From Rhizobium sp. NLR16a (lineage in GTDB: Bacteria; Pseudomonadota; Alphaproteobacteria; Rhizobiales; Rhizobiaceae), in contig NZ_CP072865.1 in assembly GCF_017948245.1 (NCBI RefSeq), positions 1,823,501 to 1,887,500 of the forward strand: a stretch of DNA of 64,000 nucleotides, given 5' to 3'. Every line of letters starts with the position of its first letter. Positions within the stretch are counted from its first letter, which is position 1. Positions 1 to 64,000 of the stretch are shown one piece after another. A model generated the notes under the pieces. It was not told the origin of the DNA. It did no database searches and saw nothing but the letters and a program-made list of their open reading frames with translations. The position numbers and the translations under genes are program-made.

Positions 1-389
1 GCCTTGTCGGCGGCGAAGAAGCCGGTGAGATCGCCGGTCACGACGCATTTCTCCATCGCGTCGGCGCAATCGCTGAGGCGCTCACGATGTTCGTCCGTGG
101 CATGCTCGGCAACCAGGCTTGCCGCAATCGGCTCCAGCTCGCGGCGGACCTGCATGACATTGCCATGATCCTCCGGTGTGATCTCGGCAACCTGCAGCCC
201 AACCCGCGGCTTCACCAGGATCAGCCCCTGCCAGGCGAGCTTCTGAATCGCCTCGCGCACCGGCGTGCGCCCGCGGCCCGCCATATCGATCAGCTGCTTT
301 TCGGTGACAAGTGCGCCAGGCTTCAGCGCCAGCGTAACGATCAGGTGCTCGAGTGCTAGATAGGCAAGGTGGCTTTGTGACGTCTGCAC
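1..389 (-). CDS. GntR-family regulator, FCD type, C-terminus beyond window
   Basis: This is the N-terminal 129 residues of a transcription factor whose 3' end lies outside the window. A winged helix-turn-helix fills about residues 5-70, with the GntR-typical run GRTPVREAIQKLAWQGL ending in the recognition helix and KPRVGLQV forming the wing. It is followed by the first helices of an FCD ligand domain (RRELEPIAASLVAEHA). The start is a GTG with a GGGA-like site upstream; the frame has an in-frame stop about 30 bases further upstream and no ATG in between. A metabolic repressor role follows from the family; the ligand cannot be inferred because its target genes are off the left edge. Confidence 0.8.
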   Translation of the reverse strand, partial: MQTSQSHLAYLALEHLIVTLALKPGALVTEKQLIDMAGRGRTPVREAIQKLAWQGLILVKPRVGLQVAEITPEDHGNVMQVRRELEPIAASLVAEHATDEHRERLSDCADAMEKCVVTGDLTGFFAADK

Positions 390-522
390 TGCCGATAATC
401 CCGTAGCCGGCCTGATATATCACATTCTGCCACGGTAAAAAGTCGAAGACAAGGCGACGCAGACATCCAAGGAGTGAAACCCAAATTCGCAGGTCCGCAC
501 GACCGAACCGCGCGTCCGCCCT

Positions 523-1725
523 TCACTCGTGTCGCAACGCCTCGATCGGATTGAGCTGCGCTGCCCGTCTCGCCGGAAAATAGCCGAAGATCATACCGAT
601 TGCCGCGGAGAAGAGGAAGGCGACGGCGACCATCATCGGACTGAAGACGAAGGGGACTTTCAGGAGGGTGACCGCCACCAGGCCGAGGCTCAGGCCGAGC
701 ACGATGCCGGTGATGCCGCCGAAGAGCGACAGCGCCACCGCCTCGACCAGGAACTGGGTGAGCACCTGGTTTTCGAGCGCGCCGATCGCCAGGCGGATAC
801 CGATTTCGCGGGTTCGCTCGGTGACGGAGACGAGCATGATGTTCATGATGCCGATGCCACCGACGAGCAGGCTGATCGCGGCGACGGCGCCGAGCAGGCC
901 GGTCAAGAGTGTCGTCGTGCCGGTCATCGCCTCGGCGATCTGCGTCATGTCGTTGACGTTGAAATCGTCCTGGCGGCCGGGAATGATCTTGCGGCGCTCA
1001 CGCAGCAGATTTTCGACATCGGCCTGCACCTTGGCTGTCGAGACACCATCGCGCGCCGAAATGATGATCTGCGGCACGTTGCTGTTGCCGCTGATGCGCC
1101 GCTGGAACACCTTGACCGGCATGATGACCACGTCGTCCTGGTCGGTGCCCATGCCGGACTGGCCGCGCCTGGCCAGCACCCCGATGACCGGGCAGGAAAC
1201 CTTGCCGACGCGGATCTGCTGGCCGAGCGGATCGGCGGCTCCGAAGAGTTGCGAGCGCACTGTCTCACCGATGATGCAGCGGGACTGACCGCGCTCCTCG
1301 GCGGGGGTGAAATTACGGCCGAGCGCCAGGTTCCAGTCCTGCGCGACGAAATAATCGTTGGTGGTGCCGGAGACGCTGGTCGAATGGTTCTGGCCGCCAA
1401 AAATCACCGTTGCCGTTGACTGGTTGAGCGGCGCCACCGCCCTCAAGCCGCCGATCTGGTCGCGGATGGCGGCGACATCCTTGAGGCTGAAGCGTTTGGC
1501 TTCGGAACTCACCCGGCCGGGGCCGAACTGCCCGGGACGAACGAACAGCATGTTGGTGCCGAGCCGCGACAGTTCGGTCGAGACCTGCGCGGTCGTACCG
1601 TTGCCGATCGTCACCAGCGCGATGACGGCGGCAACGCCGATGACGACGCCGAGCACGGTGAGGAAGGAGCGCAGCATGTTGCGGTTGATGGCACGCAACG
1701 CCAGCTTCAACGTCTCAAAGAACAT
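523..1725 (-). CDS. MacB/FtsX-like ABC transporter permease
   Basis: A 400-residue inner-membrane permease of the MacB family. An N-terminal membrane segment (about residues 18-43) is followed by a large periplasmic MacB core domain (about 45-270) and three C-terminal membrane segments that make up the FtsX domain, with the typical [20 protein letters not shown] stretch near residue 300 and an ALRHE ending. It should work with the ATPase and the membrane-fusion adaptor encoded just upstream as a tripartite efflux or mechanotransmission pump. The chosen ATG at 1725 overlaps the end of the ATPase gene by 11 bases, which suggests translational coupling; the open frame extends further upstream but without membrane-protein character. 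Unlike E. coli MacB, ATPase and permease are separate proteins. Confidence 0.88.
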
Positions 1726-2431
1726 GATCCGTCCTCCTGGCCTGCTCGACCTCGCTCTCCAGCTGGCCGTCGACGAAGCGCAGCAGCCGCCCGGCATAGG
1801 CGGCGATATCGGACTCGTGCGTGACCATGACGATGGTGATGCCGTGCTCGCGGTTCAGCCGCGTCATCAGTTCCATGATCTCGAAGCTGGTCTTCGTGTC
1901 GAGATTGCCGGTCGGCTCGTCGGCGAGGAGCAGCGCCGGCTCGGTAACGATGGCGCGGGCGATGGCGACGCGCTGCTGTTGACCGCCTGAGAGCTCCTGC
2001 GTCTTGTGATGCTCGCGGCCCGACAGGCCGACCAGCGCCAGCGCCTCGCGCGCCTTTTCGCGCCGTTCACGCACTGCCATGCCGCGATAGATCAGCGGCA
2101 GCTCAACATTCTCTGCGGCTGAGGTGCGCGACAAGAGGTTGAAGCCCTGGAAAACGAAGCCGAGCATGTGGCGGCGCAATAGCGTCAGCTGGCTGCGGTC
2201 GAAGCCGCTGGTCGGGATGCCCTGGAAGATGTAGTCGCCCGATGTCGGCACATCGAGGCAGCCGAGAATGTTCATCGCCGTCGACTTTCCGGAGCCTGAC
2301 GGCCCCATGATCGCGACGAATTCATGGGCATCGATCGCAAGATCGACATGGTCGAGAGCGCGGATCGCCGCCTCGCCCTCGCCGTAGATCTTCGAGACCT
2401 TCCTGAATTCGATGAGCGGCGGGCTTGCCAT
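1715..2431 (-). CDS. MacB/LolD-type ABC transporter ATPase
   Basis: A 238-residue ATPase that powers the neighbouring permease. Walker A (GPSGSGKST, residues 43-51), the Q-loop (FVFQGFNLL), the signature LSGGQ (147-151) and Walker B ending [11 protein letters not shown] are all present; the last motif is typical of the LolD/MacB/FtsE branch. It sits between adaptor and permease genes on the same strand, 12 bases after the adaptor stop, so one transcript is likely. The substrate (macrolide, lipoprotein, peptide or siderophore) cannot be read from the sequence. Confidence 0.92.
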
Positions 2432-2443
2432 CCGTCTCTCCGC

Positions 2444-3736
2444 CTAATTCGTCCGCACCGTGGCGTCAGTCACCAATGCGTCATTTTCCTTGAGTTCGCC
2501 GGAGACCACCTGAGTGAACTGGCCGTCGGACGAACCGACCTGGATGACGACGGGCGTGGCGCGGCCGTTGCGCAGCACCCAGACGCGGCGCTGCGCTCCC
2601 GTCAGCACCTCACCGGAATTACCGCCGCGCCGGCGTGGCGGCCCGAAGATCCCGAGAATGCCGCGGCCGCGCCGTTCCGCCTGCGGGGGGGCATAACGCA
2701 GCGCCGCGTTCGGCGCCATCAGCGTATCCTTGACGGCCTCGACGGTGATATCGGCGGTCGCCGTCATACCGGGGCGCAGCAGCAGGTCGGCGTTGTCGAC
2801 CGAGAGCACCGCCTTGTAGGTCACCACGTTGTTGACCACTTCGGAGGCGAAGCGGATCTGCTCGATCTCGGCCGGGAAGGACCGGTCGGGATAGGCATCG
2901 ACGGTAAATATCGCCTTTTGGCCGACGGCGATCTTGCCGACATCGGCCTCGTCGACATCGACCTGCAGCTCCATCTTCTTCAGATCGCCGGCGATGGTGA
3001 AGAGAATGGGCGCCGAAAGCGAGGCGGCAACCGTGGCGCCCGGATTGACGGACCGGGTGAGGATGACGCCGTCGATCGGCGAGACGATCTTTGCCTTGGC
3101 GAGATTGACCTCGGCAAGCTGCAGGTCGGCCTCCGAGGCCAGCACCTCGGCTTCGTTGATCTGTTTGGCGGCCACGGCGGAATCATATTTGTAAGTGGCA
3201 TCGTCGAGGCTCTGCTGGGTGGAGACGTTGCTCCTCACCAGGCTCTTCAACCGCTCGAGCGAGGTGCTCGCCGATTCGAGATCGGCATTGGCCTTGGCGA
3301 CGTTCGCTTTGGCCGAATTGACCTTGGCGCGCGAGCTCTTCACATCCGCCTCGAGCTTGTTGGTGTCGAGCAGCGCCAGCACGTCGCCCGCCTTGATCAT
3401 GCTGTTATAATCCACGTTGACGTCGCGTACGGTGCCCGAAAGCTCGCTCGATATGTCCACCTGCTCGGTCGGCTGCACCGAACCGGTGGCGGTGACAAGC
3501 ACCGTCAGGTCGCCGCGTTTTGCCGGCTGCGTGGTGTAGCTCACCTCACTTTGCCCGCGGCCGATGTAGAAGTAAGCGGCCGCCGCGGCGGCAGCGAGGA
3601 GGATCAGCACAACGAGCAGGCGGGCGCGCCAGCGGCTCCGCCTGTTCTGCCGTCCCGAAGCGGCAAGCACCGCGGCGAGATCGGGCGTCGCGCCGGCCTT
3701 TGCTCCGGTTTCGTCGCCGCTTACGATCTTGTTCAT
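2444..3736 (-). CDS. MacA-like membrane-fusion adaptor (HlyD family)
   Basis: A 430-residue periplasmic adaptor. A short cytoplasmic basic head (RRSRWRARL) precedes one membrane anchor at about residues 40-60, then a barrel/lipoyl hairpin half (about 75-130), a coiled-coil hairpin rich in Ala, Lys and Ser (about 110-195), the second lipoyl half (IVSPIDGVILTRSVNPGATV) and beta-barrel domains. Near residues 350-375 there is a low-complexity Arg/Gly/Pro insert. It is the first gene of the three-gene efflux operon and should link the permease to an outer-membrane channel; no TolC-like gene is in the window. Confidence 0.88.
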   Translation of the reverse strand: MNKIVSGDETGAKAGATPDLAAVLAASGRQNRRSRWRARLLVVLILLAAAAAAAYFYIGRGQSEVSYTTQPAKRGDLTVLVTATGSVQPTEQVDISSELSGTVRDVNVDYNSMIKAGDVLALLDTNKLEADVKSSRAKVNSAKANVAKANADLESASTSLERLKSLVRSNVSTQQSLDDATYKYDSAVAAKQINEAEVLASEADLQLAEVNLAKAKIVSPIDGVILTRSVNPGATVAASLSAPILFTIAGDLKKMELQVDVDEADVGKIAVGQKAIFTVDAYPDRSFPAEIEQIRFASEVVNNVVTYKAVLSVDNADLLLRPGMTATADITVEAVKDTLMAPNAALRYAPPQAERRGRGILGIFGPPRRRGGNSGEVLTGAQRRVWVLRNGRATPVVIQVGSSDGQFTQVVSGELKENDALVTDATVRTN

Positions 3737-3949
3737 GTCATCCTCGATCAGTCAGTGGCCGCATCGGCCTGCAATGAAATAATCACACCGCAGATGAACC
3801 GGGAATTAGCGTTGCCGCCGAACTGGCACGGAATTGCGGACAGGTGAAATGAAATATTGGTAAGAAAACTCAAGTTTCCGCCCAGCGGCGCCTCTCGCGC
3901 AAAAATCTGCAGCGCTTTCGCGCTCCCGACAGGCAGCAATTGCCGACCG

Positions 3950-4324
3950 TCAATCGGCATCCTCGGCATATTGCCCGGCACCCGGCAGCGGATGCAGCCA
4001 CGCTTCGCGCCGCTTGATCCAGACTTCATGGTCCGGCTCAAGATCCGTCGGCGGGCTATCGAGCGAGCCGAGGCGGATTTCCACCGCCGCCTCCTGAAGG
4101 CAGAAAAGCCTGCTGCCGCAGGTGGGACAGAAGCTGCGGCCAGCGAAAGTGGCAATCTCGCCGCTTTGGGAGAAAGCCGAGCGAGACCAGAGCGCGAAGA
4201 AGACGAAGGCGGAACCACTCGATTTGCGGCAATCAGCACAGTGGCAGAGGCCGACGCGAAGCGGCTCGCCTTCCACCCGGTAGGCGACCGCTCCGCAAAG
4301 GCAGCTTCCCGTCCTGATCCTCAT
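3950..4324 (-). CDS. GFA/CENP-V family zinc-binding protein
   Basis: A 124-residue protein of the glutathione-dependent formaldehyde-activating (Gfa/CENP-V) fold. The zinc ligands are visible: CLCGAV near residues 8-13, CHCADCRKSSGS near 27-38 and the pair CPTCGSRLFC near 70-79. Only some members have been tied to formaldehyde chemistry, so the function is left open. It stands ten bases downstream of a small gene on the same strand and may share its transcript. Confidence 0.8.
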   Translation of the reverse strand: MRIRTGSCLCGAVAYRVEGEPLRVGLCHCADCRKSSGSAFVFFALWSRSAFSQSGEIATFAGRSFCPTCGSRLFCLQEAAVEIRLGSLDSPPTDLEPDHEVWIKRREAWLHPLPGAGQYAEDAD

Positions 4325-4333
4325 GGACGGCCG

Positions 4334-4543
4334 TCAGGAGTCGAGCTTGGTGGGGAGCCGCGGCGGACGGCGCTTGGCAGCCATCAACAGGTCGAGCTCG
4401 GTGGCGGAGGGGCCAAATTTGTCATAGAGGCGCTTGGCCTCCTTGTCGTCCAACCGGTATTTTCTGGCAAATTCGCTCATGCTGTAGGGGCGGCCACGCA
4501 ACACTCTTCGCGCCGGGGTCGCCGTTTTCGGTGCGTCGGTCAT
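4334..4543 (-). CDS. small basic hypothetical protein
   Basis: A 69-residue protein I do not recognise. It has a Thr/Pro/Arg-rich head and a helical region (YSMSEFARKYRLDDKEAKRLYDKFG) that could be a small helix-turn-helix-like bundle, then a basic tail. A strong GGAAAGGAGA ribosome site lies just upstream of the ATG, which supports translation. It precedes the Gfa-fold gene. Confidence 0.55.
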   Translation of the reverse strand: MTDAPKTATPARRVLRGRPYSMSEFARKYRLDDKEAKRLYDKFGPSATELDLLMAAKRRPPRLPTKLDS

Positions 4544-4845
4544 GGTTTTCTCCTTTCCTCAGCTCCCCTGTAAGTTAGAGCGGACCATCTATTTGAAAAG
4601 AGTCGAGCGGCCTCAACAGAGCCGTGAACCGGGACGGATGCGGCTGATTTCCTGGAACCTTTTTGTCGAGGGACGGTTGTCGAAGCGAGGCTGCGGGCCG
4701 CGCCAAGCGGACGCGGCGGCGCTGGAGAACACCGGGATTTTTCCGCTTTCTCCCGATGGCCAACGAAATGGCAGGCGAGCTCCCTACCCGCCGGGTCCGC
4801 TTCCTCATCCTCATTTTCCGGCGAGATCACGAAATATTAAAATGC

Positions 4846-4873
4846 GGAACGCATGCGCCGGAGCGAGGTTGTG
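4846..4873 (+). promoter_or_regulatory. candidate EcfG-type stress promoter
   Basis: GGAAC at 4846-4850 is followed 17 bases later by GTTGTG (4868-4873). In alphaproteobacteria the general stress sigma factor EcfG recognises GGAAC-N16/17-(C)GTT. The placement, about 45 bases before a stress-type small gene, fits. It is a motif match only. Confidence 0.45.
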
Positions 4874-4919
4874 AACTCGAGGTCGACGTGGCCTCAGTTC
4901 AAAACCAAGGAGAAACCAA

Positions 4920-5102
4920 ATGGCAAACCAAGGTGGAACCCATGAACAGCACGTCAAGGCTGGGCAGCAGAGTCACAAGAACGACTCCAATTCCCGCAGC
5001 GCCTCTTCAGACGGCCGTGACGCGCAGTCCAGCGGATCCCGCGGCGGCAGCCATGAGCAGCATGTAAAGGCTGGTCACCAAAGCCACAAGAACAGCCACT
5101 AA
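4920..5102 (+). CDS. KGG-like stress small protein with internal repeat
   Basis: A 60-residue hydrophilic protein made of two copies of a motif: GGTHEQHVKAGQQSHKN at residues 5-21 and GGSHEQHVKAGHQSHKN near the C-terminus, joined by a Ser/Asp/Arg-rich linker. It resembles the KGG repeats of stress-induced proteins such as GsiB, though the spacing differs. AAGGAGAAACC gives a good ribosome site. A GGAAC-type promoter candidate lies upstream and a strong terminator follows, so it is a single-gene unit. It is probably intrinsically disordered; no catalytic role is suggested. Confidence 0.7.
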   Translation: MANQGGTHEQHVKAGQQSHKNDSNSRSASSDGRDAQSSGSRGGSHEQHVKAGHQSHKNSH

Positions 5103-5124
5103 GGCTGTGATGACATGAAATTTG

Positions 5125-5157
5125 GCCCGCGCCCTCCATTCCGGCGCGGGCTTTTTT
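5125..5157 (+). terminator. Rho-independent terminator
   Basis: A perfect nine-base stem (GCCCGCGCC at 5125-5133, GGCGCGGGC at 5143-5151) is followed by six T. It closes the small stress gene just upstream. Confidence 0.9.
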
Positions 5158-5221
5158 ATGACCTTGAAGCTGGTCGGCATTTAGATAGCATCATAGACTA
5201 TAACGCGACTCGAACACGAAT

Positions 5222-5632
5222 ATGAAGAAACTCAATCTCGGAATGCCTCAGAGAGGCCTGCTCTTTCAATCGTATTTTGTGGGCATGACTTTGGCCCATG
5301 TCCCTATGTTTTTTGGAAACATCGGACTGATAACATTATTTTTAAAATTTGTTTTTTCCATACCAGTCATGGCCGGGATATATTTCTTATATATTTTAAA
5401 ATATAAGCAAGTACATTCACGTCAATTTTTCTGGTCAGCGCTAACTTTTGTTTTTTCTTTGTGCCTTGCCATGCTGGTTTTATCTTTATTATATTTAGAT
5501 GGAGGCCAGATTGATCTTCGTCTTTTGTCTGTTTTTTTCATTTTTGCCGTGCCGTCATCGCTAATTGCCTGCGCTTACTTCGCTCTGAGACTTTGGCTCT
5601 CTTGCGGACGGCAGAGCGAAGCTGCGATTTGA
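5222..5632 (+). CDS. AT-rich four-helix membrane protein, unknown
   Basis: A 136-residue hydrophobic protein I do not recognise. Four membrane segments are apparent at about residues 12-32, 38-60, 68-92 and 100-125, with short charged loops. Base composition is strikingly AT-rich, with runs of T and codons such as TTA and ATA that are rare in the rest of the window, so recent transfer or an orphan origin is likely. No good ribosome site is visible. It is isolated, ending 33 bases before the convergent end of the ABC operon. Confidence 0.6.
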   Translation: MKKLNLGMPQRGLLFQSYFVGMTLAHVPMFFGNIGLITLFLKFVFSIPVMAGIYFLYILKYKQVHSRQFFWSALTFVFSLCLAMLVLSLLYLDGGQIDLRLLSVFFIFAVPSSLIACAYFALRLWLSCGRQSEAAI

Positions 5633-5665
5633 CGAATGGCGCCCTTGTGGACGGACGCTGAAGCA

Positions 5666-6745
5666 TCAAGACAGACGCCGGCCGTCCTCGCCGAAAAGGT
5701 GCAGAACCTCGGGGTCGAGATGGAGCGGCAGGCTGTCGCCCGATTTCATCTTCTGCTGGCCGGCAAAGACGGCGATCAGCTTCTTGCCGGCGGCTTCGGT
5801 ATGGACGACGGTTTCAGAACCCAGCTCCTCGACAAGGGTGATCCGCGAGTCCAGCCTGCCTGCGGCGGCTGCATCCGCAAGTGTGATGTGCTGTGGCCGG
5901 ATGCCGATGCTGACCCTCTCGCCCGCCGGGCGCGCCTCCCTGGCGACGACGGAAAGGCGATGGCCGCCCACGGTTTCGACTTGCGCGAAACCGCCGTCGT
6001 GGCCGACGATCGAGGCTTCCAGAAAATTCATGTGCGGCGCGCCGATGAAGCCGGCGACGAAGCGGTTTGCCGGCTTGTTGTAGAGTTCAAGCGGCGTCCC
6101 CACTTGTTCGATCCTGCCGCCTCTCAGCACGACGATCCGGTTTGCGAGCGTCATCGCCTCGACCTGATCATGGGTAACGTAGATCATCGTCGCCTTGAGG
6201 CGGGCGTGCAGAGCGGCGAGTTCGGCGCGCATGCTCACCCGAAGTTCGGCATCGAGATTGGAGAGCGGTTCATCGAGCAGGAAGGCATCCGGCCGGCGCA
6301 CGATGGCGCGGCCGATCGCGACGCGCTGACGCTGGCCGCCGGAGAGCTGGCCGGGGCGGCGCTGCAGAAACGGCTCGATCTCCAGCATGCGCGCGGCGTC
6401 AGCGATGCGTGCTTCGATCTCGGCCTTGGCCACCTTGGTGTTCTCCAAGCCGAAGGCAAGGTTTTCCCGCACGCTCATATGCGGATAAAGGGCATAGGAC
6501 TGGAAGACCATGGCAAGGCCGCGGTCGGCCGCACCGATCGCGGTGACGTCCTTGCCGTCGATGGCGATGCTACCGCCCGTCGGCTTGTCGAGACCGGCGA
6601 TCAGGCGCAGCAACGTCGATTTTCCACACCCGGACGGGCCGACGAAAGCGACGAACTCGCCGTCGTTGACCTCAAGCGAGACATCGCGGATCACCTCGAC
6701 GGCGCCGAAATTCTTGACGATGTTCCTGAGCTCGAGTCCGCTCAT
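5666..6745 (-). CDS. sugar ABC transporter ATPase (UgpC/MalK type)
   Basis: A 359-residue ATPase of the CUT1 carbohydrate uptake family. Walker A GPSGCGKST (36-44), signature LSGGQ (134-138), Walker B LLDEP (156-160) and the H-loop VTHDQVEAMTLA are intact. The C-terminal part is the TOBE/regulatory domain (GIRPQH). It is the last gene of the operon that begins with the 839-residue enzyme and should energise the two permeases just upstream. Confidence 0.95.
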   Translation of the reverse strand: MSGLELRNIVKNFGAVEVIRDVSLEVNDGEFVAFVGPSGCGKSTLLRLIAGLDKPTGGSIAIDGKDVTAIGAADRGLAMVFQSYALYPHMSVRENLAFGLENTKVAKAEIEARIADAARMLEIEPFLQRRPGQLSGGQRQRVAIGRAIVRRPDAFLLDEPLSNLDAELRVSMRAELAALHARLKATMIYVTHDQVEAMTLANRIVVLRGGRIEQVGTPLELYNKPANRFVAGFIGAPHMNFLEASIVGHDGGFAQVETVGGHRLSVVAREARPAGERVSIGIRPQHITLADAAAAGRLDSRITLVEELGSETVVHTEAAGKKLIAVFAGQQKMKSGDSLPLHLDPEVLHLFGEDGRRLS

Positions 6746-6763
6746 GCGCTCTCCTGTTTCCTA

Positions 6764-7813
6764 TTATTTCAGCCCCGAGCCGGCGATACCCGTCGTGATG
6801 AAGCGCTGCAGGAAAACGAAGATCAGCACGACGGGGATCATCGAGACGACGGTCATGGCGAGGATATAGTGCCACTGCACATTGAGCTCGCCGGCATAGA
6901 CGTTGAGGCCGACCTGCAGCGTGTAGAGTTCCTTGCGCGACAGCACGATCAGCGGCCAGAGGAAATCGTTCCAGCGCCAGACCACCGAGAAGATCGCCAG
7001 TACCGCCAGCGCCGGTGCCGACAGCGGCAGGATGATGCGCCAGTAGATCTGCCATTCGCTGGCCTTGTCCATGCGCGCGGCGTCGATCAGCTCGTCGGGG
7101 ATCGTCAGCATGTATTGGCGCAGCAGGAAGACGCCCGTCGGCGTGGCGACGGTCGGCAGGATGACGCCCCAGAGGCTGTCGAAGAGGTTCAAGCTGCCGA
7201 TGACCGAATAGAGCGGCACGACGATCACCGAGAGCGGCACCATCAGCGTTGCCAGGATCATCAGCATGACGGCGGTGCGGCCGGGGAACTGGTATTTCGA
7301 CAGCGCGAAGGCGGCCATCGAATTGACCAACAGGGTGATGGCCGTCGCCACCACCGTCACGAAGACCGAGTTGCGCAGGAACAGGAAGAAGTCGAAGCGC
7401 TGGAAAGGCTCGGTGTAGTTGTTGGTCGCGAATTCGACCTCACGCACCGGCGTGCGGTCCTTGATGTTGACCTTGACGATTTCATCAAGCTGTTTCGGAT
7501 CGACCATCTGGCCCATGATGCCAATGCGGCGCACTTCGGCGAGCACACGGGTGCTGCCATCCGGCATCGTCACGTTATAGAGCGGCAACGGCTTGTCGTA
7601 TCCCGGCACCACGGCCTGCTCGGTGACATAAGGCAGGACGGACGGCGGGAACTCGGCGAGCGCCGCCGGCGTCTTGAAGGAGGAGAAGACCAGCCAGATG
7701 GCCGGGCCGAACATCAGGATGACGCCTGAGATCAGCCAGATCCAGGTGACGACATCCGTCCAGTGCCAGCCGCGGCCACGGCGACGCAGCAGGAAGGCGC
7801 CGACAGCGCTCAT
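6764..7813 (-). CDS. sugar ABC transporter permease, MalG type
   Basis: A 349-residue inner-membrane permease with six predicted membrane segments and the EAA loop (DAARMDKASEWQIYWRIILPL) that contacts the ATPase. A periplasmic insertion of roughly 100 residues lies between the first and second segments, longer than in a minimal MalG. Its start overlaps the stop of the partner permease by four bases, so the two are translationally coupled. Confidence 0.93.
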   Translation of the reverse strand: MSAVGAFLLRRRGRGWHWTDVVTWIWLISGVILMFGPAIWLVFSSFKTPAALAEFPPSVLPYVTEQAVVPGYDKPLPLYNVTMPDGSTRVLAEVRRIGIMGQMVDPKQLDEIVKVNIKDRTPVREVEFATNNYTEPFQRFDFFLFLRNSVFVTVVATAITLLVNSMAAFALSKYQFPGRTAVMLMILATLMVPLSVIVVPLYSVIGSLNLFDSLWGVILPTVATPTGVFLLRQYMLTIPDELIDAARMDKASEWQIYWRIILPLSAPALAVLAIFSVVWRWNDFLWPLIVLSRKELYTLQVGLNVYAGELNVQWHYILAMTVVSMIPVVLIFVFLQRFITTGIAGSGLK

Positions 7814-8847
7814 TGGCGTTTCCCCTTCTTCTCGTTGCGGCTGCTTGCGGCAAGCTGGATCAGCGTCAGGATGACGAGCACGATGCCCATCAGGATCGAG
7901 GCGGCCGATGCGAGCCCCGGATTGCGCAGCGAACTGGCAAAGCCGGTCTCGTAAATAAACTGGGTGATGTACATGGTGCTGGTGCCGGGCCCGCCGCCGG
8001 TGAGCACGAAAACCTCGTCGAAGATCTGCACGGCGCGGATCAGCGCCAGGACCAGGACGACGATGAGGTTCGGCATCAAGAGCGGCAGGGTGATGCGCCG
8101 GAAAATTCGGGTGGGGCTCGCCTTGTCCATCGCCGCCGCCTCATAGAGATCCCTCGGAATCGCCTGCAGGCCGGCGAGCAGGATCAGCGCATAAAAGCCC
8201 ATATGCGCCCACACCGAGACGAAAACGGCGAAGAAGAACGCCCAGAAACGATCGCTGAGCCAGGAGAAGGGCTCGAAGCCGAAGGGGCTCAGCGCATAGT
8301 TCAGCAGGCCCTGGCGCTGCAGGATCCACTTCCAGATCAGGCCGACGACGACGGGCGACAGCAGCACCGGGAAGAAGAAGACGGCGCGCCAGAAGCCACG
8401 ATTGGAAAGCTCGCGGTTGAGAATCAACGCCGTTGCGAGTGCCGCGACCAGCATGGCCGAAACCTGAAAGACGACGAAGACCGCGGTGTTGCGCACCGCG
8501 GCCCAGAAGGTGTCGGCCGCACAGGTCGAGGGGTCGAGATAGGAGCGGCAATCGAAGAGGATGCGGTACTGCTCGGCGCCGACATAGGTCCTGTTTGGCA
8601 GGAAGATGGCGCCGCCGCTCGTCGTCGAATAAATGAAGTTGATGACCAGCGGCAGGAGGACGAAGATGGAAAAGATCAGCATGTTGGGCGCCAGGAAGAC
8701 ACCGGCCATGCCGTTCACCCCCGTCAGCTTCTGCCAGGCGCGCATCGGGATATCGACGATCCCCATGGCGAGCCTGACAGGCGCAAGGAGCGCCTGCTGC
8801 AGACCGGCTTTCGCCGCAGGTTCGGAAGAAACCGTCTTCTCCGCCAT
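7810..8847 (-). CDS. sugar ABC transporter permease, MalF type
   Basis: A 345-residue permease partnered with the MalG-type protein. An N-terminal cytoplasmic region of about 45 residues precedes the membrane segments; the EAA loop reads YEAAAMDKASPTRIFRRITLPLL. Twelve bases separate it from the binding-protein gene. A periplasmic loop contains two Cys (DCRSYLDPSTCAAD) that may form a disulfide. Confidence 0.93.
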   Translation of the reverse strand: MAEKTVSSEPAAKAGLQQALLAPVRLAMGIVDIPMRAWQKLTGVNGMAGVFLAPNMLIFSIFVLLPLVINFIYSTTSGGAIFLPNRTYVGAEQYRILFDCRSYLDPSTCAADTFWAAVRNTAVFVVFQVSAMLVAALATALILNRELSNRGFWRAVFFFPVLLSPVVVGLIWKWILQRQGLLNYALSPFGFEPFSWLSDRFWAFFFAVFVSVWAHMGFYALILLAGLQAIPRDLYEAAAMDKASPTRIFRRITLPLLMPNLIVVLVLALIRAVQIFDEVFVLTGGGPGTSTMYITQFIYETGFASSLRNPGLASAASILMGIVLVILTLIQLAASSRNEKKGKRQ

Positions 8848-8858
8848 TCGTTCGTCCG

Positions 8859-10118
8859 TCAGTTGCCGCCGACCTTGGCCTTGATGTCCTCGTCGATGCG
8901 GGCGTAGGCGTCGTCGAGCTTCATCTCGCCGGCGATCACCTGGCTGATGCGCGCAACGATGGCGCTGTAATAGGCGTCAGACCACTTCCAGCCCGGCAAT
9001 TTCATCGCAGCAGGGGCCGTCTGGCCGGCCGATTCAACGAAAGCTTTCAGCGCCGCCTTCACATGCGGATTATCGGTCTTGAAGTCCACCTGGCCGGCGG
9101 CCACGCCCTTGTGCGCCGGAATGAACAGGCTGCGCTCGGCAAATTCCTTCTGCACGTCGGCGCTTGCCAGGTAGTCCATCACCTTGGCGACGTCCTTCGG
9201 GTTCTTGGTGTATTTTACGGCGACGAGACCGGCGCCGCCCTGCATGCCGCTGCAGGCCACCGTGCCGCAGGGGCTTCCGGCCATGATCCAGTCGAAACTG
9301 TCGCCGATCTTCTGCGCGAAGCCCGAAACCTGCCAGCTGCCGGAATAATAATAGGCGAGACCGCCATTGATGAAGTCCTCGGCCGCAGCGCGATAGGTGC
9401 TTCCGGCAGCACTGACCCAGACGTCCTTGTTGACGGTGCCGTCCTCGTTCCATTTGACGAAGCGGCTGAGGAATTCCTTGGCGCCCTGATCGATGGGCGC
9501 CGGCTTGCCGTCGGCGGCGATATAGTTGGCGCCATAGGAGATATTCGGGCCTGAGACGCGGTGGCCGGAACGGTCGATCGCCATGGCGAAGACCTTCTGG
9601 CTGTCGGCGACCTTTTTGGCCGCCGCCGCCCAGTCGTCCCAGGTGGCTTTCGGGCCGGGAATTTCGACGCCGGCCTGCTCGAACAGCGTCTTGTTGACGA
9701 AGCCGCCCGTGAGCGTCAGCTGGGTCATGAAGCCGGTGATGGCGTTCGAGCCGTCAGGACGCATCCAATCGGCCTGAGCGCCGAAATTCTCGTCCCAATA
9801 TTTCGCATCGGCGAGGAGCGGGCGGAGATCGAGCCAGTGCTGCGCTTGCGCCTTCAGATTGGTGACCCGGGCGATGTCAGGCCCCTTCCCGGCTTCCAGC
9901 TGCACCGGCAGCTGTTCCTTGACGACGTCATAGGAAACCTCGTCGAGGATGACGTTGACATCGGGATTGGCCTTGGAGAAGCGCGCCAGCAGATCCTTGA
10001 TCACCTCGCCTTCGCCGCCGTCGGAATACCACATGATGCGCACGTCGCCGGCATGGGCGGCGACGGAACTCAAGAGAACCGCAGCAAAGGCCGCGCCGAT
10101 CGATTTCATTCTGGTCAT
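8859..10118 (-). CDS. sugar-binding protein of ABC transporter (family 1)
   Basis: A 419-residue periplasmic solute-binding protein. The signal peptide is residues 1-23, ending AHA before GDVRIMW. The family 1 pattern is clear (DLLARFSKANPDVNV near the start; ITGFMTQLT; YYYSGSWQ). The ATG at 10118 was chosen because AGAGGAGGAGA sits directly before it; the open frame extends 11 codons further without a site. It delivers substrate, probably an oligosaccharide, to the MalF/MalG-type permeases downstream. Confidence 0.93.
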   Translation of the reverse strand: MTRMKSIGAAFAAVLLSSVAAHAGDVRIMWYSDGGEGEVIKDLLARFSKANPDVNVILDEVSYDVVKEQLPVQLEAGKGPDIARVTNLKAQAQHWLDLRPLLADAKYWDENFGAQADWMRPDGSNAITGFMTQLTLTGGFVNKTLFEQAGVEIPGPKATWDDWAAAAKKVADSQKVFAMAIDRSGHRVSGPNISYGANYIAADGKPAPIDQGAKEFLSRFVKWNEDGTVNKDVWVSAAGSTYRAAAEDFINGGLAYYYSGSWQVSGFAQKIGDSFDWIMAGSPCGTVACSGMQGGAGLVAVKYTKNPKDVAKVMDYLASADVQKEFAERSLFIPAHKGVAAGQVDFKTDNPHVKAALKAFVESAGQTAPAAMKLPGWKWSDAYYSAIVARISQVIAGEMKLDDAYARIDEDIKAKVGGN

Positions 10119-10184
10119 AGTCTCCTCCTCTTGACCGATGAACTTCTGCATCCAGGCAGGTCCTCCACCTGTCCGGACATGTCA

Positions 10185-12704
10185 TTAAGAGGCAGCGCTC
10201 CGCTGCTGCCTGCCCGCTATTTCAAGATGTACCGCGTCTCCCCGCACCGACCAGTCCGACGGCTTGAGAATACGGCCTTCGGCGCGCACGGTACCGTCCT
10301 CTTCGAAGACGACCTGACCATAATCCGGGTCCTCGATGATCAAGGCGCCCTCATTGCCGCGGCGGGCGGCAAGCGTGGCGAAACGTGCCCGCATGCCGTC
10401 GAGGCCGTCTTCGCGCCCGAGATCGGAGAGGCGGACGATCCAGCGGCCGTTGGGGCCGGCCAGGCGCAGCTCGATATCCGTCGTCGGACCATGCTTCACC
10501 GGTTCGAGCACACCATTGCCGATCAGCATCGCCAGACCATTGCCGGCGCGCGCGAGCGCCAGCTTGCCGTCGACAAAAGTCTCGTCGAAGGCTTCGAGCG
10601 GGAACCAGGCATGGGTGAAATCCGGCTGGCCTTCGTGAATGTCGAAATCGAGAATGGCGAGGTCACGATATTGATGCACGCGCGGCAGCGTTCCGCAGCC
10701 GCCCCAGAAGCTCGGCCGGCCGTAGCCGAACTGGATGGTTTCGCCGGGATGGTTGATCCAGATCTGCGCTTCCGGCCGCTCGCCCAAACGCAGGTGCAGC
10801 ACCGTCTCCTGATAACCCCAGGCGCCGGGGCGGTAGTGGGCGATGGTGCCGATCGCGGTGTCGCGTGTCTTATAATGGTAGAGGGCGGCAAAACGGTTCT
10901 CGCCCTGAGAAAAGGTCCATTCCTGCGCGTCGTCGGAGTGGTGCGCGGCGATTTCAGCAAGCGCTTCCGGGAAACGGAGGCCATGATCGCGGATGCAGAC
11001 GGCAAGCTGCGGCAGCGCGTGGACGCGACGGCCGTACCAGCCGCGCCCCCAGAGCAGCCGAGCAATGGCCGACAGCTCGACCGAGCGCCCCGGCCGCAGT
11101 GTATGTTCATAAGAGCGGCCCTGGCTGCCGGTCAGCATGCCATGATGGGCCGAGCGGGCGACGATCTCCATCAGCCGGACGATGCTGGCATTGGCGCGAG
11201 CACGGATCGTCTCATCCGGCGCGCAGGCGGCAAGCGCCGTCAGCCCCTTGAGGTCGATCGGGAAATAGGGAACGGAATTCCACTCAGCCATCTCCCAGCG
11301 CTCGAAATGATCGAGCCAGGCGCGAACCCGCTCGTCGCCGACCTTCATCTGCTCGGCGCCGGTACGGCCGGAACGGACGAAGACGGCATCAGGGAACAGC
11401 CTGCCGCCGAGATAGGCGGCGGTGTGGAAGAGCAGCGCGTGGTTTTCCGAAAAATACCACTGAACGTCGTTGCCCGGCTCGTCCATCCAATAGCGGTAAT
11501 TGAGAACGGCGTGCTCGATCCGCTGCTGCAGCCCTTCCGACAAGAGGTCGCTCCAGCGGGTATAGGCAAACAGCAGCGGCACCAGCACGAAGTCCGCGCA
11601 ATCGTGACAATCCTCGATCACCGGCAACATCGCCGATATCATCGCCTCGGTCTCTTCGCCGCCCTGCCCCAAGGCCAGCCGCGCGAAGGCGCAGACCGTA
11701 TCGGGCTCGGAATGGGCGGCGACCTCGGCAAGCGCCTCGGCGACGCGATCGTCTAGCGCGGCGGGCGCCTGCCCCTGGCGCTGGACGTGACAGATTTCGA
11801 CGCCGAGCGTGCGGCCGAGCGATAGGCCGCCCGTTTTAAGCGTGATCCGGAAATGGCGGAAATCAGCGGGCATATCAGCCGAGGGGCCGAGTTCCAGCTG
11901 GGTCGCGCCTTTTTCCTGCGCGAAATCATAGTCGAAGCGCTCGACCGACATGAAGTCGCCTTCGATCTCGACATGACAGCTCAACGCCACCGGCAGCGGC
12001 GCGGGAAACAGGATCGTCACGTCCTCGCCGAGATAGGCGGCGCGGTCGAAGCGCATGCCTTCGAGGATTGCCTCCAGCCCGTCCGCGTCACCGGCGGCGA
12101 TGGGAACAGGCACCGATGTTTCGACCTCCGGTCCATCGAGATAATCCAGTTGGAAATAGAAGCGGGCGTCGCGCTCGGCGAGATCGTCGAAATAGATGCG
12201 GATCTCGTTGAGCCCCGCCGTCAACTCCACTTCGAAGGTCTGCTGGGCTTCCAGATTGCGCACGTAAGGCGCCATGAAGCCCCGCTCGGCCCCATTGACG
12301 AAGAGGACGGCGCCGCCGCAGGTCGACAGGCGCAGCGTGGCTGGTCCCGCCGACTGCGCATCGAGGAAGGTGCGCGCCCAGCAGCCGATGCGCGTCGGGC
12401 GAAACCAGAAGCCGGAGAGATCGACGCGCGGCGATGAAAAGGGAAGCCACCAGCGGACGGCCTCGAATTCGGTCGCCGGCTGCGGTCTTCGGCCGGAAAA
12501 GGATGCCTTGAATTCGGTGCGGCAGGGATATTCATGCGGAATGAAATTCTTCGTCTTGGTGACGAAGAAAAACGGATCCATGCTCCCTTCCATCGGCCGG
12601 TCGGCGACATCGTAGCGTGCCTGCGCGAGGGGGCCGAGTTGCCAGTAGACGATCGGGCTCTGTTTCCCGGTCTTGCGGCGGAGATAGGATTCTTCGGCGG
12701 CCAT
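10185..12704 (-). CDS. large unrecognised protein, possible glycan-active enzyme
   Basis: A soluble 839-residue protein with no signal peptide. About residues 60-300 look beta-rich, with one part (VRWWLPFSSPRVDLSGFWFRP) resembling a jelly-roll or accessory module. Residues about 330-620 are helical with periodic aromatic motifs (WYFSENHALLFHTAAYLGG, EWNSVPYFPIDLKGL) that recall alpha/alpha-toroid lyases and glycosidases. The rest is again beta-rich (YRPGAWGYQETVLHLRLG, INHPGETIQFGYGRPSFWGG), similar to the layout of heparinase II-like lyases. It leads a sugar ABC operon and faces a LacI regulator, so intracellular processing of the imported sugar is the inference. Family membership is unproven. 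Confidence 0.7.
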   Translation of the reverse strand: MAAEESYLRRKTGKQSPIVYWQLGPLAQARYDVADRPMEGSMDPFFFVTKTKNFIPHEYPCRTEFKASFSGRRPQPATEFEAVRWWLPFSSPRVDLSGFWFRPTRIGCWARTFLDAQSAGPATLRLSTCGGAVLFVNGAERGFMAPYVRNLEAQQTFEVELTAGLNEIRIYFDDLAERDARFYFQLDYLDGPEVETSVPVPIAAGDADGLEAILEGMRFDRAAYLGEDVTILFPAPLPVALSCHVEIEGDFMSVERFDYDFAQEKGATQLELGPSADMPADFRHFRITLKTGGLSLGRTLGVEICHVQRQGQAPAALDDRVAEALAEVAAHSEPDTVCAFARLALGQGGEETEAMISAMLPVIEDCHDCADFVLVPLLFAYTRWSDLLSEGLQQRIEHAVLNYRYWMDEPGNDVQWYFSENHALLFHTAAYLGGRLFPDAVFVRSGRTGAEQMKVGDERVRAWLDHFERWEMAEWNSVPYFPIDLKGLTALAACAPDETIRARANASIVRLMEIVARSAHHGMLTGSQGRSYEHTLRPGRSVELSAIARLLWGRGWYGRRVHALPQLAVCIRDHGLRFPEALAEIAAHHSDDAQEWTFSQGENRFAALYHYKTRDTAIGTIAHYRPGAWGYQETVLHLRLGERPEAQIWINHPGETIQFGYGRPSFWGGCGTLPRVHQYRDLAILDFDIHEGQPDFTHAWFPLEAFDETFVDGKLALARAGNGLAMLIGNGVLEPVKHGPTTDIELRLAGPNGRWIVRLSDLGREDGLDGMRARFATLAARRGNEGALIIEDPDYGQVVFEEDGTVRAEGRILKPSDWSVRGDAVHLEIAGRQQRSAAS

Positions 12705-12834
12705 GCTTCAGCCCGCTTGAGCTTTAACACGCCGAGCAAAACGCCGACGCGTGGACTTGCCGTCAAACCGCATCTTCAAAGCCTCCCTGCTCTGCGCCTG
12801 TCGCTGACACGTCAATTGTGCATAGCCATTCCGT

Positions 12835-12842
12835 TTGCGCAA
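12835..12842. promoter_or_regulatory. candidate LacI-family operator
   Basis: TTGCGCAA is a perfect palindrome with the central CG pair common to LacI-family operators. It lies in the 180-base gap between the divergent 839-residue-protein gene and the LacI gene, 43 bases before the regulator's ATG. The match is short. Confidence 0.35.
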
Positions 12843-12884
12843 TCTGAAAGATTTTTGCATACTTCGTTCGAGCGAGGAGATGAG

Positions 12885-13949
12885 ATGGCTGCGGAGCAGA
12901 AAAAGGGCAGGCGCACACGCCTGGACGACATCGCCGCCCGGTGCGGCGTGTCGATCAGCACGGTGTCGCGCGCGCTCGCCGGCGAAAAGGGCGTCAGGCC
13001 CGAGATCCGCAAGCTGGTGCTGGAAACGGCGAGCGCTGTCAGCTACGCGCTGCCGGCGAGTGTCGCCGGCAAGAAGGTCATGCTCGTCGCATCCGGCGCG
13101 GCAATGATCGACTATGTCCGCAACCAGTTCACGCTCCACGTGCTCGAAGGATTGAACGCGCGCGCGTCCGCCCTCGGCATCGAAATGGCAATGCGCCCGG
13201 TCACCGACAAGGCTGATGAAACCCGCGTCATCGCCGAGATGCGCAATGATGCAAGTTTCGGCGGCATGCTGATCCTGACAGTCGACGAGGAGGACATGCT
13301 GACGGCGGCCGCCAATCTCGGAAAGCCCGTCGTGCTCGTCAACAGCGACGACCCTTACATGCGGCTTTCGAGCGTGACGCCCTGCAACCGATCGGCCGCG
13401 TTCATTGCCGCCGAGCGGTTGATCGAGGCCGGCCATCAACGCATCCTGTTCATGCTGCGGCCGGGACGGCGGACCATCGAGCGGCGCCTGGAGGGCTGGC
13501 GCGACGCGCTGCAGCATCATGGACTGACGGCCGATGCCGACCTGGTGCTCGAGGTCGAGGACTGGTTGCCGGAACTCGGCGCCGAGGCGATCACCCGTCT
13601 CGTCGGCGACAAGGGCCTTTGCTTCACCGCCGTTCTGACGGCGGGCGACAGTCTCGCCAACGGCGCCGTGCGCGGGCTGCAGGCGATGGGTTATGCCGTG
13701 CCGCAGGATGTCTCCGTCATGGGCATAGACGACCTGCCGCAATCGGCCTTTCTCAATCCGCCATTGTCGACAGTGCACATCCCGATGCGCGAACTCGGCG
13801 CCACCGCGCTCGACCTCTTGCGCGACATGATGCTTGGCCTCGCCTTGCCGTGCCGCCGTGTCGAGCTTGCCTGCCATGTCGTCGAAAGAAGCAGCGTCGC
13901 AGCCGTCCACCATCCGGCTGCCGCGGATCACATCAAGCCAATCGCGTGA
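12885..13949 (+). CDS. LacI-family transcriptional regulator
   Basis: A 354-residue repressor. The headpiece occupies residues 11-60 (RLDDIAARCGVSISTVSRALAG), followed by a periplasmic-binding-protein-like effector domain with the usual GIDDLPQSAFLNPPLSTV motif near the end. The ATG at 12885 has GCGAGGAGATGAG before it; the open frame upstream is non-coding in character. Placed divergently from the sugar operon, it most likely represses that operon and responds to its substrate or a derivative. Confidence 0.93.
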   Translation: MAAEQKKGRRTRLDDIAARCGVSISTVSRALAGEKGVRPEIRKLVLETASAVSYALPASVAGKKVMLVASGAAMIDYVRNQFTLHVLEGLNARASALGIEMAMRPVTDKADETRVIAEMRNDASFGGMLILTVDEEDMLTAAANLGKPVVLVNSDDPYMRLSSVTPCNRSAAFIAAERLIEAGHQRILFMLRPGRRTIERRLEGWRDALQHHGLTADADLVLEVEDWLPELGAEAITRLVGDKGLCFTAVLTAGDSLANGAVRGLQAMGYAVPQDVSVMGIDDLPQSAFLNPPLSTVHIPMRELGATALDLLRDMMLGLALPCRRVELACHVVERSSVAAVHHPAAADHIKPIA

Positions 13950-13953
13950 GGTT

Positions 13954-14493
13954 ATGCCGGTCATGAAATTCCTGGCAATATCCGGAAGCGCCCGCAGAGC
14001 CTCGACCAATACCGCCGTGCTATATGCCCTCCAGTCGGCTGCCGGGCCGGCGCATACGCTCTCGGTCTATGATCGTGTTGGCGAGCTCCCGGTCTTCTCG
14101 CCCGATCTCGAACTTCCCGAGCCTCCTTCCGAAGTGGCGGCTCTTGCAAAGGCGATCACGGATGCGGATGGACTGATCCTGGCGAGCCCCGAATATATCA
14201 GGTCAATCCCCGGCGGGCTGAAGAACGCCATCGACTGGCTCGTCTCCCGTAACGAAGTGATCGGCAAACCGATCGTGCTTGCGCACGCGTCGCATCGCGG
14301 CGACGACATGCTGCAGCAGCTTCGCACCGTTCTCGCCACGCTGAGCGAGCGCTTCAACGAGCATCTCTTCCTTCGCTTCCATCTGATGAAGCTTTCCCCG
14401 GAAGAAATTGCCGAGCATCTTTCCGCGCCTCGGCATCAGCAGGAGATGCGCCGTTTCCTCGAGGCTTTCGCCCGCTATTGCAGCCCAGCGTGA
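13954..14493 (+). CDS. NADPH-dependent FMN reductase family protein
   Basis: A 179-residue flavodoxin-fold protein. The FMN phosphate loop GSARRASTN is near residues 10-18, and SPEYIRSIPGGLKNAIDWL near residues 76-95 is the family hallmark. It should reduce flavin, quinone or azo substrates with NAD(P)H. It follows the LacI gene by four bases and is probably co-transcribed. Two starts are possible: ATG 13954 lies very close to the GTGAGG site, while ATG 13963 has longer spacing; the difference is three residues. Confidence 0.88.
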   Translation: MPVMKFLAISGSARRASTNTAVLYALQSAAGPAHTLSVYDRVGELPVFSPDLELPEPPSEVAALAKAITDADGLILASPEYIRSIPGGLKNAIDWLVSRNEVIGKPIVLAHASHRGDDMLQQLRTVLATLSERFNEHLFLRFHLMKLSPEEIAEHLSAPRHQQEMRRFLEAFARYCSPA

Positions 14494-14515
14494 GTCTCGG
14501 CGGCGCAACGACCCG

Positions 14516-15259
14516 TCAAGCCTCCAAGAAGCTCGCCTCGAACAGCTCCTGCGCATAGGCATCATGCGTCGTGCCGGCCTGCAGGTCCGCCTTTGTGAGT
14601 TCGTCGACGAAGCCGCCGTGTTTCATGATCAGCACCCGGTCGCACATATGGGCGATGACCGCGAGGTCGTGACTGACGAGCAGATAGGTCAGTCCCTTCT
14701 CCTCGCGCTGGTCGGCAAGCAGGTTGAGGATTTCGGCTTGGATCGAGACGTCGAGCGCCGATGTCGGCTCATCGAGCAGCAGGATCGGCGGCGACAGGAT
14801 CAGCGCCCGGGCGATCGCCACGCGCTGCCGCTGGCCGCCGGAAAGTTCGTGCGGGAAACGGTTGGCGAAGCTTGCCGGCAGGCCCACCTGGATCAAAGCC
14901 CTTTCGACCTTCGACCAGATGTCGGAATGGCGCATGGCGCGCAGCGGTTCGGCAAGCGCGGTGCCGATGCGATGGCGCGGATGCAGGGAGCCGTAAGGAT
15001 CCTGAAACACCATCTGGGCTGAGGTCAGTTCCTCGCGGGAGCGCTTCTTGCGGATCGGCTTGCCGCGAAGCTCAATCTGACCGGTCCAACCAGCCTCCAT
15101 GCCGGCGAGGCAGCGCAGCACCGTCGATTTGCCGCAGCCGGATTCGCCGACGATACCGAGCGTCTCGCCCTGATTGACTTGAAAACTGATGCCCCTGACG
15201 ACATGGTTGCTTGATTTGCCCGAGGTGAAGACAACATCGAGGTCACGGACTTTGATCAT
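14516..15259 (-). CDS. oligopeptide-type ABC ATPase, DppF-like
   Basis: A 247-residue ATPase of the family 5 (Dpp/Opp/Gsi) type. Walker A GESGCGKST (38-46), LSGGQ (139-143) and Walker B LLLDEPTSALDVS are present. At 247 residues it is shorter than typical DppF and lacks most of the C-terminal extension with the iron-sulfur Cys motif. It is the last gene of a five-gene operon; its start overlaps the preceding ATPase stop by four bases. Confidence 0.93.
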   Translation of the reverse strand: MIKVRDLDVVFTSGKSSNHVVRGISFQVNQGETLGIVGESGCGKSTVLRCLAGMEAGWTGQIELRGKPIRKKRSREELTSAQMVFQDPYGSLHPRHRIGTALAEPLRAMRHSDIWSKVERALIQVGLPASFANRFPHELSGGQRQRVAIARALILSPPILLLDEPTSALDVSIQAEILNLLADQREEKGLTYLLVSHDLAVIAHMCDRVLIMKHGGFVDELTKADLQAGTTHDAYAQELFEASFLEA

Positions 15260-16101
15260 TGCGCCGCCTCCGGATCGAATTTCGCCCGGTCGAGAACGGC
15301 AAGCCGGCGAACCGGATTTTTCGGATCGGGCAGCGCTGCTATCAGCCCGCGCGTATAGGGATGACGGGCCTCTGCAAGGCTGGTCAGCGTTTCGACGATC
15401 CGTCCGGCATACATGACGATGATACGCTCGCAGAAGGCCGCGACCATGCGAATGTCGTGGCTGATCAACAGCAGGCCCGAATTGTTCTCGCGCACCAGTT
15501 CGTCGAGCAGCAGCAGCACGTCCTTGCGAACGCTGACATCGAGCGCCGAGGTCGGCTCGTCGGCGATCACAAGCTTCGGCCGCGCCAGCAGCATCATGGC
15601 GATCATCACCCGCTGGCCCATGCCGCCCGAGATCTGGTGGGGATAAAGCGCCATGACCCGCTCGGGATCGGTGATGCGCACCCGCTCGAGCATGGCGCGA
15701 GCTGCATCCTGCGCTGGCTTGCCGCGCAGGCCGAGATGAAGGCGGGCGGCCTCGGCGATCTGCTTGCCGATCGACAGCACCGGATTCAAGGAATAGCGCG
15801 GATCCTGCATGATCAGCGCGATGTCCTTGCCGCGCAGCGCGCCCATCTGGCGCTCGCTCTTTGCCAAAAGCGGAGTGCCGGCGAGATCCAGGCACTCGGC
15901 AGAAACGATCGCCGCCGGCGGCAAAAGACGCATGATCGCCCGCCCCGTTGTCGATTTGCCAGAACCGGATTCTCCGACGATTCCGACCCGTTCGCGGCCG
16001 ACATCGAAACTGACATTGGAGACGGCGGGCACAGCACCTCGACCGAACCGGACATTCAGCGACTTGACGGAAAGAACCGGCTGGAGATCACGATCTTGCA
16101 T
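15256..16101 (-). CDS. oligopeptide-type ABC ATPase, DppD-like
   Basis: A 281-residue ATPase, the second of the pair. Walker A GESGSGKST (43-51), the variant signature ISGGMGQRV typical of DppD-type subunits, and Walker B VIADEPTSALDVS are visible. The C-terminus keeps the HPYTRGLIAALP motif of the family. The ATG at 16101 overlaps the permease gene end by 14 bases; a longer frame upstream adds only 17 residues of permease-overlapping sequence. Confidence 0.93.
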   Translation of the reverse strand: MQDRDLQPVLSVKSLNVRFGRGAVPAVSNVSFDVGRERVGIVGESGSGKSTTGRAIMRLLPPAAIVSAECLDLAGTPLLAKSERQMGALRGKDIALIMQDPRYSLNPVLSIGKQIAEAARLHLGLRGKPAQDAARAMLERVRITDPERVMALYPHQISGGMGQRVMIAMMLLARPKLVIADEPTSALDVSVRKDVLLLLDELVRENNSGLLLISHDIRMVAAFCERIIVMYAGRIVETLTSLAEARHPYTRGLIAALPDPKNPVRRLAVLDRAKFDPEAAQ

Positions 16102-16990
16102 GGCGGGGGTCCAGAATGTCGCGCAGAGCATCTCCGGCGATGTTGAAGGCAAGGCTCGTCAGCAGGATGGCGATACCGGGCATGACGGCGACCCACCAAT
16201 AATCGAGCATGAATTTGCGGCCGTTGGAAATCATCGCGCCCCATTCCGGTGCCGGCGGCTGGGCGCCGAGGCCGAGGAAGCCGAGCGAGGCCGCCGTCAG
16301 GATGATGCCCGCCATGTTGAGCGTCAGGCGCACGATGACCGACGGAATACACATCGGCGCGATATAGAGAAGCAGGATGCGGAGGGGCGAAGCGCCGTAA
16401 AGGCGGGCGGCGACCACGTAGTCGGCATTTCTGACGACAAGCGCCTCGGCGCGGGCAAGCCTTGCAATCGGCGGCCATGCGGTGAGCGAGATGGCGATGA
16501 TGGCCGTGCCCAGGCCGGCGCCCAAGGCGGCAGCAAAGGCAAGCGCCAGAATCAGCGATGGAAAGGACAACACGATATCGGTGGCGCGCATCAGGAAAGC
16601 ATCGGTATTGCCGCCGAAGAAGCCGGCGACGACGCCGATCAGCAGCCCGATCGGGCCGACGATCAGGGAGACCGACAACACGGTCTGGATGGTGATGCGC
16701 GTGCCGAAGATCAGGCGACTCAAAATGTCCCGGCCAAATTCGTCCGTGCCGGCGAGATGGGCAACGCTCGGAGGCTGCAAAGCATCGCCAAGCGACTGAA
16801 TAGTGGGATCGTAGGGGGCCAGAAGCGGCGCGAAAATCGCAACTACGCAAAGGAGCCCGAGAATGACGAAGCCGGCAAGGCCGAGCGGCTCGTCGGCCAG
16901 CTTGCGGCCGGCGCGCCCGAACGAGGCGGCAACGCGGCTTGGCATGCTCGGCGGACGGATGCGGATCTCGCTGTGGACGGCGTCACTCAT
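16088..16990 (-). CDS. oligopeptide-type ABC permease, DppC-like
   Basis: A 300-residue inner-membrane permease. After a cytoplasmic head, a first membrane segment (about residues 36-58) is followed by the family motif HLAGTDEFGRDILSRLIFGTR and then five more segments. The coupling loop AEALVVRNADYVVAARLYGASPLR is intact. It overlaps the DppB-like gene by four bases. Confidence 0.94.
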   Translation of the reverse strand: MSDAVHSEIRIRPPSMPSRVAASFGRAGRKLADEPLGLAGFVILGLLCVVAIFAPLLAPYDPTIQSLGDALQPPSVAHLAGTDEFGRDILSRLIFGTRITIQTVLSVSLIVGPIGLLIGVVAGFFGGNTDAFLMRATDIVLSFPSLILALAFAAALGAGLGTAIIAISLTAWPPIARLARAEALVVRNADYVVAARLYGASPLRILLLYIAPMCIPSVIVRLTLNMAGIILTAASLGFLGLGAQPPAPEWGAMISNGRKFMLDYWWVAVMPGIAILLTSLAFNIAGDALRDILDPRHARS

Positions 16991-18015
16991 CGGGCTGCCT
17001 CCCGCATGCGCGGATCGAGCAAGGCGTAGGCAACATCGGCCAGGAAGTTCAGGAACATGAAGATGAATCCCACGATGATCGTGGCTGCGACGATTGCGTT
17101 CATGTCGCCGATCATCAGCGCGTTCGTCATATATTGGCCGATCCCCGGCCAGGAGAAAACGATCTCGGTGACGACTGCGCCTTCGAGCAGCCCGCCATAG
17201 GAAATGGCAAGGATGGTGATGAGCTGCACCGCGATATTCGGCAGGACATGGCGCAGGATCGTGCCGATCGGGCTGACACCCTTGGCGCGGGCGGCGATGA
17301 CATAATCCTGGCTCAACTGTTCCAAGGTGAAGCTGCGGGTCATACGGGTGATGTAGGCCATCGCGGCATAGGCGAGGATGATGGCCGGAAGGATGATATG
17401 GCCGAGCGCATTCCAGAAGATTTCCGTCTCGCCCTGCAGGAGGCTGTCGACCAACAGCAGCCCGGTCTGCGGGGTGACGAGGCCTTCGTAAAACACATCG
17501 ACCCTGCCCGGCCCGCCGACCCAGTTCAGGCCGGCGTAGAAAATCACGAGCCCGACGATGCCGAACCAGAAAACCGGGATCGAGTGACCGACGAGGGCGA
17601 CGACACGGGCCACCTTGTCGATCAGGCTGTCGCGAAACAGCGCCGCGACCAGGCCGAGGGGGACGCCGACGAAGGTCGAGATGATCACCGCCAGCGTCGC
17701 CAGTTCGAACGTCGCCGGAAAGGCCTGAGCGAGGTCCGAAGAGACGGGATTGCCGGTGAGCACAGCCGTGCCGAAATCACCATGCGCCAACCCGTTCAGA
17801 TAGAGGAAGAACTGCTGATAGATCGGCAGATCGAGCCCCAGACGCGTCCGCATCGCCGCATAGGCGGCGGGATCGGCGAGTTCGCCGACGATCGCGCCGA
17901 CGGGATCCGTGGGCAGGACGCGGCCGATCACGAAGGTCACACATAGGAGGATGAACAGGCTGACGAGCAGATGCGCCAGGCGTCGGCCAAATTCGGCTAC
18001 AGAGAGTTCCTTCAT
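16987..18015 (-). CDS. oligopeptide-type ABC permease, DppB-like
   Basis: A 342-residue permease with an N-terminal membrane segment (about residues 12-32) and five more in the C-terminal two thirds. The DppB hallmark TRSFTLEQLSQDYVIAARAKG is at about residues 225-245. It starts 20 bases after the binding-protein gene and pairs with the DppC-like protein. Confidence 0.94.
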   Translation of the reverse strand: MKELSVAEFGRRLAHLLVSLFILLCVTFVIGRVLPTDPVGAIVGELADPAAYAAMRTRLGLDLPIYQQFFLYLNGLAHGDFGTAVLTGNPVSSDLAQAFPATFELATLAVIISTFVGVPLGLVAALFRDSLIDKVARVVALVGHSIPVFWFGIVGLVIFYAGLNWVGGPGRVDVFYEGLVTPQTGLLLVDSLLQGETEIFWNALGHIILPAIILAYAAMAYITRMTRSFTLEQLSQDYVIAARAKGVSPIGTILRHVLPNIAVQLITILAISYGGLLEGAVVTEIVFSWPGIGQYMTNALMIGDMNAIVAATIIVGFIFMFLNFLADVAYALLDPRMREAAR

Positions 18016-18035
18016 GATCGGCTGCCTCGGGAGTA

Positions 18036-19631
18036 TTACTGGGTTTCAGACTTCGTGACGCCCTCAAGCCGCGTCAGCTGGGTCGGATGGCCTACATATC
18101 CCTGCACCTTGCTCGACAGGACGATCGGCTCGAAGCGTTCGAACATCGGCAGCACCGCCGGCTTCTGTTCGACGAACATCTTCTGCATCTCGACATAGAG
18201 CTCGCCGCGCTTCTTGGCGTCCGGCTCCATCGACGCCTTGGCCGTCAGAGCCGTCAGCTCCGGGATGTCCCAGGCCGAGCGCCAGACGAAGTTGCCGGCG
18301 TTGTTGGCTTCCTTCGAATTGTCGGGATTGGAGGAGAACTGCTCCATCGAGCCGAGCACGTTCGGCATGTAGGCGCTGGTCTGCGGGATCAGCAGATCGA
18401 AATCCCTGGCGCGGTGGGCGGCAATGATTTCCGAGCCGTTGCCCTGCTGGATGTCGATCTTGATGCCGACCTGGGCAAGCGACGCCTGGATAGCCGTGGC
18501 AAGATCGATGCGCGGCGTCTGCGCGATCGTCTTCAGCGTCAGCGAGAAGCCGTCCTTGAACCCTGCTTCGGCCAACAGCTGCTTGGACTTTTCGACATCG
18601 AGATGCCAGTCGGGGTTCGGGATCGCAGACTCAAAATTCTCCGGAACCGGAACGTTTCTCGCCCGCCCGTAGGGCCCCATGATGGTCTTTTCAATGCCCT
18701 TATAATCGATGCCGTAGGCAATGGCCTCGCGAACCTTCGGGTTGGACAGGTACTGGTTGCCGGCATTCATCGACAGCACGTAGAAGCCGCCCGTGGGAAT
18801 GCGCTGGATGGTAAAGCCCTGCTTGTCCTTGAAGGTGGCGAGATCGGCTGCGGTCATGGCGCTGGCGATATCGATGTCGCCGCGTTCGAGCATCAGCCGC
18901 TCGACCTGGCTTTCAGGCACATGGCGGACGATGACGCGCTTCATCTTCGGAGCGCCGGTGACATAATCCTTGTTGGCGTCGAGAATCACGAGTTCGTTCG
19001 GCGACCACCGGTTCAGGGTGAACGGGCCGGAGCCGGCCGAATGCGTGCGCATCCAGGCATTGCCGTAATCATTGTCAGCGACATGTTTCTCGACTTCGAC
19101 GCTGTCAACGACGCTGGTGGTCGAGGTCGTCAGCCGGTAGAGCAGCATTTCGGCGGTCACCTGGCCGGAAAAATCAATGCGCACCGTCTTATCGTCGACT
19201 GCCGTGACGAGCTTGTCGACATTGGTCTTGTCGTAGCCGACGCGCTTGAGGTTGGCGGCGGCAGCCTGGTCGAGCTTCAGGAGCCGTGCCAGCGAATAGA
19301 CGACGTCCTTCGCCGTCACCGGATTGCCGGAGGCGAAGTTGGCCTGGCGCAGCGTGAAGGTGATGCCCTTGTCATCGACCTTCCAGCTTTCGGCCAGCTG
19401 CGGCACGATCTTGCCATCCGGCGTGCTGTTGACCAGCCGGTCGTAGAGATTCGACATGATCTCGACCGCCTTGCCCTCGGTCGCCTGATGCGGATCGAGC
19501 GACAGGACCTGCGCCAGCGATGTCCCGAGCACAAGCTGGTCCTTTGGGGTGGCGGCGTACGAGAGCGGCGCAGCGATCGTCAGCGCGCCGATGACGGCGC
19601 CGACGAACAGGCCTTTCGAAAAATGCTTCAT
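18036..19631 (-). CDS. family 5 substrate-binding protein of ABC transporter
   Basis: A 531-residue periplasmic binding protein of the DppA/OppA family. Signal peptide residues 1-26 (ending SYA). Family features include LAESWKVDDKGITFTLRQ, NPVTAKDVVYSLARLL and NPKVREAIAYGIDYKGI. The ATG at 19631 is preceded by GGGAGGAGTTACA. The family transports peptides but also oligosaccharides; the neighbouring sugar-acid genes and shared operator-like sequence favour a uronate-containing glycan or a sugar acid. It is the first gene of the operon and faces the FadR-type regulator. Confidence 0.93.
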   Translation of the reverse strand: MKHFSKGLFVGAVIGALTIAAPLSYAATPKDQLVLGTSLAQVLSLDPHQATEGKAVEIMSNLYDRLVNSTPDGKIVPQLAESWKVDDKGITFTLRQANFASGNPVTAKDVVYSLARLLKLDQAAAANLKRVGYDKTNVDKLVTAVDDKTVRIDFSGQVTAEMLLYRLTTSTTSVVDSVEVEKHVADNDYGNAWMRTHSAGSGPFTLNRWSPNELVILDANKDYVTGAPKMKRVIVRHVPESQVERLMLERGDIDIASAMTAADLATFKDKQGFTIQRIPTGGFYVLSMNAGNQYLSNPKVREAIAYGIDYKGIEKTIMGPYGRARNVPVPENFESAIPNPDWHLDVEKSKQLLAEAGFKDGFSLTLKTIAQTPRIDLATAIQASLAQVGIKIDIQQGNGSEIIAAHRARDFDLLIPQTSAYMPNVLGSMEQFSSNPDNSKEANNAGNFVWRSAWDIPELTALTAKASMEPDAKKRGELYVEMQKMFVEQKPAVLPMFERFEPIVLSSKVQGYVGHPTQLTRLEGVTKSETQ

Positions 19632-19661
19632 TGTAACTCCTCCCTGGATTACTATAGGAGA

Positions 19662-19690
19662 CATATTATGTCGTCCGTATGTCGTATTAT
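19662..19690. promoter_or_regulatory. candidate FadR-type operator, site 1
   Basis: CATATTATGTC at 19662-19672 recurs exactly at 20496-20506 in front of the dehydratase genes. Here it is followed by GTATGTCGTATTATG (19676-19690), giving repeated ATGTCGTA-like half sites. The site lies 30 bases upstream of the binding-protein ATG, where a repressor would block that promoter. The regulator gene starts about 75 bases away on the other strand. Confidence 0.5.
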
Positions 19691-19763
19691 GATTTATCGA
19701 AGTCCGATTTGATTTGCAAGACCCGTGCGGAAGACGTGAGGCACAGAAACTGGGGAAACGAGA

Positions 19764-20474
19764 ATGACGACACTTGGCCGTGGTCGGCAAAGACTGGCGC
19801 AGCAGGTCATCGATCAACTGCGAGCACAAATCGAGACGGGGAAATTGCGCGTTGGCGACCAGCTGCCGACCGAGCCGCAGCTCGAATCGACCTTCGGCGT
19901 CAGCCGCACCGTGGTGCGCGAGGCGATTGCGGATTTGAGGGCTGCAGGTTTCGTTAGGCCGATCCAAGGCAAAGGCGTGTTCGTCGCGGATCCGAAGGTT
20001 CATTCGGTCATGTCGCTGACGCCGGTGGAAATCAAAAGCATCCCGGAAACCTTGGAATTGCTGGAGTTTCGCATGGCCACCGAGGGTGAAGCGGCAGCGA
20101 TTGCCGCCTATCGCCGCACGGCCGAGCAGGAAGCGGCGATCCGGGAGGCCAACCGCCGAATGGCGCAACTGATCGAAAGCGGACAGCAGACCGTCGAGGC
20201 GGATTATGCCTTTCACATGGCGATCGCCGCCGCCACCAACAACCGGTTCTATGTCGATGTTCTCCGTCATTTCGGCCCGCGCGCCATCCCCCGTGGGCAG
20301 TTTCCGACGCTGCCGGACGCCAATGACCGCGAGTATCTGCAGAAGGTCTATGCCGAGCATGTGGACATCCTGTCGGCGATCGCCGATCAGGATCCCGACC
20401 GTGCCCGCCAGGCGATGCGCGCGCATCTGATGGCGAGCCAACGCCGTTATCGGATGCTCGCCGAACAGCAATAG
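19764..20474 (+). CDS. FadR/GntR-family regulator (FCD domain)
   Basis: A 236-residue regulator. The winged helix is at residues 8-75 (LPTEPQLESTFGVSRTVVREAIADLRAAGFV), and the FCD all-helical ligand domain follows, with metal-ligand-like Asp/His positions (ADYAFHMAIAAATNN and AEHVDILSAI). FCD regulators of this subtype commonly sense sugar acids. It is divergent from the family 5 ABC operon and immediately upstream of mannonate-dehydratase-like and kdgD genes; repeated motifs in both promoters suggest it controls both. Confidence 0.92.
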   Translation: MTTLGRGRQRLAQQVIDQLRAQIETGKLRVGDQLPTEPQLESTFGVSRTVVREAIADLRAAGFVRPIQGKGVFVADPKVHSVMSLTPVEIKSIPETLELLEFRMATEGEAAAIAAYRRTAEQEAAIREANRRMAQLIESGQQTVEADYAFHMAIAAATNNRFYVDVLRHFGPRAIPRGQFPTLPDANDREYLQKVYAEHVDILSAIADQDPDRARQAMRAHLMASQRRYRMLAEQQ

Positions 20475-20495
20475 GGCTCGACACCCTCAGGAATT

Positions 20496-20515
20496 CATAT
20501 TATGTCATATGACAT
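20496..20515. promoter_or_regulatory. candidate FadR-type operator, site 2
   Basis: CATATTATGTC (20496-20506) overlaps a perfect 14-base palindrome ATGTCATATGACAT (20502-20515). It lies between the regulator's stop and the dehydratase start at 20539, directly before the ribosome site. Palindromes of this size and TGTC..GACA arms fit FadR-type dimers. Confidence 0.55.
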
Positions 20516-20538
20516 TGTTGAATCTGGAGAGGTCTCTG

Positions 20539-22472
<1,934 letters not shown>

Positions 22473-22487
22473 TAGGTTAATGATTGA

Positions 22488-22515
22488 GGACGTGCCTGGA
22501 CCGCATGGCACGTCC
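22488..22515. other. inverted repeat after kdgD
   Basis: GGACGTGCC (22488-22496) and GGCACGTCC (22507-22515) form a perfect nine-base stem with a ten-base loop. No T run follows, so it is either a weak terminator or a 3' end stabiliser. Confidence 0.55.
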
Positions 22516-22585
22516 CCTCGCGCCGTTCACGGGGAGAGATCTAGGATAAAGGCTGTTCTCGGCGATCTCCTGGGCCGAGGATTCG

Positions 22586-23659
22586 CTACAGCGCCACACC
22601 AGTCCCGCGGTCGAAAATGTGCACCTGGTCGCTGGCGATGCTGGCCTCGAAGACGGCGCCGTAGCGGGCGGGATATTCGCCGTCGACGATCGCGGTCACC
22701 TGTTGTCCGGCAAGGTCGAAGACCACGTGGGTCTGGGCGCCTGTCGGTTCCACCAGCATGGTTCGGCCGGCAAGCGGCGTGCCGCCCGACAGGCCGGGAA
22801 CCAGATGTTCGGGGCGCAGGCCGATAGTCACGGCCTGGCCGGCCTTGACCTTGCGGTCGGGCGCGATGCGGATCGCCGTGCCGTCTTCGAGGCGGGCAGC
22901 GGGCTCGCCATTTTCGCCGTCTACCGTGCCCTCCAGCATGTTCATCGCCGGCGATCCGATGAAGGCGGCGACGAAGAGATTGGCCGGCTTCCGGTAGAGT
23001 TCGAGCGGTGTTCCCTGCTGCTCCACCTTGCCGTGATTGAGCACGACGATGCGGTCGGCGAGTGTCATCGCCTCGATCTGGTCGTGGGTGACGTAGATCG
23101 ACGTCGTCTTGACCTTCTGGTGCAGCGTCTTGATCTCCGAACGCATCTGCACGCGCAGTTTCGCATCGAGGTTTGACAAGGGCTCGTCGAACAGGAAGAC
23201 GGCCGGGTTGCGGACGATGGCGCGGCCCATGGCGACGCGCTGGCGCTGTCCGCCGGAAAGCTGGGCGGGCTTGCGGTCGAGCAGCTTGGCGAGATCGAGC
23301 ATGCGGGCGGCTTCAGCGACACGAGCCTCGATCTCGGGTTTGGCAACGCCGGCGAGCTTCAGATTGAAACCCATGTTTTCGGCCACCGTCATGTGCGGAT
23401 AAAGCGCATAGGACTGGAAGACCATGGCGATGTTGCGCTCGCGCGGTGTCATCGCATTGACGACATTGCCGCCGATGGCGATCTCGCCGTCGGTGATCTC
23501 CTCGAGGCCGGCGATCATCCGCAGCAGTGTCGATTTTCCGCAGCCGGACGGGCCGACCAGGGCGACGAATTCACCATCCTCGATATGAAGCGAGATGCCG
23601 TGGATGACGTCGACGGCGCCATAGGCCTTGCGAATATTGTTCAGCTCAACGGATGCCAT
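22586..23659 (-). CDS. sugar ABC transporter ATPase (UgpC/MalK type)
   Basis: A 357-residue CUT1 ATPase. Walker A GPSGCGKST (36-44), LSGGQ (134-138), Walker B FLFDEPLSNLDAKL and the C-terminal TOBE region (GLRPEHLVPG) are intact. It closes the second sugar ABC operon, 22 bases after the permease. It is closely similar in layout to the ATPase at 5666-6745, probably a paralogue. Confidence 0.95.
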   Translation of the reverse strand: MASVELNNIRKAYGAVDVIHGISLHIEDGEFVALVGPSGCGKSTLLRMIAGLEEITDGEIAIGGNVVNAMTPRERNIAMVFQSYALYPHMTVAENMGFNLKLAGVAKPEIEARVAEAARMLDLAKLLDRKPAQLSGGQRQRVAMGRAIVRNPAVFLFDEPLSNLDAKLRVQMRSEIKTLHQKVKTTSIYVTHDQIEAMTLADRIVVLNHGKVEQQGTPLELYRKPANLFVAAFIGSPAMNMLEGTVDGENGEPAARLEDGTAIRIAPDRKVKAGQAVTIGLRPEHLVPGLSGGTPLAGRTMLVEPTGAQTHVVFDLAGQQVTAIVDGEYPARYGAVFEASIASDQVHIFDRGTGVAL

Positions 23660-23681
23660 GATGCAGCTCCAATGGTTCGGC

Positions 23682-24530
23682 TCAGGACTTCACGGCACCG
23701 GCGGTCAATCCGGCGATGATGTGTCTCTGGGCGACGAAGAAGACGATGATTGTGGGAAGGATGGTGAGGGTGATGAAGGCGAGCACCAGCTGCCATTCCG
23801 TCCCGAATTCGCCGCGATAGACCATGATGCCGAGCGGCCAGGGATATTTGGATTCCGAGTTCAGCATGATCAGCGGCAGGATGTAGCTGTTCCAGCTGCC
23901 GACGAAGGAGATGATGCTGACGGTGGCGACGATCGGGCGGGAGAGCGGCAGCGAGATATGCCAGAAGAATCTCATATAACCGCAGCCGTCGACGAAAGCC
24001 GCCTGGAACAACTCTTCCGGAAGATTGCGGAAATAGTTTCTGAACAGAAGGATGCTCATGCCGAGGCCGAAGGCGACCTGCGGCAGAACCACGCCCCAAT
24101 AGGTGTTCAACAGGCCGAGATCGCGGATGCGGATGAACAGCGGCAGGATCGCGGTGGCGGCCGGAAACATCAGCCCGAGCAGGAAATAATTGAGCAGGAA
24201 GGACGAGCCGAAGAAGCGGACATGGGCAAAGGCGAAGGCCGCCATCGACGAGACGATCAGCGTCAAGAGCACGGTCAGCGCCGCGATGACAAGCGAATTG
24301 CCGATCTGCAGCCAATAGCGCTCGCCGAAGAGGATGTCGGTATAGTTCGCCCATTGCCACTCCGTCGGCAGGCCGAAGGGATTGGTGCGGAGATCCCCCA
24401 GCGTCTTGAAGCCGCCGAGCGCCGTCGTCAGCAGCGGCACCAGCACGATCGCCGCGATCAGGCTCAGCGACACATAGAGATAGATGCGGGTGGATGTCCT
24501 CATGCGGATGGAAGAACTCGTATCAGTCAT
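23682..24530 (-). CDS. sugar ABC transporter permease, MalG type
   Basis: A 282-residue permease with six membrane segments; the EAA loop reads QAAFVDGCGYMRFFWHISLPLSRP. It overlaps the preceding permease gene by eight bases. A compact MalG without the long periplasmic insertion seen in the other sugar operon of this window. Confidence 0.94.
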   Translation of the reverse strand: MTDTSSSIRMRTSTRIYLYVSLSLIAAIVLVPLLTTALGGFKTLGDLRTNPFGLPTEWQWANYTDILFGERYWLQIGNSLVIAALTVLLTLIVSSMAAFAFAHVRFFGSSFLLNYFLLGLMFPAATAILPLFIRIRDLGLLNTYWGVVLPQVAFGLGMSILLFRNYFRNLPEELFQAAFVDGCGYMRFFWHISLPLSRPIVATVSIISFVGSWNSYILPLIMLNSESKYPWPLGIMVYRGEFGTEWQLVLAFITLTILPTIIVFFVAQRHIIAGLTAGAVKS

Positions 24531-25461
24531 GGCGCATGAAGATCCTTTTGTAACCGAAGGCGAGTGTCACGCAGATGATGAAGAGCACCACGCCGACGGC
24601 GCTTCCCAAGCCGACCTGCATGCGCATGACGCCGTAGGTATAGAGGAAGGTGACCATCGTCTGCGTCGAGTTCGACGGGCCGCCGCCGGTCAGCGGCATG
24701 ATCATGTCGAAGAGCTGCAGGGAGCCGACGACCGCGAAGAAGATGGACAGGCGCAGGGTCGATCCGAGCAGCGGCAGCGTGACGTAACGGAATTTCTGCC
24801 AGCCGGTGGCGCCGTCGATCTCGGCCGCCTCCAGCACGCTCTTGTCGACCGATTGCAGGCCGGCGATGAACAGCATCATGTGGAAGCCAAAATACTTCCA
24901 GACGATAACGCCGAGGATGGCATAGATCGCCACGTCCTTGTCGGCGAGCACGTAAGGATTGGCGAAACCGAAGAAGTTGGAAACGGCGGCAAACAGACCG
25001 TAGTCGCCATCATAGACAAAGCGCCAGATGAGGCCTGCGGCAACATCCGCCAGCACATAGGGCAGGAAGAAGATCAGGCGGTAAGCGACGACACCGGGAA
25101 TGCGGTGCGCCAGCATGGTGGCCAGCCAGATGGCGAGCGGCACCTGGATGCAGATCGAAATGACGATGATCAGGCCGTTATTGAACAGCGCCTGGGTAAA
25201 CGCCGCGTTGCGGAACAGGACCTGGAAATTGCGGAGCGCGATGAACTCCGTCGGCGCGCCGTAACCGTTCCACTTATAGAGGCTGTACCAGGCCGCCTCG
25301 CCCATCGGCATGATGACGAAGAGCGTGAAGAGCAGCAACGCCGGTGGCAGAAAGAGCAGCAGCACGGTCAGGCGGTCATGGGCGACCGAGCTCTTCCGGT
25401 TTGCGGCTCGTCTTGCCGGCCTTGCGGCGCTCGGTGTCGATAGGACTGAGATATTGGCCAT
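24523..25461 (-). CDS. sugar ABC transporter permease, MalF type
   Basis: A 312-residue permease with a basic N-terminus and six membrane segments; the EAA loop is LEAAEIDGATGWQKFRYVTLPLL, followed by LTGGGPSNSTQTMVTFLY, a MalF-family signature. It begins 81 bases after the binding-protein gene, and that gap contains a strong hairpin. Confidence 0.94.
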   Translation of the reverse strand: MANISVLSTPSAARPARRAANRKSSVAHDRLTVLLLFLPPALLLFTLFVIMPMGEAAWYSLYKWNGYGAPTEFIALRNFQVLFRNAAFTQALFNNGLIIVISICIQVPLAIWLATMLAHRIPGVVAYRLIFFLPYVLADVAAGLIWRFVYDGDYGLFAAVSNFFGFANPYVLADKDVAIYAILGVIVWKYFGFHMMLFIAGLQSVDKSVLEAAEIDGATGWQKFRYVTLPLLGSTLRLSIFFAVVGSLQLFDMIMPLTGGGPSNSTQTMVTFLYTYGVMRMQVGLGSAVGVVLFIICVTLAFGYKRIFMRHD

Positions 25462-25494
25462 GGTTCCTGCTTTCGCATCTCGTCGGCAGCGATG

Positions 25495-25523
25495 CCGGCG
25501 CTCCCGATTGGCAGGAGCGCCGG
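25495..25523 (-). other. intercistronic hairpin in sugar ABC operon
   Basis: CCGGCGCTCC (25495-25504) and GGAGCGCCGG (25514-25523) make a perfect ten-base stem with a nine-base loop between the binding-protein stop and the permease start. There is no U run. Such hairpins commonly protect the upstream message so that binding protein is made in excess. Confidence 0.7.
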
Positions 25524-25542
25524 AAGGTTCTGCGGGCGCTGG

Positions 25543-26847
25543 CTATTGTTCCAGTTCGAAAGCGTCCTGGATCATCTGGGCGCCGTCCTTCGAATTCATC
25601 TGTCCGGAGACGATTTCCACCGAGACGTCGTTGACGACACGGCCGACGGCCGCACCGAGATCCTGATCGAAGAAGTTCTGATGCCAGGTCGAACCGGCAA
25701 GCTGTCTGGCCGATTCGGCCAGCAGCGGATTGACGACCCCGTCATCGGCGCCGACGGCGACGGGCAGCAGCATGCCTGATCTGGCCATGGCGCGCTCGTT
25801 GTCGGCGTTCGTCAGGAAAGCAAGGAAATCGATCGCTTCCTTCGAGGCCTTCTTGGTAAGCGCCCAGCCGTTCAGGCCGCCGAGCGTATCCGTCGGCTTG
25901 CCGGCGCCGCCTTCAACCGTCGGGAAGACGAAACGGCCGATATTGTCGGATGAAAGCCCCTTGCCGTCGCCGGCATTCTTGCGCTGGTTGGCCTCGGTCG
26001 CTTCAAAGCCGAGAATCATTGCCGCCTTGCCGTCGCCGAAAACGCCGAGCGTCTGCGGCCAGGTCGCGCCGAGATAGCCGGGCTGGAACGGTTCGAGCTT
26101 GCCGAGCTCGGCGAGATCTTCGCCGGCCTTGATGACGGCCGGATCGAGGAAGCCTTCGCCCTCGCCCTTCTTGGCCGCTTCAAAGACCTTCTGGCCGCCC
26201 TCGCGCATGACAAGATAGCTCCAGTAGAAGTGGATCGGCCATTTCTCGCCGCCGCCGCCGGCGATCGGCACGATACCGGCCGCCTTGATCTTCTTCACCG
26301 CCTCAAGAAAATCGGTCCAGGTCTTGATGTCTTCGGCCTTGACGCCTGCCTTGGCAAACAGCGCCTTGTTATAGAAGAAGCTCACCAGGCCGACTTTGTA
26401 CGGGATTGCCCAGGTCTTGCCGTCGAAGGTCAGGCCGTCGACCGAGGCCGGCGTATAGGCCTTGCGCAGCTTGCCGCCATCGGCGTCGAGGGCTGTCGTC
26501 ACATCCTGGAGCGCGCCGGTCTCGGACTGCTGCTTCAGGACGCCACCGCCCCAGCTGAAAAAGAAATCCGGCACATCGTCGGACTGCAGCAGCGTGGGAA
26601 GCTTGGCCTTGAAGGCCTCGTTTTCGAGAAACTGCATCTGGATGTCGACGTCGGGATGCTGGGCCTCGTATTTCTTGACGATGTCTTCCCAGGCCGCGAC
26701 GTTCTTTGGATCTGTTTCGAGATGCAGCCACTTGACCACCGTCGTCGCCGAGGCGGCCCCGGCTCCGGCCAGCAACATGCCGGCTGCCACGGCCATGGAT
26801 ACGATGCGCCTGCCGCCGAAAGCGGCGTTCTTCAGCATGAAATTCAT
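25543..26847 (-). CDS. sugar-binding protein of ABC transporter (family 1)
   Basis: A 434-residue periplasmic protein. The signal peptide is residues 1-34, ending GAASA before TTVVKWLHLE. Family 1 features include IVKKYEAQHPDVDIQMQ near the start and GGLNGWALTKKASKEAIDFL. A GGGAGGAAAATC site precedes the ATG. It heads the operon and is divergent from the ROK regulator, 199 bases apart. Confidence 0.94.
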   Translation of the reverse strand: MNFMLKNAAFGGRRIVSMAVAAGMLLAGAGAASATTVVKWLHLETDPKNVAAWEDIVKKYEAQHPDVDIQMQFLENEAFKAKLPTLLQSDDVPDFFFSWGGGVLKQQSETGALQDVTTALDADGGKLRKAYTPASVDGLTFDGKTWAIPYKVGLVSFFYNKALFAKAGVKAEDIKTWTDFLEAVKKIKAAGIVPIAGGGGEKWPIHFYWSYLVMREGGQKVFEAAKKGEGEGFLDPAVIKAGEDLAELGKLEPFQPGYLGATWPQTLGVFGDGKAAMILGFEATEANQRKNAGDGKGLSSDNIGRFVFPTVEGGAGKPTDTLGGLNGWALTKKASKEAIDFLAFLTNADNERAMARSGMLLPVAVGADDGVVNPLLAESARQLAGSTWHQNFFDQDLGAAVGRVVNDVSVEIVSGQMNSKDGAQMIQDAFELEQ

Positions 26848-26955
26848 GATTTTCCTCCCAGGGGACCTATCCTCACAATTTTTCCCCTATGCGGATTAAT
26901 TCAGCGGACCTTGCGCCGGATGTCAACCCGATGCGTTAATTTTTGCCGAAATCGC

Positions 26956-27006
26956 TTGACAGCTCCTCGCAATTGCCTGCTATTTATTTCGTAACCCGTT
27001 ATAAAT
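26956..27006 (+). promoter_or_regulatory. candidate promoter and ROK operator
   Basis: TTGACA at 26956-26961 and an extended -10 (TG-C-TATTTA, 26978-26986) lie upstream of the ROK gene, with 19 bases between -35 and -10. The -10 overlaps an inverted repeat ATTTAT (26982-26987) ... ATAAAT (27001-27006) with 13 bases between. NagC/Mlc sites have TTATTT/AAATAA arms of this sort, so autorepression is plausible. The -35/-10 spacing is longer than ideal. Confidence 0.45.
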
Positions 27007-27046
27007 ATTGGCTTCCGCCCAACCAAACGACTGCCGGCACGTTTTC

Positions 27047-28246
27047 ATGAAGACTGCAGATCCAGAATTGATGCGCGCGATCAATCGCTTGAACGTGCTC
27101 GACACCATCAGGCGCCATGGTCCGATCTCGCGCATCGAAATCAGCGAGCGGACGGAGCTGTCGACGACAACCGTCTCGGCCATCACCGCCTCGCTGCTCG
27201 ATGATGGGCTGATCCTGCCGCGGCATGAAGGCGATATCCGCAACGAGGCGGTGCGTGGCAGACCGCGCGTGGCGCTGGAGCTCAATCCCGATGCCGCCCG
27301 CGTCGTCGGCGGCAAGATCGCCGCCAGCCGCATGGTCTTCGTCGTCACCAATTTTCGCGGCGACGTGCTGTCGAAGCTGGCTTTGCCGATCCGCATCGAC
27401 CGGCAGCCGATCGGCGTCATCGCCGATCTCGTCGAGGACGGCGTCCGGCGTTGCGTCGTCGATGCCGGCCTGTCGCTCGAAGATGTCGACAGCATCTGCC
27501 TCGGCTTTCCGGGCGTTATCGAGCACCGCACCGGCTACATCAGAAGCAGCCCGATCTTTCGCGACACCAATGTCGATTTCGCCGCCGAGATGTCGACGCG
27601 GCTATCGACGCCGACCATCGTCGAAAGCGACGCCCACGCCATCACGCTCGGCCATCACTGGTTCGGGAAAGCCCGCGATCTCGAGGACATGGTGCTGATT
27701 TCGCTAGAACAGACGCTCGGTCTCGGCGTCTTGCACGGTAACCGCCTGTTTCGCGGCGCCGGCGGCCTCAGCCACAATCTTGGCGACCTTGTGCTCGGCA
27801 TGGGACCGAACGGCGTGGTGCGGCTCTTCAGCCAGGCCGGCGAAAGCGCCATCCTCGGTGAACATCAGACCGACGGCCGTTTTGCCGAAGCCATCCGCCT
27901 CGGGCGCGGCATGACCCACGCCCAGGCGCTGATCAAGGCCGACGACGACCGGCTGATCGCCTCTGCCATCCGCGCCGGCGAAGCTGTCGGATTGACCATC
28001 GCCAACATCGTTACGCTGTTTGCGCCGCCGCGCGTCATCCTCGTCGGCTCGAGCCTGGCGCTCGGCGAACCCTTCTTGAACAGCCTGCGCGACGCCTATG
28101 CGCTCGCCATTCCGCCGTCGCTGAAGGGGGTAAGCGAACTCGTCTTCGATGATTCGAGCGATGATTTCTGGGCTCAGGGCGCTGCCGCAGTAGCGCTCTA
28201 CGAGCTCTACGAATCGCCCTGGAGCACGACCGGGCCGGCCCTTTGA
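27047..28246 (+). CDS. ROK-family transcriptional regulator
   Basis: A 399-residue regulator of the NagC/Mlc/XylR class. The winged helix-turn-helix is at residues 10-70 (ISRIEISERTELSTTTVSAITASLLDDGLI), followed by an actin-like ROK domain. In the glucokinase-type signature the residues LISLEQTLGLGVLHGNRLFRGAGGLSHNLG replace the usual GxGxGG and Zn-binding CGCxGC is not seen, so it is a regulator, not a kinase. ATG 27047 was preferred over an upstream TTG. It most likely controls the divergent ABC operon and its own dehydrogenase/ThuA genes. Confidence 0.9.
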   Translation: MKTADPELMRAINRLNVLDTIRRHGPISRIEISERTELSTTTVSAITASLLDDGLILPRHEGDIRNEAVRGRPRVALELNPDAARVVGGKIAASRMVFVVTNFRGDVLSKLALPIRIDRQPIGVIADLVEDGVRRCVVDAGLSLEDVDSICLGFPGVIEHRTGYIRSSPIFRDTNVDFAAEMSTRLSTPTIVESDAHAITLGHHWFGKARDLEDMVLISLEQTLGLGVLHGNRLFRGAGGLSHNLGDLVLGMGPNGVVRLFSQAGESAILGEHQTDGRFAEAIRLGRGMTHAQALIKADDDRLIASAIRAGEAVGLTIANIVTLFAPPRVILVGSSLALGEPFLNSLRDAYALAIPPSLKGVSELVFDDSSDDFWAQGAAAVALYELYESPWSTTGPAL

Positions 28247-28280
28247 CGGCCGAGACAAGCAAGATCAAATGGAGGAATTC

Positions 28281-29381
28281 ATGGACAAAGTCGGTATCGG
28301 CATCATTGGATGCGGCAATATTTCGGGCGCCTATCTTACAGCGATGGCCTCCTTTCCCATCCTCGATATCCGCGGCGTCGCTGATCTCAACCGGGAGCTC
28401 GCAGAGGCCAAGGCGCGCGAATTCAACGTTCCCGTCAAATCAGTCGAAGAGCTCTTCGCCGATCCCAAGATCGAAATCATCGTCAATCTGACGATCCCGA
28501 AAGCCCATGTCGCCGTCGCGCTCCAGGCGCTCGATGCGGGCAAACACACGTACTCCGAAAAACCGCTCGGGATTAATTTCGCGGAAGGGAAAAAACTGGC
28601 CGAGGCGGCGCGCGGGCGAAATCTGCGCATCGGCGCGGCGCCCGACACCTTCCTCGGCGGAGGCCACCAGACGGCCCGCGCCCTGATCGACCAAGGCGTC
28701 ATCGGCCAGCCGGTCGGCGGCTCGGCCACCTTCATGTGCCCGGGCCATGAGCGCTGGCATCCGAATCCGGCCTTCTATTACGAAGTCGGCGGCGGGCCGA
28801 TGCTCGATATGGGCCCCTATTACATCACCGATCTCGTCAATCTGCTCGGGCCGGTTTCCCAGGTCGCCGGCTTTGCGACGACGCCGCGGGCCGAACGGCT
28901 CATCACCAGCGAGCCGCGCAATGGCGAGCGCATTCCCGTGCATGTGCCGACCCATGTCGCCGGCATGATGGCTTTTGCCAACGGCGCGGTCGTGCAGATC
29001 GCCATGAGCTTCGACGTCGCCGGCCACAAGCATGTGCCGCTCGAAGTCTACGGAACCGAGGGCACGCTTATCGTCCCCGACCCCAATAAGTTTGCGGGCC
29101 CTGTCGAATATCTGAAGAAGGGCGGCGCCTTCGAGGACCAGCCGGTCACCGCCCCCTATGCCGAGGGCAATTTCCGCTCGCTCGGCGTCGCCGATTTGGC
29201 GCATGCGATCCGCTCGAACCGGCCGCACCGTGCCAATGGTGATCTGGCACTGCATGTGCTCGAAGTCATGGAAGCCTTCCATACAGCGTCCGAGACCGGC
29301 CGGAGGGTGACGATTACCACGGCGGTGGAGCGCCCTGCCCCCCTGTCCGATTCCATCGTCGACGGACGGCTGGCAAAATAA
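28281..29381 (+). CDS. Gfo/Idh/MocA-family oxidoreductase
   Basis: A 366-residue NAD(P)-dependent dehydrogenase. The Rossmann GIIGCGNISG is at residues 7-16, the EKPLG motif with the catalytic lysine at about residues 93-97, and a C-terminal alpha/beta domain follows (GGGPMLDMGPYYITDLVNLLG). Typical reactions are oxidation of a sugar or inositol hydroxyl. AATGGAGGAATTC precedes the ATG. It sits in an operon with the ROK regulator and the ThuA-like gene, an arrangement like thuB-thuA of trehalose catabolism. Confidence 0.92.
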   Translation: MDKVGIGIIGCGNISGAYLTAMASFPILDIRGVADLNRELAEAKAREFNVPVKSVEELFADPKIEIIVNLTIPKAHVAVALQALDAGKHTYSEKPLGINFAEGKKLAEAARGRNLRIGAAPDTFLGGGHQTARALIDQGVIGQPVGGSATFMCPGHERWHPNPAFYYEVGGGPMLDMGPYYITDLVNLLGPVSQVAGFATTPRAERLITSEPRNGERIPVHVPTHVAGMMAFANGAVVQIAMSFDVAGHKHVPLEVYGTEGTLIVPDPNKFAGPVEYLKKGGAFEDQPVTAPYAEGNFRSLGVADLAHAIRSNRPHRANGDLALHVLEVMEAFHTASETGRRVTITTAVERPAPLSDSIVDGRLAK

Positions 29382-29398
29382 TTTCAGGAGGAAAGAGA

Positions 29399-30040
29399 AT
29401 GCGTGAAGCACTGATCGTCTGGGGTGGCTGGAGCGGGCACGAGCCGCAGGAATGCGCCGAAATCATCAAGACCATGCTCGAGGAAGACGGTTTCAAGGTC
29501 TATCTCGAACACGGGACCGAGGCGCTTGCCGACCCTTCGGTCCACGATCTCAGCCTCGTCGTGCCGATCATGACGATGTCGAAGATCGAAAAGGAGGAGG
29601 TCAAGAACCTCGCCGCCGCGATCGAAAGCGGCGTCGGCATCGCCGGTTATCACGGCGGCGCGGGCGACGCCTTCCGCGACTCCGTCGACTACCAGTTCAT
29701 CATCGGCGGCCAGTGGGTCGCCCATCCCGGCAACATCATCGACTATACCGTCAACATCACCCGGCCCGACGATCCGCTGATGGAGGGGATTGCCGACTTC
29801 CCCTATACGTCGGAGCAATATTACATGCATGTCGATCCCTCGAACGAGGTGCTGGCGACGACCAGGTTCACCGGCGAACACGCTTACTGGATCGACGGCG
29901 TCGTCATGCCCGTCGTCTGGAAGCGCAAATACGGCAAGGGCCGCGTCTTCTATTCCTCACTCGGGCACCAGGCCAAGGAATTCGACGTGCCGGAAATGAA
30001 GACCATCTTCCGCCGCGGCGCCAATTGGGCGGCGCGGTAG
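29399..30040 (+). CDS. ThuA-like domain protein
   Basis: A 213-residue protein with the class I glutamine-amidotransferase-like ThuA fold: IVWGGWSGHEPQECAEI at the start, GIAGYHGGAGDAFRDS in the middle and YGKGRVFYSSLGHQ near the end. In rhizobia ThuA partners ThuB in oxidised-disaccharide metabolism; the chemistry is unclear. GGAGGAAAGAGA sits before the ATG. It is the last gene of the ROK-led operon. Confidence 0.88.
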   Translation: MREALIVWGGWSGHEPQECAEIIKTMLEEDGFKVYLEHGTEALADPSVHDLSLVVPIMTMSKIEKEEVKNLAAAIESGVGIAGYHGGAGDAFRDSVDYQFIIGGQWVAHPGNIIDYTVNITRPDDPLMEGIADFPYTSEQYYMHVDPSNEVLATTRFTGEHAYWIDGVVMPVVWKRKYGKGRVFYSSLGHQAKEFDVPEMKTIFRRGANWAAR

Positions 30041-30067
30041 CTTAGCGATTTTCGGTTCACGGGTTCG

Positions 30068-30142
30068 GCTTGCCCCTCATCCGGCTGCCGCCACCTTCTT
30101 CTTCCCGTCAAAACGGGGAGAGGGTTAGGGCAAGGGGCAAGC
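30068..30142. repeat. palindromic intergenic repeat element
   Basis: Outer arms GCTTGCCCCT (30068-30077) and AGGGGCAAGC (30133-30142) match perfectly, with an inner CCCGT/ACGGG hairpin. The core CATCCGGCTGCCGCCACCTT and the tail ACGGGGAGAGGG match the dispersed palindromic elements common between rhizobial genes. A shorter relative lies at 45469-45496. Confidence 0.7.
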
Positions 30143-30149
30143 GTCAATC

Positions 30150-30629
30150 TCACCGCAAAATCAACGCCGTACCATAAAGTCCTAATGCAAACACCGTATG
30201 CGCTAGCAGATTGAAACACCGGACTTTGTTCGGCTTCGGATGTTTCGAAGCAGCCCAGCCGAGGCCGAGGCCCGGCTGCAGCAGGAACCACCCTGCCCCG
30301 ACGGTGACGATGCCGAAAATCCAGGCGGGAAGAAATGTCGGGGCTGCCAACCAGGCCGACCCCATGATGAACACGAAGATCAAACCATAGAGAATGCCGA
30401 CAACGTAATGGCTGATCCAGCCGAGAGCGAGTTCATTTGCATACGGCTCGGCATCGGCGATGTTCTCGTGAAAGACCTTGCCGCGGCCGAGATACCAGAA
30501 CCAGCGGCCGACCGGCGCCCAGTTCGGCGGCGTCTGGCCGAAGACCTTCGTGAGCACAATTGCCCAGAGGTCCATGAGGATGGTTGCGCCGGCGCCGATC
30601 GCCTGGCCGCGCCACAGAATATCGAACAT
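30150..30629 (-). CDS. DUF2938 membrane protein
   Basis: A 159-residue inner-membrane protein with about four membrane segments (residues 8-28, 68-92, 98-118, 138-156). The sequence order GQAIGAGATILMDLWAIVL, RWFWYLGRGKVFHENI and LGWISHYVVGILYGLIF matches my recollection of the DUF2938 family, whose function is unknown. It is a single gene, convergent with the ThuA operon across the palindromic element. Confidence 0.75.
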   Translation of the reverse strand: MFDILWRGQAIGAGATILMDLWAIVLTKVFGQTPPNWAPVGRWFWYLGRGKVFHENIADAEPYANELALGWISHYVVGILYGLIFVFIMGSAWLAAPTFLPAWIFGIVTVGAGWFLLQPGLGLGWAASKHPKPNKVRCFNLLAHTVFALGLYGTALILR

Positions 30630-30771
30630 TGGGAATCACCGGAGAGCGTTGTCATAGAAGAAGCGCCAGAAAACCATTGCAGACGCGCTAGCGCAATGGT
30701 TTCGGCGAGACATTCGCGGAAACATTGCGGCCAAGAGGCGCCCTCGACGGCGCCGTTGTTCCATCATCCGC

Positions 30772-30808
30772 AAAAAGGCATCGGTGCGGGCGCAAATTGA
30801 TGCTTTTC
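30772..30808. promoter_or_regulatory. shared inverted-repeat operator, site A
   Basis: AAAAGGCATC (30773-30782) and GATGCTTTTC (30799-30808) are inverted arms separated by 16 bases, 55 bases before the creatininase start. The same arms with the same 16-base gap occur at 32689-32724 before the ABC operon. A LysR gene lies between the two units and is the likely user. Confidence 0.65.
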
Positions 30809-30863
30809 GCAGGTAGCGTTATTCCCTACTCACTGTCTCGAACGGCAATGGGAGGCGAACGGT

Positions 30864-31661
30864 ATGACGGTGCCATTTTACTGGAACGAATTGGTCAGCG
30901 ACGACTTCGCCGGACTGTCTCCCGACACCACGATCGCTGTCCTGCCGATCGCCTCGACCGAGCAGCACGGGCCGCATCTACCCGTTGCTACCGACGTCGC
31001 TATCGCCAACGGCATGCTCGCCGAATTACGCAAGCAGAAACCGGTCGATCTCAATTGTCTGGTGCTGCCGACGCAAGAAATCGGCAAGGCCAATGAACAC
31101 GTTTACGGCCCGGGAACCTTGTCGCTCGGCGCCGAACTGCTCATTCCAGTCTGGACCGCAATCGGCGGAAAGGTTGCCGAAGCCGGCATCCGCAAGATGG
31201 TGATCGTCAATTCGCATGGCGGCAATGTCGATATCATGAGCATCGTGGCTCGCGAGCTGCGCGTGCGCTATGCGATGGCCGTCGTCTCCACCCAATGGAG
31301 CCGCTTCGGCCATCCCGAGGGCATGATCGGCGATAATGAGCTGAAATACGGCATCCATGGCGGCGAGGTGGAAACGTCGCTGATGCTGTATTTCCGACCT
31401 GATCTGGTGCGGATGGAGAAGGCGCAGAATTTCGCCTCGAAGGCGGAATGGATGCGCGGGCAATCGAAATACATTCAGCCGCTGCCGCCGCATTCGCTCG
31501 CCTGGATCGCCCACGACCTCAATCCCCACGGCGTCGTCGGCAACGCCTCACTCGGGACAGCCGAAAAGGGCGAAGCAATCTGCCGCCATCAGGTCAGGGG
31601 CTTCATAGAGCTGCTCTATGACCTGAAGCGCTACCCGCTTTCCAATCTCTACTCGAAGTAA
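30864..31661 (+). CDS. creatininase-family amidohydrolase
   Basis: A 265-residue metal-dependent hydrolase. The binuclear-site motifs are visible: STEQHGPHLPVATDVAIANG near residues 31-50 (Glu, His, Asp ligands), VNSHGGN near 113-119 and IHGGEVETSLML near 155-166. The family opens cyclic amides (creatinine) and also includes sugar-lactam and formamide hydrolases, so the substrate is open. It has its own promoter region with the shared operator and is convergent with the LysR gene. Confidence 0.87.
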   Translation: MTVPFYWNELVSDDFAGLSPDTTIAVLPIASTEQHGPHLPVATDVAIANGMLAELRKQKPVDLNCLVLPTQEIGKANEHVYGPGTLSLGAELLIPVWTAIGGKVAEAGIRKMVIVNSHGGNVDIMSIVARELRVRYAMAVVSTQWSRFGHPEGMIGDNELKYGIHGGEVETSLMLYFRPDLVRMEKAQNFASKAEWMRGQSKYIQPLPPHSLAWIAHDLNPHGVVGNASLGTAEKGEAICRHQVRGFIELLYDLKRYPLSNLYSK

Positions 31662-31670
31662 GGCGGTGGC

Positions 31671-32621
31671 TCACATCGCGGCGGAAGCATAGGCCGCAAT
31701 GTGGCCCTTCGCCTGCAGCTCCTGCACCAGGCCGGCCAGTTCAGCCAGGAGGTACTCGACGAACAGGCTGGTGGCGGAATCAAGCGGCGCGCGGGCGCGG
31801 GCAAAAAGCTTCATCGGCTGATGGCGCGCATGCGGCTCCGCGATCGGGCGGAAAACCAGTTCGCCCTGCCTGCATTCGGTGATGACATCGAGCGGGTTCA
31901 GGATCGTCAGCCCCGCCCCCGATTTGACCAGCTTCTTCAGCATCTCCGAGGCATTGGTTTCGAGCACCGGTTCGACATGGACGTCGAGGCGCGCCAGGGC
32001 CAGATTGATCACGTCGCGCAGGCTGGTCCCCTGCTGCGCCAGCACCAGGCGCTCCTGGACGATATCCGCGAGATTAATTGGGCCGGGGCCGATCAGATGA
32101 TGGCCGGGCGGCAGAACCACGCCGATCGGTATGTCGAAATTGCCGAGGGTGCGGATGCCGGGCGTTGCCGGAATATTGAATCCGAGGCCGATATCCACCT
32201 CACCTGAAAGCACCGGGTTGACCGTCATCGTGCCGGCGTCGTTGCGTAATTGCATGAAGACGCGCGGATGTTCCGATTGGAACCGGGCGATAATTTCCGG
32301 CAGCGGCCCTGCCGCAAGGCCGACCGTCGTCACCAGCCGAACCTTGCCCGCCTGCTGCATCTTCAGGCTGCGGATACGCCCCTCCAGCCGCTCGTAATTC
32401 TTCAGCACGTCGCGAATATGTTCGATACAGAGCTCGCCGGCGGCGGTGAGCCGCAATCCGCGCGGCAGGCGTTCGAAGAGCGGCGCGCCCATTTCCTCCT
32501 CCAGCGCAAGGATCTGCCGGTTAATCGCAGAAGAGGCCACGTTCAGCCGTGCCGCCGCCTTGCGGATCGAGCCCGAACGCGCGATCTCGTTGATATAGAG
32601 AAGCTTTCTGGAATGCAGCAT
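31671..32621 (-). CDS. LysR-family regulator of the catabolic cluster
   Basis: A 316-residue regulator. The helix-turn-helix is at residues 1-60 (YINEIARSGSIRKAAARLNVASSAINRQILALEEEMG), then the effector-binding domain. The ATG at 32621 has GCAACGAGG before it; the longer frame adds six residues. It lies between the creatininase gene and the divergent ABC operon, and both have the same inverted repeat upstream, so it probably activates both in response to the pathway substrate. Confidence 0.92.
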   Translation of the reverse strand: MLHSRKLLYINEIARSGSIRKAAARLNVASSAINRQILALEEEMGAPLFERLPRGLRLTAAGELCIEHIRDVLKNYERLEGRIRSLKMQQAGKVRLVTTVGLAAGPLPEIIARFQSEHPRVFMQLRNDAGTMTVNPVLSGEVDIGLGFNIPATPGIRTLGNFDIPIGVVLPPGHHLIGPGPINLADIVQERLVLAQQGTSLRDVINLALARLDVHVEPVLETNASEMLKKLVKSGAGLTILNPLDVITECRQGELVFRPIAEPHARHQPMKLFARARAPLDSATSLFVEYLLAELAGLVQELQAKGHIAAYASAAM

Positions 32622-32687
32622 CAGAACCTCGTTGCACAAATATCAGGCACGCAGCGTAAAATGGGCACAGGCTTTTGGTGAGATGCC

Positions 32688-32724
32688 GAAAAGGCATCAT
32701 TGCGCACGAAATTTGATGCTTTTC
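32688..32724. promoter_or_regulatory. shared inverted-repeat operator, site B
   Basis: GAAAAGGCATC (32688-32698) and GATGCTTTTC (32715-32724), gap 16 bases, lie between the divergent LysR gene (start 32621) and the binding-protein gene (start 32804). About ten of the 16 gap bases also match site A. A nested GATGCC-gaaaa-GGCATC hairpin (32682-32698) overlaps the left arm. Confidence 0.65.
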
Positions 32725-32803
32725 AAAGAGCAAAGCAACGGCTCCTATGAAGAAAATCGGACGTCGCCGCGACGGCTGCGAACTCAGAAGGGGAACGTCG
32801 ATC

Positions 32804-33820
32804 ATGCCCATGACAAAGAAGAACAGGGTCTTTTCCGCATTGGCCGGGCTTGGCGGCATGATTGCCTCCATCGCGTCCGCTCAGGCGGCCGACAAGGTCA
32901 CCTATGGCACCAACTGGCTTGCGCAGGCCGAGCATGGCGGCTTCTACCAGGCGGTCGCCGACGGCACCTATGCCAAACACGGCCTCGACGTCACCATCGT
33001 ACAGGGCGGCCCGAACGCCGCCAACAGCGCGCTGCTGATCTCCGGCAAGATCGATTTCTACATGGGCGGGCCGCAGGGCGAGATTTCGGCGGTCGAGCAG
33101 GGCATTCCGCTCGTCGATGTCGCTGCGATCTTCCAGAAGGATCCGCAGGTGCTGATCGCGCACCCCGATGCCGGCATCGAAAAATTCGAAGATCTCGCCA
33201 AGCTGAAGACGCTGTTCCTCGGCAAGGACGGTTATCTCACCTATTTCGAATGGATGAAGGCGAACTTCAAAGGCTTCCGCGACGAACAGTACAAGCCCTA
33301 CAATTTCAGCCCGGCGCCCTTCCTTGCCGACAAGGATTCTGCGCAGCAAGGTTATCTCACCTCGGAACCCTACGAGATTCGGAAGCAGGCCGGCTTCGAG
33401 CCGAAAGTCTTCCTGCTCGCCGACAACGGCTACTCTCCCTACTCGACGATGATCACCACCACGCAGGCGATGATCGACAGCAAGCCCGATCTCGTCCAGC
33501 GCTTCGTCGATGCCTCGATCGAAGGCTGGTACCACTATCTCTACGGCGACAACACCAAGGCCAACGAACTGATCAAAAAGGACAATCCCGAAATGACGGA
33601 TGGTCAGATCGCTTATTCCATCGCCAAGATGAAGGAGTACGGCATCATCGAGTCCGGCGACAGCCTCGACAAGGGCATCGGCTGCCTGACCGAGGCGCAT
33701 TACAAGGGCTTCTTCGACGAAATGGTAGCGATCAAGGTGTTCAAGGCGGAGACGGATTACACCAAGGCCTTCACGACGAAATTCGTCTGCAAGGGCACGG
33801 GAATGGCGATGAAGAAGTAA
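32804..33820 (+). CDS. NMT1/SsuA-type substrate-binding protein
   Basis: A 338-residue periplasmic binding protein of the NMT1/THI5-like group, which carries sulfonates, pyrimidine precursors, taurine or other small N/S compounds. The signal peptide spans residues 1-28 (ending SAQA). Then comes YGTNWLAQAEHGGFYQAVADGTYAKHGLDVTIVQGG, the classic first lobe. AGAAGGGGAAC precedes the ATG at 32804. No thiamine riboswitch signature is visible upstream. It opens the catabolic operon. Confidence 0.9.
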   Translation: MPMTKKNRVFSALAGLGGMIASIASAQAADKVTYGTNWLAQAEHGGFYQAVADGTYAKHGLDVTIVQGGPNAANSALLISGKIDFYMGGPQGEISAVEQGIPLVDVAAIFQKDPQVLIAHPDAGIEKFEDLAKLKTLFLGKDGYLTYFEWMKANFKGFRDEQYKPYNFSPAPFLADKDSAQQGYLTSEPYEIRKQAGFEPKVFLLADNGYSPYSTMITTTQAMIDSKPDLVQRFVDASIEGWYHYLYGDNTKANELIKKDNPEMTDGQIAYSIAKMKEYGIIESGDSLDKGIGCLTEAHYKGFFDEMVAIKVFKAETDYTKAFTTKFVCKGTGMAMKK

Positions 33821-33886
33821 GCCGAAGATTCCGTCGGCGATCCGCCGCATACGGCGGATTCCATTCCCTGATGAACGAGACAGCCA

Positions 33887-34714
33887 ATGCCCCCAGCAGA
33901 AGCTCAGGCCCTATCCCCGAAAGAGATGCGCAAGCGGCCGTTGGTCGTCATGCAATCGGTCTCGAAAGCCTTCTCCACCGGAACCGTCGCCCTTTCGAAG
34001 ATGTCGCTCACAGTGGAGAGCGGCGAGTTCATCAGCCTGCTCGGTCCTTCCGGCTGCGGCAAGTCGACGGCGCTGCGCATCATCGCCGGCCTCGGCGATG
34101 TCACGTCAGGCGCGATCGACTGGCCGAGTTCTCGGATCAATTCCAAGGGCCTTCCGGAGGGGGATATCGGTTTCGTCTTTCAGGAGCCGACGTTGATGCC
34201 CTGGAAGACCGTGTTCGACAATGTGCATCTGCCGCTGAAGCTGAGGCATATTTCGAAGATGGCGGCGCACGACCAGATCTTGGACGTGCTGACAACCGTC
34301 GGCCTGCAGGATTTCGCCAAGGCCTATCCGCGCGAACTATCAGGCGGCATGAAGATGCGCGTTTCGATCGCCCGGGCGCTGGTGACCAAGCCGAAGCTGC
34401 TGCTGATGGACGAGCCCTTTGCGGCTCTCGACGAGATCACCCGCCAGAAGCTGAACGACGACGTGCTCCGGCTCTGGAAGATGACCGGCATCACAGTCAT
34501 CTTCGTCACTCATTCGGTCTTCGAATCCGCCTATCTCTCGAACCGCATCGTCGTGATGAAGGCAAGGCCTGGGCGCGTTCATGCCGACCTACCGCTCACG
34601 ACCAGCCTTGAACGCGATGCCCATTACCGCACCTCGGAAGAATACCGCAGAGCTTGCGAGACGGTGTCGCATTCGCTGATCGGGGCGATCAACGCGGTGG
34701 AGGACCATCGATGA
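33887..34714 (+). CDS. nitrate/sulfonate-type ABC ATPase (SsuB-like)
   Basis: A 275-residue ATPase. Walker A GPSGCGKST (53-61), the Q-loop FVFQEPTLMPWKTV, the signature LSGGMKMRVS (151-160) and Walker B LLMDEPFAALDE are typical of the SsuB/TauB/NrtD branch. It overlaps the permease gene by four bases (ATGA). Confidence 0.93.
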   Translation: MPPAEAQALSPKEMRKRPLVVMQSVSKAFSTGTVALSKMSLTVESGEFISLLGPSGCGKSTALRIIAGLGDVTSGAIDWPSSRINSKGLPEGDIGFVFQEPTLMPWKTVFDNVHLPLKLRHISKMAAHDQILDVLTTVGLQDFAKAYPRELSGGMKMRVSIARALVTKPKLLLMDEPFAALDEITRQKLNDDVLRLWKMTGITVIFVTHSVFESAYLSNRIVVMKARPGRVHADLPLTTSLERDAHYRTSEEYRRACETVSHSLIGAINAVEDHR

Positions 34715-35553
34715 GTGATGAAACGGCCGCGGCGCCGCTGCTTGTCAAAACCACTGCAAGCGCCCGAGGCCGCGATCTGGCGCTGCGCATAATGATCCCG
34801 CTGCTGGTCATCGCGGCGCTGATCCTGATCTGGTATGCCTATGTCCGACTGTCCGGCGTGCCGCCCTATATTCTGCCGGGTCCGGCGGCGGTCGCCAACG
34901 CTTTCATCACGGATTGGGGCACGCTTGCCCCTGCCCTGTGGGTCACCACCAAAATCACGCTGATGTCGCTGATGCTGGCGCTCGTCGGCGGCGTCGGCTT
35001 CGCAGTCTTCCTCGTGCAGTCGCGCTGGATCGAACTCGCTTTCTATCCGCTCGCCGTCGTACTTCAGGTCACGCCGATCGTGGCGATTTCGCCGCTGATC
35101 CTGATCTATACGCCGTCAACGCAGGTGGCGCTTCTGATCTGCGCCTTCCTCGTCGCCTTTTTCCCGATCCTTTCGAATATGGTTCAGGGGCTTAAAAGCG
35201 TCGATCACAATCTCATCAACCTCTTCGAGCTCTACGGCGCCTCGCGCTGGCAGACGCTGCTCTTTCTCAAGCTGCCGGCCGCCCAGCCCTATTTCATGAC
35301 CGGCCTCAGGATAGGCGGCGGCCTTGCGCTGATTGCCGCCGTCGTCGCGGAATTTGCCGCAGGTTCGGCGGGGGCAGGCTCAGGACTCGCCTTCCGGCTG
35401 CTCGAAGCGCAGTACCGGCTCAACATTCCACGGCTCTTCGCGGCGCTGCTGATGCTCTCGCTGCTTGGCGTGGCGATTTTCGCCGTCACCTCGTTCATTT
35501 CGTGGCTTGCCCTGCACCGCTGGCACGAAAGCAGCCTGAAACGGGAAAACTGA
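34711..35553 (+). CDS. nitrate/sulfonate-type ABC permease (SsuC-like)
   Basis: A 280-residue permease with six membrane segments. PPYILPGPAAVANAF near residue 50 and LFELYGASRWQTLLFLKLPAAQPYFMTGLRIG (the ATPase-coupling loop) are characteristic of the SsuC/TauC family. It starts inside the ATPase stop and ends inside the start of the following hydrolase (TGATG), so the three are tightly coupled. Confidence 0.93.
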   Translation: MSDETAAAPLLVKTTASARGRDLALRIMIPLLVIAALILIWYAYVRLSGVPPYILPGPAAVANAFITDWGTLAPALWVTTKITLMSLMLALVGGVGFAVFLVQSRWIELAFYPLAVVLQVTPIVAISPLILIYTPSTQVALLICAFLVAFFPILSNMVQGLKSVDHNLINLFELYGASRWQTLLFLKLPAAQPYFMTGLRIGGGLALIAAVVAEFAAGSAGAGSGLAFRLLEAQYRLNIPRLFAALLMLSLLGVAIFAVTSFISWLALHRWHESSLKREN

Positions 35554-36866
35554 TGACCTATTCCTTCATCTCCCCGCCCAATGCCGGTCGCTTCGTGCTG
35601 AGCAATGCGACCCTGCCCTCCGCCGCCGTCGCCGGTTACGAGGCGCCTGTTGTCGAGGGGCTCGTCCGAGCCGATATCGTCATCGCCGACGGCATCATTG
35701 CTGGTGTACTGCCGCCCGGGGAAGCGCCCGTGGAACTGGCGAAGTCCGACCTGAAGGAGGGCATGGTCTGGCCCTGCTTCGCAGACATGCACACCCATCT
35801 CGACAAGGGCCACATCTGGCCGCGCAACGCCAATCCGGACGGCACATTCCCGGGAGCACTGGAGGCCGTGCGCGCAGACCGCGAGGCGCACTGGTCGGCT
35901 GCCGACGTCAGGAAGCGCATGGAGTTTTCCCTTCGATCCGCCTACGCACACGGCACCAGCCTCATTCGAACCCATCTCGATTCCCTTGCGCCGCAGCACC
36001 GCATTTCATTCGAAGTCTTTGCCGAAATGCGCGATGTCTGGAAGGACAGGATCGCCCTACAGGCGGTGGCGCTGTTTCCGATGGAAAACATGGCGGACGC
36101 GGCCTATTTCGCCGATCTCGTCACTGTGGTCCGCGAAAAGGGTGGGCTGATCGGCGGCGTCACCCGGATGAGCGGCGATCTCGACAGCCAGCTCGACACG
36201 CTGTTCAGCGCTGCGGCCGAGAATGGCCTCGATGTCGACCTTCATGTCGACGAGACCGACGATCCGGCTGCGGAAACCCTGAAGGCGATTGCGCAAGCGG
36301 TGCTGCGCAACCGATTCGGCGGCAAGGTAACGGCAGGCCATTGCTGCTCGCTCGCCCGCCAGGACGAGGAGACGGCAAAACGCACGGTCGATCTCGTCGC
36401 GGAGGCCGGTGTCGCCATCGTCTCGCTGCCGATGTGCAACACGTATCTGCAAGACCGCTATCCCGGCCGCACACCACGCTGGCGCGGCGTCACCCTGTTC
36501 AAGGAACTGGCCGCGGCCGGCGTCGCGACGGCAGTCGCCTCCGACAATACCCGCGATCCCTTCTATGCCTACGGCGATCTGGATCCGGTGGAGGTGTTCC
36601 GCGAGGCGGTCCGTATCCTGCACCTCGACCATCCGCTGGATACGGCGGCACGCGTCGTCACCACCTCGCCCGCCGATATTCTCGGCCGGCCGGATATGGG
36701 GCGTATCGCCGTCGGGGCCGCGGCCGATCTCGTACTCTTCAGCGCCAGGCGCTGGAGCGAATTTCTTTCCCGTCCGCAGTCCGACCGCGTCGTCCTTCGC
36801 CGCGGCAAGGTGATCGACCGCAGCCTGCCGGACTATCGTGAACTCGACAGCGTCGTTGGAGCCTGA
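35553..36866 (+). CDS. cytosine deaminase-family amidohydrolase
   Basis: A 437-residue metal-dependent hydrolase of the CodA/amidohydrolase superfamily. Metal-site motifs: DMHTHLDKGH near residues 75-84, HVDETDDP near 231-238, GHCCSL near 263-268 and the catalytic SDNTRDPF near 330-337. CodA-type enzymes deaminate cytosine, isoguanine or creatinine. Coupled translation with the transporter permease suggests the imported compound, or the product of the creatininase-like enzyme, is its substrate. Confidence 0.87.
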   Translation: MTYSFISPPNAGRFVLSNATLPSAAVAGYEAPVVEGLVRADIVIADGIIAGVLPPGEAPVELAKSDLKEGMVWPCFADMHTHLDKGHIWPRNANPDGTFPGALEAVRADREAHWSAADVRKRMEFSLRSAYAHGTSLIRTHLDSLAPQHRISFEVFAEMRDVWKDRIALQAVALFPMENMADAAYFADLVTVVREKGGLIGGVTRMSGDLDSQLDTLFSAAAENGLDVDLHVDETDDPAAETLKAIAQAVLRNRFGGKVTAGHCCSLARQDEETAKRTVDLVAEAGVAIVSLPMCNTYLQDRYPGRTPRWRGVTLFKELAAAGVATAVASDNTRDPFYAYGDLDPVEVFREAVRILHLDHPLDTAARVVTTSPADILGRPDMGRIAVGAAADLVLFSARRWSEFLSRPQSDRVVLRRGKVIDRSLPDYRELDSVVGA

Positions 36867-36867
36867 C

Positions 36868-38277
36868 ATGCCGGATTATCAGACGATCAAAAAGGAACTC
36901 GAAGGCATCGCCATCGAGGATAATCCGGCACTGGTGCGCCAGAAGAGTCGTGATTTCTACTGGTATTCGCCGATCCTGAAGGCGCAGCTCGACAATGTGA
37001 CGGCCGATCTCGTCGTTACCCCGAAAAACGAAGAAGAGGTCATCCGGACGCTGAAGGTCGCCTTCGCGCATGGCGTGCCGGTCACGCCGCGCGGCGGCGG
37101 CACTGGCAATTACGGCCAGGCGATGCCGCTTTCCGGTGGGATCGTGCTGAACCTTGCCGCCATGGACAAGATCAAGGAAATTCATCCCGGCCGGGTGATC
37201 TGCGAGCCGGGCATCATCATTGCCCAGCTCGACAAGCAGACCAAGGCGCATTCCGGCCAGGAACTGCGGTTCCACCCCTCGACGGCGCAGATGGCGACCG
37301 TCGGCGGCTTCATTGCCGGCGGCTCCGGCGGCGTCGGCTCGATCACCTGGGGCGGCCTGCGCGATCTCGGCAATATTCTGCGCCTGCGCGTCGTCACCAT
37401 GGAGACTGAGCCGCGCGTGCTCGATCTCACCGGCTGGGACCTGCAGAAGGTCAGTCACGCTTACGGCACCAACGGCGTCATCACCGAGATCGAAATGCCG
37501 CTGGCGCCTGCCTATGATTGGGTGGACGTTCTCGTCGGCTATGACGACTTCATGGCTGCCGTGCGCTTCTCCGATGCGCTCGCCAAATGCAACGGCATTC
37601 TCGTCAAGGAAATCGCGCCGATCGCCGCTCCGATCCCGCACGACTATTTCACCCGCCACAAGCCCTACATCCGCAAGGGGCAGTCGGTGGTGGTGCTGAT
37701 GATCGCGCCGCATGCGATGGACGCTTTCCTGGCCTTCACCTCGGCCCATAAGGGCGAAGTGATCTTCCGCTCAGACAAGGTCGAGAGCATGAAGGGCATC
37801 CCGCATGCCTATGAACTTGCCTGGAACCACACGACGCTGCGGGCGCTGAAGGTCGATCCGGGCTTCACCTATCTGCAGGTCCAGTATCCGGGGCCGGATC
37901 ACGTGACCAAGGTCGCCAAGATGGTGGAAATCTTCGGCGACGAAGTTCCGGGGCATCTAGAGTTCATCAAATTCGACGGGCAGATCCAGTGCTCCGGCCT
38001 GCCGCTGGTGCGCTACACCACCGAAGAGCGCCTCGAAGAGATCATCCGGATCCATCAGGATCACGGCTGCCCGATCTTCAACCCGCACCGCTACACGCTC
38101 GAGGAAGGCGGCATGAAGCGCACCGACAAGGTGCAGCTTGCCTTCAAGCAGGAAACCGATCCGAAGGGGCTTCTGAACCCCGGCAAGATGATCGCCTGGG
38201 AGAACCCGGACTTCGATTTCAATGCCGGCAAGAACTATCTCTTCCCCGGCCTTGCGGGCCTCATGGAGGCCTCATGA
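36868..38277 (+). CDS. FAD-linked oxidase (GlcD/VAO-type)
   Basis: A 469-residue flavoenzyme. The PCMH FAD-binding domain includes VTPRGGGTGNYGQAMPLSGG near residues 80-100 and HPSTAQMATVGGFIAGGSGGVGS near 140-162; the C-terminal cap ends HQDHGCPIFNPHRYTLEEGG and DPKGLLNPGKMI, typical of D-2-hydroxyacid and related dehydrogenases. It has no iron-sulfur partner in the cluster. It starts two bases after the deaminase stop (TGACATG) and probably oxidises a pathway intermediate, with electrons passed to a quinone or O2. Confidence 0.88.
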   Translation: MPDYQTIKKELEGIAIEDNPALVRQKSRDFYWYSPILKAQLDNVTADLVVTPKNEEEVIRTLKVAFAHGVPVTPRGGGTGNYGQAMPLSGGIVLNLAAMDKIKEIHPGRVICEPGIIIAQLDKQTKAHSGQELRFHPSTAQMATVGGFIAGGSGGVGSITWGGLRDLGNILRLRVVTMETEPRVLDLTGWDLQKVSHAYGTNGVITEIEMPLAPAYDWVDVLVGYDDFMAAVRFSDALAKCNGILVKEIAPIAAPIPHDYFTRHKPYIRKGQSVVVLMIAPHAMDAFLAFTSAHKGEVIFRSDKVESMKGIPHAYELAWNHTTLRALKVDPGFTYLQVQYPGPDHVTKVAKMVEIFGDEVPGHLEFIKFDGQIQCSGLPLVRYTTEERLEEIIRIHQDHGCPIFNPHRYTLEEGGMKRTDKVQLAFKQETDPKGLLNPGKMIAWENPDFDFNAGKNYLFPGLAGLMEAS

Positions 38278-38855
38278 GGGTTCTCGTGCTGCATTCGCAT
38301 CCGGTGGAGGAAAGCTACGGCAAGGCGCTCTACAAGCAGACGCTGGAAAGCCTGCGCAAAGCCGGCCATGACGTGGACGGATGCGATCTCTATGCCGAGA
38401 ATTTCGATCCCGTTCTTTCCCGGCATGACCGGCTCAGCTATCACGACTATCCCTCCAATACCGAGCTGGTGAAATCCTATGTCGAGCGGCTGAAGCGGGC
38501 CGAAGGGCTGGTGCTGGTCACGCCGGTCTGGAATTTCGGCTTCCCGGCGATATTGAAGGGATATTTCGATCGCGTCTGGCTTCCCGGTGTCTCCTTTGAA
38601 CTGGTCGACGGCAAGGTGGAATCGCGGCTGCGCCATATCAGGAAGCTTGCCGCCGTGCTGACTTATGGCGCGACGCCGTTCCGCGCCTTCGTGGCTGGCA
38701 ACCCGCCGAGGAAGATCGTCAAGCGCGTGCTGCGAGCGCAGATCAACCCGCTGCGGCCGGTCACCTTTCTTGCCCATTACGACATGAATAATTGTACCGA
38801 GGAAACGCGGACACGGTTTCTGCAGAAGGTGAAGAGCGCGATGGAGCGCTTCTGA
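38274..38855 (+). CDS. NAD(P)H:quinone oxidoreductase, flavodoxin fold
   Basis: A 193-residue protein of the NQO1/KefF type: LVLHSHPVEESYGKALYKQTL at the N-terminus binds FMN or FAD, and LVTPVWNFGFPAILKGYFDRVWLPG in the middle forms the active-site loop. The start overlaps the FAD oxidase stop (ATGA). It may supply reduced flavin or recycle quinone for the oxidase, but a direct partnership is an inference from gene order. Confidence 0.88.
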   Translation: MRVLVLHSHPVEESYGKALYKQTLESLRKAGHDVDGCDLYAENFDPVLSRHDRLSYHDYPSNTELVKSYVERLKRAEGLVLVTPVWNFGFPAILKGYFDRVWLPGVSFELVDGKVESRLRHIRKLAAVLTYGATPFRAFVAGNPPRKIVKRVLRAQINPLRPVTFLAHYDMNNCTEETRTRFLQKVKSAMERF

Positions 38856-38906
38856 GCATGCGGAAGGACTGTCCGCCGAAACACCTGGTTCAGGCAGGGA
38901 TATCCG

Positions 38907-39299
38907 ATGAAGAAGGTTTTTAACCCGATCTCCGTCCGCCGCCCATTCGGGCATTACAATCACGGGCTGCTGGTGCCGCCGGGCGCCTCCCTGCTCGTGA
39001 CCTCGGGCCAGCTCGGCATCGGCCCCGACGAGGCGGTACCGGAGGATATCGGCGCACAGGCGGAACTCTGCTTTGAAGCCATCAAGGCAATTCTCGCCGA
39101 GGCCGAGATGAGTTTTGCCGACGTTATCCGCATCTCCGCCTTCGTGACGAAGCGAGAGGATTTCCCAGCCTACATGGCCGTGCGGGATCGTTACACGCTC
39201 GATCCGAAGCCGGCCTCAACACTGATCATCGTCGGCGGCTTCACCCGCCCGGAATTCCTCGTGGAAGTCGAAGTCACGGCCGCCAAGGTGTTTTGCTGA
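38907..39299 (+). CDS. Rid-family (YjgF/YER057c/UK114) protein
   Basis: A 130-residue protein with the Rid trimer fold: FGHYNHGLLVPPGASLLVTSGQLGIG, the core IRISAFVTKREDFPAYMAVRDRY and the terminal strand VEVEVTAAK. RidA enzymes hydrolyse reactive enamines and imines. The conserved carboxylate-binding arginine (in PARS of RidA) is not seen here; the equivalent stretch reads KPAST, as in the divergent Rid subfamilies. It ends the catabolic operon, consistent with handling an imine or carbamate intermediate from the FAD oxidase. Confidence 0.88.
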   Translation: MKKVFNPISVRRPFGHYNHGLLVPPGASLLVTSGQLGIGPDEAVPEDIGAQAELCFEAIKAILAEAEMSFADVIRISAFVTKREDFPAYMAVRDRYTLDPKPASTLIIVGGFTRPEFLVEVEVTAAKVFC

Positions 39300-39357
39300 A
39301 GCGAGCCGAACGCCTGCGTCCCCGTCAGTCGCTGCTTCAGTTGCCTGCGCCCGATTG

Positions 39358-39588
39358 CTAAAGCGCGTCGCGCTCGTAACGCGGCGTCCAGCCGCGCGCC
39401 ATGCCGCGGCTCATCACCCGTTCGGCCAGCGCCAGTTGCCGGCGCAGATGCTTGCAGTCATCGAGCAGCGAGCGGATCGCCGCCTTGGCATCATCGTCAT
39501 GCCAGGCGAGCACAGCTTCCACTTCCCAAGCATCATCGGATTCCAACTGATCAAGCTTGGCCTGACGGGATTTCAAGCTCGGCTGCAT
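39358..39588 (-). CDS. small hypothetical protein, coupled to upstream gene
   Basis: A 76-residue protein, mostly helical and charged (QAKLDQLESDDAWEVEAVLAWHDDDAKAAIRSLLDDCKHLRRQLALAERVMSRG). I do not recognise it. Its ATG overlaps the stop of the preceding small gene (TGATG), a sign of coupled translation. The same frame is open further upstream, but that part is out-of-frame overlap with the partner gene. Confidence 0.5.
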   Translation of the reverse strand: MQPSLKSRQAKLDQLESDDAWEVEAVLAWHDDDAKAAIRSLLDDCKHLRRQLALAERVMSRGMARGWTPRYERDAL

Positions 39589-39758
39589 CAGTTTAGCGCC
39601 AGCGGCAATTGGACCGGACGCGGCAAGGGCGGCAGCGGTCGGCTGAGTTCCACCTTTTTCTGCCAAGCGGCGCGGCGCTGCTGGTCCCGCTCGCGGGCCG
39701 CCCGGGAGGCTTCGACGAGGGCAAGGGCGTTGGCGATCACCTGTTCGGTATGTGTCAT
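39588..39758 (-). CDS. small hypothetical protein
   Basis: A 56-residue protein with a helical N-terminal half (EQVIANALALVEASRAARERDQQRRAAWQKKV) and a Pro/Leu-rich tail. The ATG at 39758 has TTGGAGA six bases upstream. Function unknown; it forms a two-gene unit with the downstream small gene. Confidence 0.5.
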   Translation of the reverse strand: MTHTEQVIANALALVEASRAARERDQQRRAAWQKKVELSRPLPPLPRPVQLPLALN

Positions 39759-39877
39759 GACCATCTCCAATGTTCATGTTCTGTTCTAATTTAGACCTTC
39801 GCTCGAGGAAGTCAAGCGCGACGACGAGCTTGTCATGAAAACGGAAGGAGAAACGGGAGCTAGGATGCGGCCGCTGG

Positions 39878-40135
39878 TCAGTCGGCGGCTTCTATGACGG
39901 CGATGCCCGCCTCCTGCGCCGCCCTGATGAAGACGGCGCGCACATGATCCGGCGGGAGATCGCCGGTAATCGCATCCAGGCAGGCTTTGACCGCTTCGAA
40001 ATATTCTTCGCCGTCATCCACCGGCCAGTCACGGAGCAGCGTGCGCGCGGCATCCCACACAGAGTTGATAACGGCATAATGCCCAAGCCCCATTGAGGCC
40101 AAGCCGACCGGTCGAAAATTTGCCGTCTGTCTCAC
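39878..40135 (-). CDS. DUF982 protein
   Basis: An 85-residue protein that fits the DUF982 family abundant in rhizobia: an N-terminal strand, then VWDAARTLLRDWPVDDGEEYFEAVKACLDAITG and a C-terminal helix. The function of the family is unknown. The start is GTG with only a weak ribosome site. A second DUF982 gene is at 41456-41737. Confidence 0.72.
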   Translation of the reverse strand: MRQTANFRPVGLASMGLGHYAVINSVWDAARTLLRDWPVDDGEEYFEAVKACLDAITGDLPPDHVRAVFIRAAQEAGIAVIEAAD

Positions 40136-40549
40136 TTTGCTACAGCTTTTCCTAATTTCGGCGAGCTAACCGATAATATGCAATTAGCATGCCGTTGGCA
40201 GCGGCCTTCGATCCTTGGCACCATGACCGTGACAGACATATCTCTCACGGCGGGATCCGGCAGGCGACGCTTGAAACAGGAAACGTCTGAAGCTTCTCGA
40301 GGGGGTTCCGGAAATCTGGCTATCAGCATTAAACGACCGATTATGGTAAATATCAGACAGAACCCACCACGCCTACTCATTAAAACCGCCGACATCCATG
40401 CATATTCTACTGAATGTGCAGCAACACGTTGCCTTTCCGGAAGCAACGCCTTGCAACGATCTGCCATTGCTTGTCCCGAAGGTGGACGGGAATGCTTCCT
40501 GATCGTACAATGCCACTACCTGCACGCGGCGGATCTGGGAGAACACGCG

Positions 40550-41377
40550 ATGCCTATCTTCATGGACCGGCACTACCTCAAAGGAACCTCGGCCGCCGAG
40601 GTTGCCCAGGCGCATCGCATGGATATCGACATTCAGGATCAATACGGCGTCAAGTTTCTGACGTATTGGTTCGACGAGCGGCGCGGGACGGCCTTCTGTC
40701 TGGTGGATGCGCCCGATGTCGAAACCGTCCACTGCGTACATCGCGAGGCGCACGGTTTCGTCGCCAATGAGGTCGTCGAGGTGGCTCTGTCGGCCGTCGA
40801 GGCCTTTCTCGGTCGCATTAATGACCCCGATCCGGCGCCCGGCCAATCCGCGCCGCAGATGGATCCTGGCCACCGGGCGATCCTCTTTACCGATATTGTC
40901 GGCTCGACCGAGATGACGGCGCGCCTCGGCGACCGCATGGGGACAGAGTTGGTCAGGGCTCATGACGCGATCGTGCGCCGGTGCCTCGGCAAAAATTCCG
41001 GCCGCGAGGTGAAGCACACCGGCGACGGCATCATGGCGGCCTTCGCGGCGACGACCGCGGCCGTCGACTGCGCCATGGCGATCCAGCAGGAATTCCAGCA
41101 TTACAACGGCAGCAAGGCCGAGCCGATCCATGTTCGCATCGGGCTCGATTGCGGTGAGCCGGTCGAGGACAGCAACGATCTCTTCGGCTCCACGGTGCAG
41201 CTCGCAGCCCGCCTCTGCGCGGCCGCAGCCAGCGACCAGATCCTCGTGTCCGAGAATGTATTCCGGGAATATGGCGCTGGCGACCTCTTTGCCCACGCGA
41301 CGCGCCGGCGCATCAAGGGATTTTCGAAGCCCATGCTGGTCTTCCGCTGCGATTGGGCGGCTGCCGGCCCTGGCTGA
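40550..41377 (+). CDS. DUF4242-like plus class III nucleotide cyclase
   Basis: A 275-residue two-domain protein. Residues 1-85 resemble the small DUF4242 (SCO4226-like nickel-binding) fold: MPIFMDRHYLKGTSAAEVAQAHRMD, then YWFDERRGTAFCLVDAPDVETVHCVHREAHG. Residues about 105-270 are an adenylate/guanylate cyclase catalytic domain with both metal aspartates (LFTDIVGSTEM and VKHTGDGIMAAF) and LFGSTVQLAARLCAAA. The ATG at 40550 has a GGGAGA site; the open frame upstream shows no domain. It could make cAMP in response to a metal or small ligand bound by the N-terminal domain. Confidence 0.85.
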   Translation: MPIFMDRHYLKGTSAAEVAQAHRMDIDIQDQYGVKFLTYWFDERRGTAFCLVDAPDVETVHCVHREAHGFVANEVVEVALSAVEAFLGRINDPDPAPGQSAPQMDPGHRAILFTDIVGSTEMTARLGDRMGTELVRAHDAIVRRCLGKNSGREVKHTGDGIMAAFAATTAAVDCAMAIQQEFQHYNGSKAEPIHVRIGLDCGEPVEDSNDLFGSTVQLAARLCAAAASDQILVSENVFREYGAGDLFAHATRRRIKGFSKPMLVFRCDWAAAGPG

Positions 41378-41455
41378 CCGGAGATTCGCGACCGGACGCG
41401 CCGCTTATGACGTAGCGGCACGCCGGCTCAGATCGTTACGAACAGACTTGGCTCT

Positions 41456-41737
41456 TCAAGCATTGCCGACGTTTCGATCGCCCATCCCCTCGAATTTGGG
41501 ACCGCTGTCGAGCATGCCCGACATCTTCAGAAAACGGCGAAAATTCTCGCGCGCAGCGCTGAGCGGAAAATGCCCCTTGGCGGTATCCCTGCACGCCTTC
41601 AGCAGCGTGTCATATGCCAGACCTCGCTTGTCCTGCGGCCACTCATCCAGAAGTTCGAAGATTTCGTCGAGACACGTGATCTCGGCGACGAAATGCTGAC
41701 GATGAAGAAAAACCGGCTCGAACCGAGCTTCCGACAT
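41456..41737 (-). CDS. DUF982 protein
   Basis: A 93-residue protein with the DUF982 layout: FEPVFLHRQHFVAEITCLDEIFELLDEWPQDKRGLAYDTLLKACRDTAKG, then a C-terminal helix. GGGAGG precedes the ATG. It is convergent with the nucleotide cyclase gene. The 286 bases upstream are AT-rich and probably hold its promoter. Confidence 0.75.
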   Translation of the reverse strand: MSEARFEPVFLHRQHFVAEITCLDEIFELLDEWPQDKRGLAYDTLLKACRDTAKGHFPLSAARENFRRFLKMSGMLDSGPKFEGMGDRNVGNA

Positions 41738-42022
41738 AGTAACCTCCCATTTATATTACTTTTTTATGCGATAATACTACTGAAAATCGTCGATTTGTTC
41801 AAGACAAAATCGGGAATCATTCGCTTGCCAACACTGCGGACTTACTTCCATAATCGCAGAATAGTCCGAGAAAATTACCCCTGAATTTCCCATGGAGCGA
41901 AGAGCGGTCCCTTCATCATCGAAGCCATTTCCTATCAGATGAGCGTGATTGCCCTCTCCGGTTCTCGCATCTGTTTGTGCCGGCATGATAGATTGCCGAG
42001 ACCAACCTCAGGAGAAGCTCAG

Positions 42023-42205
42023 ATGACCCGATTCCTCACCTTGTTCGCGACCAGCGCGATGATCGGCGCGTCCACGCTCGCGGCTTCCTGTACCTCGCCC
42101 GCGAGGCTGGATCGGGAGGATTATCAATATCAGCTGGATACTTCGAGGAATCCGGCCTGTGCGGGCGGTTTCAGACCCGGCAATGCTCGCTCGTGCAGCT
42201 ACTGA
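42023..42205 (+). CDS. small putative lipoprotein
   Basis: A 60-residue protein with an N-terminal signal (MTRFLTLFATSAMIGASTLAASC) ending in a lipobox-like AAS-Cys at residue 24, followed by a short polar tail with two more Cys. AGGAGAAGCTC precedes the ATG. It is probably an anchored envelope peptide; no family is recognised. Confidence 0.55.
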   Translation: MTRFLTLFATSAMIGASTLAASCTSPARLDREDYQYQLDTSRNPACAGGFRPGNARSCSY

Positions 42206-42308
42206 AAAGTCCGCTTATGGCAATGGGAGGTTTGGCGCATCAGGAGCCGCGATAACCGTTGCAGAGCGGTCGATCGGCTGCATAGCCAAGAGAAACATTG
42301 GAAACACC

Positions 42309-43181
42309 GTGGATCCTACGCTGAACAGAGATTTCCTTGAACTCCACTCACTGCCGCTGGACACTGTCGCTGCGATTATCGACCGAGCCGGCCAGCTTGC
42401 GAAGCATTGGGCGGGCCGCACCATGCCGCAATCCCTGCATGGCAAACGGGTGAGCCTTATCGTCGATGACACGGGATGGCGCAATACGGCCGCCTTTGAC
42501 CTCGGTGTGAAGGCCATGGGCGGCGTCTGCGTGCAACCGCAAATCAGCTTCAACGCCCGCGAGACCACCGCCGACCTTGCGGACTATCTCGACAATTGGT
42601 TTGACCTTCTCGTCGTCAGGACGAAGGAACTTGCTACCCTGCAAGAGCTCGCGGCGGTCATGGATGCGCCTGTCATCAATGCCCGGACAAGACTAAATCA
42701 TCCGTGTGAGACGCTCGGCGATCTCGCCTACATCAAGAGCGTCAGGGGATCGCTGCAAGGCCTGAAGGTTGTCGGGATCGCGCCAGATGCCAACATTCTT
42801 CGTTCCTGGGTCGAGGCAGCGAAATCCATGCCCATCCGCGTCGTCCAAGTCTATCCGGAGCGCTGGCACGTAGCCGATCCCCATCTCCTGAATCCGAATT
42901 TCGAAATCAGCCGAGATATCAGTCATGCCCTCGATGCGGACGTCGTCATCACGGACTCGTGGCCGAAAGACGCGGCGGAAAGCGAGCTGACGGAATATCA
43001 GGTGACGGCAACGCTCCTCGACAAAGGACGGCGTGACACGATCTTCTTGCCCTGCCCGCCCGTCGCAAGGGGACAGGAAGTAACGGCCGACGCGATGTTG
43101 CACCCTGCCTGCCAAAGCCGTCCCGCAAAAGCATTCCTGCTTCACGCCCAGAATGCGCTGATGGAGTGGGTTTTGTCTTGA
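42309..43181 (+). CDS. ornithine carbamoyltransferase-like protein, altered motif
   Basis: A 290-residue protein of the aspartate/ornithine carbamoyltransferase fold. HPCETLGDL (131-139) matches the HPxQ carbamoyl-phosphate motif with Glu for Gln, and FLPCPPVARGQEVTADAM (247-264) matches the HCLP ornithine loop without its His. The STRTR phosphate loop is replaced by TGWRNT (55-60). It begins at a GTG behind TTGGAAAC. No arginine-pathway gene is adjacent. It is likely to be a paralogue with another carbamoyl acceptor, or inactive. Confidence 0.75.
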   Translation: MDPTLNRDFLELHSLPLDTVAAIIDRAGQLAKHWAGRTMPQSLHGKRVSLIVDDTGWRNTAAFDLGVKAMGGVCVQPQISFNARETTADLADYLDNWFDLLVVRTKELATLQELAAVMDAPVINARTRLNHPCETLGDLAYIKSVRGSLQGLKVVGIAPDANILRSWVEAAKSMPIRVVQVYPERWHVADPHLLNPNFEISRDISHALDADVVITDSWPKDAAESELTEYQVTATLLDKGRRDTIFLPCPPVARGQEVTADAMLHPACQSRPAKAFLLHAQNALMEWVLS

Positions 43182-43623
43182 CCGTTGGTCCCAGCCACTG
43201 GCAGGCCGTGGCTACGAAACAAAGACTAACAATCATCCGACAGCCCAAACAGACCTGCGCAAAGGCCTCGGCGGCGCCACGAGTTTTCGCAGCCCATAAA
43301 TTGTGTCGTTTTCGCATCACTTTCCGTACGGTTGTAGATTCCCTCTTGGCAACGGCGAATTGCTTCGCTACAAAACGCTACCGCTTCAGATCGAACAAAA
43401 GGGAGGCGTTGAATGACATCAGCAATCATCGAAGCCTTCCCGTGTGGTATGTCCCGACGATAGGTCATATCCATTCGCGCCCCGCCTCAAGCGCGCGCGA
43501 CATGCGGTTTTCTCTTCCCTCAGCCCGATTGATCTGACGGCATTACTTCGTCTTCCGCGCGGGCTGTGCCTTTCAACTCTCGATTTTGAGGACCGGTTTC
43601 CGATACGGGCCGGGCTGGTAAAA
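43182..43623. other. 442-base gap without a supported gene
   Basis: Only short frames without recognisable features lie here, on both strands. The gap must hold the promoter of the ABC exporter that follows, but no clear -35/-10 pair was found. A minus-strand frame at 43226-43474 was considered and not accepted. Confidence 0.5.
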
Positions 43624-45414
43624 ATGACTCGCAAGAAGCTCGATTTCCGCGCCGATGCCTATCGTCACGTGCTCGGCTTTGTTCTTCATCATTGGAGCCA
43701 CCGTGCTGTTTTGGTGGGCGTTATCATCGTGTTGGTTGCCGCCAGCACGCTGGCCGAGGTCATGGTGCCGGTATTTTCCGGCCGCATCGTCGACGCCATT
43801 GCCGGCGGCAACGCGGCCGACGGCGCACTCAGCGCCTTTGCCGTCGTCGTCGTTCTCGGCTTTATCAGCGTGGCACTGCGCTGGTTCATCTTCAATGGCA
43901 TCATCCGGCTGACGTTGCGCATCATGGCGGATGTGGTCAATAACGGTTTCCACAAGGTGCAGCGGTTCTCGACCGACTGGCACGCCAACAGCTTCGCCGG
44001 TTCGACGGTGCGCAAGATCACCCGCGGCATGTGGGCGCTCGACTCGCTCAATGATCTGCTGCTTGTCGCGCTGCTGCCGTCCATCGTCATGCTGGTGGGC
44101 GCCAGTATCGTGCTCGGCAGCTACTGGCCGGTCATGGGCCTGATCGTGGCTCTCGGATCGCTGGTCTATATCGGCGTCACCGTGGCGCTTTCCATGGGCT
44201 TCGTATCGCCGGCGGCTAGGCTTGCCAATGCCTGGGACACCAGGCTCGGCGGCGCGCTGGCGGATGCGATCAGCTGCAATTCGGTGGTCAAGGCCTTCGG
44301 CGCTGAAGCCCGCGAAGAAGCCCGCTTGCGCCATGTGCTGGGCAAATGGGACAGCCGCACGCGGCGGACATGGAAGCGCGGCACCTTGAGCGGCACGATC
44401 CAGGGCTTCATGATGGTATCCATGCAGGCCGGCATTCTGGGAACGGGGCTGATCATGTGGCGGCAGGGGCTGGCGAGCCCCGGCGACGTCACCTTCGTGC
44501 TGGCCATGTTCTTCGTTCTGCAGGGCTATCTGCGCAATGTCGGCCAGGATATCCGCAATCTGCAGCGTGCCGTCAACGACATGGAGGAACTGGTGCTGCT
44601 CGACAGGATGCCGCTCGGCATCGAGGACAAGCCGCACGCCAAGCCGATTGCGATCGGCGCGGGCGAGATCGTATTCGATTACGTCACCTTCCAGTATGGC
44701 GCGCATCCCGACCCGCTCTACGAGGACTTCTCGGTCACCATTCGGCCGGGCGAGCGTGTGGGGCTGGTGGGGCATTCGGGCTCGGGCAAAACCACCTTCG
44801 TCAAGCTCATCCAGCGCCTCTATGACGTGAACTCGGGCGCCATCCGGATCGACGGGCAGGACATCGCCGAGGTCACACAATCGAGCCTGCGCGGCCAGAT
44901 CGCGATCGTGCAGCAGGAGCCGATCCTGTTCCACCGGACGCTGGCGGAAAATATCGCCTATTCCAGGCCGAACGCCTCGCGGCGGGAGATCGAGCAGGCG
45001 GCGAAACAGGCCAATGCCCACGGCTTCATCATGGACCTTCCGAAGGGCTATGAGACGATGGTGGGCGAACGCGGGGTCAAGCTGTCGGGCGGCGAGCGGC
45101 AGCGTGTCGCCATCGCCCGCGCCTTCCTGGCCGATGCCCCGATCCTGATCCTCGACGAGGCGACGTCGAGTCTCGACAGCGAAAGCGAAGTGCAGATCCA
45201 GCAAGCCATGGAACGCCTGATGGACGGCCGCACCACGCTTGTGATCGCGCATCGGCTCTCCACGGTGCGGGCGCTGGACCGGCTGCTGGTGTTCGACAAG
45301 GGCAGAATCGTCGAGGAAGGTGATCACCAGGCGCTGATCCGGCTCAATGGTGGCATCTATCGCCGGCTGTTCGAGCGGCAGGCGCTGGAACTGACCAAGG
45401 GGTTGGTGGCGTAA
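43624..45414 (+). CDS. ABC exporter, MsbA/MdlB type half-transporter
   Basis: A 596-residue protein with six membrane segments in about residues 25-310, then a nucleotide-binding domain. Walker A GHSGSGKTT begins near residue 383; [30 protein letters not shown] and the H-loop VIAHRLSTV follow. It should homodimerise to flip a lipid, drug or glycan. The ATG at 43624 was chosen because membrane-protein character starts there; the upstream frame extension looks non-coding. No strong ribosome site is visible. Confidence 0.9.
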   Translation: MTRKKLDFRADAYRHVLGFVLHHWSHRAVLVGVIIVLVAASTLAEVMVPVFSGRIVDAIAGGNAADGALSAFAVVVVLGFISVALRWFIFNGIIRLTLRIMADVVNNGFHKVQRFSTDWHANSFAGSTVRKITRGMWALDSLNDLLLVALLPSIVMLVGASIVLGSYWPVMGLIVALGSLVYIGVTVALSMGFVSPAARLANAWDTRLGGALADAISCNSVVKAFGAEAREEARLRHVLGKWDSRTRRTWKRGTLSGTIQGFMMVSMQAGILGTGLIMWRQGLASPGDVTFVLAMFFVLQGYLRNVGQDIRNLQRAVNDMEELVLLDRMPLGIEDKPHAKPIAIGAGEIVFDYVTFQYGAHPDPLYEDFSVTIRPGERVGLVGHSGSGKTTFVKLIQRLYDVNSGAIRIDGQDIAEVTQSSLRGQIAIVQQEPILFHRTLAENIAYSRPNASRREIEQAAKQANAHGFIMDLPKGYETMVGERGVKLSGGERQRVAIARAFLADAPILILDEATSSLDSESEVQIQQAMERLMDGRTTLVIAHRLSTVRALDRLLVFDKGRIVEEGDHQALIRLNGGIYRRLFERQALELTKGLVA

Positions 45415-45468
45415 ACTGCCTTCTCCTTCGTCATGTGCCTCAGTTGTCGGCTTGGCGCCGATGGCTGC

Positions 45469-45496
45469 CCCTCTCCCCGTTCCAACGGGGAGAGGG
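45469..45496. repeat. palindromic intergenic repeat
   Basis: CCCTCTCCCCGTT (45469-45481) and AACGGGGAGAGGG (45484-45496) form a perfect 13-base stem with a two-base loop. It is related to the element at 30068-30142 and lies between convergent genes, where it may also help end transcription. Confidence 0.75.
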
Positions 45497-45582
45497 AACG
45501 TGCCAAACGCGGCGTCGAGGTCGTGAGATGCCGATGCAGAAGGCTCGATGCTCCGCAGTGAAGCCTGGTCGGTGGATGAGGC

Positions 45583-46989
45583 TCACGACAGGGCGAAGAT
45601 CCTGACCTCCCTGCCGATGCCCTGAAGCTCCGCCATTCGTGAGGCCGATGTGACGCCGCTGTCGCGCAGGATCTCCGAGACATTGGCATCTTCGACGATC
45701 GCCTCGGTCGTCATGATCACATTCGGGTCGGCAAGGCCCTGGACGCGGGAGGCGATATTAACCGTCTGACCGAAATAGTCCTGCCTGTCGTTGAGGTTGA
45801 CGGCGAGGCATGGCCCCTCATGGATGCCGATCTTCAGCAGGAGGTCTTCGCTGCCGTGTTCGGCATTCAGCCGCCGCATCGCCTCGCGCATCCTCAGCGC
45901 CGCCGCCACCGCCCGGTCCGGGCTCGGAAAGGTCGCCATCACGGCATCACCGATCGTCTTGACAACCGCTCCGGCCTCGGTGGCGACGATCTCGTGAAGA
46001 ACCCTGAAGTGCGCCCGCACCAGATCGAAAGCGGCAAGATCGCCGACGCGCTCATAGAGAGCGGTCGAGCCCCTGAGATCGGTGAACAGGAACGTCAGGC
46101 TGGTGATCTTCAGGCGCTGGTCGACATCGAGCGTATCGGTCCGGTAGATGTCACGAAAACTCTGGTTCGTCAGCAGGCGCTTGGCCGTCAGAAACTCCCG
46201 CCTGCGGCCCAGGAGGTCGTGCAGGTCATCGCCGGCAATACAGACATTCGGGACCACCCGGCGATCGGTGTGATTTTCGAGCGTGAGCCGCAGCGAGCCG
46301 GGACGCAGCGTCACGGTTTCGTTCAGCGCATGCCCGCGACTGATGACCATCGAGAGGTTCTGGCGCTCGTCGGTCGGCTCCCCCTGCACATCGACGAACT
46401 GCGCCGAATGGGTCACCGCATCGAAGATGATCACGAATTGCGCCGGCAGCTGAAGCGACACGAAGGCCTTCTCGCCCGGGGCCAGCTCGATCAGTTCCAG
46501 CAGGATGCGGTCGAACCTGGCTTCCAGATCCTCCGGCAGGTCTACGCCGGAGCTGAAGAAAATCTGGCGGTAATATTCGAGCGGCGGCAGCCGGTCGGGT
46601 TCGTGCGCGGCAATCCGGCGCACCCGCGGACTGACCGTGAAGGTGACCTCGACCATCTCGTCAAGGGTCGGCTCGTATCCGGCGGCGCAAAGGGCGCAAT
46701 GATAGCTGTCCTGGTTGACCCCTTTGAGGGTTGCGCCGCTGTCGAGGACGCCGCCGCAGCCCGGGCATAGCACATTCCAGGTCATCTCGAATGCGCCGAT
46801 GCGGGCCGCATGCAGAAAGGCGGCGATGGTCTTCTCTTCGTCAAGATGGTGCTTGGCGGCGAAAGCGAGCGCATTGACGCGGTTGAGATCCCGATCGGCG
46901 CCGTGCTTGACGACATTTTCGATGCACTCGACCGTCTGCGGGTCAGCGGCCTGTCGCAGGCTGGCAAAAAGCACGTCCATTTCACTCAT
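45583..46989 (-). CDS. class III adenylate/guanylate cyclase with DUF5939-like region
   Basis: A 468-residue protein. Residues about 1-230 form an N-terminal sensor region with a Cys-rich part (CPGCGGVLDSGATL and HCALCAAGYEP), which looks like a zinc ribbon and recalls the DUF5939 family of cyclase-linked domains. The catalytic domain (about 290-460) has LFTDLRGSTALYERVG and VKTIGDAVMATF with both metal aspartates, and DYFGQTVNIASRVQ. It is a single gene. The ATG at 46989 (MSEMDVL) was preferred over a longer frame with no coding character. Confidence 0.87.
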   Translation of the reverse strand: MSEMDVLFASLRQAADPQTVECIENVVKHGADRDLNRVNALAFAAKHHLDEEKTIAAFLHAARIGAFEMTWNVLCPGCGGVLDSGATLKGVNQDSYHCALCAAGYEPTLDEMVEVTFTVSPRVRRIAAHEPDRLPPLEYYRQIFFSSGVDLPEDLEARFDRILLELIELAPGEKAFVSLQLPAQFVIIFDAVTHSAQFVDVQGEPTDERQNLSMVISRGHALNETVTLRPGSLRLTLENHTDRRVVPNVCIAGDDLHDLLGRRREFLTAKRLLTNQSFRDIYRTDTLDVDQRLKITSLTFLFTDLRGSTALYERVGDLAAFDLVRAHFRVLHEIVATEAGAVVKTIGDAVMATFPSPDRAVAAALRMREAMRRLNAEHGSEDLLLKIGIHEGPCLAVNLNDRQDYFGQTVNIASRVQGLADPNVIMTTEAIVEDANVSEILRDSGVTSASRMAELQGIGREVRIFALS

Positions 46990-47129
46990 CGGACAAGTCT
47001 CTGTACTGACAATACGGCTGATGACGTCAGGCCAGGGATGATAACACGGGACGTTCCCAATAGAAATCAACGGGGCCCGGGATCCCGCGCAGGACCAACC
47101 GCGGGCGCCCGGGAACCCCCGATCACATC

Positions 47130-47588
47130 CTATTTCTGCAGCGTCGAGATCTGCGTCGTGTCGTACCGCTCCCTCAGTTCAGCGATGGCGCCCGCATCCG
47201 GAGGGCTGATTTGTTCGACAAGTTTTGCGAGCTCCTCGAAATAGTGTTCGTGTCCGGGCGGCGAGACCGTCATGATCATCCTTGCCGCCTTGCCGCTGGC
47301 ATTGCCGATATTGTGGGGAACGCCTGGCGGGATGAAGACATAGGTGCCGGGTTTCGCCGTGATCTTCCGGCCGCCGACCTCCCATTCGCATTCGCCTTCA
47401 AGAACAAAGAAGGTTTCCTCCTGGACGCGGTGAACATGAAGCCCGGTGAAGAAACCCGGCGGCAACGTCCAGTCGAACATAGAAGTATGCCTGGTGTCTT
47501 CCCCCGCCACAAGGAACCTCAACGGCTTGCCGGCCAGGCTCAGTTCCTTGCCCTCACCCGGCATTCGAACAACGGCTTTCGCATTCAT
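47130..47588 (-). CDS. cupin-domain protein
   Basis: A 152-residue single-domain cupin. Motif 1 reads PGFFTGLHVHRVQEETFFVLEGE (His, His, Glu metal ligands) and motif 2 PGTYVFIPPGVPHNIGNAS (second-half His). GGAGGAGAGTGAA lies before the ATG. It may be a dioxygenase, isomerase or small-molecule binder. It is divergent from a winged-helix/TPR regulator, 131 bases away, which may control it. Confidence 0.88.
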   Translation of the reverse strand: MNAKAVVRMPGEGKELSLAGKPLRFLVAGEDTRHTSMFDWTLPPGFFTGLHVHRVQEETFFVLEGECEWEVGGRKITAKPGTYVFIPPGVPHNIGNASGKAARMIMTVSPPGHEHYFEELAKLVEQISPPDAGAIAELRERYDTTQISTLQK

Positions 47589-47719
47589 TTCACTCTCCTC
47601 CACTTTCCGAAAACATGCGGCCTTTTCAGCCGCTTCAACGATGCCGCCTTCCCGCCTCGAAGTCGCAAAGGTCTTGCGAAATTGTTGCAAAATTTCTGCG
47701 AATGATATTTCCTCGACAC

Positions 47720-49270
47720 ATGGCTGCGATGCACAAGTTCGGCTCGTTTTGCCTCGACGCGGATGCCGAAATCCTGTTTTGCCGAGCAGAGCCGCTGGGG
47801 TTGGGGCGACGCGCCGTGGCGCTCTTGCGGGCGCTTCTGGAACGGGCGGGAACGCCCGTCGGCAAGGAGGCGCTGATCGAAGCCGCATGGCCCGGTCTCG
47901 CCATCGAGGACAGCAATCTTACCGTTCAGATGGCGGCCATACGCCGGGCTCTTTCTACGGGCGGAGGGCCGGACTGGATCGAAACCCTGCCGCGGCGGGG
48001 CTACCGCTATATCGGGCCGGCGGTCACCAGCGAAAGTTTGCCCGCCATCGCGGCCCAGCCGACACTGCCCGTGTCTGCCCTTCCATCCAGACCGTCCGTT
48101 GCCGTGCTTCGCTTCTCGAATTCGAATGGCGACGAGGAAGACGAATATTTCGCGGACGGTGTCGTTGAGGACATAGCGGCGGGGCTCTCCCGGGTGAACT
48201 GGCTGTTCGTGGTCGCGCCGAAATCGAGCTTCACCTACGACCCCCAAGCTCTCGGCGTGAAACAGATCGGCCAGGAGCTCGGCGCGCGTTATCTTCTGCA
48301 AGGCAGCGTGCGCAGGTCCGGCGGTCGTGTGCGGCTATCGGCGCAGATGATCGAGGCCGAAACGGGAAACCTGCTGTGGACGGAACGCTTCGACCGCCCG
48401 CTCGCCGACATTTTCGATCTGCAGGACGAAATCGCCCTCAACGTCGTCAGCGCCATCGAGCCGCGCCTGCGCCGGGCGGAACTGGAGCGCGTCAAGCGCA
48501 AGCGGCCCGAAAACCTCGACGCCTACGACCTCGTTTTGCAGGCCCAGCCCGACGTCTATTGCGGCATGCCGACCGAGGCAGCAGGGGCATTGGCGCTGTT
48601 GGAGCGGGCGCTTGCACTCGAACCCCGCTATGCGCTGGCCCATGCCTTCGCGGCCATGTGCCATCACTGCCTCTTCCTGCGCGCCGGCTTGCTTGAAGAC
48701 CATCGTCTGGCATCGGTCCGGCATGCGCGGGCGGCCATTCTCTACGGCCAGGACGATGCGCTTGCCCTGACATTTGCAGGTTTTTCCATCGGCATGGACG
48801 AACATGATCGTGACGCCGCCTTCGCCGCGGCCGAGGCGGCGCTCGCCGTCAGCCCATCTTCGGCGATCACCTATATCGTCGGCGGCGTGATGTTCGGCTG
48901 GGCTGGAAAGGCTGATCGCGCCATCGAATGGGGCGAGCGGGCTCTGCGTCTCAGCCCTTTCGATCCCTGGGCGTGGTCGGCTTTCCATGCGCTGGTGCTC
49001 GGTCACTTCCAACTGGGACAATATGAAGAGGCCGTCACAGCTGCCTACAGGGCGGTTCAACACAATCCGCGCCACAGCATTTCGCACATGCTCCTGACGG
49101 CCTCGCTTGCAAAACTCGGACGTCTCAGCGACGCCAGAAGTGCGGCGGCTCGCGTTCTGGAACTGCAGCCTGCTTTTCGCTACGGCATGCAATTTTCCGG
49201 CGTCGACTGCGACCCGGCCTTGGCGGCGTCTCTCGGCGCTGCGCTTGATATCGCGGGGCTGCCGGGATAG
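47720..49270 (+). CDS. winged-helix regulator with TolB-like and TPR regions
   Basis: A 516-residue protein. The N-terminal 95 residues are an OmpR/CadC-type winged helix (LLRALLERAGTPVGKEALIEAAWPG, RRALSTGGGPDWIETLPRRGYRYIGP). Residues about 125-260 resemble the TolB/FlgO-like domain of soluble CadC-like regulators (YFADGVVEDIAAGLSRV, LLQGSVRRSGGRVRLSAQMIEAETGNLLW). The rest is TPR-like helices. No membrane segment was found. Starts at 47702, 47720 or 47729 are all possible. Confidence 0.83.
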   Translation: MAAMHKFGSFCLDADAEILFCRAEPLGLGRRAVALLRALLERAGTPVGKEALIEAAWPGLAIEDSNLTVQMAAIRRALSTGGGPDWIETLPRRGYRYIGPAVTSESLPAIAAQPTLPVSALPSRPSVAVLRFSNSNGDEEDEYFADGVVEDIAAGLSRVNWLFVVAPKSSFTYDPQALGVKQIGQELGARYLLQGSVRRSGGRVRLSAQMIEAETGNLLWTERFDRPLADIFDLQDEIALNVVSAIEPRLRRAELERVKRKRPENLDAYDLVLQAQPDVYCGMPTEAAGALALLERALALEPRYALAHAFAAMCHHCLFLRAGLLEDHRLASVRHARAAILYGQDDALALTFAGFSIGMDEHDRDAAFAAAEAALAVSPSSAITYIVGGVMFGWAGKADRAIEWGERALRLSPFDPWAWSAFHALVLGHFQLGQYEEAVTAAYRAVQHNPRHSISHMLLTASLAKLGRLSDARSAAARVLELQPAFRYGMQFSGVDCDPALAASLGAALDIAGLPG

Positions 49271-49387
49271 CGGGAGCTTCGCTTAAAATAACTGAGAGAA
49301 TAACGCAGAAAAAGCGAGCTTCACCGCCCCCACTTCCGCTACGATCACGCGTTTCGGCCTCTCGGGCCTGGTCGCAAAGGAGAAACG

Positions 49388-50119
49388 ATGGATCGTCTCG
49401 TCGGCGCGGATGAAGGGGCTCGCTCGGCAGATCCGGCTGACGAGGCCGGGCGTGCGGAGGGTCTTGCGCGGGACGTTACCGCGATCAAAATCGGCGACTG
49501 CCTGCTCGGTTACAAGGCCGTGCAGCGCCGCATGCGAGGCGGCCGCTGGAACCATTTCCGCGGAAGGATGCGCGAGATCGAAAAATTGATCCGCCATCGT
49601 CATGGCGACATCGTACCCGAGGCGGATGACGCCTTCATTTATGTCGAGGTGATCGCCGGTCTCGCCTTTGTCGAGTTCGGGGAAGACTTTGTCGAGGTGG
49701 TTCTCGGCTGGGCGGCGCGATGGCTGCCCTGGGCTGAGAAAGCCGCGATCGAGGTGATCATCTATGAGCGCACGAAACTGCGCTTTTCTCCCCTGACCGC
49801 CGACGCGCTCGGTCACGCCCTGCATCAGAGCTTTGCCGAACGCAGCGCGCTCGACATTCGCACCATCGGCGCCTTCGACGTGCCGAAGGCGAAAAGAGCG
49901 AGGCTGCAAAAGGAAAAGCGGCGCCAGCGCGACCGAAACCGAAAGGAAGAGCGGCGGCGGGCCGCCGGCGCCGTGTCGAGGGCCGATTATCTCGACAATT
50001 CGCTCAGCGCAGCTCGCCCCTGGGAGGCCTTCGGCATCAGCCGCCGCACCTGGGAGCGCCGCGGCAAACCGATGCCGGAGCCAATGCCGGACGTCGCGCC
50101 GATTTCGCTGGCTGCCTAG
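49388..50119 (+). CDS. hypothetical protein with basic HTH-like C-terminus
   Basis: A 243-residue protein. Its middle (RWNHFRGRMREIEKLIRHRHGDIVPE ... FIYVEVIAGLAFVEF) is unrecognised; residues about 165-195 are very rich in Lys and Arg. The C-terminal SRADYLDNSLSAARPWEAFGISRRTWERRGKP recalls helix-turn-helix tails seen in plasmid and phage proteins, so nucleic-acid binding is possible. CAAAGGAGAAACG gives a good ribosome site. Confidence 0.6.
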   Translation: MDRLVGADEGARSADPADEAGRAEGLARDVTAIKIGDCLLGYKAVQRRMRGGRWNHFRGRMREIEKLIRHRHGDIVPEADDAFIYVEVIAGLAFVEFGEDFVEVVLGWAARWLPWAEKAAIEVIIYERTKLRFSPLTADALGHALHQSFAERSALDIRTIGAFDVPKAKRARLQKEKRRQRDRNRKEERRRAAGAVSRADYLDNSLSAARPWEAFGISRRTWERRGKPMPEPMPDVAPISLAA

Positions 50120-50139
50120 CTCAGCGGCTTTTTAGTCTG

Positions 50140-51633
50140 TCAGCGGGGCGGCCCGAACCAGGTGTTCATCGCGGCGTCGAGGCCATCCTGAGACCCCTCG
50201 CCCACCCAGGCCACATAACCGTCCGGCCGGATCAGCACCGCGGTCGGGGCTGCGACCGCCCCCACCGCCGGCAACTCCCATGGCCCGTCATAGCGCGCAT
50301 CGACCAAAGGCACGCGGCCTGACCATGGCCCGCTGTCGAGGCTGCCGCGCGGTCCGAGGTTCAACAACACCGGCCTCGCGTTTTTCAACAGGGTAAAGAG
50401 ACGCAATGGGCCGTCCGGCGTGACCAGGTCGAGGTCGGGCATGCGGCGGCCGAGCAGCGGATGCCCCTCGCCGAGGTCGTAGCGGATGCCGAGCCCGGAC
50501 ATTTCGGCGGCGATCTTCTTGCGCGCCTCCTCCAGGCCAAGCAGTTCCAGCACGACCTCTCTGAGAGCCTCGGTGCGATCATCGGTCCGCTGCAATGCGA
50601 CCTGCGCCATCGTCGTGCGCAGCACGCGGGCGGCAACCGGATGACGCTCGGCGTGATAGGTGTCGAGCAAGGCCCCAGGCGATACGCCCTTCACCACCGG
50701 GGCGAGCTTCCAGCCGAGGTTCACGGCATCCTGCACACCGGTATTGAGCCCCTGCCCGCCGACCGGCGAATGCACATGGGCGGCATCACCTGCCAGCAGC
50801 ACCCTGCCCCTGCGGTAGACCTCCGCCTGGCGCGACATGTCGGTGAACCTGGAAATCCACCTCAGGCCGTGGATGCCATAATCGGTTCCGCAGGCGGCGA
50901 TGAGCGCTTGCCTGAGATCGTCAAGCGTCGGCTCGCCTGCGCCGCCGGCCGTCTGTTCCGTCACCATGATGTTGATCGGACCTTCGCCGGCAAACACCAC
51001 CTTGCCATCGCGGATTTGATATTCCTCGCGGCCGAAGGCATGCATGCCGAGCGCCGTGCGGTGGACACCGAGCGGCGGCTCCTCCTCCATCTCAGCCTCG
51101 GCGAGAATATTGCTGGTCGTCGCATCCCATCCCGGAAAGGCAATGCCGGCCAGCTTGCGAACCAGGCTGCGGCCGCCATCGCAGCCGACGAGATAGCCCG
51201 CTCGCAGCGACGACCCATCGGAGAGGTCGAGGGTGACGCCGGCCTCATCCTCCCGGAAAGTGGCCAGTTCGCGGCCGCGATAGATCGTCACCGGCAACTC
51301 GCCGACCCAGTCGGCCAGAATGCGCTCGATATGCTTCTGCCGCAGCGCCAGCCCGTAATTGTGCCGCGTCGGGAAATCACTGATATCGAGCCGGCTAACC
51401 GCAAATCCTGTGACCTGGGCGATCTGCCCTTCCTTGAGGAACCGGTCGACGATGCCACGCTGGTCGAGGACCTCGAGCGTGCGCGAACTCAGACCGCCGG
51501 CCCGCGAACCGACGATCTCCTGATTCTCGCGCCGTTCGACGACGGCGACGTCGACGCCCGCGAGGGCCAATTCGCCCGCCAGCATCAGCCCGGTCGGCCC
51601 TCCGCCTGATATCACGACCGCATATTCTCTCAT
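50140..51633 (-). CDS. FAD-dependent aromatic monooxygenase (PheA/TfdB type)
   Basis: A 497-residue flavoprotein hydroxylase. GGGPTGLMLAGELALAGVDVAVVER (residues 9-33) is the FAD GxGxxG region; the DG motif reads GYLVGCDGGRSLVRK, and the GD motif VLLAGDAAHVHSPVGGQGLNTGVQDA binds FAD ribityl. The C-terminal thioredoxin-like domain ends GPPR. The chosen ATG has GAGGAG before it. Likely role: NAD(P)H-dependent ring hydroxylation. A LysR gene lies upstream on the same strand. Confidence 0.9.
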   Translation of the reverse strand: MREYAVVISGGGPTGLMLAGELALAGVDVAVVERRENQEIVGSRAGGLSSRTLEVLDQRGIVDRFLKEGQIAQVTGFAVSRLDISDFPTRHNYGLALRQKHIERILADWVGELPVTIYRGRELATFREDEAGVTLDLSDGSSLRAGYLVGCDGGRSLVRKLAGIAFPGWDATTSNILAEAEMEEEPPLGVHRTALGMHAFGREEYQIRDGKVVFAGEGPINIMVTEQTAGGAGEPTLDDLRQALIAACGTDYGIHGLRWISRFTDMSRQAEVYRRGRVLLAGDAAHVHSPVGGQGLNTGVQDAVNLGWKLAPVVKGVSPGALLDTYHAERHPVAARVLRTTMAQVALQRTDDRTEALREVVLELLGLEEARKKIAAEMSGLGIRYDLGEGHPLLGRRMPDLDLVTPDGPLRLFTLLKNARPVLLNLGPRGSLDSGPWSGRVPLVDARYDGPWELPAVGAVAAPTAVLIRPDGYVAWVGEGSQDGLDAAMNTWFGPPR

Positions 51634-51837
51634 CGGCGAACTCCTCGGTTTCGAAGTGGGCGCAGCATCTCGGAGGGCCAGACCGATTCGGCCCGACCGC
51701 ATCCGGGCACCAATTCGATGGCGTGCGCGATCCCGGCCCGCCCTGCGCCGTTGGCGGTCGTGCGTTCTTCCATTTGGCAGAAAGGTCAAATTGCGGGATC
51801 AAACATCCCGACGCAGTTAGGACAGAGTTTCCCCCGA

Positions 51838-52695
51838 TCAAGCGTGTTCCTGCGCCCGCTGCCGAAGCCACGCACAGAGCCGCCTGGGTGCGAGGCGGGT
51901 GTCATCCACGCGCATCAAGGCGAAATGCCATGCCGGCCCCGTCAGCACGTGTGAGAAAGGTGCGACGAGAAGTCCCTTGTCCAAAAGCGGCCGAAACAGA
52001 GACGGTGACAACAGCGCCACGCCAGCACCTGCCACCGCCGCGTTGGCGTCCAGCTCAAGCGTGGGATAATCGACCGGAGCAAACCGCAGAGACCGCGGCG
52101 CCGTGCCTTGGGCGCCGTTGAACCAGGCATCCCAATCCGGATGCGGCAAAAGCTCGAAATCGGCCAGAGCATCCGGAGTGTCCAGGACCCTCGTTCCAAG
52201 CAGGAACGGCGCCAGCATCGGCGTTGCTTCTACGGGCGTGAGCCGATATTCCTCCAGCCCGTCCCACCCGCCGCGCCCCGTCCGTATGGCGACATCAAAG
52301 GCGGCTGGATCGCGAATATCGGCAGAGACGTCGACTTCGATGGGGGAAATTGCTGCCGATGGATAACGCGACAGCCGCGGGGCGAGCCAGCGCGACGCGA
52401 ATGTCGGAGGTGCGGTCACTCGCAGCGGCGGCGTGGCAGCCTGAAACTCATCGAGTGCCCCGGCAATGCCATCCAGAGCCTGGCGAACGCGACCCGCCAG
52501 CACAACGGCCTCACGTGTCGGGACAATGCGGCGCCCGGCTCGATGAAAGAGCGGCTTGCCGAGTTCTGCCTCCATTGTGCGTATGCGGAGACTGACGGCA
52601 GCAGGTGTGAGGCACAGGCGCTCGGCCGCGCGGGCGAAGCTGCCAGCGGACACGCATGCTTCCAATATTCGCAAGGACTGCAAAGGCGGCCGCAT
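51838..52695 (-). CDS. LysR-family regulator (GcvA-like)
   Basis: A 285-residue regulator. The helix-turn-helix is at residues 5-62 (RILEACVSAGSFARAAERLCLTPAAVSLRIRTMEAELG); the effector domain has the TAPPTFASRWLAPRLSRY start typical of the GcvA subgroup. It is divergent from the DUF3237 gene by 102 bases and upstream of the flavin monooxygenase; either could be a target. Confidence 0.9.
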   Translation of the reverse strand: MRPPLQSLRILEACVSAGSFARAAERLCLTPAAVSLRIRTMEAELGKPLFHRAGRRIVPTREAVVLAGRVRQALDGIAGALDEFQAATPPLRVTAPPTFASRWLAPRLSRYPSAAISPIEVDVSADIRDPAAFDVAIRTGRGGWDGLEEYRLTPVEATPMLAPFLLGTRVLDTPDALADFELLPHPDWDAWFNGAQGTAPRSLRFAPVDYPTLELDANAAVAGAGVALLSPSLFRPLLDKGLLVAPFSHVLTGPAWHFALMRVDDTRLAPRRLCAWLRQRAQEHA

Positions 52696-52797
52696 GGTCT
52701 CTTCGTTCAGTTCTTCTTGTGATGCTCACAAGCAAAGCGCGTTTTGAAGGCAGCGCGCCCGCAGATAGGATTTCGCGTCAACCATAGGTGAAGCCAA

Positions 52798-53256
52798 ATG
52801 TCCCTGCAATCTCGCCACTTGTTCACACTCTTCATGACCCTTCATCCGGCGGTGGAGCTCGGGCAGACGCCTGCCGGAAGCCGCCGCATATTTGCCGTCT
52901 CGGGCGGAACGTTTCAGGGTGAGCGCCTGAAAGGGCAAGTATCGCCGCTGATCGGCTCCGACCTCCTGCTCGGGCGAGCAGACGGCACATTCCAGCAGGA
53001 TGTGAGACTTCTGCTCCTGGCCGACGACGGCGCGCCGATCTTGATGACCTATCGCGGCGTCAGACGCTCCTCGCCTGAAGTCGACATGCGTCTCGCCCGC
53101 GGCGAAGCGGTCGACACCTCAGAATACTATCTGCGGACAACGCCCTATTTCGAGACGGCGGCGCCGCAATACGCCTGGCTCAACCAGATCGTTGCCGTCG
53201 CCAAAGGCGGGCGGTGTCCAGGTGGCGTTGAGTATGAAGTGTTCGAAATTCTCTAG
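52798..53256 (+). CDS. DUF3237 protein
   Basis: A 152-residue beta-barrel-type protein of the DUF3237 family: FAVSGGTFQGERLKGQVSPLIGSDLLL, then DGAPILMTYRGVR and YYLRTTPYFETAAPQYAWLNQIVAVAKG. The function is unknown; some members sit near aromatic or lipid catabolism genes. It is divergent from the LysR gene, which may regulate it. Confidence 0.83.
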   Translation: MSLQSRHLFTLFMTLHPAVELGQTPAGSRRIFAVSGGTFQGERLKGQVSPLIGSDLLLGRADGTFQQDVRLLLLADDGAPILMTYRGVRRSSPEVDMRLARGEAVDTSEYYLRTTPYFETAAPQYAWLNQIVAVAKGGRCPGGVEYEVFEIL

Positions 53257-53614
53257 TGCGCCTGATCGAGGACGCAAGCCAGAGAGATGATCGCCAGATC
53301 CGTCAGTCGGTTCAGCCGCGCTCCAGCCCGACCTGCTCCTACCGGTTCCTCCCCTGTTTTGTGCATGCTGCTTGCAGAACTTCTCCCCTGTCGCAGGTTG
53401 TTCCCCCTATAACTATAGGCTCTCTACTGGTGGGAAGGACTTGCGACAGAATTTCCGCCTTGCCTTCCAAAGCCATGTTCGTTGCCGCTTGCTGGCCTTT
53501 GCGGTGCAACGAATTCTTTTCAACACGACCTGACCGGGTGCGCGCCGGATCGGCAGAAGCTTTGCCGGTCATCATTTGTTCTCGCAAGGGGCCAGTCGAT
53601 TTACCCCAGCTGCC
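53257..53614. other. gap with only doubtful frames
   Basis: A minus-strand frame at 53339-53587 codes for 82 residues (basic, hydrophilic, no motif) and overlaps an equally open plus-strand frame. Neither has a convincing ribosome site or recognisable domain, so no gene is called. No terminator with a T run was found after DUF3237. Confidence 0.4.
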
Positions 53615-53785
53615 TTACTGCGGAGCCACACCTTTTTGCTGAATCGTCGCGGCGGCAGGTGGTTCGGAGGGATCTCCGGGATGGCCATAGATTGTGTACA
53701 GGGCGCCCGCCAAAATGCCCAACACGAGGAGAGCCAGTACGTACAGCATCATTCCGCGGATCGCCGTTTTCGGTGTTTTGTCCAT
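53615..53785 (-). CDS. small single-span membrane protein
   Basis: A 56-residue protein: a basic head (MDKTPKTAIRG), one membrane segment at about residues 11-33 (MMLYVLALLVLGILAGALYTIYG) and a short Pro/Ala-rich tail. CTTGGAGGTCCCCTG places a good ribosome site before the ATG. Rhizobial genomes carry many such peptides of unknown role. Confidence 0.55.
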   Translation of the reverse strand: MDKTPKTAIRGMMLYVLALLVLGILAGALYTIYGHPGDPSEPPAAATIQQKGVAPQ

Positions 53786-53978
53786 CAGGGGACCTCCAAG
53801 ATAACTCCGGGGTCAAAGTCGATGCGGACGCGTTTGGTTCCGAGAATGAAAGTCTGCGGCCGCCCGTCGGCGTCTGCGCCGAAGGCGTTGCAGATCACAA
53901 ATCCTAGTTCTGACCTTCAGCCCTTGGAAATCCCTCCAATTCAAGGGAAGATCACCCGCTCTAACCCCGGGGGTTCTC

Positions 53979-54452
53979 ATGGACAATCACGAGCCGTTTC
54001 TGCGCGAGGCAATTGCGCTCTCGAAATCCGCGATGGCAAACGGCGACGAACCGTTTGGCTCGGTCCTGGTCAAGGATGGCGAAATCATCTTGCGCGCCGA
54101 AAACAGCGTCTTCACCGGCCACGATATGACAAACCACGCCGAGATGAACCTGGTCAAACTGGCGGCGCAGCACTACGACCCCGCTTTTCTCGCCGACTGC
54201 ACGGTCTACACCAGCACTGAGCCCTGCGCGATGTGCTCCGGGGCGATCTACTGGTCGGGTATCGGACGCATGGTGTTTGCGTGCTCCGAAACGCGGCTTG
54301 GCGAGATTGCCGGGATCGGGTTGAACGTGCCCAGCCGGGCGGTGTTGCAGACCGGCGCGCGTGCCGTCACGGTGGTCGGCCCGACGAACCTCGAAGACGA
54401 AGCCGCCGAAGTCCACCAGGAATTCTGGCCGAAGCATCTGGGCAAGGTTTAG
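53979..54452 (+). CDS. nucleoside/guanine deaminase family protein
   Basis: A 157-residue zinc deaminase of the cytidine-deaminase-like fold. HAEMNLV (His53, Glu55) and PCAMCSGA (Cys83, Cys86) supply the zinc site and catalytic Glu. The closest groups I can name are guanine deaminase (GuaD-like) and tRNA adenosine deaminase; the C-terminal region with EFWPKHLGKV is more like the former. It is a single gene behind a CCGGGGG-containing leader without a clean ribosome site. Confidence 0.85.
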   Translation: MDNHEPFLREAIALSKSAMANGDEPFGSVLVKDGEIILRAENSVFTGHDMTNHAEMNLVKLAAQHYDPAFLADCTVYTSTEPCAMCSGAIYWSGIGRMVFACSETRLGEIAGIGLNVPSRAVLQTGARAVTVVGPTNLEDEAAEVHQEFWPKHLGKV

Positions 54453-54744
54453 GCTCAGGACGCATTGATCAGAGCCATAGGATGACGGCGACTGCGATGC
54501 AGATGGCCGAAGAGAAGGTGTGGGCGCATCTAACGCAGCGGTGAGCGATGCGCAGCCAGTCCTTGAGCCTCACGAATGCTCTCAGCAAAGATATCACTCG
54601 TCGCAGCCTCCTTTTGAGGGTGTTCGTGGGCGAGATGCGTGAACTCGGCGGAGAACGAGCGACCGGCAAATCGAGACCCGCGCCGCCATAGTGCCGCCAT
54701 AGAATTCAACCCAATCATGATCGGACAACAAGCGGATACGAAGA

Positions 54745-55356
54745 ATGAGATTGTTGGTTCTCCTTGCTGCGGCCCTATTTCTGATAGCGGTGCAGGCCCA
54801 AGCCCAAGTTTACGCGCCGTATGATGGATACGATGAATACGACGGCTACGGTTATGATGACCCTTACAGCCCCTATCCCCCTCCTCCATACTACGAGCCA
54901 GAACCTGGCTATCGGGAGCCCTTTCCAGAACCTCGGGAGCCCTCGACGCGCGTCGGAAGAGGAACCATCGTCATCGCCACGCGTGAGCACACCCTAATCT
55001 ACACGACGTCAGGGGGTGAGCAGTTTGCCTACCCCATCGCCGTCGGCCGCGAAGGCAAACAATGGTACGGGACAACGCGTGTCGTGTCGAAACGACTGCA
55101 TCCCGAATGGCGGCCAACAGCCGGCATGCGCCAGAAGAACCCCAGGCTCCCGGCGGTGGTCAAACCCGGGCCCGCAAACCCGCTTGGAACCCGGGCGATC
55201 TACCTTGCCGACGGACTGCTCCGCATCCACGGTACCAACGACCCCTCCTCCATCGGCACCAATGCATCAAGCGGATGCTTCCGGATGTATCGCGAGGATG
55301 TCGAGGAGCTTTATGATATGGTCCAGCCGGGGACCCGCGTGATCGTTCAGCGGTGA
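54745..55356 (+). CDS. L,D-transpeptidase (YkuD family)
   Basis: A 203-residue exported enzyme that forms 3-3 cross-links in peptidoglycan or attaches proteins to it. The signal peptide is residues 1-20 (ending QAQA). A linker of about 50 residues made of Tyr, Asp, Pro and Glu follows, and then the YkuD domain: GRGTIVIATREHTLIY to the active site IHGTNDPSSIGTNASSGCFRM with catalytic His and Cys. Rhizobia carry many paralogues of this type. Confidence 0.92.
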   Translation: MRLLVLLAAALFLIAVQAQAQVYAPYDGYDEYDGYGYDDPYSPYPPPPYYEPEPGYREPFPEPREPSTRVGRGTIVIATREHTLIYTTSGGEQFAYPIAVGREGKQWYGTTRVVSKRLHPEWRPTAGMRQKNPRLPAVVKPGPANPLGTRAIYLADGLLRIHGTNDPSSIGTNASSGCFRMYREDVEELYDMVQPGTRVIVQR

Positions 55357-55544
55357 TCGCGTCGCGGCCCTGGGCGTTCCTCGCCAGAGGAGAGCGAACA
55401 TTTCACAGCTAGGCGTTCGGACTGTGGCGGCCGCCAAAGTTTGATGAAGGCTATCAGCGGAGATGAGCTACATGAGCGTGCAATCTCATCTGGAGCTCAT
55501 GCTGACGAGACTTGGGAGGGACATAGCGACTGCCACCATCTCGG

Positions 55545-55931
55545 TCATTTATCGTGCTGCAACGGCGATGTGACTTGGATTTGCGACGCCCGCTGCATCT
55601 TTGCCTCGTGGCGATTCCAGAGCGCCAGAAACAAAGTCGTCACGATGAAGAAGGCGAGCGCTGCCAGATGGATTTTGCCTGTGCGGCGCACGAAATAGGA
55701 CCTGGCCTTGGCCTCGACAGCCTGGGTCACGGCCCTATTCCGCCTGTCGCCTTCGAGGAGATGCCGGACTATGCGTCCATGTGACCGAGCCTGCGCGCGG
55801 GACCGATCATCGTCCTTTGGTTCTGCATTCAACCCGTGACGCACGCCGCTAAAGATCAGGATCGCCGGCAACACCCAGAGCATCAGGAAGGACAGGCCAA
55901 AAAGGCGTTCGCTGAGGGTGGTCGCATCCAT
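55545..55931 (-). CDS. two-span membrane protein, unknown
   Basis: A 128-residue protein with membrane segments at about residues 10-30 (LFGLSFLMLWVLPAILIFSG) and 88-108 (LAALAFFIVTTLFLALW), joined by a very basic and acidic cytoplasmic loop. I do not recognise it. The start has a modest GGAGATTGCG site. It stands alone between the transpeptidase and the accessory region. Confidence 0.55.
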   Translation of the reverse strand: MDATTLSERLFGLSFLMLWVLPAILIFSGVRHGLNAEPKDDDRSRAQARSHGRIVRHLLEGDRRNRAVTQAVEAKARSYFVRRTGKIHLAALAFFIVTTLFLALWNRHEAKMQRASQIQVTSPLQHDK

Positions 55932-56085
55932 CGCAATCTCCGCTACTGAGCAACGATCGCCCTGCCATCAAAGAGGAACTGACGCATGATTTCAATCTCG
56001 GGGCGCAACCGTCACTTCGGGGATGATGTTCAGCCGCTCACCTCGCTGATGGCAGTTGCTACTCACTTGGGCATATTTCCCGTCC

Positions 56086-56399
56086 ATGCATGAAGCGCCC
56101 GAAAATCACCCCGGTCGCCCTCCGCACCACCCTACGGACAGGCAGCGCCGTCTTGTCCAAGTGCTTGCCGCCGAGGGCATTCCGCAACGCGAAATCTGCC
56201 GCGCGCTAGAGATCGATCCGACAACGCTGAGGAAGCGCTATCGCCGCGAGCTGGACATCGGCGCCGCGAAGCTCGAATGCACCCTCACTTTCCACCTCCT
56301 CCGTATCGCCGGAGGTAGAGGCGCCGTAGCGTTGAAGCCGGTCCGGTTCGCGTTGCAGGTTTCGGTTGGTCGGAATTCGCGCCACGGCCGCCTTGCTGA
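56086..56399 (+). pseudogene. frameshifted helix-turn-helix protein
   Basis: The first frame reads GRPPHHPTDRQRRLVQVLAA...IPQREICRALEIDPTTLRKRYRRELDIGAAKLECTLTFHLLRIAGG, which resembles a small HTH protein of phage-terminase-small-subunit character. After the codons for RFALQ (near 56356) the original frame runs on without sense, while the next frame continues GFGWSEFAPRPPC and stops at 56399. Adding one G at the GG near 56358 restores a 104-residue protein. It is either a real frameshift or a sequencing error. Confidence 0.6.
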
Positions 56400-56478
56400 A
56401 GCTGAAGCCAAACCAAGTCCTTGCGCCAGCCGTTGTATTCGACCGGTGGCCTACCGGCCTCGCTGTCTCTGGAAGCAC

Positions 56479-56874
56479 TTAAGAGGCACGCAGCTTCTTT
56501 TGTGCGTTCAGCGCCGATACAAAGTGGAAAACAGACACCGGCACGGCAGCGAATGCAAACTGCCGCAACGTCGAAAGAAAGCTGGACTGCAGCTCGGCTT
56601 GCATAAAGTCGCCGAACATCGATATAAATGCTGCAAAAACCAAGCCTTGGAGGGTAGCGTATTCAGCTATTCGGGCAACGGATCGGTCCCGCAGGTTCTC
56701 GGGCGGAAAGAAACCAGCCAGTCCCTTCATCGCAAGCAAAAAGAGCGGAAACAGCAAGCCAAGCTTGAACAGTGTGGTCGGCGAAGTGGTCTCATCAGTG
56801 AGGTACAAGCCTAGGGGGATGACAAACGCGGGCACGAGAAAGATAAGGTAGTCCTTGAGCACCTGATTTTTCAC
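56479..56874 (-). CDS. membrane protein, unknown
   Basis: A 131-residue hydrophobic protein with probable segments at residues 6-26, 36-56, 70-95 and 100-120. The GTG at 56874 is preceded by GTATGGAGGCTCACC, an excellent ribosome site; a longer TTG-initiated frame adds nine residues. Composition is less GC-rich than the core genes. No family recognised; it lies in the eroded accessory region. Confidence 0.6.
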   Translation of the reverse strand: MKNQVLKDYLIFLVPAFVIPLGLYLTDETTSPTTLFKLGLLFPLFLLAMKGLAGFFPPENLRDRSVARIAEYATLQGLVFAAFISMFGDFMQAELQSSFLSTLRQFAFAAVPVSVFHFVSALNAQKKLRAS

Positions 56875-56972
56875 GGTGAGCCTCCATACCTCGTCAATCA
56901 AAGATTGTAGTTTTCAGGAGTTGATGTCAACGAGCTCTGTGCTCGATTCGCAGATTGTGCAGCGCCGGCCCC

Positions 56973-57164
56973 ATGCCCGTGCGCAACACCATCTCGATCG
57001 CTCGCGACGAATATATCGAAGAGGCCCTACGGAATGTCTTTCGCGAGTTGGTGCTGACGCGCGCAGACGCTATCAGGTATATCGTCCGGGAGTGGATGGA
57101 AAAGAACACCTATCTGCCGGTGCGCGAATTGGACGAAGATGGCGACGTTGATGGGAGTGCTTAA
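56973..57164 (+). CDS. small ribbon-helix-helix-like protein
   Basis: A 63-residue protein. The order strand-helix-helix (NTISIARDEYIEEALRNVFREL, then RADAIRYIVREWMEKNTYLP) recalls ribbon-helix-helix DNA-binding proteins or antitoxins, although the first strand is unusual. The tail is acidic. No toxin partner is adjacent and the ribosome site is weak. Confidence 0.45.
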   Translation: MPVRNTISIARDEYIEEALRNVFRELVLTRADAIRYIVREWMEKNTYLPVRELDEDGDVDGSA

Positions 57165-57245
57165 GCCGCGCGATTTCCTATGAAGTGCAGCGCTCGACGG
57201 AATTGAGGATTCGCTGAACAAGATGCGAATGAGCGCAAGAGTTTA

Positions 57246-57279
57246 CATTCTGAATGCGGTCCTTTTTTCATTCTGAATG
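57246..57279. promoter_or_regulatory. paired palindromic sites CATTCTGAATG
   Basis: CATTCTGAATG occurs at 57246-57256 and again at 57269-57279. Each copy is itself an inverted repeat (CATTC-t-GAATG), and the copies are 23 bases apart, about two helical turns. They lie about 115 bases before the orphan gene at 57393 and look like tandem binding sites for a dimeric regulator. Confidence 0.55.
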
Positions 57280-57392
57280 TCTGTTTCCAGAACGTTCTTT
57301 CACGTCGTCTGATTCTCGTTGTTGATGGAGCCGAATCTCATAGACTGCCTGCCCAAAAACATTGGCGAAGCTTCCAGCAGTAGAGTGGTTGA

Positions 57393-58292
57393 ATGACCGA
57401 ATATGAATTTATCCCTTGGATCGGATCCCGGCTTACCAAGGATGGAGGACAGATAACGATCCGCGGCATGGCCACGTTCAATGAGGGACTGACGGATGAG
57501 GAACTTGTTTCCCTAGGCGCGACATTGAAGGAGTACCTCTTATCAATTGAGGAGGAAAACGATGGGCTGCCGGAAGTTTCAGAAGAAGAGCACGATCGGC
57601 GGTACGAGGGTTGGATCAGTCGCTCGAAGATCATGGACGTGCCGCAGTCATACACTGCTGGCGCGGTCTACAAGTTCATGTCCGACGGCGCGCTCTCGCA
57701 CTGGTTGGCGGGGCGAGCGCAGATATCGCCGGTGTCTGATTATCGAAAGACAGAGAATGCGTTTGCACGAGATGAACAAGAGGGCTTTGGAGCCTTTTAT
57801 CTCCACGACGGACGGACAGCGGCATACTTCGAGGGCGCAGCAGCTTCGAACTGCGGCGTGATGTGCTTCACAGCGTCGACCGAGAATCGAACCGAAATGA
57901 AGGGGAAATTTGGAGAGCGGCTTGTTCGTTTTCCGGATGCTAACGCACTTTTACAAGTCATCGCTGCCCACCTGGATGTGGTCGATTACGAACTTAAGGA
58001 TGTTCAGTACTCGGATGTCAAAGTCTACTCTCATGAGACCGCCCTCGCGTCCGAAATCTGTGAGCTTATCGGCGACAGTGGCAAAATAGATCCACAAAAC
58101 TTGGTTACTCTTTTTGAGAGGCACTCCGACGAGTTGTTGAGATTGGCGGAGCTTCCTTCTGTTTTTTGTAAGCCCAAAACTTTCGAGAGTGAGTCAGAGC
58201 GACGGGCTGTCTTCCGTTTTCGCCATGCCATTGGCAGTCCTATCGTCGTAACCGATAAGCGAATAGCCGACCTAGTTGAGGTGGTCGAATGA
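57393..58292 (+). CDS. orphan protein, unknown function
   Basis: A 299-residue soluble protein. Residues 1-60 are acidic (LTDEELVSLGATLKEYLLSIEEEND); a middle region has YKFMSDGALSHWLAGRAQISPVSDYRKTENAFARDEQEGFG and CGVMCFTAST, a pattern loosely like DUF2971-type accessory proteins; the C-terminal third is helical. Codon use is less GC-rich than neighbours. It sits next to the integration site with its own paired palindromes upstream. A defence or toxin role is possible but nothing in the sequence proves it. Confidence 0.6.
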   Translation: MTEYEFIPWIGSRLTKDGGQITIRGMATFNEGLTDEELVSLGATLKEYLLSIEEENDGLPEVSEEEHDRRYEGWISRSKIMDVPQSYTAGAVYKFMSDGALSHWLAGRAQISPVSDYRKTENAFARDEQEGFGAFYLHDGRTAAYFEGAAASNCGVMCFTASTENRTEMKGKFGERLVRFPDANALLQVIAAHLDVVDYELKDVQYSDVKVYSHETALASEICELIGDSGKIDPQNLVTLFERHSDELLRLAELPSVFCKPKTFESESERRAVFRFRHAIGSPIVVTDKRIADLVEVVE

Positions 58293-58305
58293 ATTCTCTT
58301 CGCTC

Positions 58306-58878
58306 CTATAGATCATAAACCACAGCGTCGTCTTCTTTTTCGCGCAGCCCCTTATACGACGCATGCCGCAGCTTCCCATCATGCGTCCAGGCCCGGTATT
58401 CGATCTCAGCGACGAGTTTGGGCTTGATCCAGACCAGATTCTTGCGATGGCCGGTATACCTCACCGCTGGCGCTGACACCTTCATCTTGTCCATGGTTGC
58501 ACGCAGCTTCATAGCCTGGTCTGCCTTAAAGCCTGTTCCGACCGATCCGACAGAGACCAGCTGGCCTTCCTTTCGCGCCGCTAGGAGCAACGCTCCGATA
58601 TTCCCGAACGCCGAGCTGGACCTCTGATATCCCACGATCGCGAAGCCGTCGCTCTGGATGCATTTGATCTTCAGCCATTCGCCACCGCGCCCGCCGCGAT
58701 ATGTGCTGTTCCGGTCTTTGGCGATGATGCCCTCGAGCCCATGCTCGCAGGCGATGCGAAAGAGCGCGTCACCATCCGCTTCGATCTCCTCGGAGAGACG
58801 GATGGCCTCCTCAGTTTCCCCCGAGAGAAACATCGCGGGATTGATATCTTTGAATGTCTCGATGCAGCGGTATGCCGC
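58306..58878 (-). pseudogene. ligD: 5'-truncated ATP-dependent DNA ligase (LigD) remnant
   Basis: The C-terminal part of a LigD-type ligase: LRLSEEIE-like (here IRLSEEIEADGDALFRIACEHGLEGIIAK), GGRGGEWLKIKC (motif V region), then the OB-fold domain (FAIVGYQRSSSAFGNIGALLLAAR ... WIKPKLVAEIEYRAWTHDGKLRHASYKGLREK). The nucleotidyl-lysine motif and everything before it are missing: upstream the frame continues only to a stop at about 58880. An ATG at 58833 could start a 175-residue product, but it would lack the catalytic site. It is best read as a gene remnant cut by rearrangement near the integration site. Confidence 0.8.
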
Positions 58879-58969
58879 CGTTTTTTACAGGTGCAGAATT
58901 CGAAAGATCAGCGAATTCGGTAAAGAAGTTTCCTTAAGGGAAAAAGCTCCTGGGCACCGGCAACGCGCG

Positions 58970-59149
58970 ATGTTCGGTATGGAGCATATTCCCCCGGCCC
59001 AGCCGACGAAGCGCGCTGGCGGCCCCGTGAGAGGCAAGGCGGAGCATCAACGCCGGGTGGACGGGTTCCCAGAATTCACAGAGCAGATCGAGCAATTCGC
59101 GGACGTCATGGGGGGCTTTGACGATCGCTTTTGGCCTGATCCCACCTAA
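58970..59149 (+). CDS. doubtful small protein
   Basis: A possible 59-residue protein starting MFGMEHIPPAQPTKRAGGP and ending GGFDDRFWPDPT. The tail is helical and acidic. There is no clear ribosome site and no family, and the surrounding DNA is eroded. Listed because the amino-acid composition looks protein-like. Confidence 0.25.
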   Translation: MFGMEHIPPAQPTKRAGGPVRGKAEHQRRVDGFPEFTEQIEQFADVMGGFDDRFWPDPT

Positions 59150-59644
59150 ACCCGCTCCATGTATATTCTGCCATCAGGAGAAAAAACAAAAACCTGTAGA
59201 ATGCATACTTCTCGCTCTCAGCCTCTTTGCCGCGAAACAAGCCGTACCTGACGGACAAGCCGAGGACGCAAAGGATGCCCCAGCCAAAAAAATGAGCACA
59301 CTCTGTGAGATGCAGGAGCCTATAACGATAAATGCGACCAAAATCGCCCGGTATATCGTCAGATCTTCATTGAAATTATTTCACCTAAAACTTCCTTGAA
59401 AGCTAGCCGCTATAGAGAGCAGGTCAGCTTCTTACAGTACAGACTTAATTTGCGGATGGATAAGCAAGCCGAAGCCGCAGGGAACGATGCGGATCGGAGG
59501 ACGGCGTTCTTTTCGACGGCGCGGGCATGGGGAAGGATGCCACAACTTCGGGGAAAATCGGAAGCCAATTTTCCCCCAATCCGATTCACCGGAGCGATCG
59601 TTCCGCATTCGAAACTTTAGGCATTTGTTTTTCTTGGAGTTTTT
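59150..59644. other. eroded non-coding stretch before att site
   Basis: About 500 bases of lower GC with frames that look random. No promoter, RNA gene or repeat was identified. Together with the ligD remnant it suggests past insertions and deletions beside the tRNA integration site. Confidence 0.5.
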
Positions 59645-59693
59645 TGGTGAGAGCGTCGGGGTTCGAACCCGAGACCTACTGATTAAAAGTCAG
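59645..59693 (-). other. tRNA-Lys(UUU) 3' fragment, candidate att site
   Basis: On the minus strand this reads anticodon arm CTGA-CTTTTAA-TCAG, variable loop, T arm TCGGG-TTCGAAC-CCCGA, acceptor strand and ACCA (3' end at 59645). Anticodon UUU is at 59685-59687. The sequence 5' of the anticodon arm is unrelated to a tRNA, so this is only the 3' half. Tyrosine integrases often cross over in the anticodon loop and duplicate exactly this part. The integrase gene is 150 bases away. Confidence 0.82.
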
Positions 59694-59705
59694 GCTTGTT
59701 GTGTT

Positions 59706-59827
59706 TCATCGAATTTCCTTCTGTTTCCTATTGCATTGTTTTTTCGTCATTTTGTTCCTATATTCCCGTTGAATGCATCATCGAGTTTCACCGTGTTTCT
59801 GTCGCCGGTGGCGACTCGGTGGCGACT
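59706..59827. repeat. direct repeats between att and integrase
   Basis: Two pairs are seen: TCATCGAATTTC (59706-59717) with TCATCGAGTTTC (59778-59789), 11 of 12 matching, and GGTGGCGACT at 59807-59816 and 59818-59827, identical and 11 bases apart. Their position between the core site and int fits arm-type integrase or accessory protein sites. Confidence 0.45.
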
Positions 59828-59845
59828 AAATGAAGTGAGGGGAAA

Positions 59846-61141
59846 TTGCCGACAATCAAAATCAGCCGTAAGGCGCTTGCGGACATCGTGCCCAGCGCAA
59901 AGCCTACCATCTATTACGACGCCACCCTCAAGGGTTTCGGTCTTAAGGTAATGCCGACCGGCGCCAAGTCGTGGATTATCGAGTACCGGCCTGGCGCCGG
60001 CGGCCGCGGCGTTTCGAAGAAGCGCATCAAGATCGGCACACTAGCCACTCACTCGCCGGAGGCGGCCCGGGACGAAGCATCGCGCACCCTCGCCCGCGTG
60101 ACGCTCGGCTCGGATCCCGCCGCGTCAAGGTCTGACGAGCGCAAAGGCCAAACGGTCGCTGAAGTCGCCGACTCATGGCTTGAAGAGCACGTGCGGATTA
60201 AGCGTAAGCCCAGGACATACGGCGAATACAAATTGGCCGTAGAACGCTACATCAGGCCCGTGCTTGGAAGCATGAAATTCTCTCTCGTGGAGCCATCTGA
60301 CGTGCTCCGCATGCAGGCAAAGATCATCCGTGGCAAAACAAACAAGGCCAACGGTGGGCGCACAATGGCCAATCGCGCGCTGGCCGCTCTGTCAGCCATA
60401 TACGGCTGGGCGCAAGACTTGAGGATCGTCCCCGTCGGCTTCAATCCGGTCACGTCTATCGAGCGCTTCAAGGAAAACCAGATCGAGCGCTTTCTGACGT
60501 CCGAAGAAATCGGAGCACTGGCCGCGGCCCTTACTGAGGCCGAAACGATCGGCCTTCCCTATGAAATTGACGAGACGAAAGCCAAGGCTAAGCACGCGAA
60601 CAAGGCTGAGAACCGTCGAACTGTCTACGGCGAGCACGCAATAGCCGCCATAAGGCTATATCTCTTTACCGGCTGCCGGCGCAGTGAAATCTTGAAGCTC
60701 ATGTGGTCAGACGTCGACCTCGAGCGAGGTATCTTGTTTCTGCCGGACTCCAAGACGGGCAAGAAGCCGGTGATTTTGTCACCCCAGGCGCAGGCAATCC
60801 TTACGAATCTGACCCGAATTGGAAAATATGTGATAGCTGGTGCGGATGCCGGCACGGAGAACGAAGCGCCGCGCGCAGACCTTGACCGGCCATGGAAGGC
60901 AGTGACGCGCCGCGCCGGCCTGGATAAGCTTAGACTTCACGACCTCCGACACACCTATGCAAGCATCGGCGCAGGCGGCGGCCAGGGATTGCCGATTATT
61001 GGAAAGCTCCTCGGCCACAAGAACATGGCCACAACGCAGCGCTATGCGCACCTAGACACGGATCCGATGCGACGTGTAACGGACTTCATCGGCGACCATA
61101 TCGACCGGGCGATCGGAGGCGGAAATGGCCAAGCTGCCTGA
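59846..61141 (+). CDS. int: tyrosine site-specific integrase (P4/CP4-57 type)
   Basis: A 431-residue integrase. Residues 1-95 form the DUF4102 arm-binding domain (YYDATLKGFGLKVMPTGAKSWIIEYR), about 100-200 the SAM-like core-binding domain, and the rest the catalytic domain with Arg278 (GCRRSE), His365-x-x-Arg368 (HDLRHT), His391 (LLGHKN) and Tyr400 (RYAHLD). All catalytic residues are present. The start is TTG behind GTGAGGGGAAA. Such integrases insert elements at tRNA 3' ends, and a tRNA-Lys half lies just upstream. Confidence 0.95.
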   Translation: MPTIKISRKALADIVPSAKPTIYYDATLKGFGLKVMPTGAKSWIIEYRPGAGGRGVSKKRIKIGTLATHSPEAARDEASRTLARVTLGSDPAASRSDERKGQTVAEVADSWLEEHVRIKRKPRTYGEYKLAVERYIRPVLGSMKFSLVEPSDVLRMQAKIIRGKTNKANGGRTMANRALAALSAIYGWAQDLRIVPVGFNPVTSIERFKENQIERFLTSEEIGALAAALTEAETIGLPYEIDETKAKAKHANKAENRRTVYGEHAIAAIRLYLFTGCRRSEILKLMWSDVDLERGILFLPDSKTGKKPVILSPQAQAILTNLTRIGKYVIAGADAGTENEAPRADLDRPWKAVTRRAGLDKLRLHDLRHTYASIGAGGGQGLPIIGKLLGHKNMATTQRYAHLDTDPMRRVTDFIGDHIDRAIGGGNGQAA

Positions 61142-61478
61142 GGGGTTTAGTGTGCAAGCCATCCCCATCCGCTCGGCTTTGGCGGAGGGAAGAACGGAAG
61201 ACGCCAAGACCGAGGTCGTCCGACTCCTGCTCACCGGCAAGGCGGACAAGATCGTCCAGCGTCTCGCGGCGGAAATGATCCGGCCGCCAAAGCGCGGACG
61301 CGGTCGTCGCTCTGCCCTTACGCGGCACTGGCATGAGATTGGCGAGGAATACCATCAACTGCGTGAGGCTGGCGTGAAGTACGAAGACGCCCTCCGCATC
61401 GCTTCGGAAAAGTTCGGCTATTCGGAGACGCACGTCCGTAATGCGATTGCTGATTATGATCAGGGTCGATCTGTTTAG
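61125..61478 (+). CDS. hypothetical protein overlapping integrase
   Basis: A 117-residue protein whose start overlaps the end of the integrase gene by 17 bases, so they are probably co-transcribed. The C-terminal half (YEDALRIASEKFGYSETHVRNAIADYDQ) has a helix-turn-helix look; the middle is basic (RPPKRGRGRRS). A directionality or regulatory factor is possible by position, but it does not look like a standard excisionase. Confidence 0.65.
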   Translation: MAKLPEGFSVQAIPIRSALAEGRTEDAKTEVVRLLLTGKADKIVQRLAAEMIRPPKRGRGRRSALTRHWHEIGEEYHQLREAGVKYEDALRIASEKFGYSETHVRNAIADYDQGRSV

Positions 61479-61594
61479 ATGGCAAAGAAACTTCACTCTG
61501 CATTCTTGTTGCCCTGTGGATAACATATCCTCGAGCCGCTAGCGCTCTCTCAACGCGATCCCTATAGTTCGTTGCGTGCAATGGCGGGAACTTC

Positions 61595-62686
61595 ATGAAG
61601 CCGGACAAACTTCGCAACCTGCTGCAGGAAATGGATACTCGCGTCGCGCGGATGCAACGTGAAAGGACGGACCACTTCACTGCGAACCTGTCAGGGATCC
61701 GGACCGATGTTCAACGACTTCTCAGCAAAGTCGATTCCATACGAACGTCGGACATCTCCGCACTGGAGCTAACGCTTTCTGCCATTCCGATTAATGACAC
61801 GGACCGATCGAGTTTGCGTAATCTGCTGCTCGGCATGAAGTTCGGCCTTAATCGCCTCGGCCCTGAGGATGTGCTTGAGGCCGTGCCTGGTCAGAAGCCC
61901 GCAGCTTTTCAGTTTGGCTTCGACGGCGAACGCGTCGTCGTGGTTGATCAGCCTCTTAGAACTCGAGAGCGCGACAGGGACATCGCCGCTGCAGCATTAG
62001 AAGCGGCCATCGAGAAGGGCGTCTATGTTGGTGAACAGCTGGCTCAGTCGAATTGTTCGCCGCGATTGAGGGAAGCCTTCAAGTCACTCCAGGACAAGCT
62101 CGAGGCGCGCTCTAACATCATTCAGGTAGGCATGTACAACCAGGCATGTGGACGTGTCTTGAGAGGGGATGTCGAGGAACTTTCGCCCACGCTTTTCGAG
62201 CTATTGCGATCACACGTCGAGCTCGTCTTTGCTGCGGCGTCGCAGTTTGAAGATTGGCGGGTATTCCGTGAGAATGCGGTGGACATAGATCGAGACTCCG
62301 TCGCCGCACTTTCCCAAAGCACGCTTGCCTTGGTACGAGGTCTTAAAGCACAACCGGACACGGATCCCGATGTAGCGGCCGCTCTCGATACTGTGGTGGG
62401 CTGGACACAAGACAAAGCGGCTGACAAACGCGACGTGCTTGCTCTGACCGGCACTCTGCAAAACCTATGGTCTCTCGCTGCCAAATCTGCGCTTGCCAAG
62501 GAAGTTGCCAGCGAAGGTCGCAAGCTCGTAGCCAAAGCTATAATCGCAACTCTTCTGGCCGCCACCACGGCCGGCGCGCTCGCTGCCTTCGGCAAGGTGC
62601 CTGGAGCGGAGTGGATCGAAACGACCGTCGCATATTTCAAATCTGCGACAGAAAGCCCTGCTGCCGCGCCCGACAATAATCGGTAG
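61595..62686 (+). CDS. island cargo protein with C-terminal membrane segment
   Basis: A 363-residue, mostly helical protein. The N-terminal part is hydrophilic and coiled-coil-like (LLQEMDTRVARMQRERTDHFTANLSGIRTDVQRLLSKVDSI). A stretch of small hydrophobic residues at about 314-333 (IIATLLAATTAGALAAFG) could span the membrane, followed by a short tail. No enzymatic motif was seen. It belongs to the integrated element by position. Function unknown. Confidence 0.65.
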   Translation: MKPDKLRNLLQEMDTRVARMQRERTDHFTANLSGIRTDVQRLLSKVDSIRTSDISALELTLSAIPINDTDRSSLRNLLLGMKFGLNRLGPEDVLEAVPGQKPAAFQFGFDGERVVVVDQPLRTRERDRDIAAAALEAAIEKGVYVGEQLAQSNCSPRLREAFKSLQDKLEARSNIIQVGMYNQACGRVLRGDVEELSPTLFELLRSHVELVFAAASQFEDWRVFRENAVDIDRDSVAALSQSTLALVRGLKAQPDTDPDVAAALDTVVGWTQDKAADKRDVLALTGTLQNLWSLAAKSALAKEVASEGRKLVAKAIIATLLAATTAGALAAFGKVPGAEWIETTVAYFKSATESPAAAPDNNR

Positions 62687-62729
62687 CCCCGCCCGAAGGC
62701 GAGGCCACGTCATTAAAACCCTGGCACGC

Positions 62730-62918
62730 CTACTGCCTGTACGGCCTATCCCTTTCCGATACTTTGATCCCCTCGCAGCGAAGCTGATCAGAGCCAGACA
62801 AGTAGCGGCGCAGGTTGCCGATCTGCATGTTTTTATGTCGAGGGCAGTAGCCGTTTGTTTTATGTGGCTTGCACAGCCCGCAGGCTGCAATGCGTGGACG
62901 TTTCCTCTTGTGATGCAT
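62730..62918 (-). CDS. small Cys/His protein with CxxCKPHKxNG motif
   Basis: A 62-residue basic protein: KRKRPRIAACGLCKPHKTNGYCPRHKN. The CxLCKPHKxNG core occurs in many short bacterial proteins of unknown role, probably metal- or nucleic-acid-binding. CGGAGATCGAA precedes the ATG. It is on the opposite strand to the integrase and cargo genes. Confidence 0.6.
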   Translation of the reverse strand: MHHKRKRPRIAACGLCKPHKTNGYCPRHKNMQIGNLRRYLSGSDQLRCEGIKVSERDRPYRQ

Positions 62919-63083
62919 TTCGATCTCCGAGCGAAGTCGGTGCGCCCCGATGGCGCACGCGTTTCTGTCGGAGATGGATGGTCGTGCTGTTCATCTGCAC
63001 TCTTTACTACAGCGGCGAGAAACGGAAAAGCCGCCGGCAGGTGACGCCGACGGCGCGCTTGTTGGCCACCCTGGCATTGGCGA

Positions 63084-63428
63084 CTAGAAATCGAAATATA
63101 CGCTCACGCCTGACCGACGATGATACGGGTAATTGCGATAGCCGTAGTCGCGATAAGGGTAGTAATCGCGATAACCATAATAGTCGCGGTGGCCGTAATA
63201 CCGCGGTCGATAGCACGAGCCATAATACCGGCAGTCACGGTAAGCGTACCGGTGTTTCTTCCAGTGGCCATACGCATGTCCATGACCGTGGCGACGGTAA
63301 TGGATCAGATCGACGTCGGCGGCGGACATCGCTATTGATTTCGGCACGACCATCGGCGTGGCGCTTAGCGGCAGGGCGAAAGATGCAGACAAGACCATTG
63401 CTGCAAGTGTGGAAAAAAGCATCTTCAT
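63084..63428 (-). CDS. exported Tyr/Arg/His-rich protein
   Basis: A 114-residue protein with a signal peptide (residues 1-23, ending LSA before TPMVV). Most of the mature part is Tyr, Arg, His, Gly and Asp, with near-repeats of YYGYRDYY and HGHGHAYGHWKKHRYAY, and two Cys (CRYYGSC). Similar Tyr-rich exported proteins are common in rhizobia; role unknown. A GGATGCGCCG leader without a strong site precedes the ATG. Confidence 0.75.
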   Translation of the reverse strand: MKMLFSTLAAMVLSASFALPLSATPMVVPKSIAMSAADVDLIHYRRHGHGHAYGHWKKHRYAYRDCRYYGSCYRPRYYGHRDYYGYRDYYPYRDYGYRNYPYHRRSGVSVYFDF

Positions 63429-63629
63429 CGGCGCATCCTTTCAGGCTGCGATTTTGGGTTAATGAGCATTAACCTCCGATGAACGGCTACGCGCTTGGAG
63501 GAAGACCGGCCGGCGCGCCGCTGGTGTGGTCGCGGGTGGTGATCGCGCCGGCCATTGGTGTTCGGTTAGCGCTCGGTCGCGTCATGCGGCGACTGCGACC
63601 GAGCGCTTGTCGGCCAGGGCGGGCCGAGC

Positions 63630-63929
63630 TTAGAATTTGCAGCCGGCGATGAATTCCCAAAATTCGCCCCGCCGGTACGTCTTGAAGGTGAGCCAGTCCA
63701 TTGCAGACCCGCGCATGTCATTGCACTCGCGGCAGGCTGCGGCCATGTTATCAACCTTGGTCCAGCCCTTGCGGCGCTGAGTGATCAGGTGCTCCAGCGT
63801 AGCTGCGCTCTGCGGGATGTGACGGGCGCCGCGAGGTATCAGGATCATCGCGCGATCGCAGTAGCAACACTTGCCGCCCTGCTTCTCGAAAAGATCACGA
63901 ACAAGAGCTCGCTTCACTCCGGTCTTCAT
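63630..63929 (-). CDS. HNH endonuclease-domain protein
   Basis: A 99-residue protein with the HNH fold: CCYCDRAM (first Cys pair), TLEHLITQRRKGWTKVDNMAAACRECNDMRG (catalytic His, Asn and the second Cys pair). The ATG at 63929 has CAGGAACCC before it; the frame is open to the right edge, so a longer form cannot be excluded. Small HNH proteins of this kind are typical of phages and islands, often beside terminase genes. Confidence 0.82.
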   Translation of the reverse strand: MKTGVKRALVRDLFEKQGGKCCYCDRAMILIPRGARHIPQSAATLEHLITQRRKGWTKVDNMAAACRECNDMRGSAMDWLTFKTYRRGEFWEFIAGCKF

Positions 63930-64000
63930 TTGGGTTCCTGCATGCGGTGAGATGGCTTCCTTCGACCGTGCGGAACGGGCGGCCAGCCATGTCACCGGTG

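What the first reader, a model, noticed from the sequence alone, without database searches (positions are those of the whole stretch)
30864..39299. Possible undescribed catabolic pathway for a nitrogenous ring compound
One regulon appears to combine a creatininase-family hydrolase, a cytosine/creatinine-deaminase-family hydrolase, an FAD oxidase, a flavodoxin-fold reductase, a Rid protein and an NMT1/SsuA-type transporter, with several genes translationally coupled. I know no named pathway with this exact set; uptake, oxidation, ring opening and deamination of a cyclic amide or pyrimidine-like compound is the inference.
Basis: partly seen in the sequence, partly recalled or inferred. Interest (0 to 1): 0.75.

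Follow-up and report, generated by a model that had tools for sequence, protein, structure and literature searches.

The report
Likely pterin-breakdown gene cluster in Rhizobium
This is a real, widely conserved bacterial gene cluster that probably imports and breaks down a pyrimidine-ring compound, most likely a fragment of the vitamin folate, and two of its enzymes appear to have been detected in pea but not lentil root nodules.

Summary
Window 30864-39299 encodes a creatininase-family hydrolase, an opposed LysR regulator, an NMT1-type ABC importer, a cytosine-deaminase-type amidohydrolase, a FAD flavoprotein, a flavodoxin-fold reductase and a Rid protein, several with overlapping starts and stops. 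All nine genes recur in 66 of 80 close relatives; creatininase, importer, amidohydrolase and flavoprotein recur, reshuffled, in 28 of 40 distant proteobacterial loci. A composite operator occurs only twice in the 6.58-Mb genome, upstream of the two transcription units here. Main correction: the flavoprotein is about 65% identical to PDB 6V42, titled 'flavin oxygenase ... involved in folate catabolism'. RutR-like regulators beside some relatives, a binding protein weakly nearest to thiamin-pyrimidine binders, and the deaminase also point to a pyrimidine ring. Best reading: a pterin/folate-derived catabolic module; substrate and reaction order are inferred. It does not match creatinine degradation, cytosine deaminase or the Rut pathway. 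Proteins RLV_169/RLV_170 of R. leguminosarum UPM791, very probably the orthologous deaminase and flavoprotein, were found in pea but not lentil bacteroids (PMC7950203). My ten searches of an open-licence library found no paper describing the pathway.

The parts
30777..30808 (+). composite operator upstream of the creatininase gene (GGCATC-N15-TGATGCTTTTC)
   Evidence: one of only two genome-wide matches
30864..31661 (+). creatininase-family amidohydrolase, 265 aa
   Evidence: PF02633 233.6 bits; below all NCBIfam cutoffs; active-site columns
31671..32621 (-). LysR-type regulator, start ATG at 32621
   Evidence: single close match in the genome at E<=1e-40
32682..32724 (+). operator block in the LysR-SBP gap: inverted repeat GATGCC-N5-GGCATC plus TTTGATGCTTTTC
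   Evidence: conserved in a 17-sequence alignment; genome-wide search
32804..33820 (+). NMT1/THI5-like periplasmic substrate-binding protein (longer ORF starts 32747)
   Evidence: PF09084 98.3 bits; weak PDB matches 4nmy, THI5, 3ix1, THI13
33887..34714 (+). ABC transporter ATPase
   Evidence: PF00005
34711..35553 (+). ABC transporter permease
   Evidence: PF00528; ATGA overlap
35553..36866 (+). cytosine-deaminase-type amidohydrolase
   Evidence: NF005759 692.8 bits, cutoff 403
36868..38277 (+). FAD flavoprotein of the 6V42 family
   Evidence: PDB 6v42 E=7.9e-214; title and 65% identity
38274..38855 (+). flavodoxin-fold NAD(P)H oxidoreductase
   Evidence: PF02525 101.4 bits
38907..39299 (+). 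Rid-superfamily protein without the RidA Arg105
   Evidence: PF01042

Best explanation
A LysR-controlled uptake-and-degradation module for a pyrimidine-ring compound, most likely a pterin (folate-derived). Shown: gene content, conserved linkage, shared operator. Inferred, in this order: the NMT1-type ABC importer brings in the pterin or a folate fragment; the amidohydrolase removes its exocyclic amino group as ammonia; the flavodoxin-fold NAD(P)H reductase supplies reducing power; the FAD flavoprotein (6V42 family) oxidises or oxygenates the ring so that it can open; the creatininase-family hydrolase cleaves the resulting amide or lactam; the Rid-like protein deals with an enamine or imine product; LysR controls both transcription units.
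For: FAD protein matches PDB 6v42 end to end (E=7.9e-214; 65% identity, title 'flavin oxygenase with cofactor bound involved in folate catabolism'). 6V42 is 73-75% identical to FAD proteins of seven module-bearing loci. The amidohydrolase keeps the CodA metal and catalytic positions in 115 of 115 aligned sequences. The SBP's PDB matches are pyrimidine binders THI5/THI13 and 3ix1, plus 4nmy, all weak (E 2e-9 to 6e-4). TetR regulators beside the module in L088, L089 and L094 have RutR as best family. Linkage. Shared operator. Adjacent proteins RLV_169/170 expressed in pea bacteroids (PMC7950203; orthology inferred).
Against: I saw no paper behind 6V42, only its title. RutR-like proteins are far below the RutR cutoff (115-154 vs 368 bits) and the SBP is far below its subfamily cutoff (29.2 vs 163.5). 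No folate-specific gene (for example carboxypeptidase G) was recognised beside the module in the annotated records I read, though I did not search for one. Rid lacks the RidA Arg. TauD or 2-oxoglutarate oxygenases lie beside the FAD gene in a few relatives, which pterin degradation does not obviously need. Pea-only detection is not explained by so general a substrate as folate. The predicted FAD model is poor (pLDDT 43).
Confidence: 0.5

Rival explanations
1. The substrate is a plant pyrimidine metabolite rather than a pterin, for example the uracil amino acids willardiine/isowillardiine of pea or vicine-type aglycones (plant chemistry recalled).
For: Deaminase, RutR-like regulators and SBP point to a pyrimidine ring; RLV_169/170 were found in pea and not lentil bacteroids (PMC7950203).
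Against: The module also sits in roseobacters from seawater or seaweed, Klebsiella and Pantoea, where such plant compounds are not expected; the 6V42 title names folate.
Confidence: 0.15
2. The substrate is an N-methylated heterocycle or betaine (homarine, trigonelline, N-methylhydantoin); flanking demethylation genes complete the pathway.
For: Two DAO-GCV_T proteins and an aminotransferase lie near the module in Mesorhizobium-like loci (Pfam tested on L137 and L142 only), and TauD or 2-oxoglutarate oxygenases lie next to the FAD gene or in its run of genes in L131, L136 and L093.
Against: The DAO-GCV_T genes are convergent to the module in the five layouts printed. No genome under 3.3 Mb among those sampled carries the FAD gene, whereas the homarine genes are reported in SAR11 (recalled; the 2026 paper is not held).
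Confidence: 0.12
3. Thiamin-pyrimidine (HMP or FAMP) salvage or catabolism.
For: NMT1/THI5 family SBP, weakly similar to THI5/THI13 and the formylaminopyrimidine binder 3ix1.
Against: SBP similarity is weak; no thiamin genes were seen in the module; the FAD family is labelled folate catabolism.
Confidence: 0.08
4. Creatinine degradation or cytosine salvage, as the family names suggest.
For: Family names and conserved hydrolase metal-site positions; the amidohydrolase passes the NF005759 'cytosine deaminase' cutoff.
Against: Creatininase model 86.9 bits vs cutoff 235; Gly at Y121 and E122 in 114/114 and never Trp at W174; CodA D314 and W319 replaced in 115/115; neither pathway explains the FAD protein.
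Confidence: 0.05

Closest known systems
PDB 6V42/6V43 flavin oxygenase 'involved in folate catabolism'
   Same: Same FAD protein family, about 65% identical over 459 residues; its nearest relatives among my loci lie in the same gene module
   Different: Substrate, organism and gene cluster of 6V42 are not known to me beyond the title; no paper seen
Rut pyrimidine-degradation operon
   Same: Logic: flavin-dependent oxidation, NAD(P)H reductase, Rid protein, hydrolase, transporter; RutR-like regulators next to the module in L088, L089, L094
   Different: FAD_binding_4 flavoprotein; an ABC importer; creatininase and CodA-type hydrolases; Rid 32.2 bits vs RutC cutoff 169.1; LysR regulator here (RutA and RutG types recalled)
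Pterin deaminase Arad3529 and its Variovorax orthologue (folic acid deamination)
   Same: An amidohydrolase proposed to deaminate a pterin ring (PMC9513972, passages)
E. coli cytosine deaminase CodA
   Same: Fold family; metal and catalytic positions identical
   Different: D314 to N and W319 to F in 115 of 115 sequences
Creatininase (P. putida), MftE, ArfB, IolN
   Same: Creatininase family
   Different: Below every NCBIfam equivalog cutoff; Y121, E122, W174 not conserved

Membership tests
6V42 flavin-oxygenase family | Full-length sequence homology | tested here: met
   E=7.9e-214 over residues 5-463, 65% identity
6V42 flavin-oxygenase family | Oxygenase activity on a folate-derived substrate | not testable with these tools
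   Needs enzyme assay; only the PDB title was seen
Creatininase | Passes the creatininase equivalog model and keeps Y121, E122, W174 (roles recalled) | tested here: not met
   86.9 vs cutoff 235 bits; Gly, Gly and mostly Tyr/Phe in 114 aligned sequences
Cytosine deaminase (CodA) | Metal and catalytic residues H61, H63, H214, E217, H246, D313 | tested here: met
   115 of 115 aligned sequences, window included
Cytosine deaminase (CodA) | Substrate-site D314 and W319 (roles recalled) | tested here: not met
   N and F in 115 of 115
NF005759 'cytosine deaminase' model | Score above the curated cutoff | tested here: met
   692.8 vs 403 bits; the name is an annotation, not a tested function
RidA | Imine-binding Arg105 (recalled) | tested here: not met
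   Arg of YabJ aligns with Ser; Ser-Thr invariant in 13 aligned members
Rut pathway | RutC-type Rid protein | tested here: not met
   32.2 vs cutoff 169.1 bits
Rut pathway | RutA-type luciferase-like oxygenase (recalled) | tested here: not met
   The module's flavoprotein is FAD_binding_4
Rut pathway | RutR regulator | tested here: not met
   LysR here; relatives' TetR proteins score 114.7-153.7 vs cutoff 368
Pterin deaminase (Arad3529) | Orthology to Arad3529 | not tested
   Sequence not available; Fan et al. 2013 not held
Homarine (hom) operon | Homology to the published hom genes | not testable with these tools
   Paper not held

The most novel reading that the evidence does not exclude
A complete, unpublished pterin/folate-ring degradation pathway, from uptake through deamination, flavin-dependent ring opening and lactam hydrolysis, spread on plasmids and chromosomes among Proteobacteria and switched on inside the nodules of particular legumes, so that rhizobia recycle host pterin nitrogen in a host-specific way.
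Probability: 0.33. Interest if true: 0.75.

Novelty: new variant of a known kind. Interest (0 to 1): 0.6.

Why it matters
How soil and plant-associated bacteria break down the pterin ring of folate is poorly documented: a 2022 study of Variovorax identifies glutamate removal and deamination and leaves open how the products are decomposed (PMC9513972, passages). This module supplies a concrete candidate set of enzymes with a transporter and a regulator, in genetically tractable rhizobia. The pea-versus-lentil difference (PMC7950203) makes it a ready test of which host compound bacteroids meet in one legume and not another.

Tried and rejected
Creatinine and cytosine catabolism were set aside on cutoffs and active-site positions. 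The Rut pathway was rejected as membership and kept as an analogy. PaoABC beside the creatininase is not counted as part of the module: it is there in R. johnstonii 3841 and in 7 of the 80 genome contigs relatives. Two other genome matches of the 13-base half-operator (L158, L161; contexts L162, L163) lack the GGCATC partner and I take them for probable chance, although composition alone predicts only 0.09 matches in the genome and four were found, two of them here; they could be further sites. The DAO-GCV_T and aminotransferase genes of Mesorhizobium-like loci run convergent to the module in the five layouts printed and were left out. The structure route was weak: the FAD model had pLDDT 43 and served only to reach the PDB entry title through a match that rests mainly on sequence. 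My crude ORF caller merged or mis-tagged families, so no counts are taken from it. The column of CodA Q156 is ambiguous (M in the pairwise alignment, P), so no claim is made on it. In some searches and 97 sequences with stops or short matches were dropped by the script, among them the deaminases of L090 and L132. All 10 paper searches gave no description of the module; only open-licence papers are held.
Full report
What is there. Pfam and NCBIfam assign creatininase family (30864-31661 +), LysR (31671-32621 -), NMT1-type binding protein (32804-33820 +), ABC ATPase (33887-34714 +), permease (34711-35553 +), NF005759 'cytosine deaminase' amidohydrolase (35553-36866 +), FAD_binding_4 flavoprotein (36868-38277 +), Flavodoxin_2 reductase (38274-38855 +) and Rid (38907-39299 +). 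In my searches the LysR protein was given two residues short (31674-32618). Start and stop codons overlap or nearly touch at ATPase/permease, permease/amidohydrolase, amidohydrolase/FAD and FAD/reductase. The genome has 6.58 Mb in 8 contigs; the window lies on a contig of 4.06 Mb.

It is one unit. In the 80 loci fetched by the FAD protein from genome contigs (the best 80 of 260 confirmed, 83-98% identical at the FAD protein, mostly Rhizobium, so not independent), 79 hold creatininase, importer, amidohydrolase and FAD gene together and 66 hold all nine. Some misses are truncated contigs; Rid was not seen in 13. I then examined 40 more distant loci: 9 of the 29 plasmid records with under 80% identity, and 31 regions covering 32 of the 37 places (not fetched: this genome, three same-genus genomes and G051). 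The core of creatininase, three importer genes, amidohydrolase and FAD is complete in 28 of 40. FAD is in 40 by construction, amidohydrolase in 36, ATPase and SBP in 35, creatininase and permease in 34, reductase in 28, Rid in 26, LysR in 7, all nine in 1 (the 60-bit cut misses divergent copies such as the Rid genes annotated in L089-L091). Gene order is reshuffled between lineages, which argues for selection rather than mere inheritance of a block. The flavoprotein family is patchy: 32 of 398 sampled genomes of the phylum at E<=1e-50 and 19 of 385 of the class at E<=1e-40 (both samples include this genome). In those 32 genomes the best amidohydrolase lies within 12 kb of a FAD gene in 31 and the best creatininase in 26.

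It is one regulon, at least for two transcription units. A block between LysR and SBP, GATGCC-N5-GGCATC followed about 15 bases later by TTTGATGCTTTTC, is conserved in a 17-sequence alignment while most of its surroundings vary. The same GGCATC-N-TGATGCTTTT arrangement precedes the creatininase gene. In the whole genome it occurs exactly twice, at these two places, with 0 for the reversed pattern. A slightly looser form (GGCATC-N-GATGCTTTT) occurs 97 times in 1,657,341 bases of the 80 relatives. With the window counted, it lies upstream of the creatininase in 25 and of the SBP in 74 of 80 loci; taking off the window leaves 24 and 73, so the 97 are accounted for by these two sites. Thus the composite form is missing at the creatininase in 55 of 80. 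The half-site GATGCTTTTC alone is upstream of the creatininase in 55 of 79 relatives and of the SBP in 74 of 79. Rid is on the strand opposite to the FAD gene in 55 of the 67 relatives where it was seen, and its upstream region lacks the half-site, apart from one unlike match in L052, so Rid may be controlled separately there.

What the proteins say about the substrate. The FAD protein matches PDB 6v42_A over nearly its whole length (E=7.9e-214) at 65% identity, and the entry is titled 'Crystal structure of the flavin oxygenase with cofactor bound involved in folate catabolism'. I found no paper behind that entry. The amidohydrolase keeps all metal and catalytic positions of cytosine deaminase but changes two substrate-site positions in every one of 115 sequences, the window included. 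The creatininase-family protein keeps the positions aligned with E34, H36, D45, H120, H178 and E183, but not Y121, E122 or W174 of creatininase, in 114 sequences. The binding protein is nearest, weakly, to 4nmy, THI5, 3ix1 and THI13. The Rid protein lacks the RidA Arg; Ser-Thr is invariant there in 13 aligned members. TetR regulators next to the module in L088, L089 and L094 have RutR as their best family though far below its cutoff. Several weak lines thus point to a pyrimidine ring, and one strong match by title to folate.

Expression. In R. leguminosarum bv. viciae UPM791, proteins RLV_169 'Cytosine deaminase like' and RLV_170 'Putative FAD-binding dehydrogenase' of plasmid pRlvA are listed as pea-specific: seen in all three pea bacteroid replicates and no lentil replicate (PMC7950203; passages, and section 22 part 1 with Table 3). 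I equate them with this operon by inference: pRlvA (NZ_CP025507.1) holds one place for each gene, adjacent, at 181-184 kb, with all nine module genes, and gene numbers 169-170 fit that position at about one gene per kb; the tag-to-coordinate table was not seen.

Mechanism and rivals. The scheme in Best explanation is an inference from families and from the 6V42 title. Shown are only the gene content, the linkage and the operator; expression in pea bacteroids rests on the orthology inference above. Rivals are plant pyrimidines, N-methylated heterocycles and thiamin pyrimidines. DAO-GCV_T genes, TauD and 2-oxoglutarate oxygenases near some module copies keep the second alive; the pea-only detection keeps the first alive. 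Other papers were seen only as passages: PMC9513972, PMC1557990, PMC5748692, PMC13390433, PMC12093977, PMC4782375.

Verdict. The substrate is narrowed to a pyrimidine-ring compound, most likely pterin or folate-derived (0.5).

Noticed in passing
L137:11398-18164, L142:14189-15370: Two DAO-GCV_T proteins (dimethylglycine/sarcosine-dehydrogenase type) and a class I/II aminotransferase lie beside the module; BLAST-related ORFs also in L139, L141, L143-L145, L157 (Pfam run on L137 and L142 only).
   Followed up: partly
L131:10261-11151, L136:10246-11133, L093:11618-12538: TauD-family or 2OG-Fe(II) oxygenases next to the FAD gene or in the same run of genes; possible extra step or different substrate in these relatives.
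   Followed up: partly
L087:1-2692 and L087:11569-13446: In R. johnstonii 3841 the module is flanked by paoABC (divergent from the creatininase gene) and a methyl-accepting chemotaxis protein; both recur in several R. leguminosarum-group loci. The chemoreceptor could sense the same substrate.
   Followed up: partly
window 33840-33859: Perfect 8-bp inverted repeat with a 4-base loop between the SBP and ATPase genes, seen by eye; it may set a higher SBP than ATPase level.
   Followed up: no
L148 (G012:C1:546000-565900): One genome carries two different FAD-protein genes 3.4 kb apart (61% and 47% identical to the window's), each with its own reductase and sharing the neighbourhood of a creatininase.
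   Followed up: no
window 29399-30040: ThuA-family gene just upstream of the finding, with the oxidoreductase-like, ROK-like and sugar-binding-protein-like ORFs before it (25543-29381, by eye); only ThuA was Pfam-tested.
   Followed up: no
window 42159-43181: Aspartate/ornithine carbamoyltransferase-like protein close to the module; not seen as a recurrent neighbour.
   Followed up: no
window 56001-64000: G+C falls to 0.53-0.58 and a phage-type integrase lies at 59846-61141: possible integrated element.
   Followed up: no
window 2324-3847 and 10185-12704: Two large ORFs (507 and 839 aa) have no Pfam match at E<=0.001; whether both are real genes was not checked.
   Followed up: no
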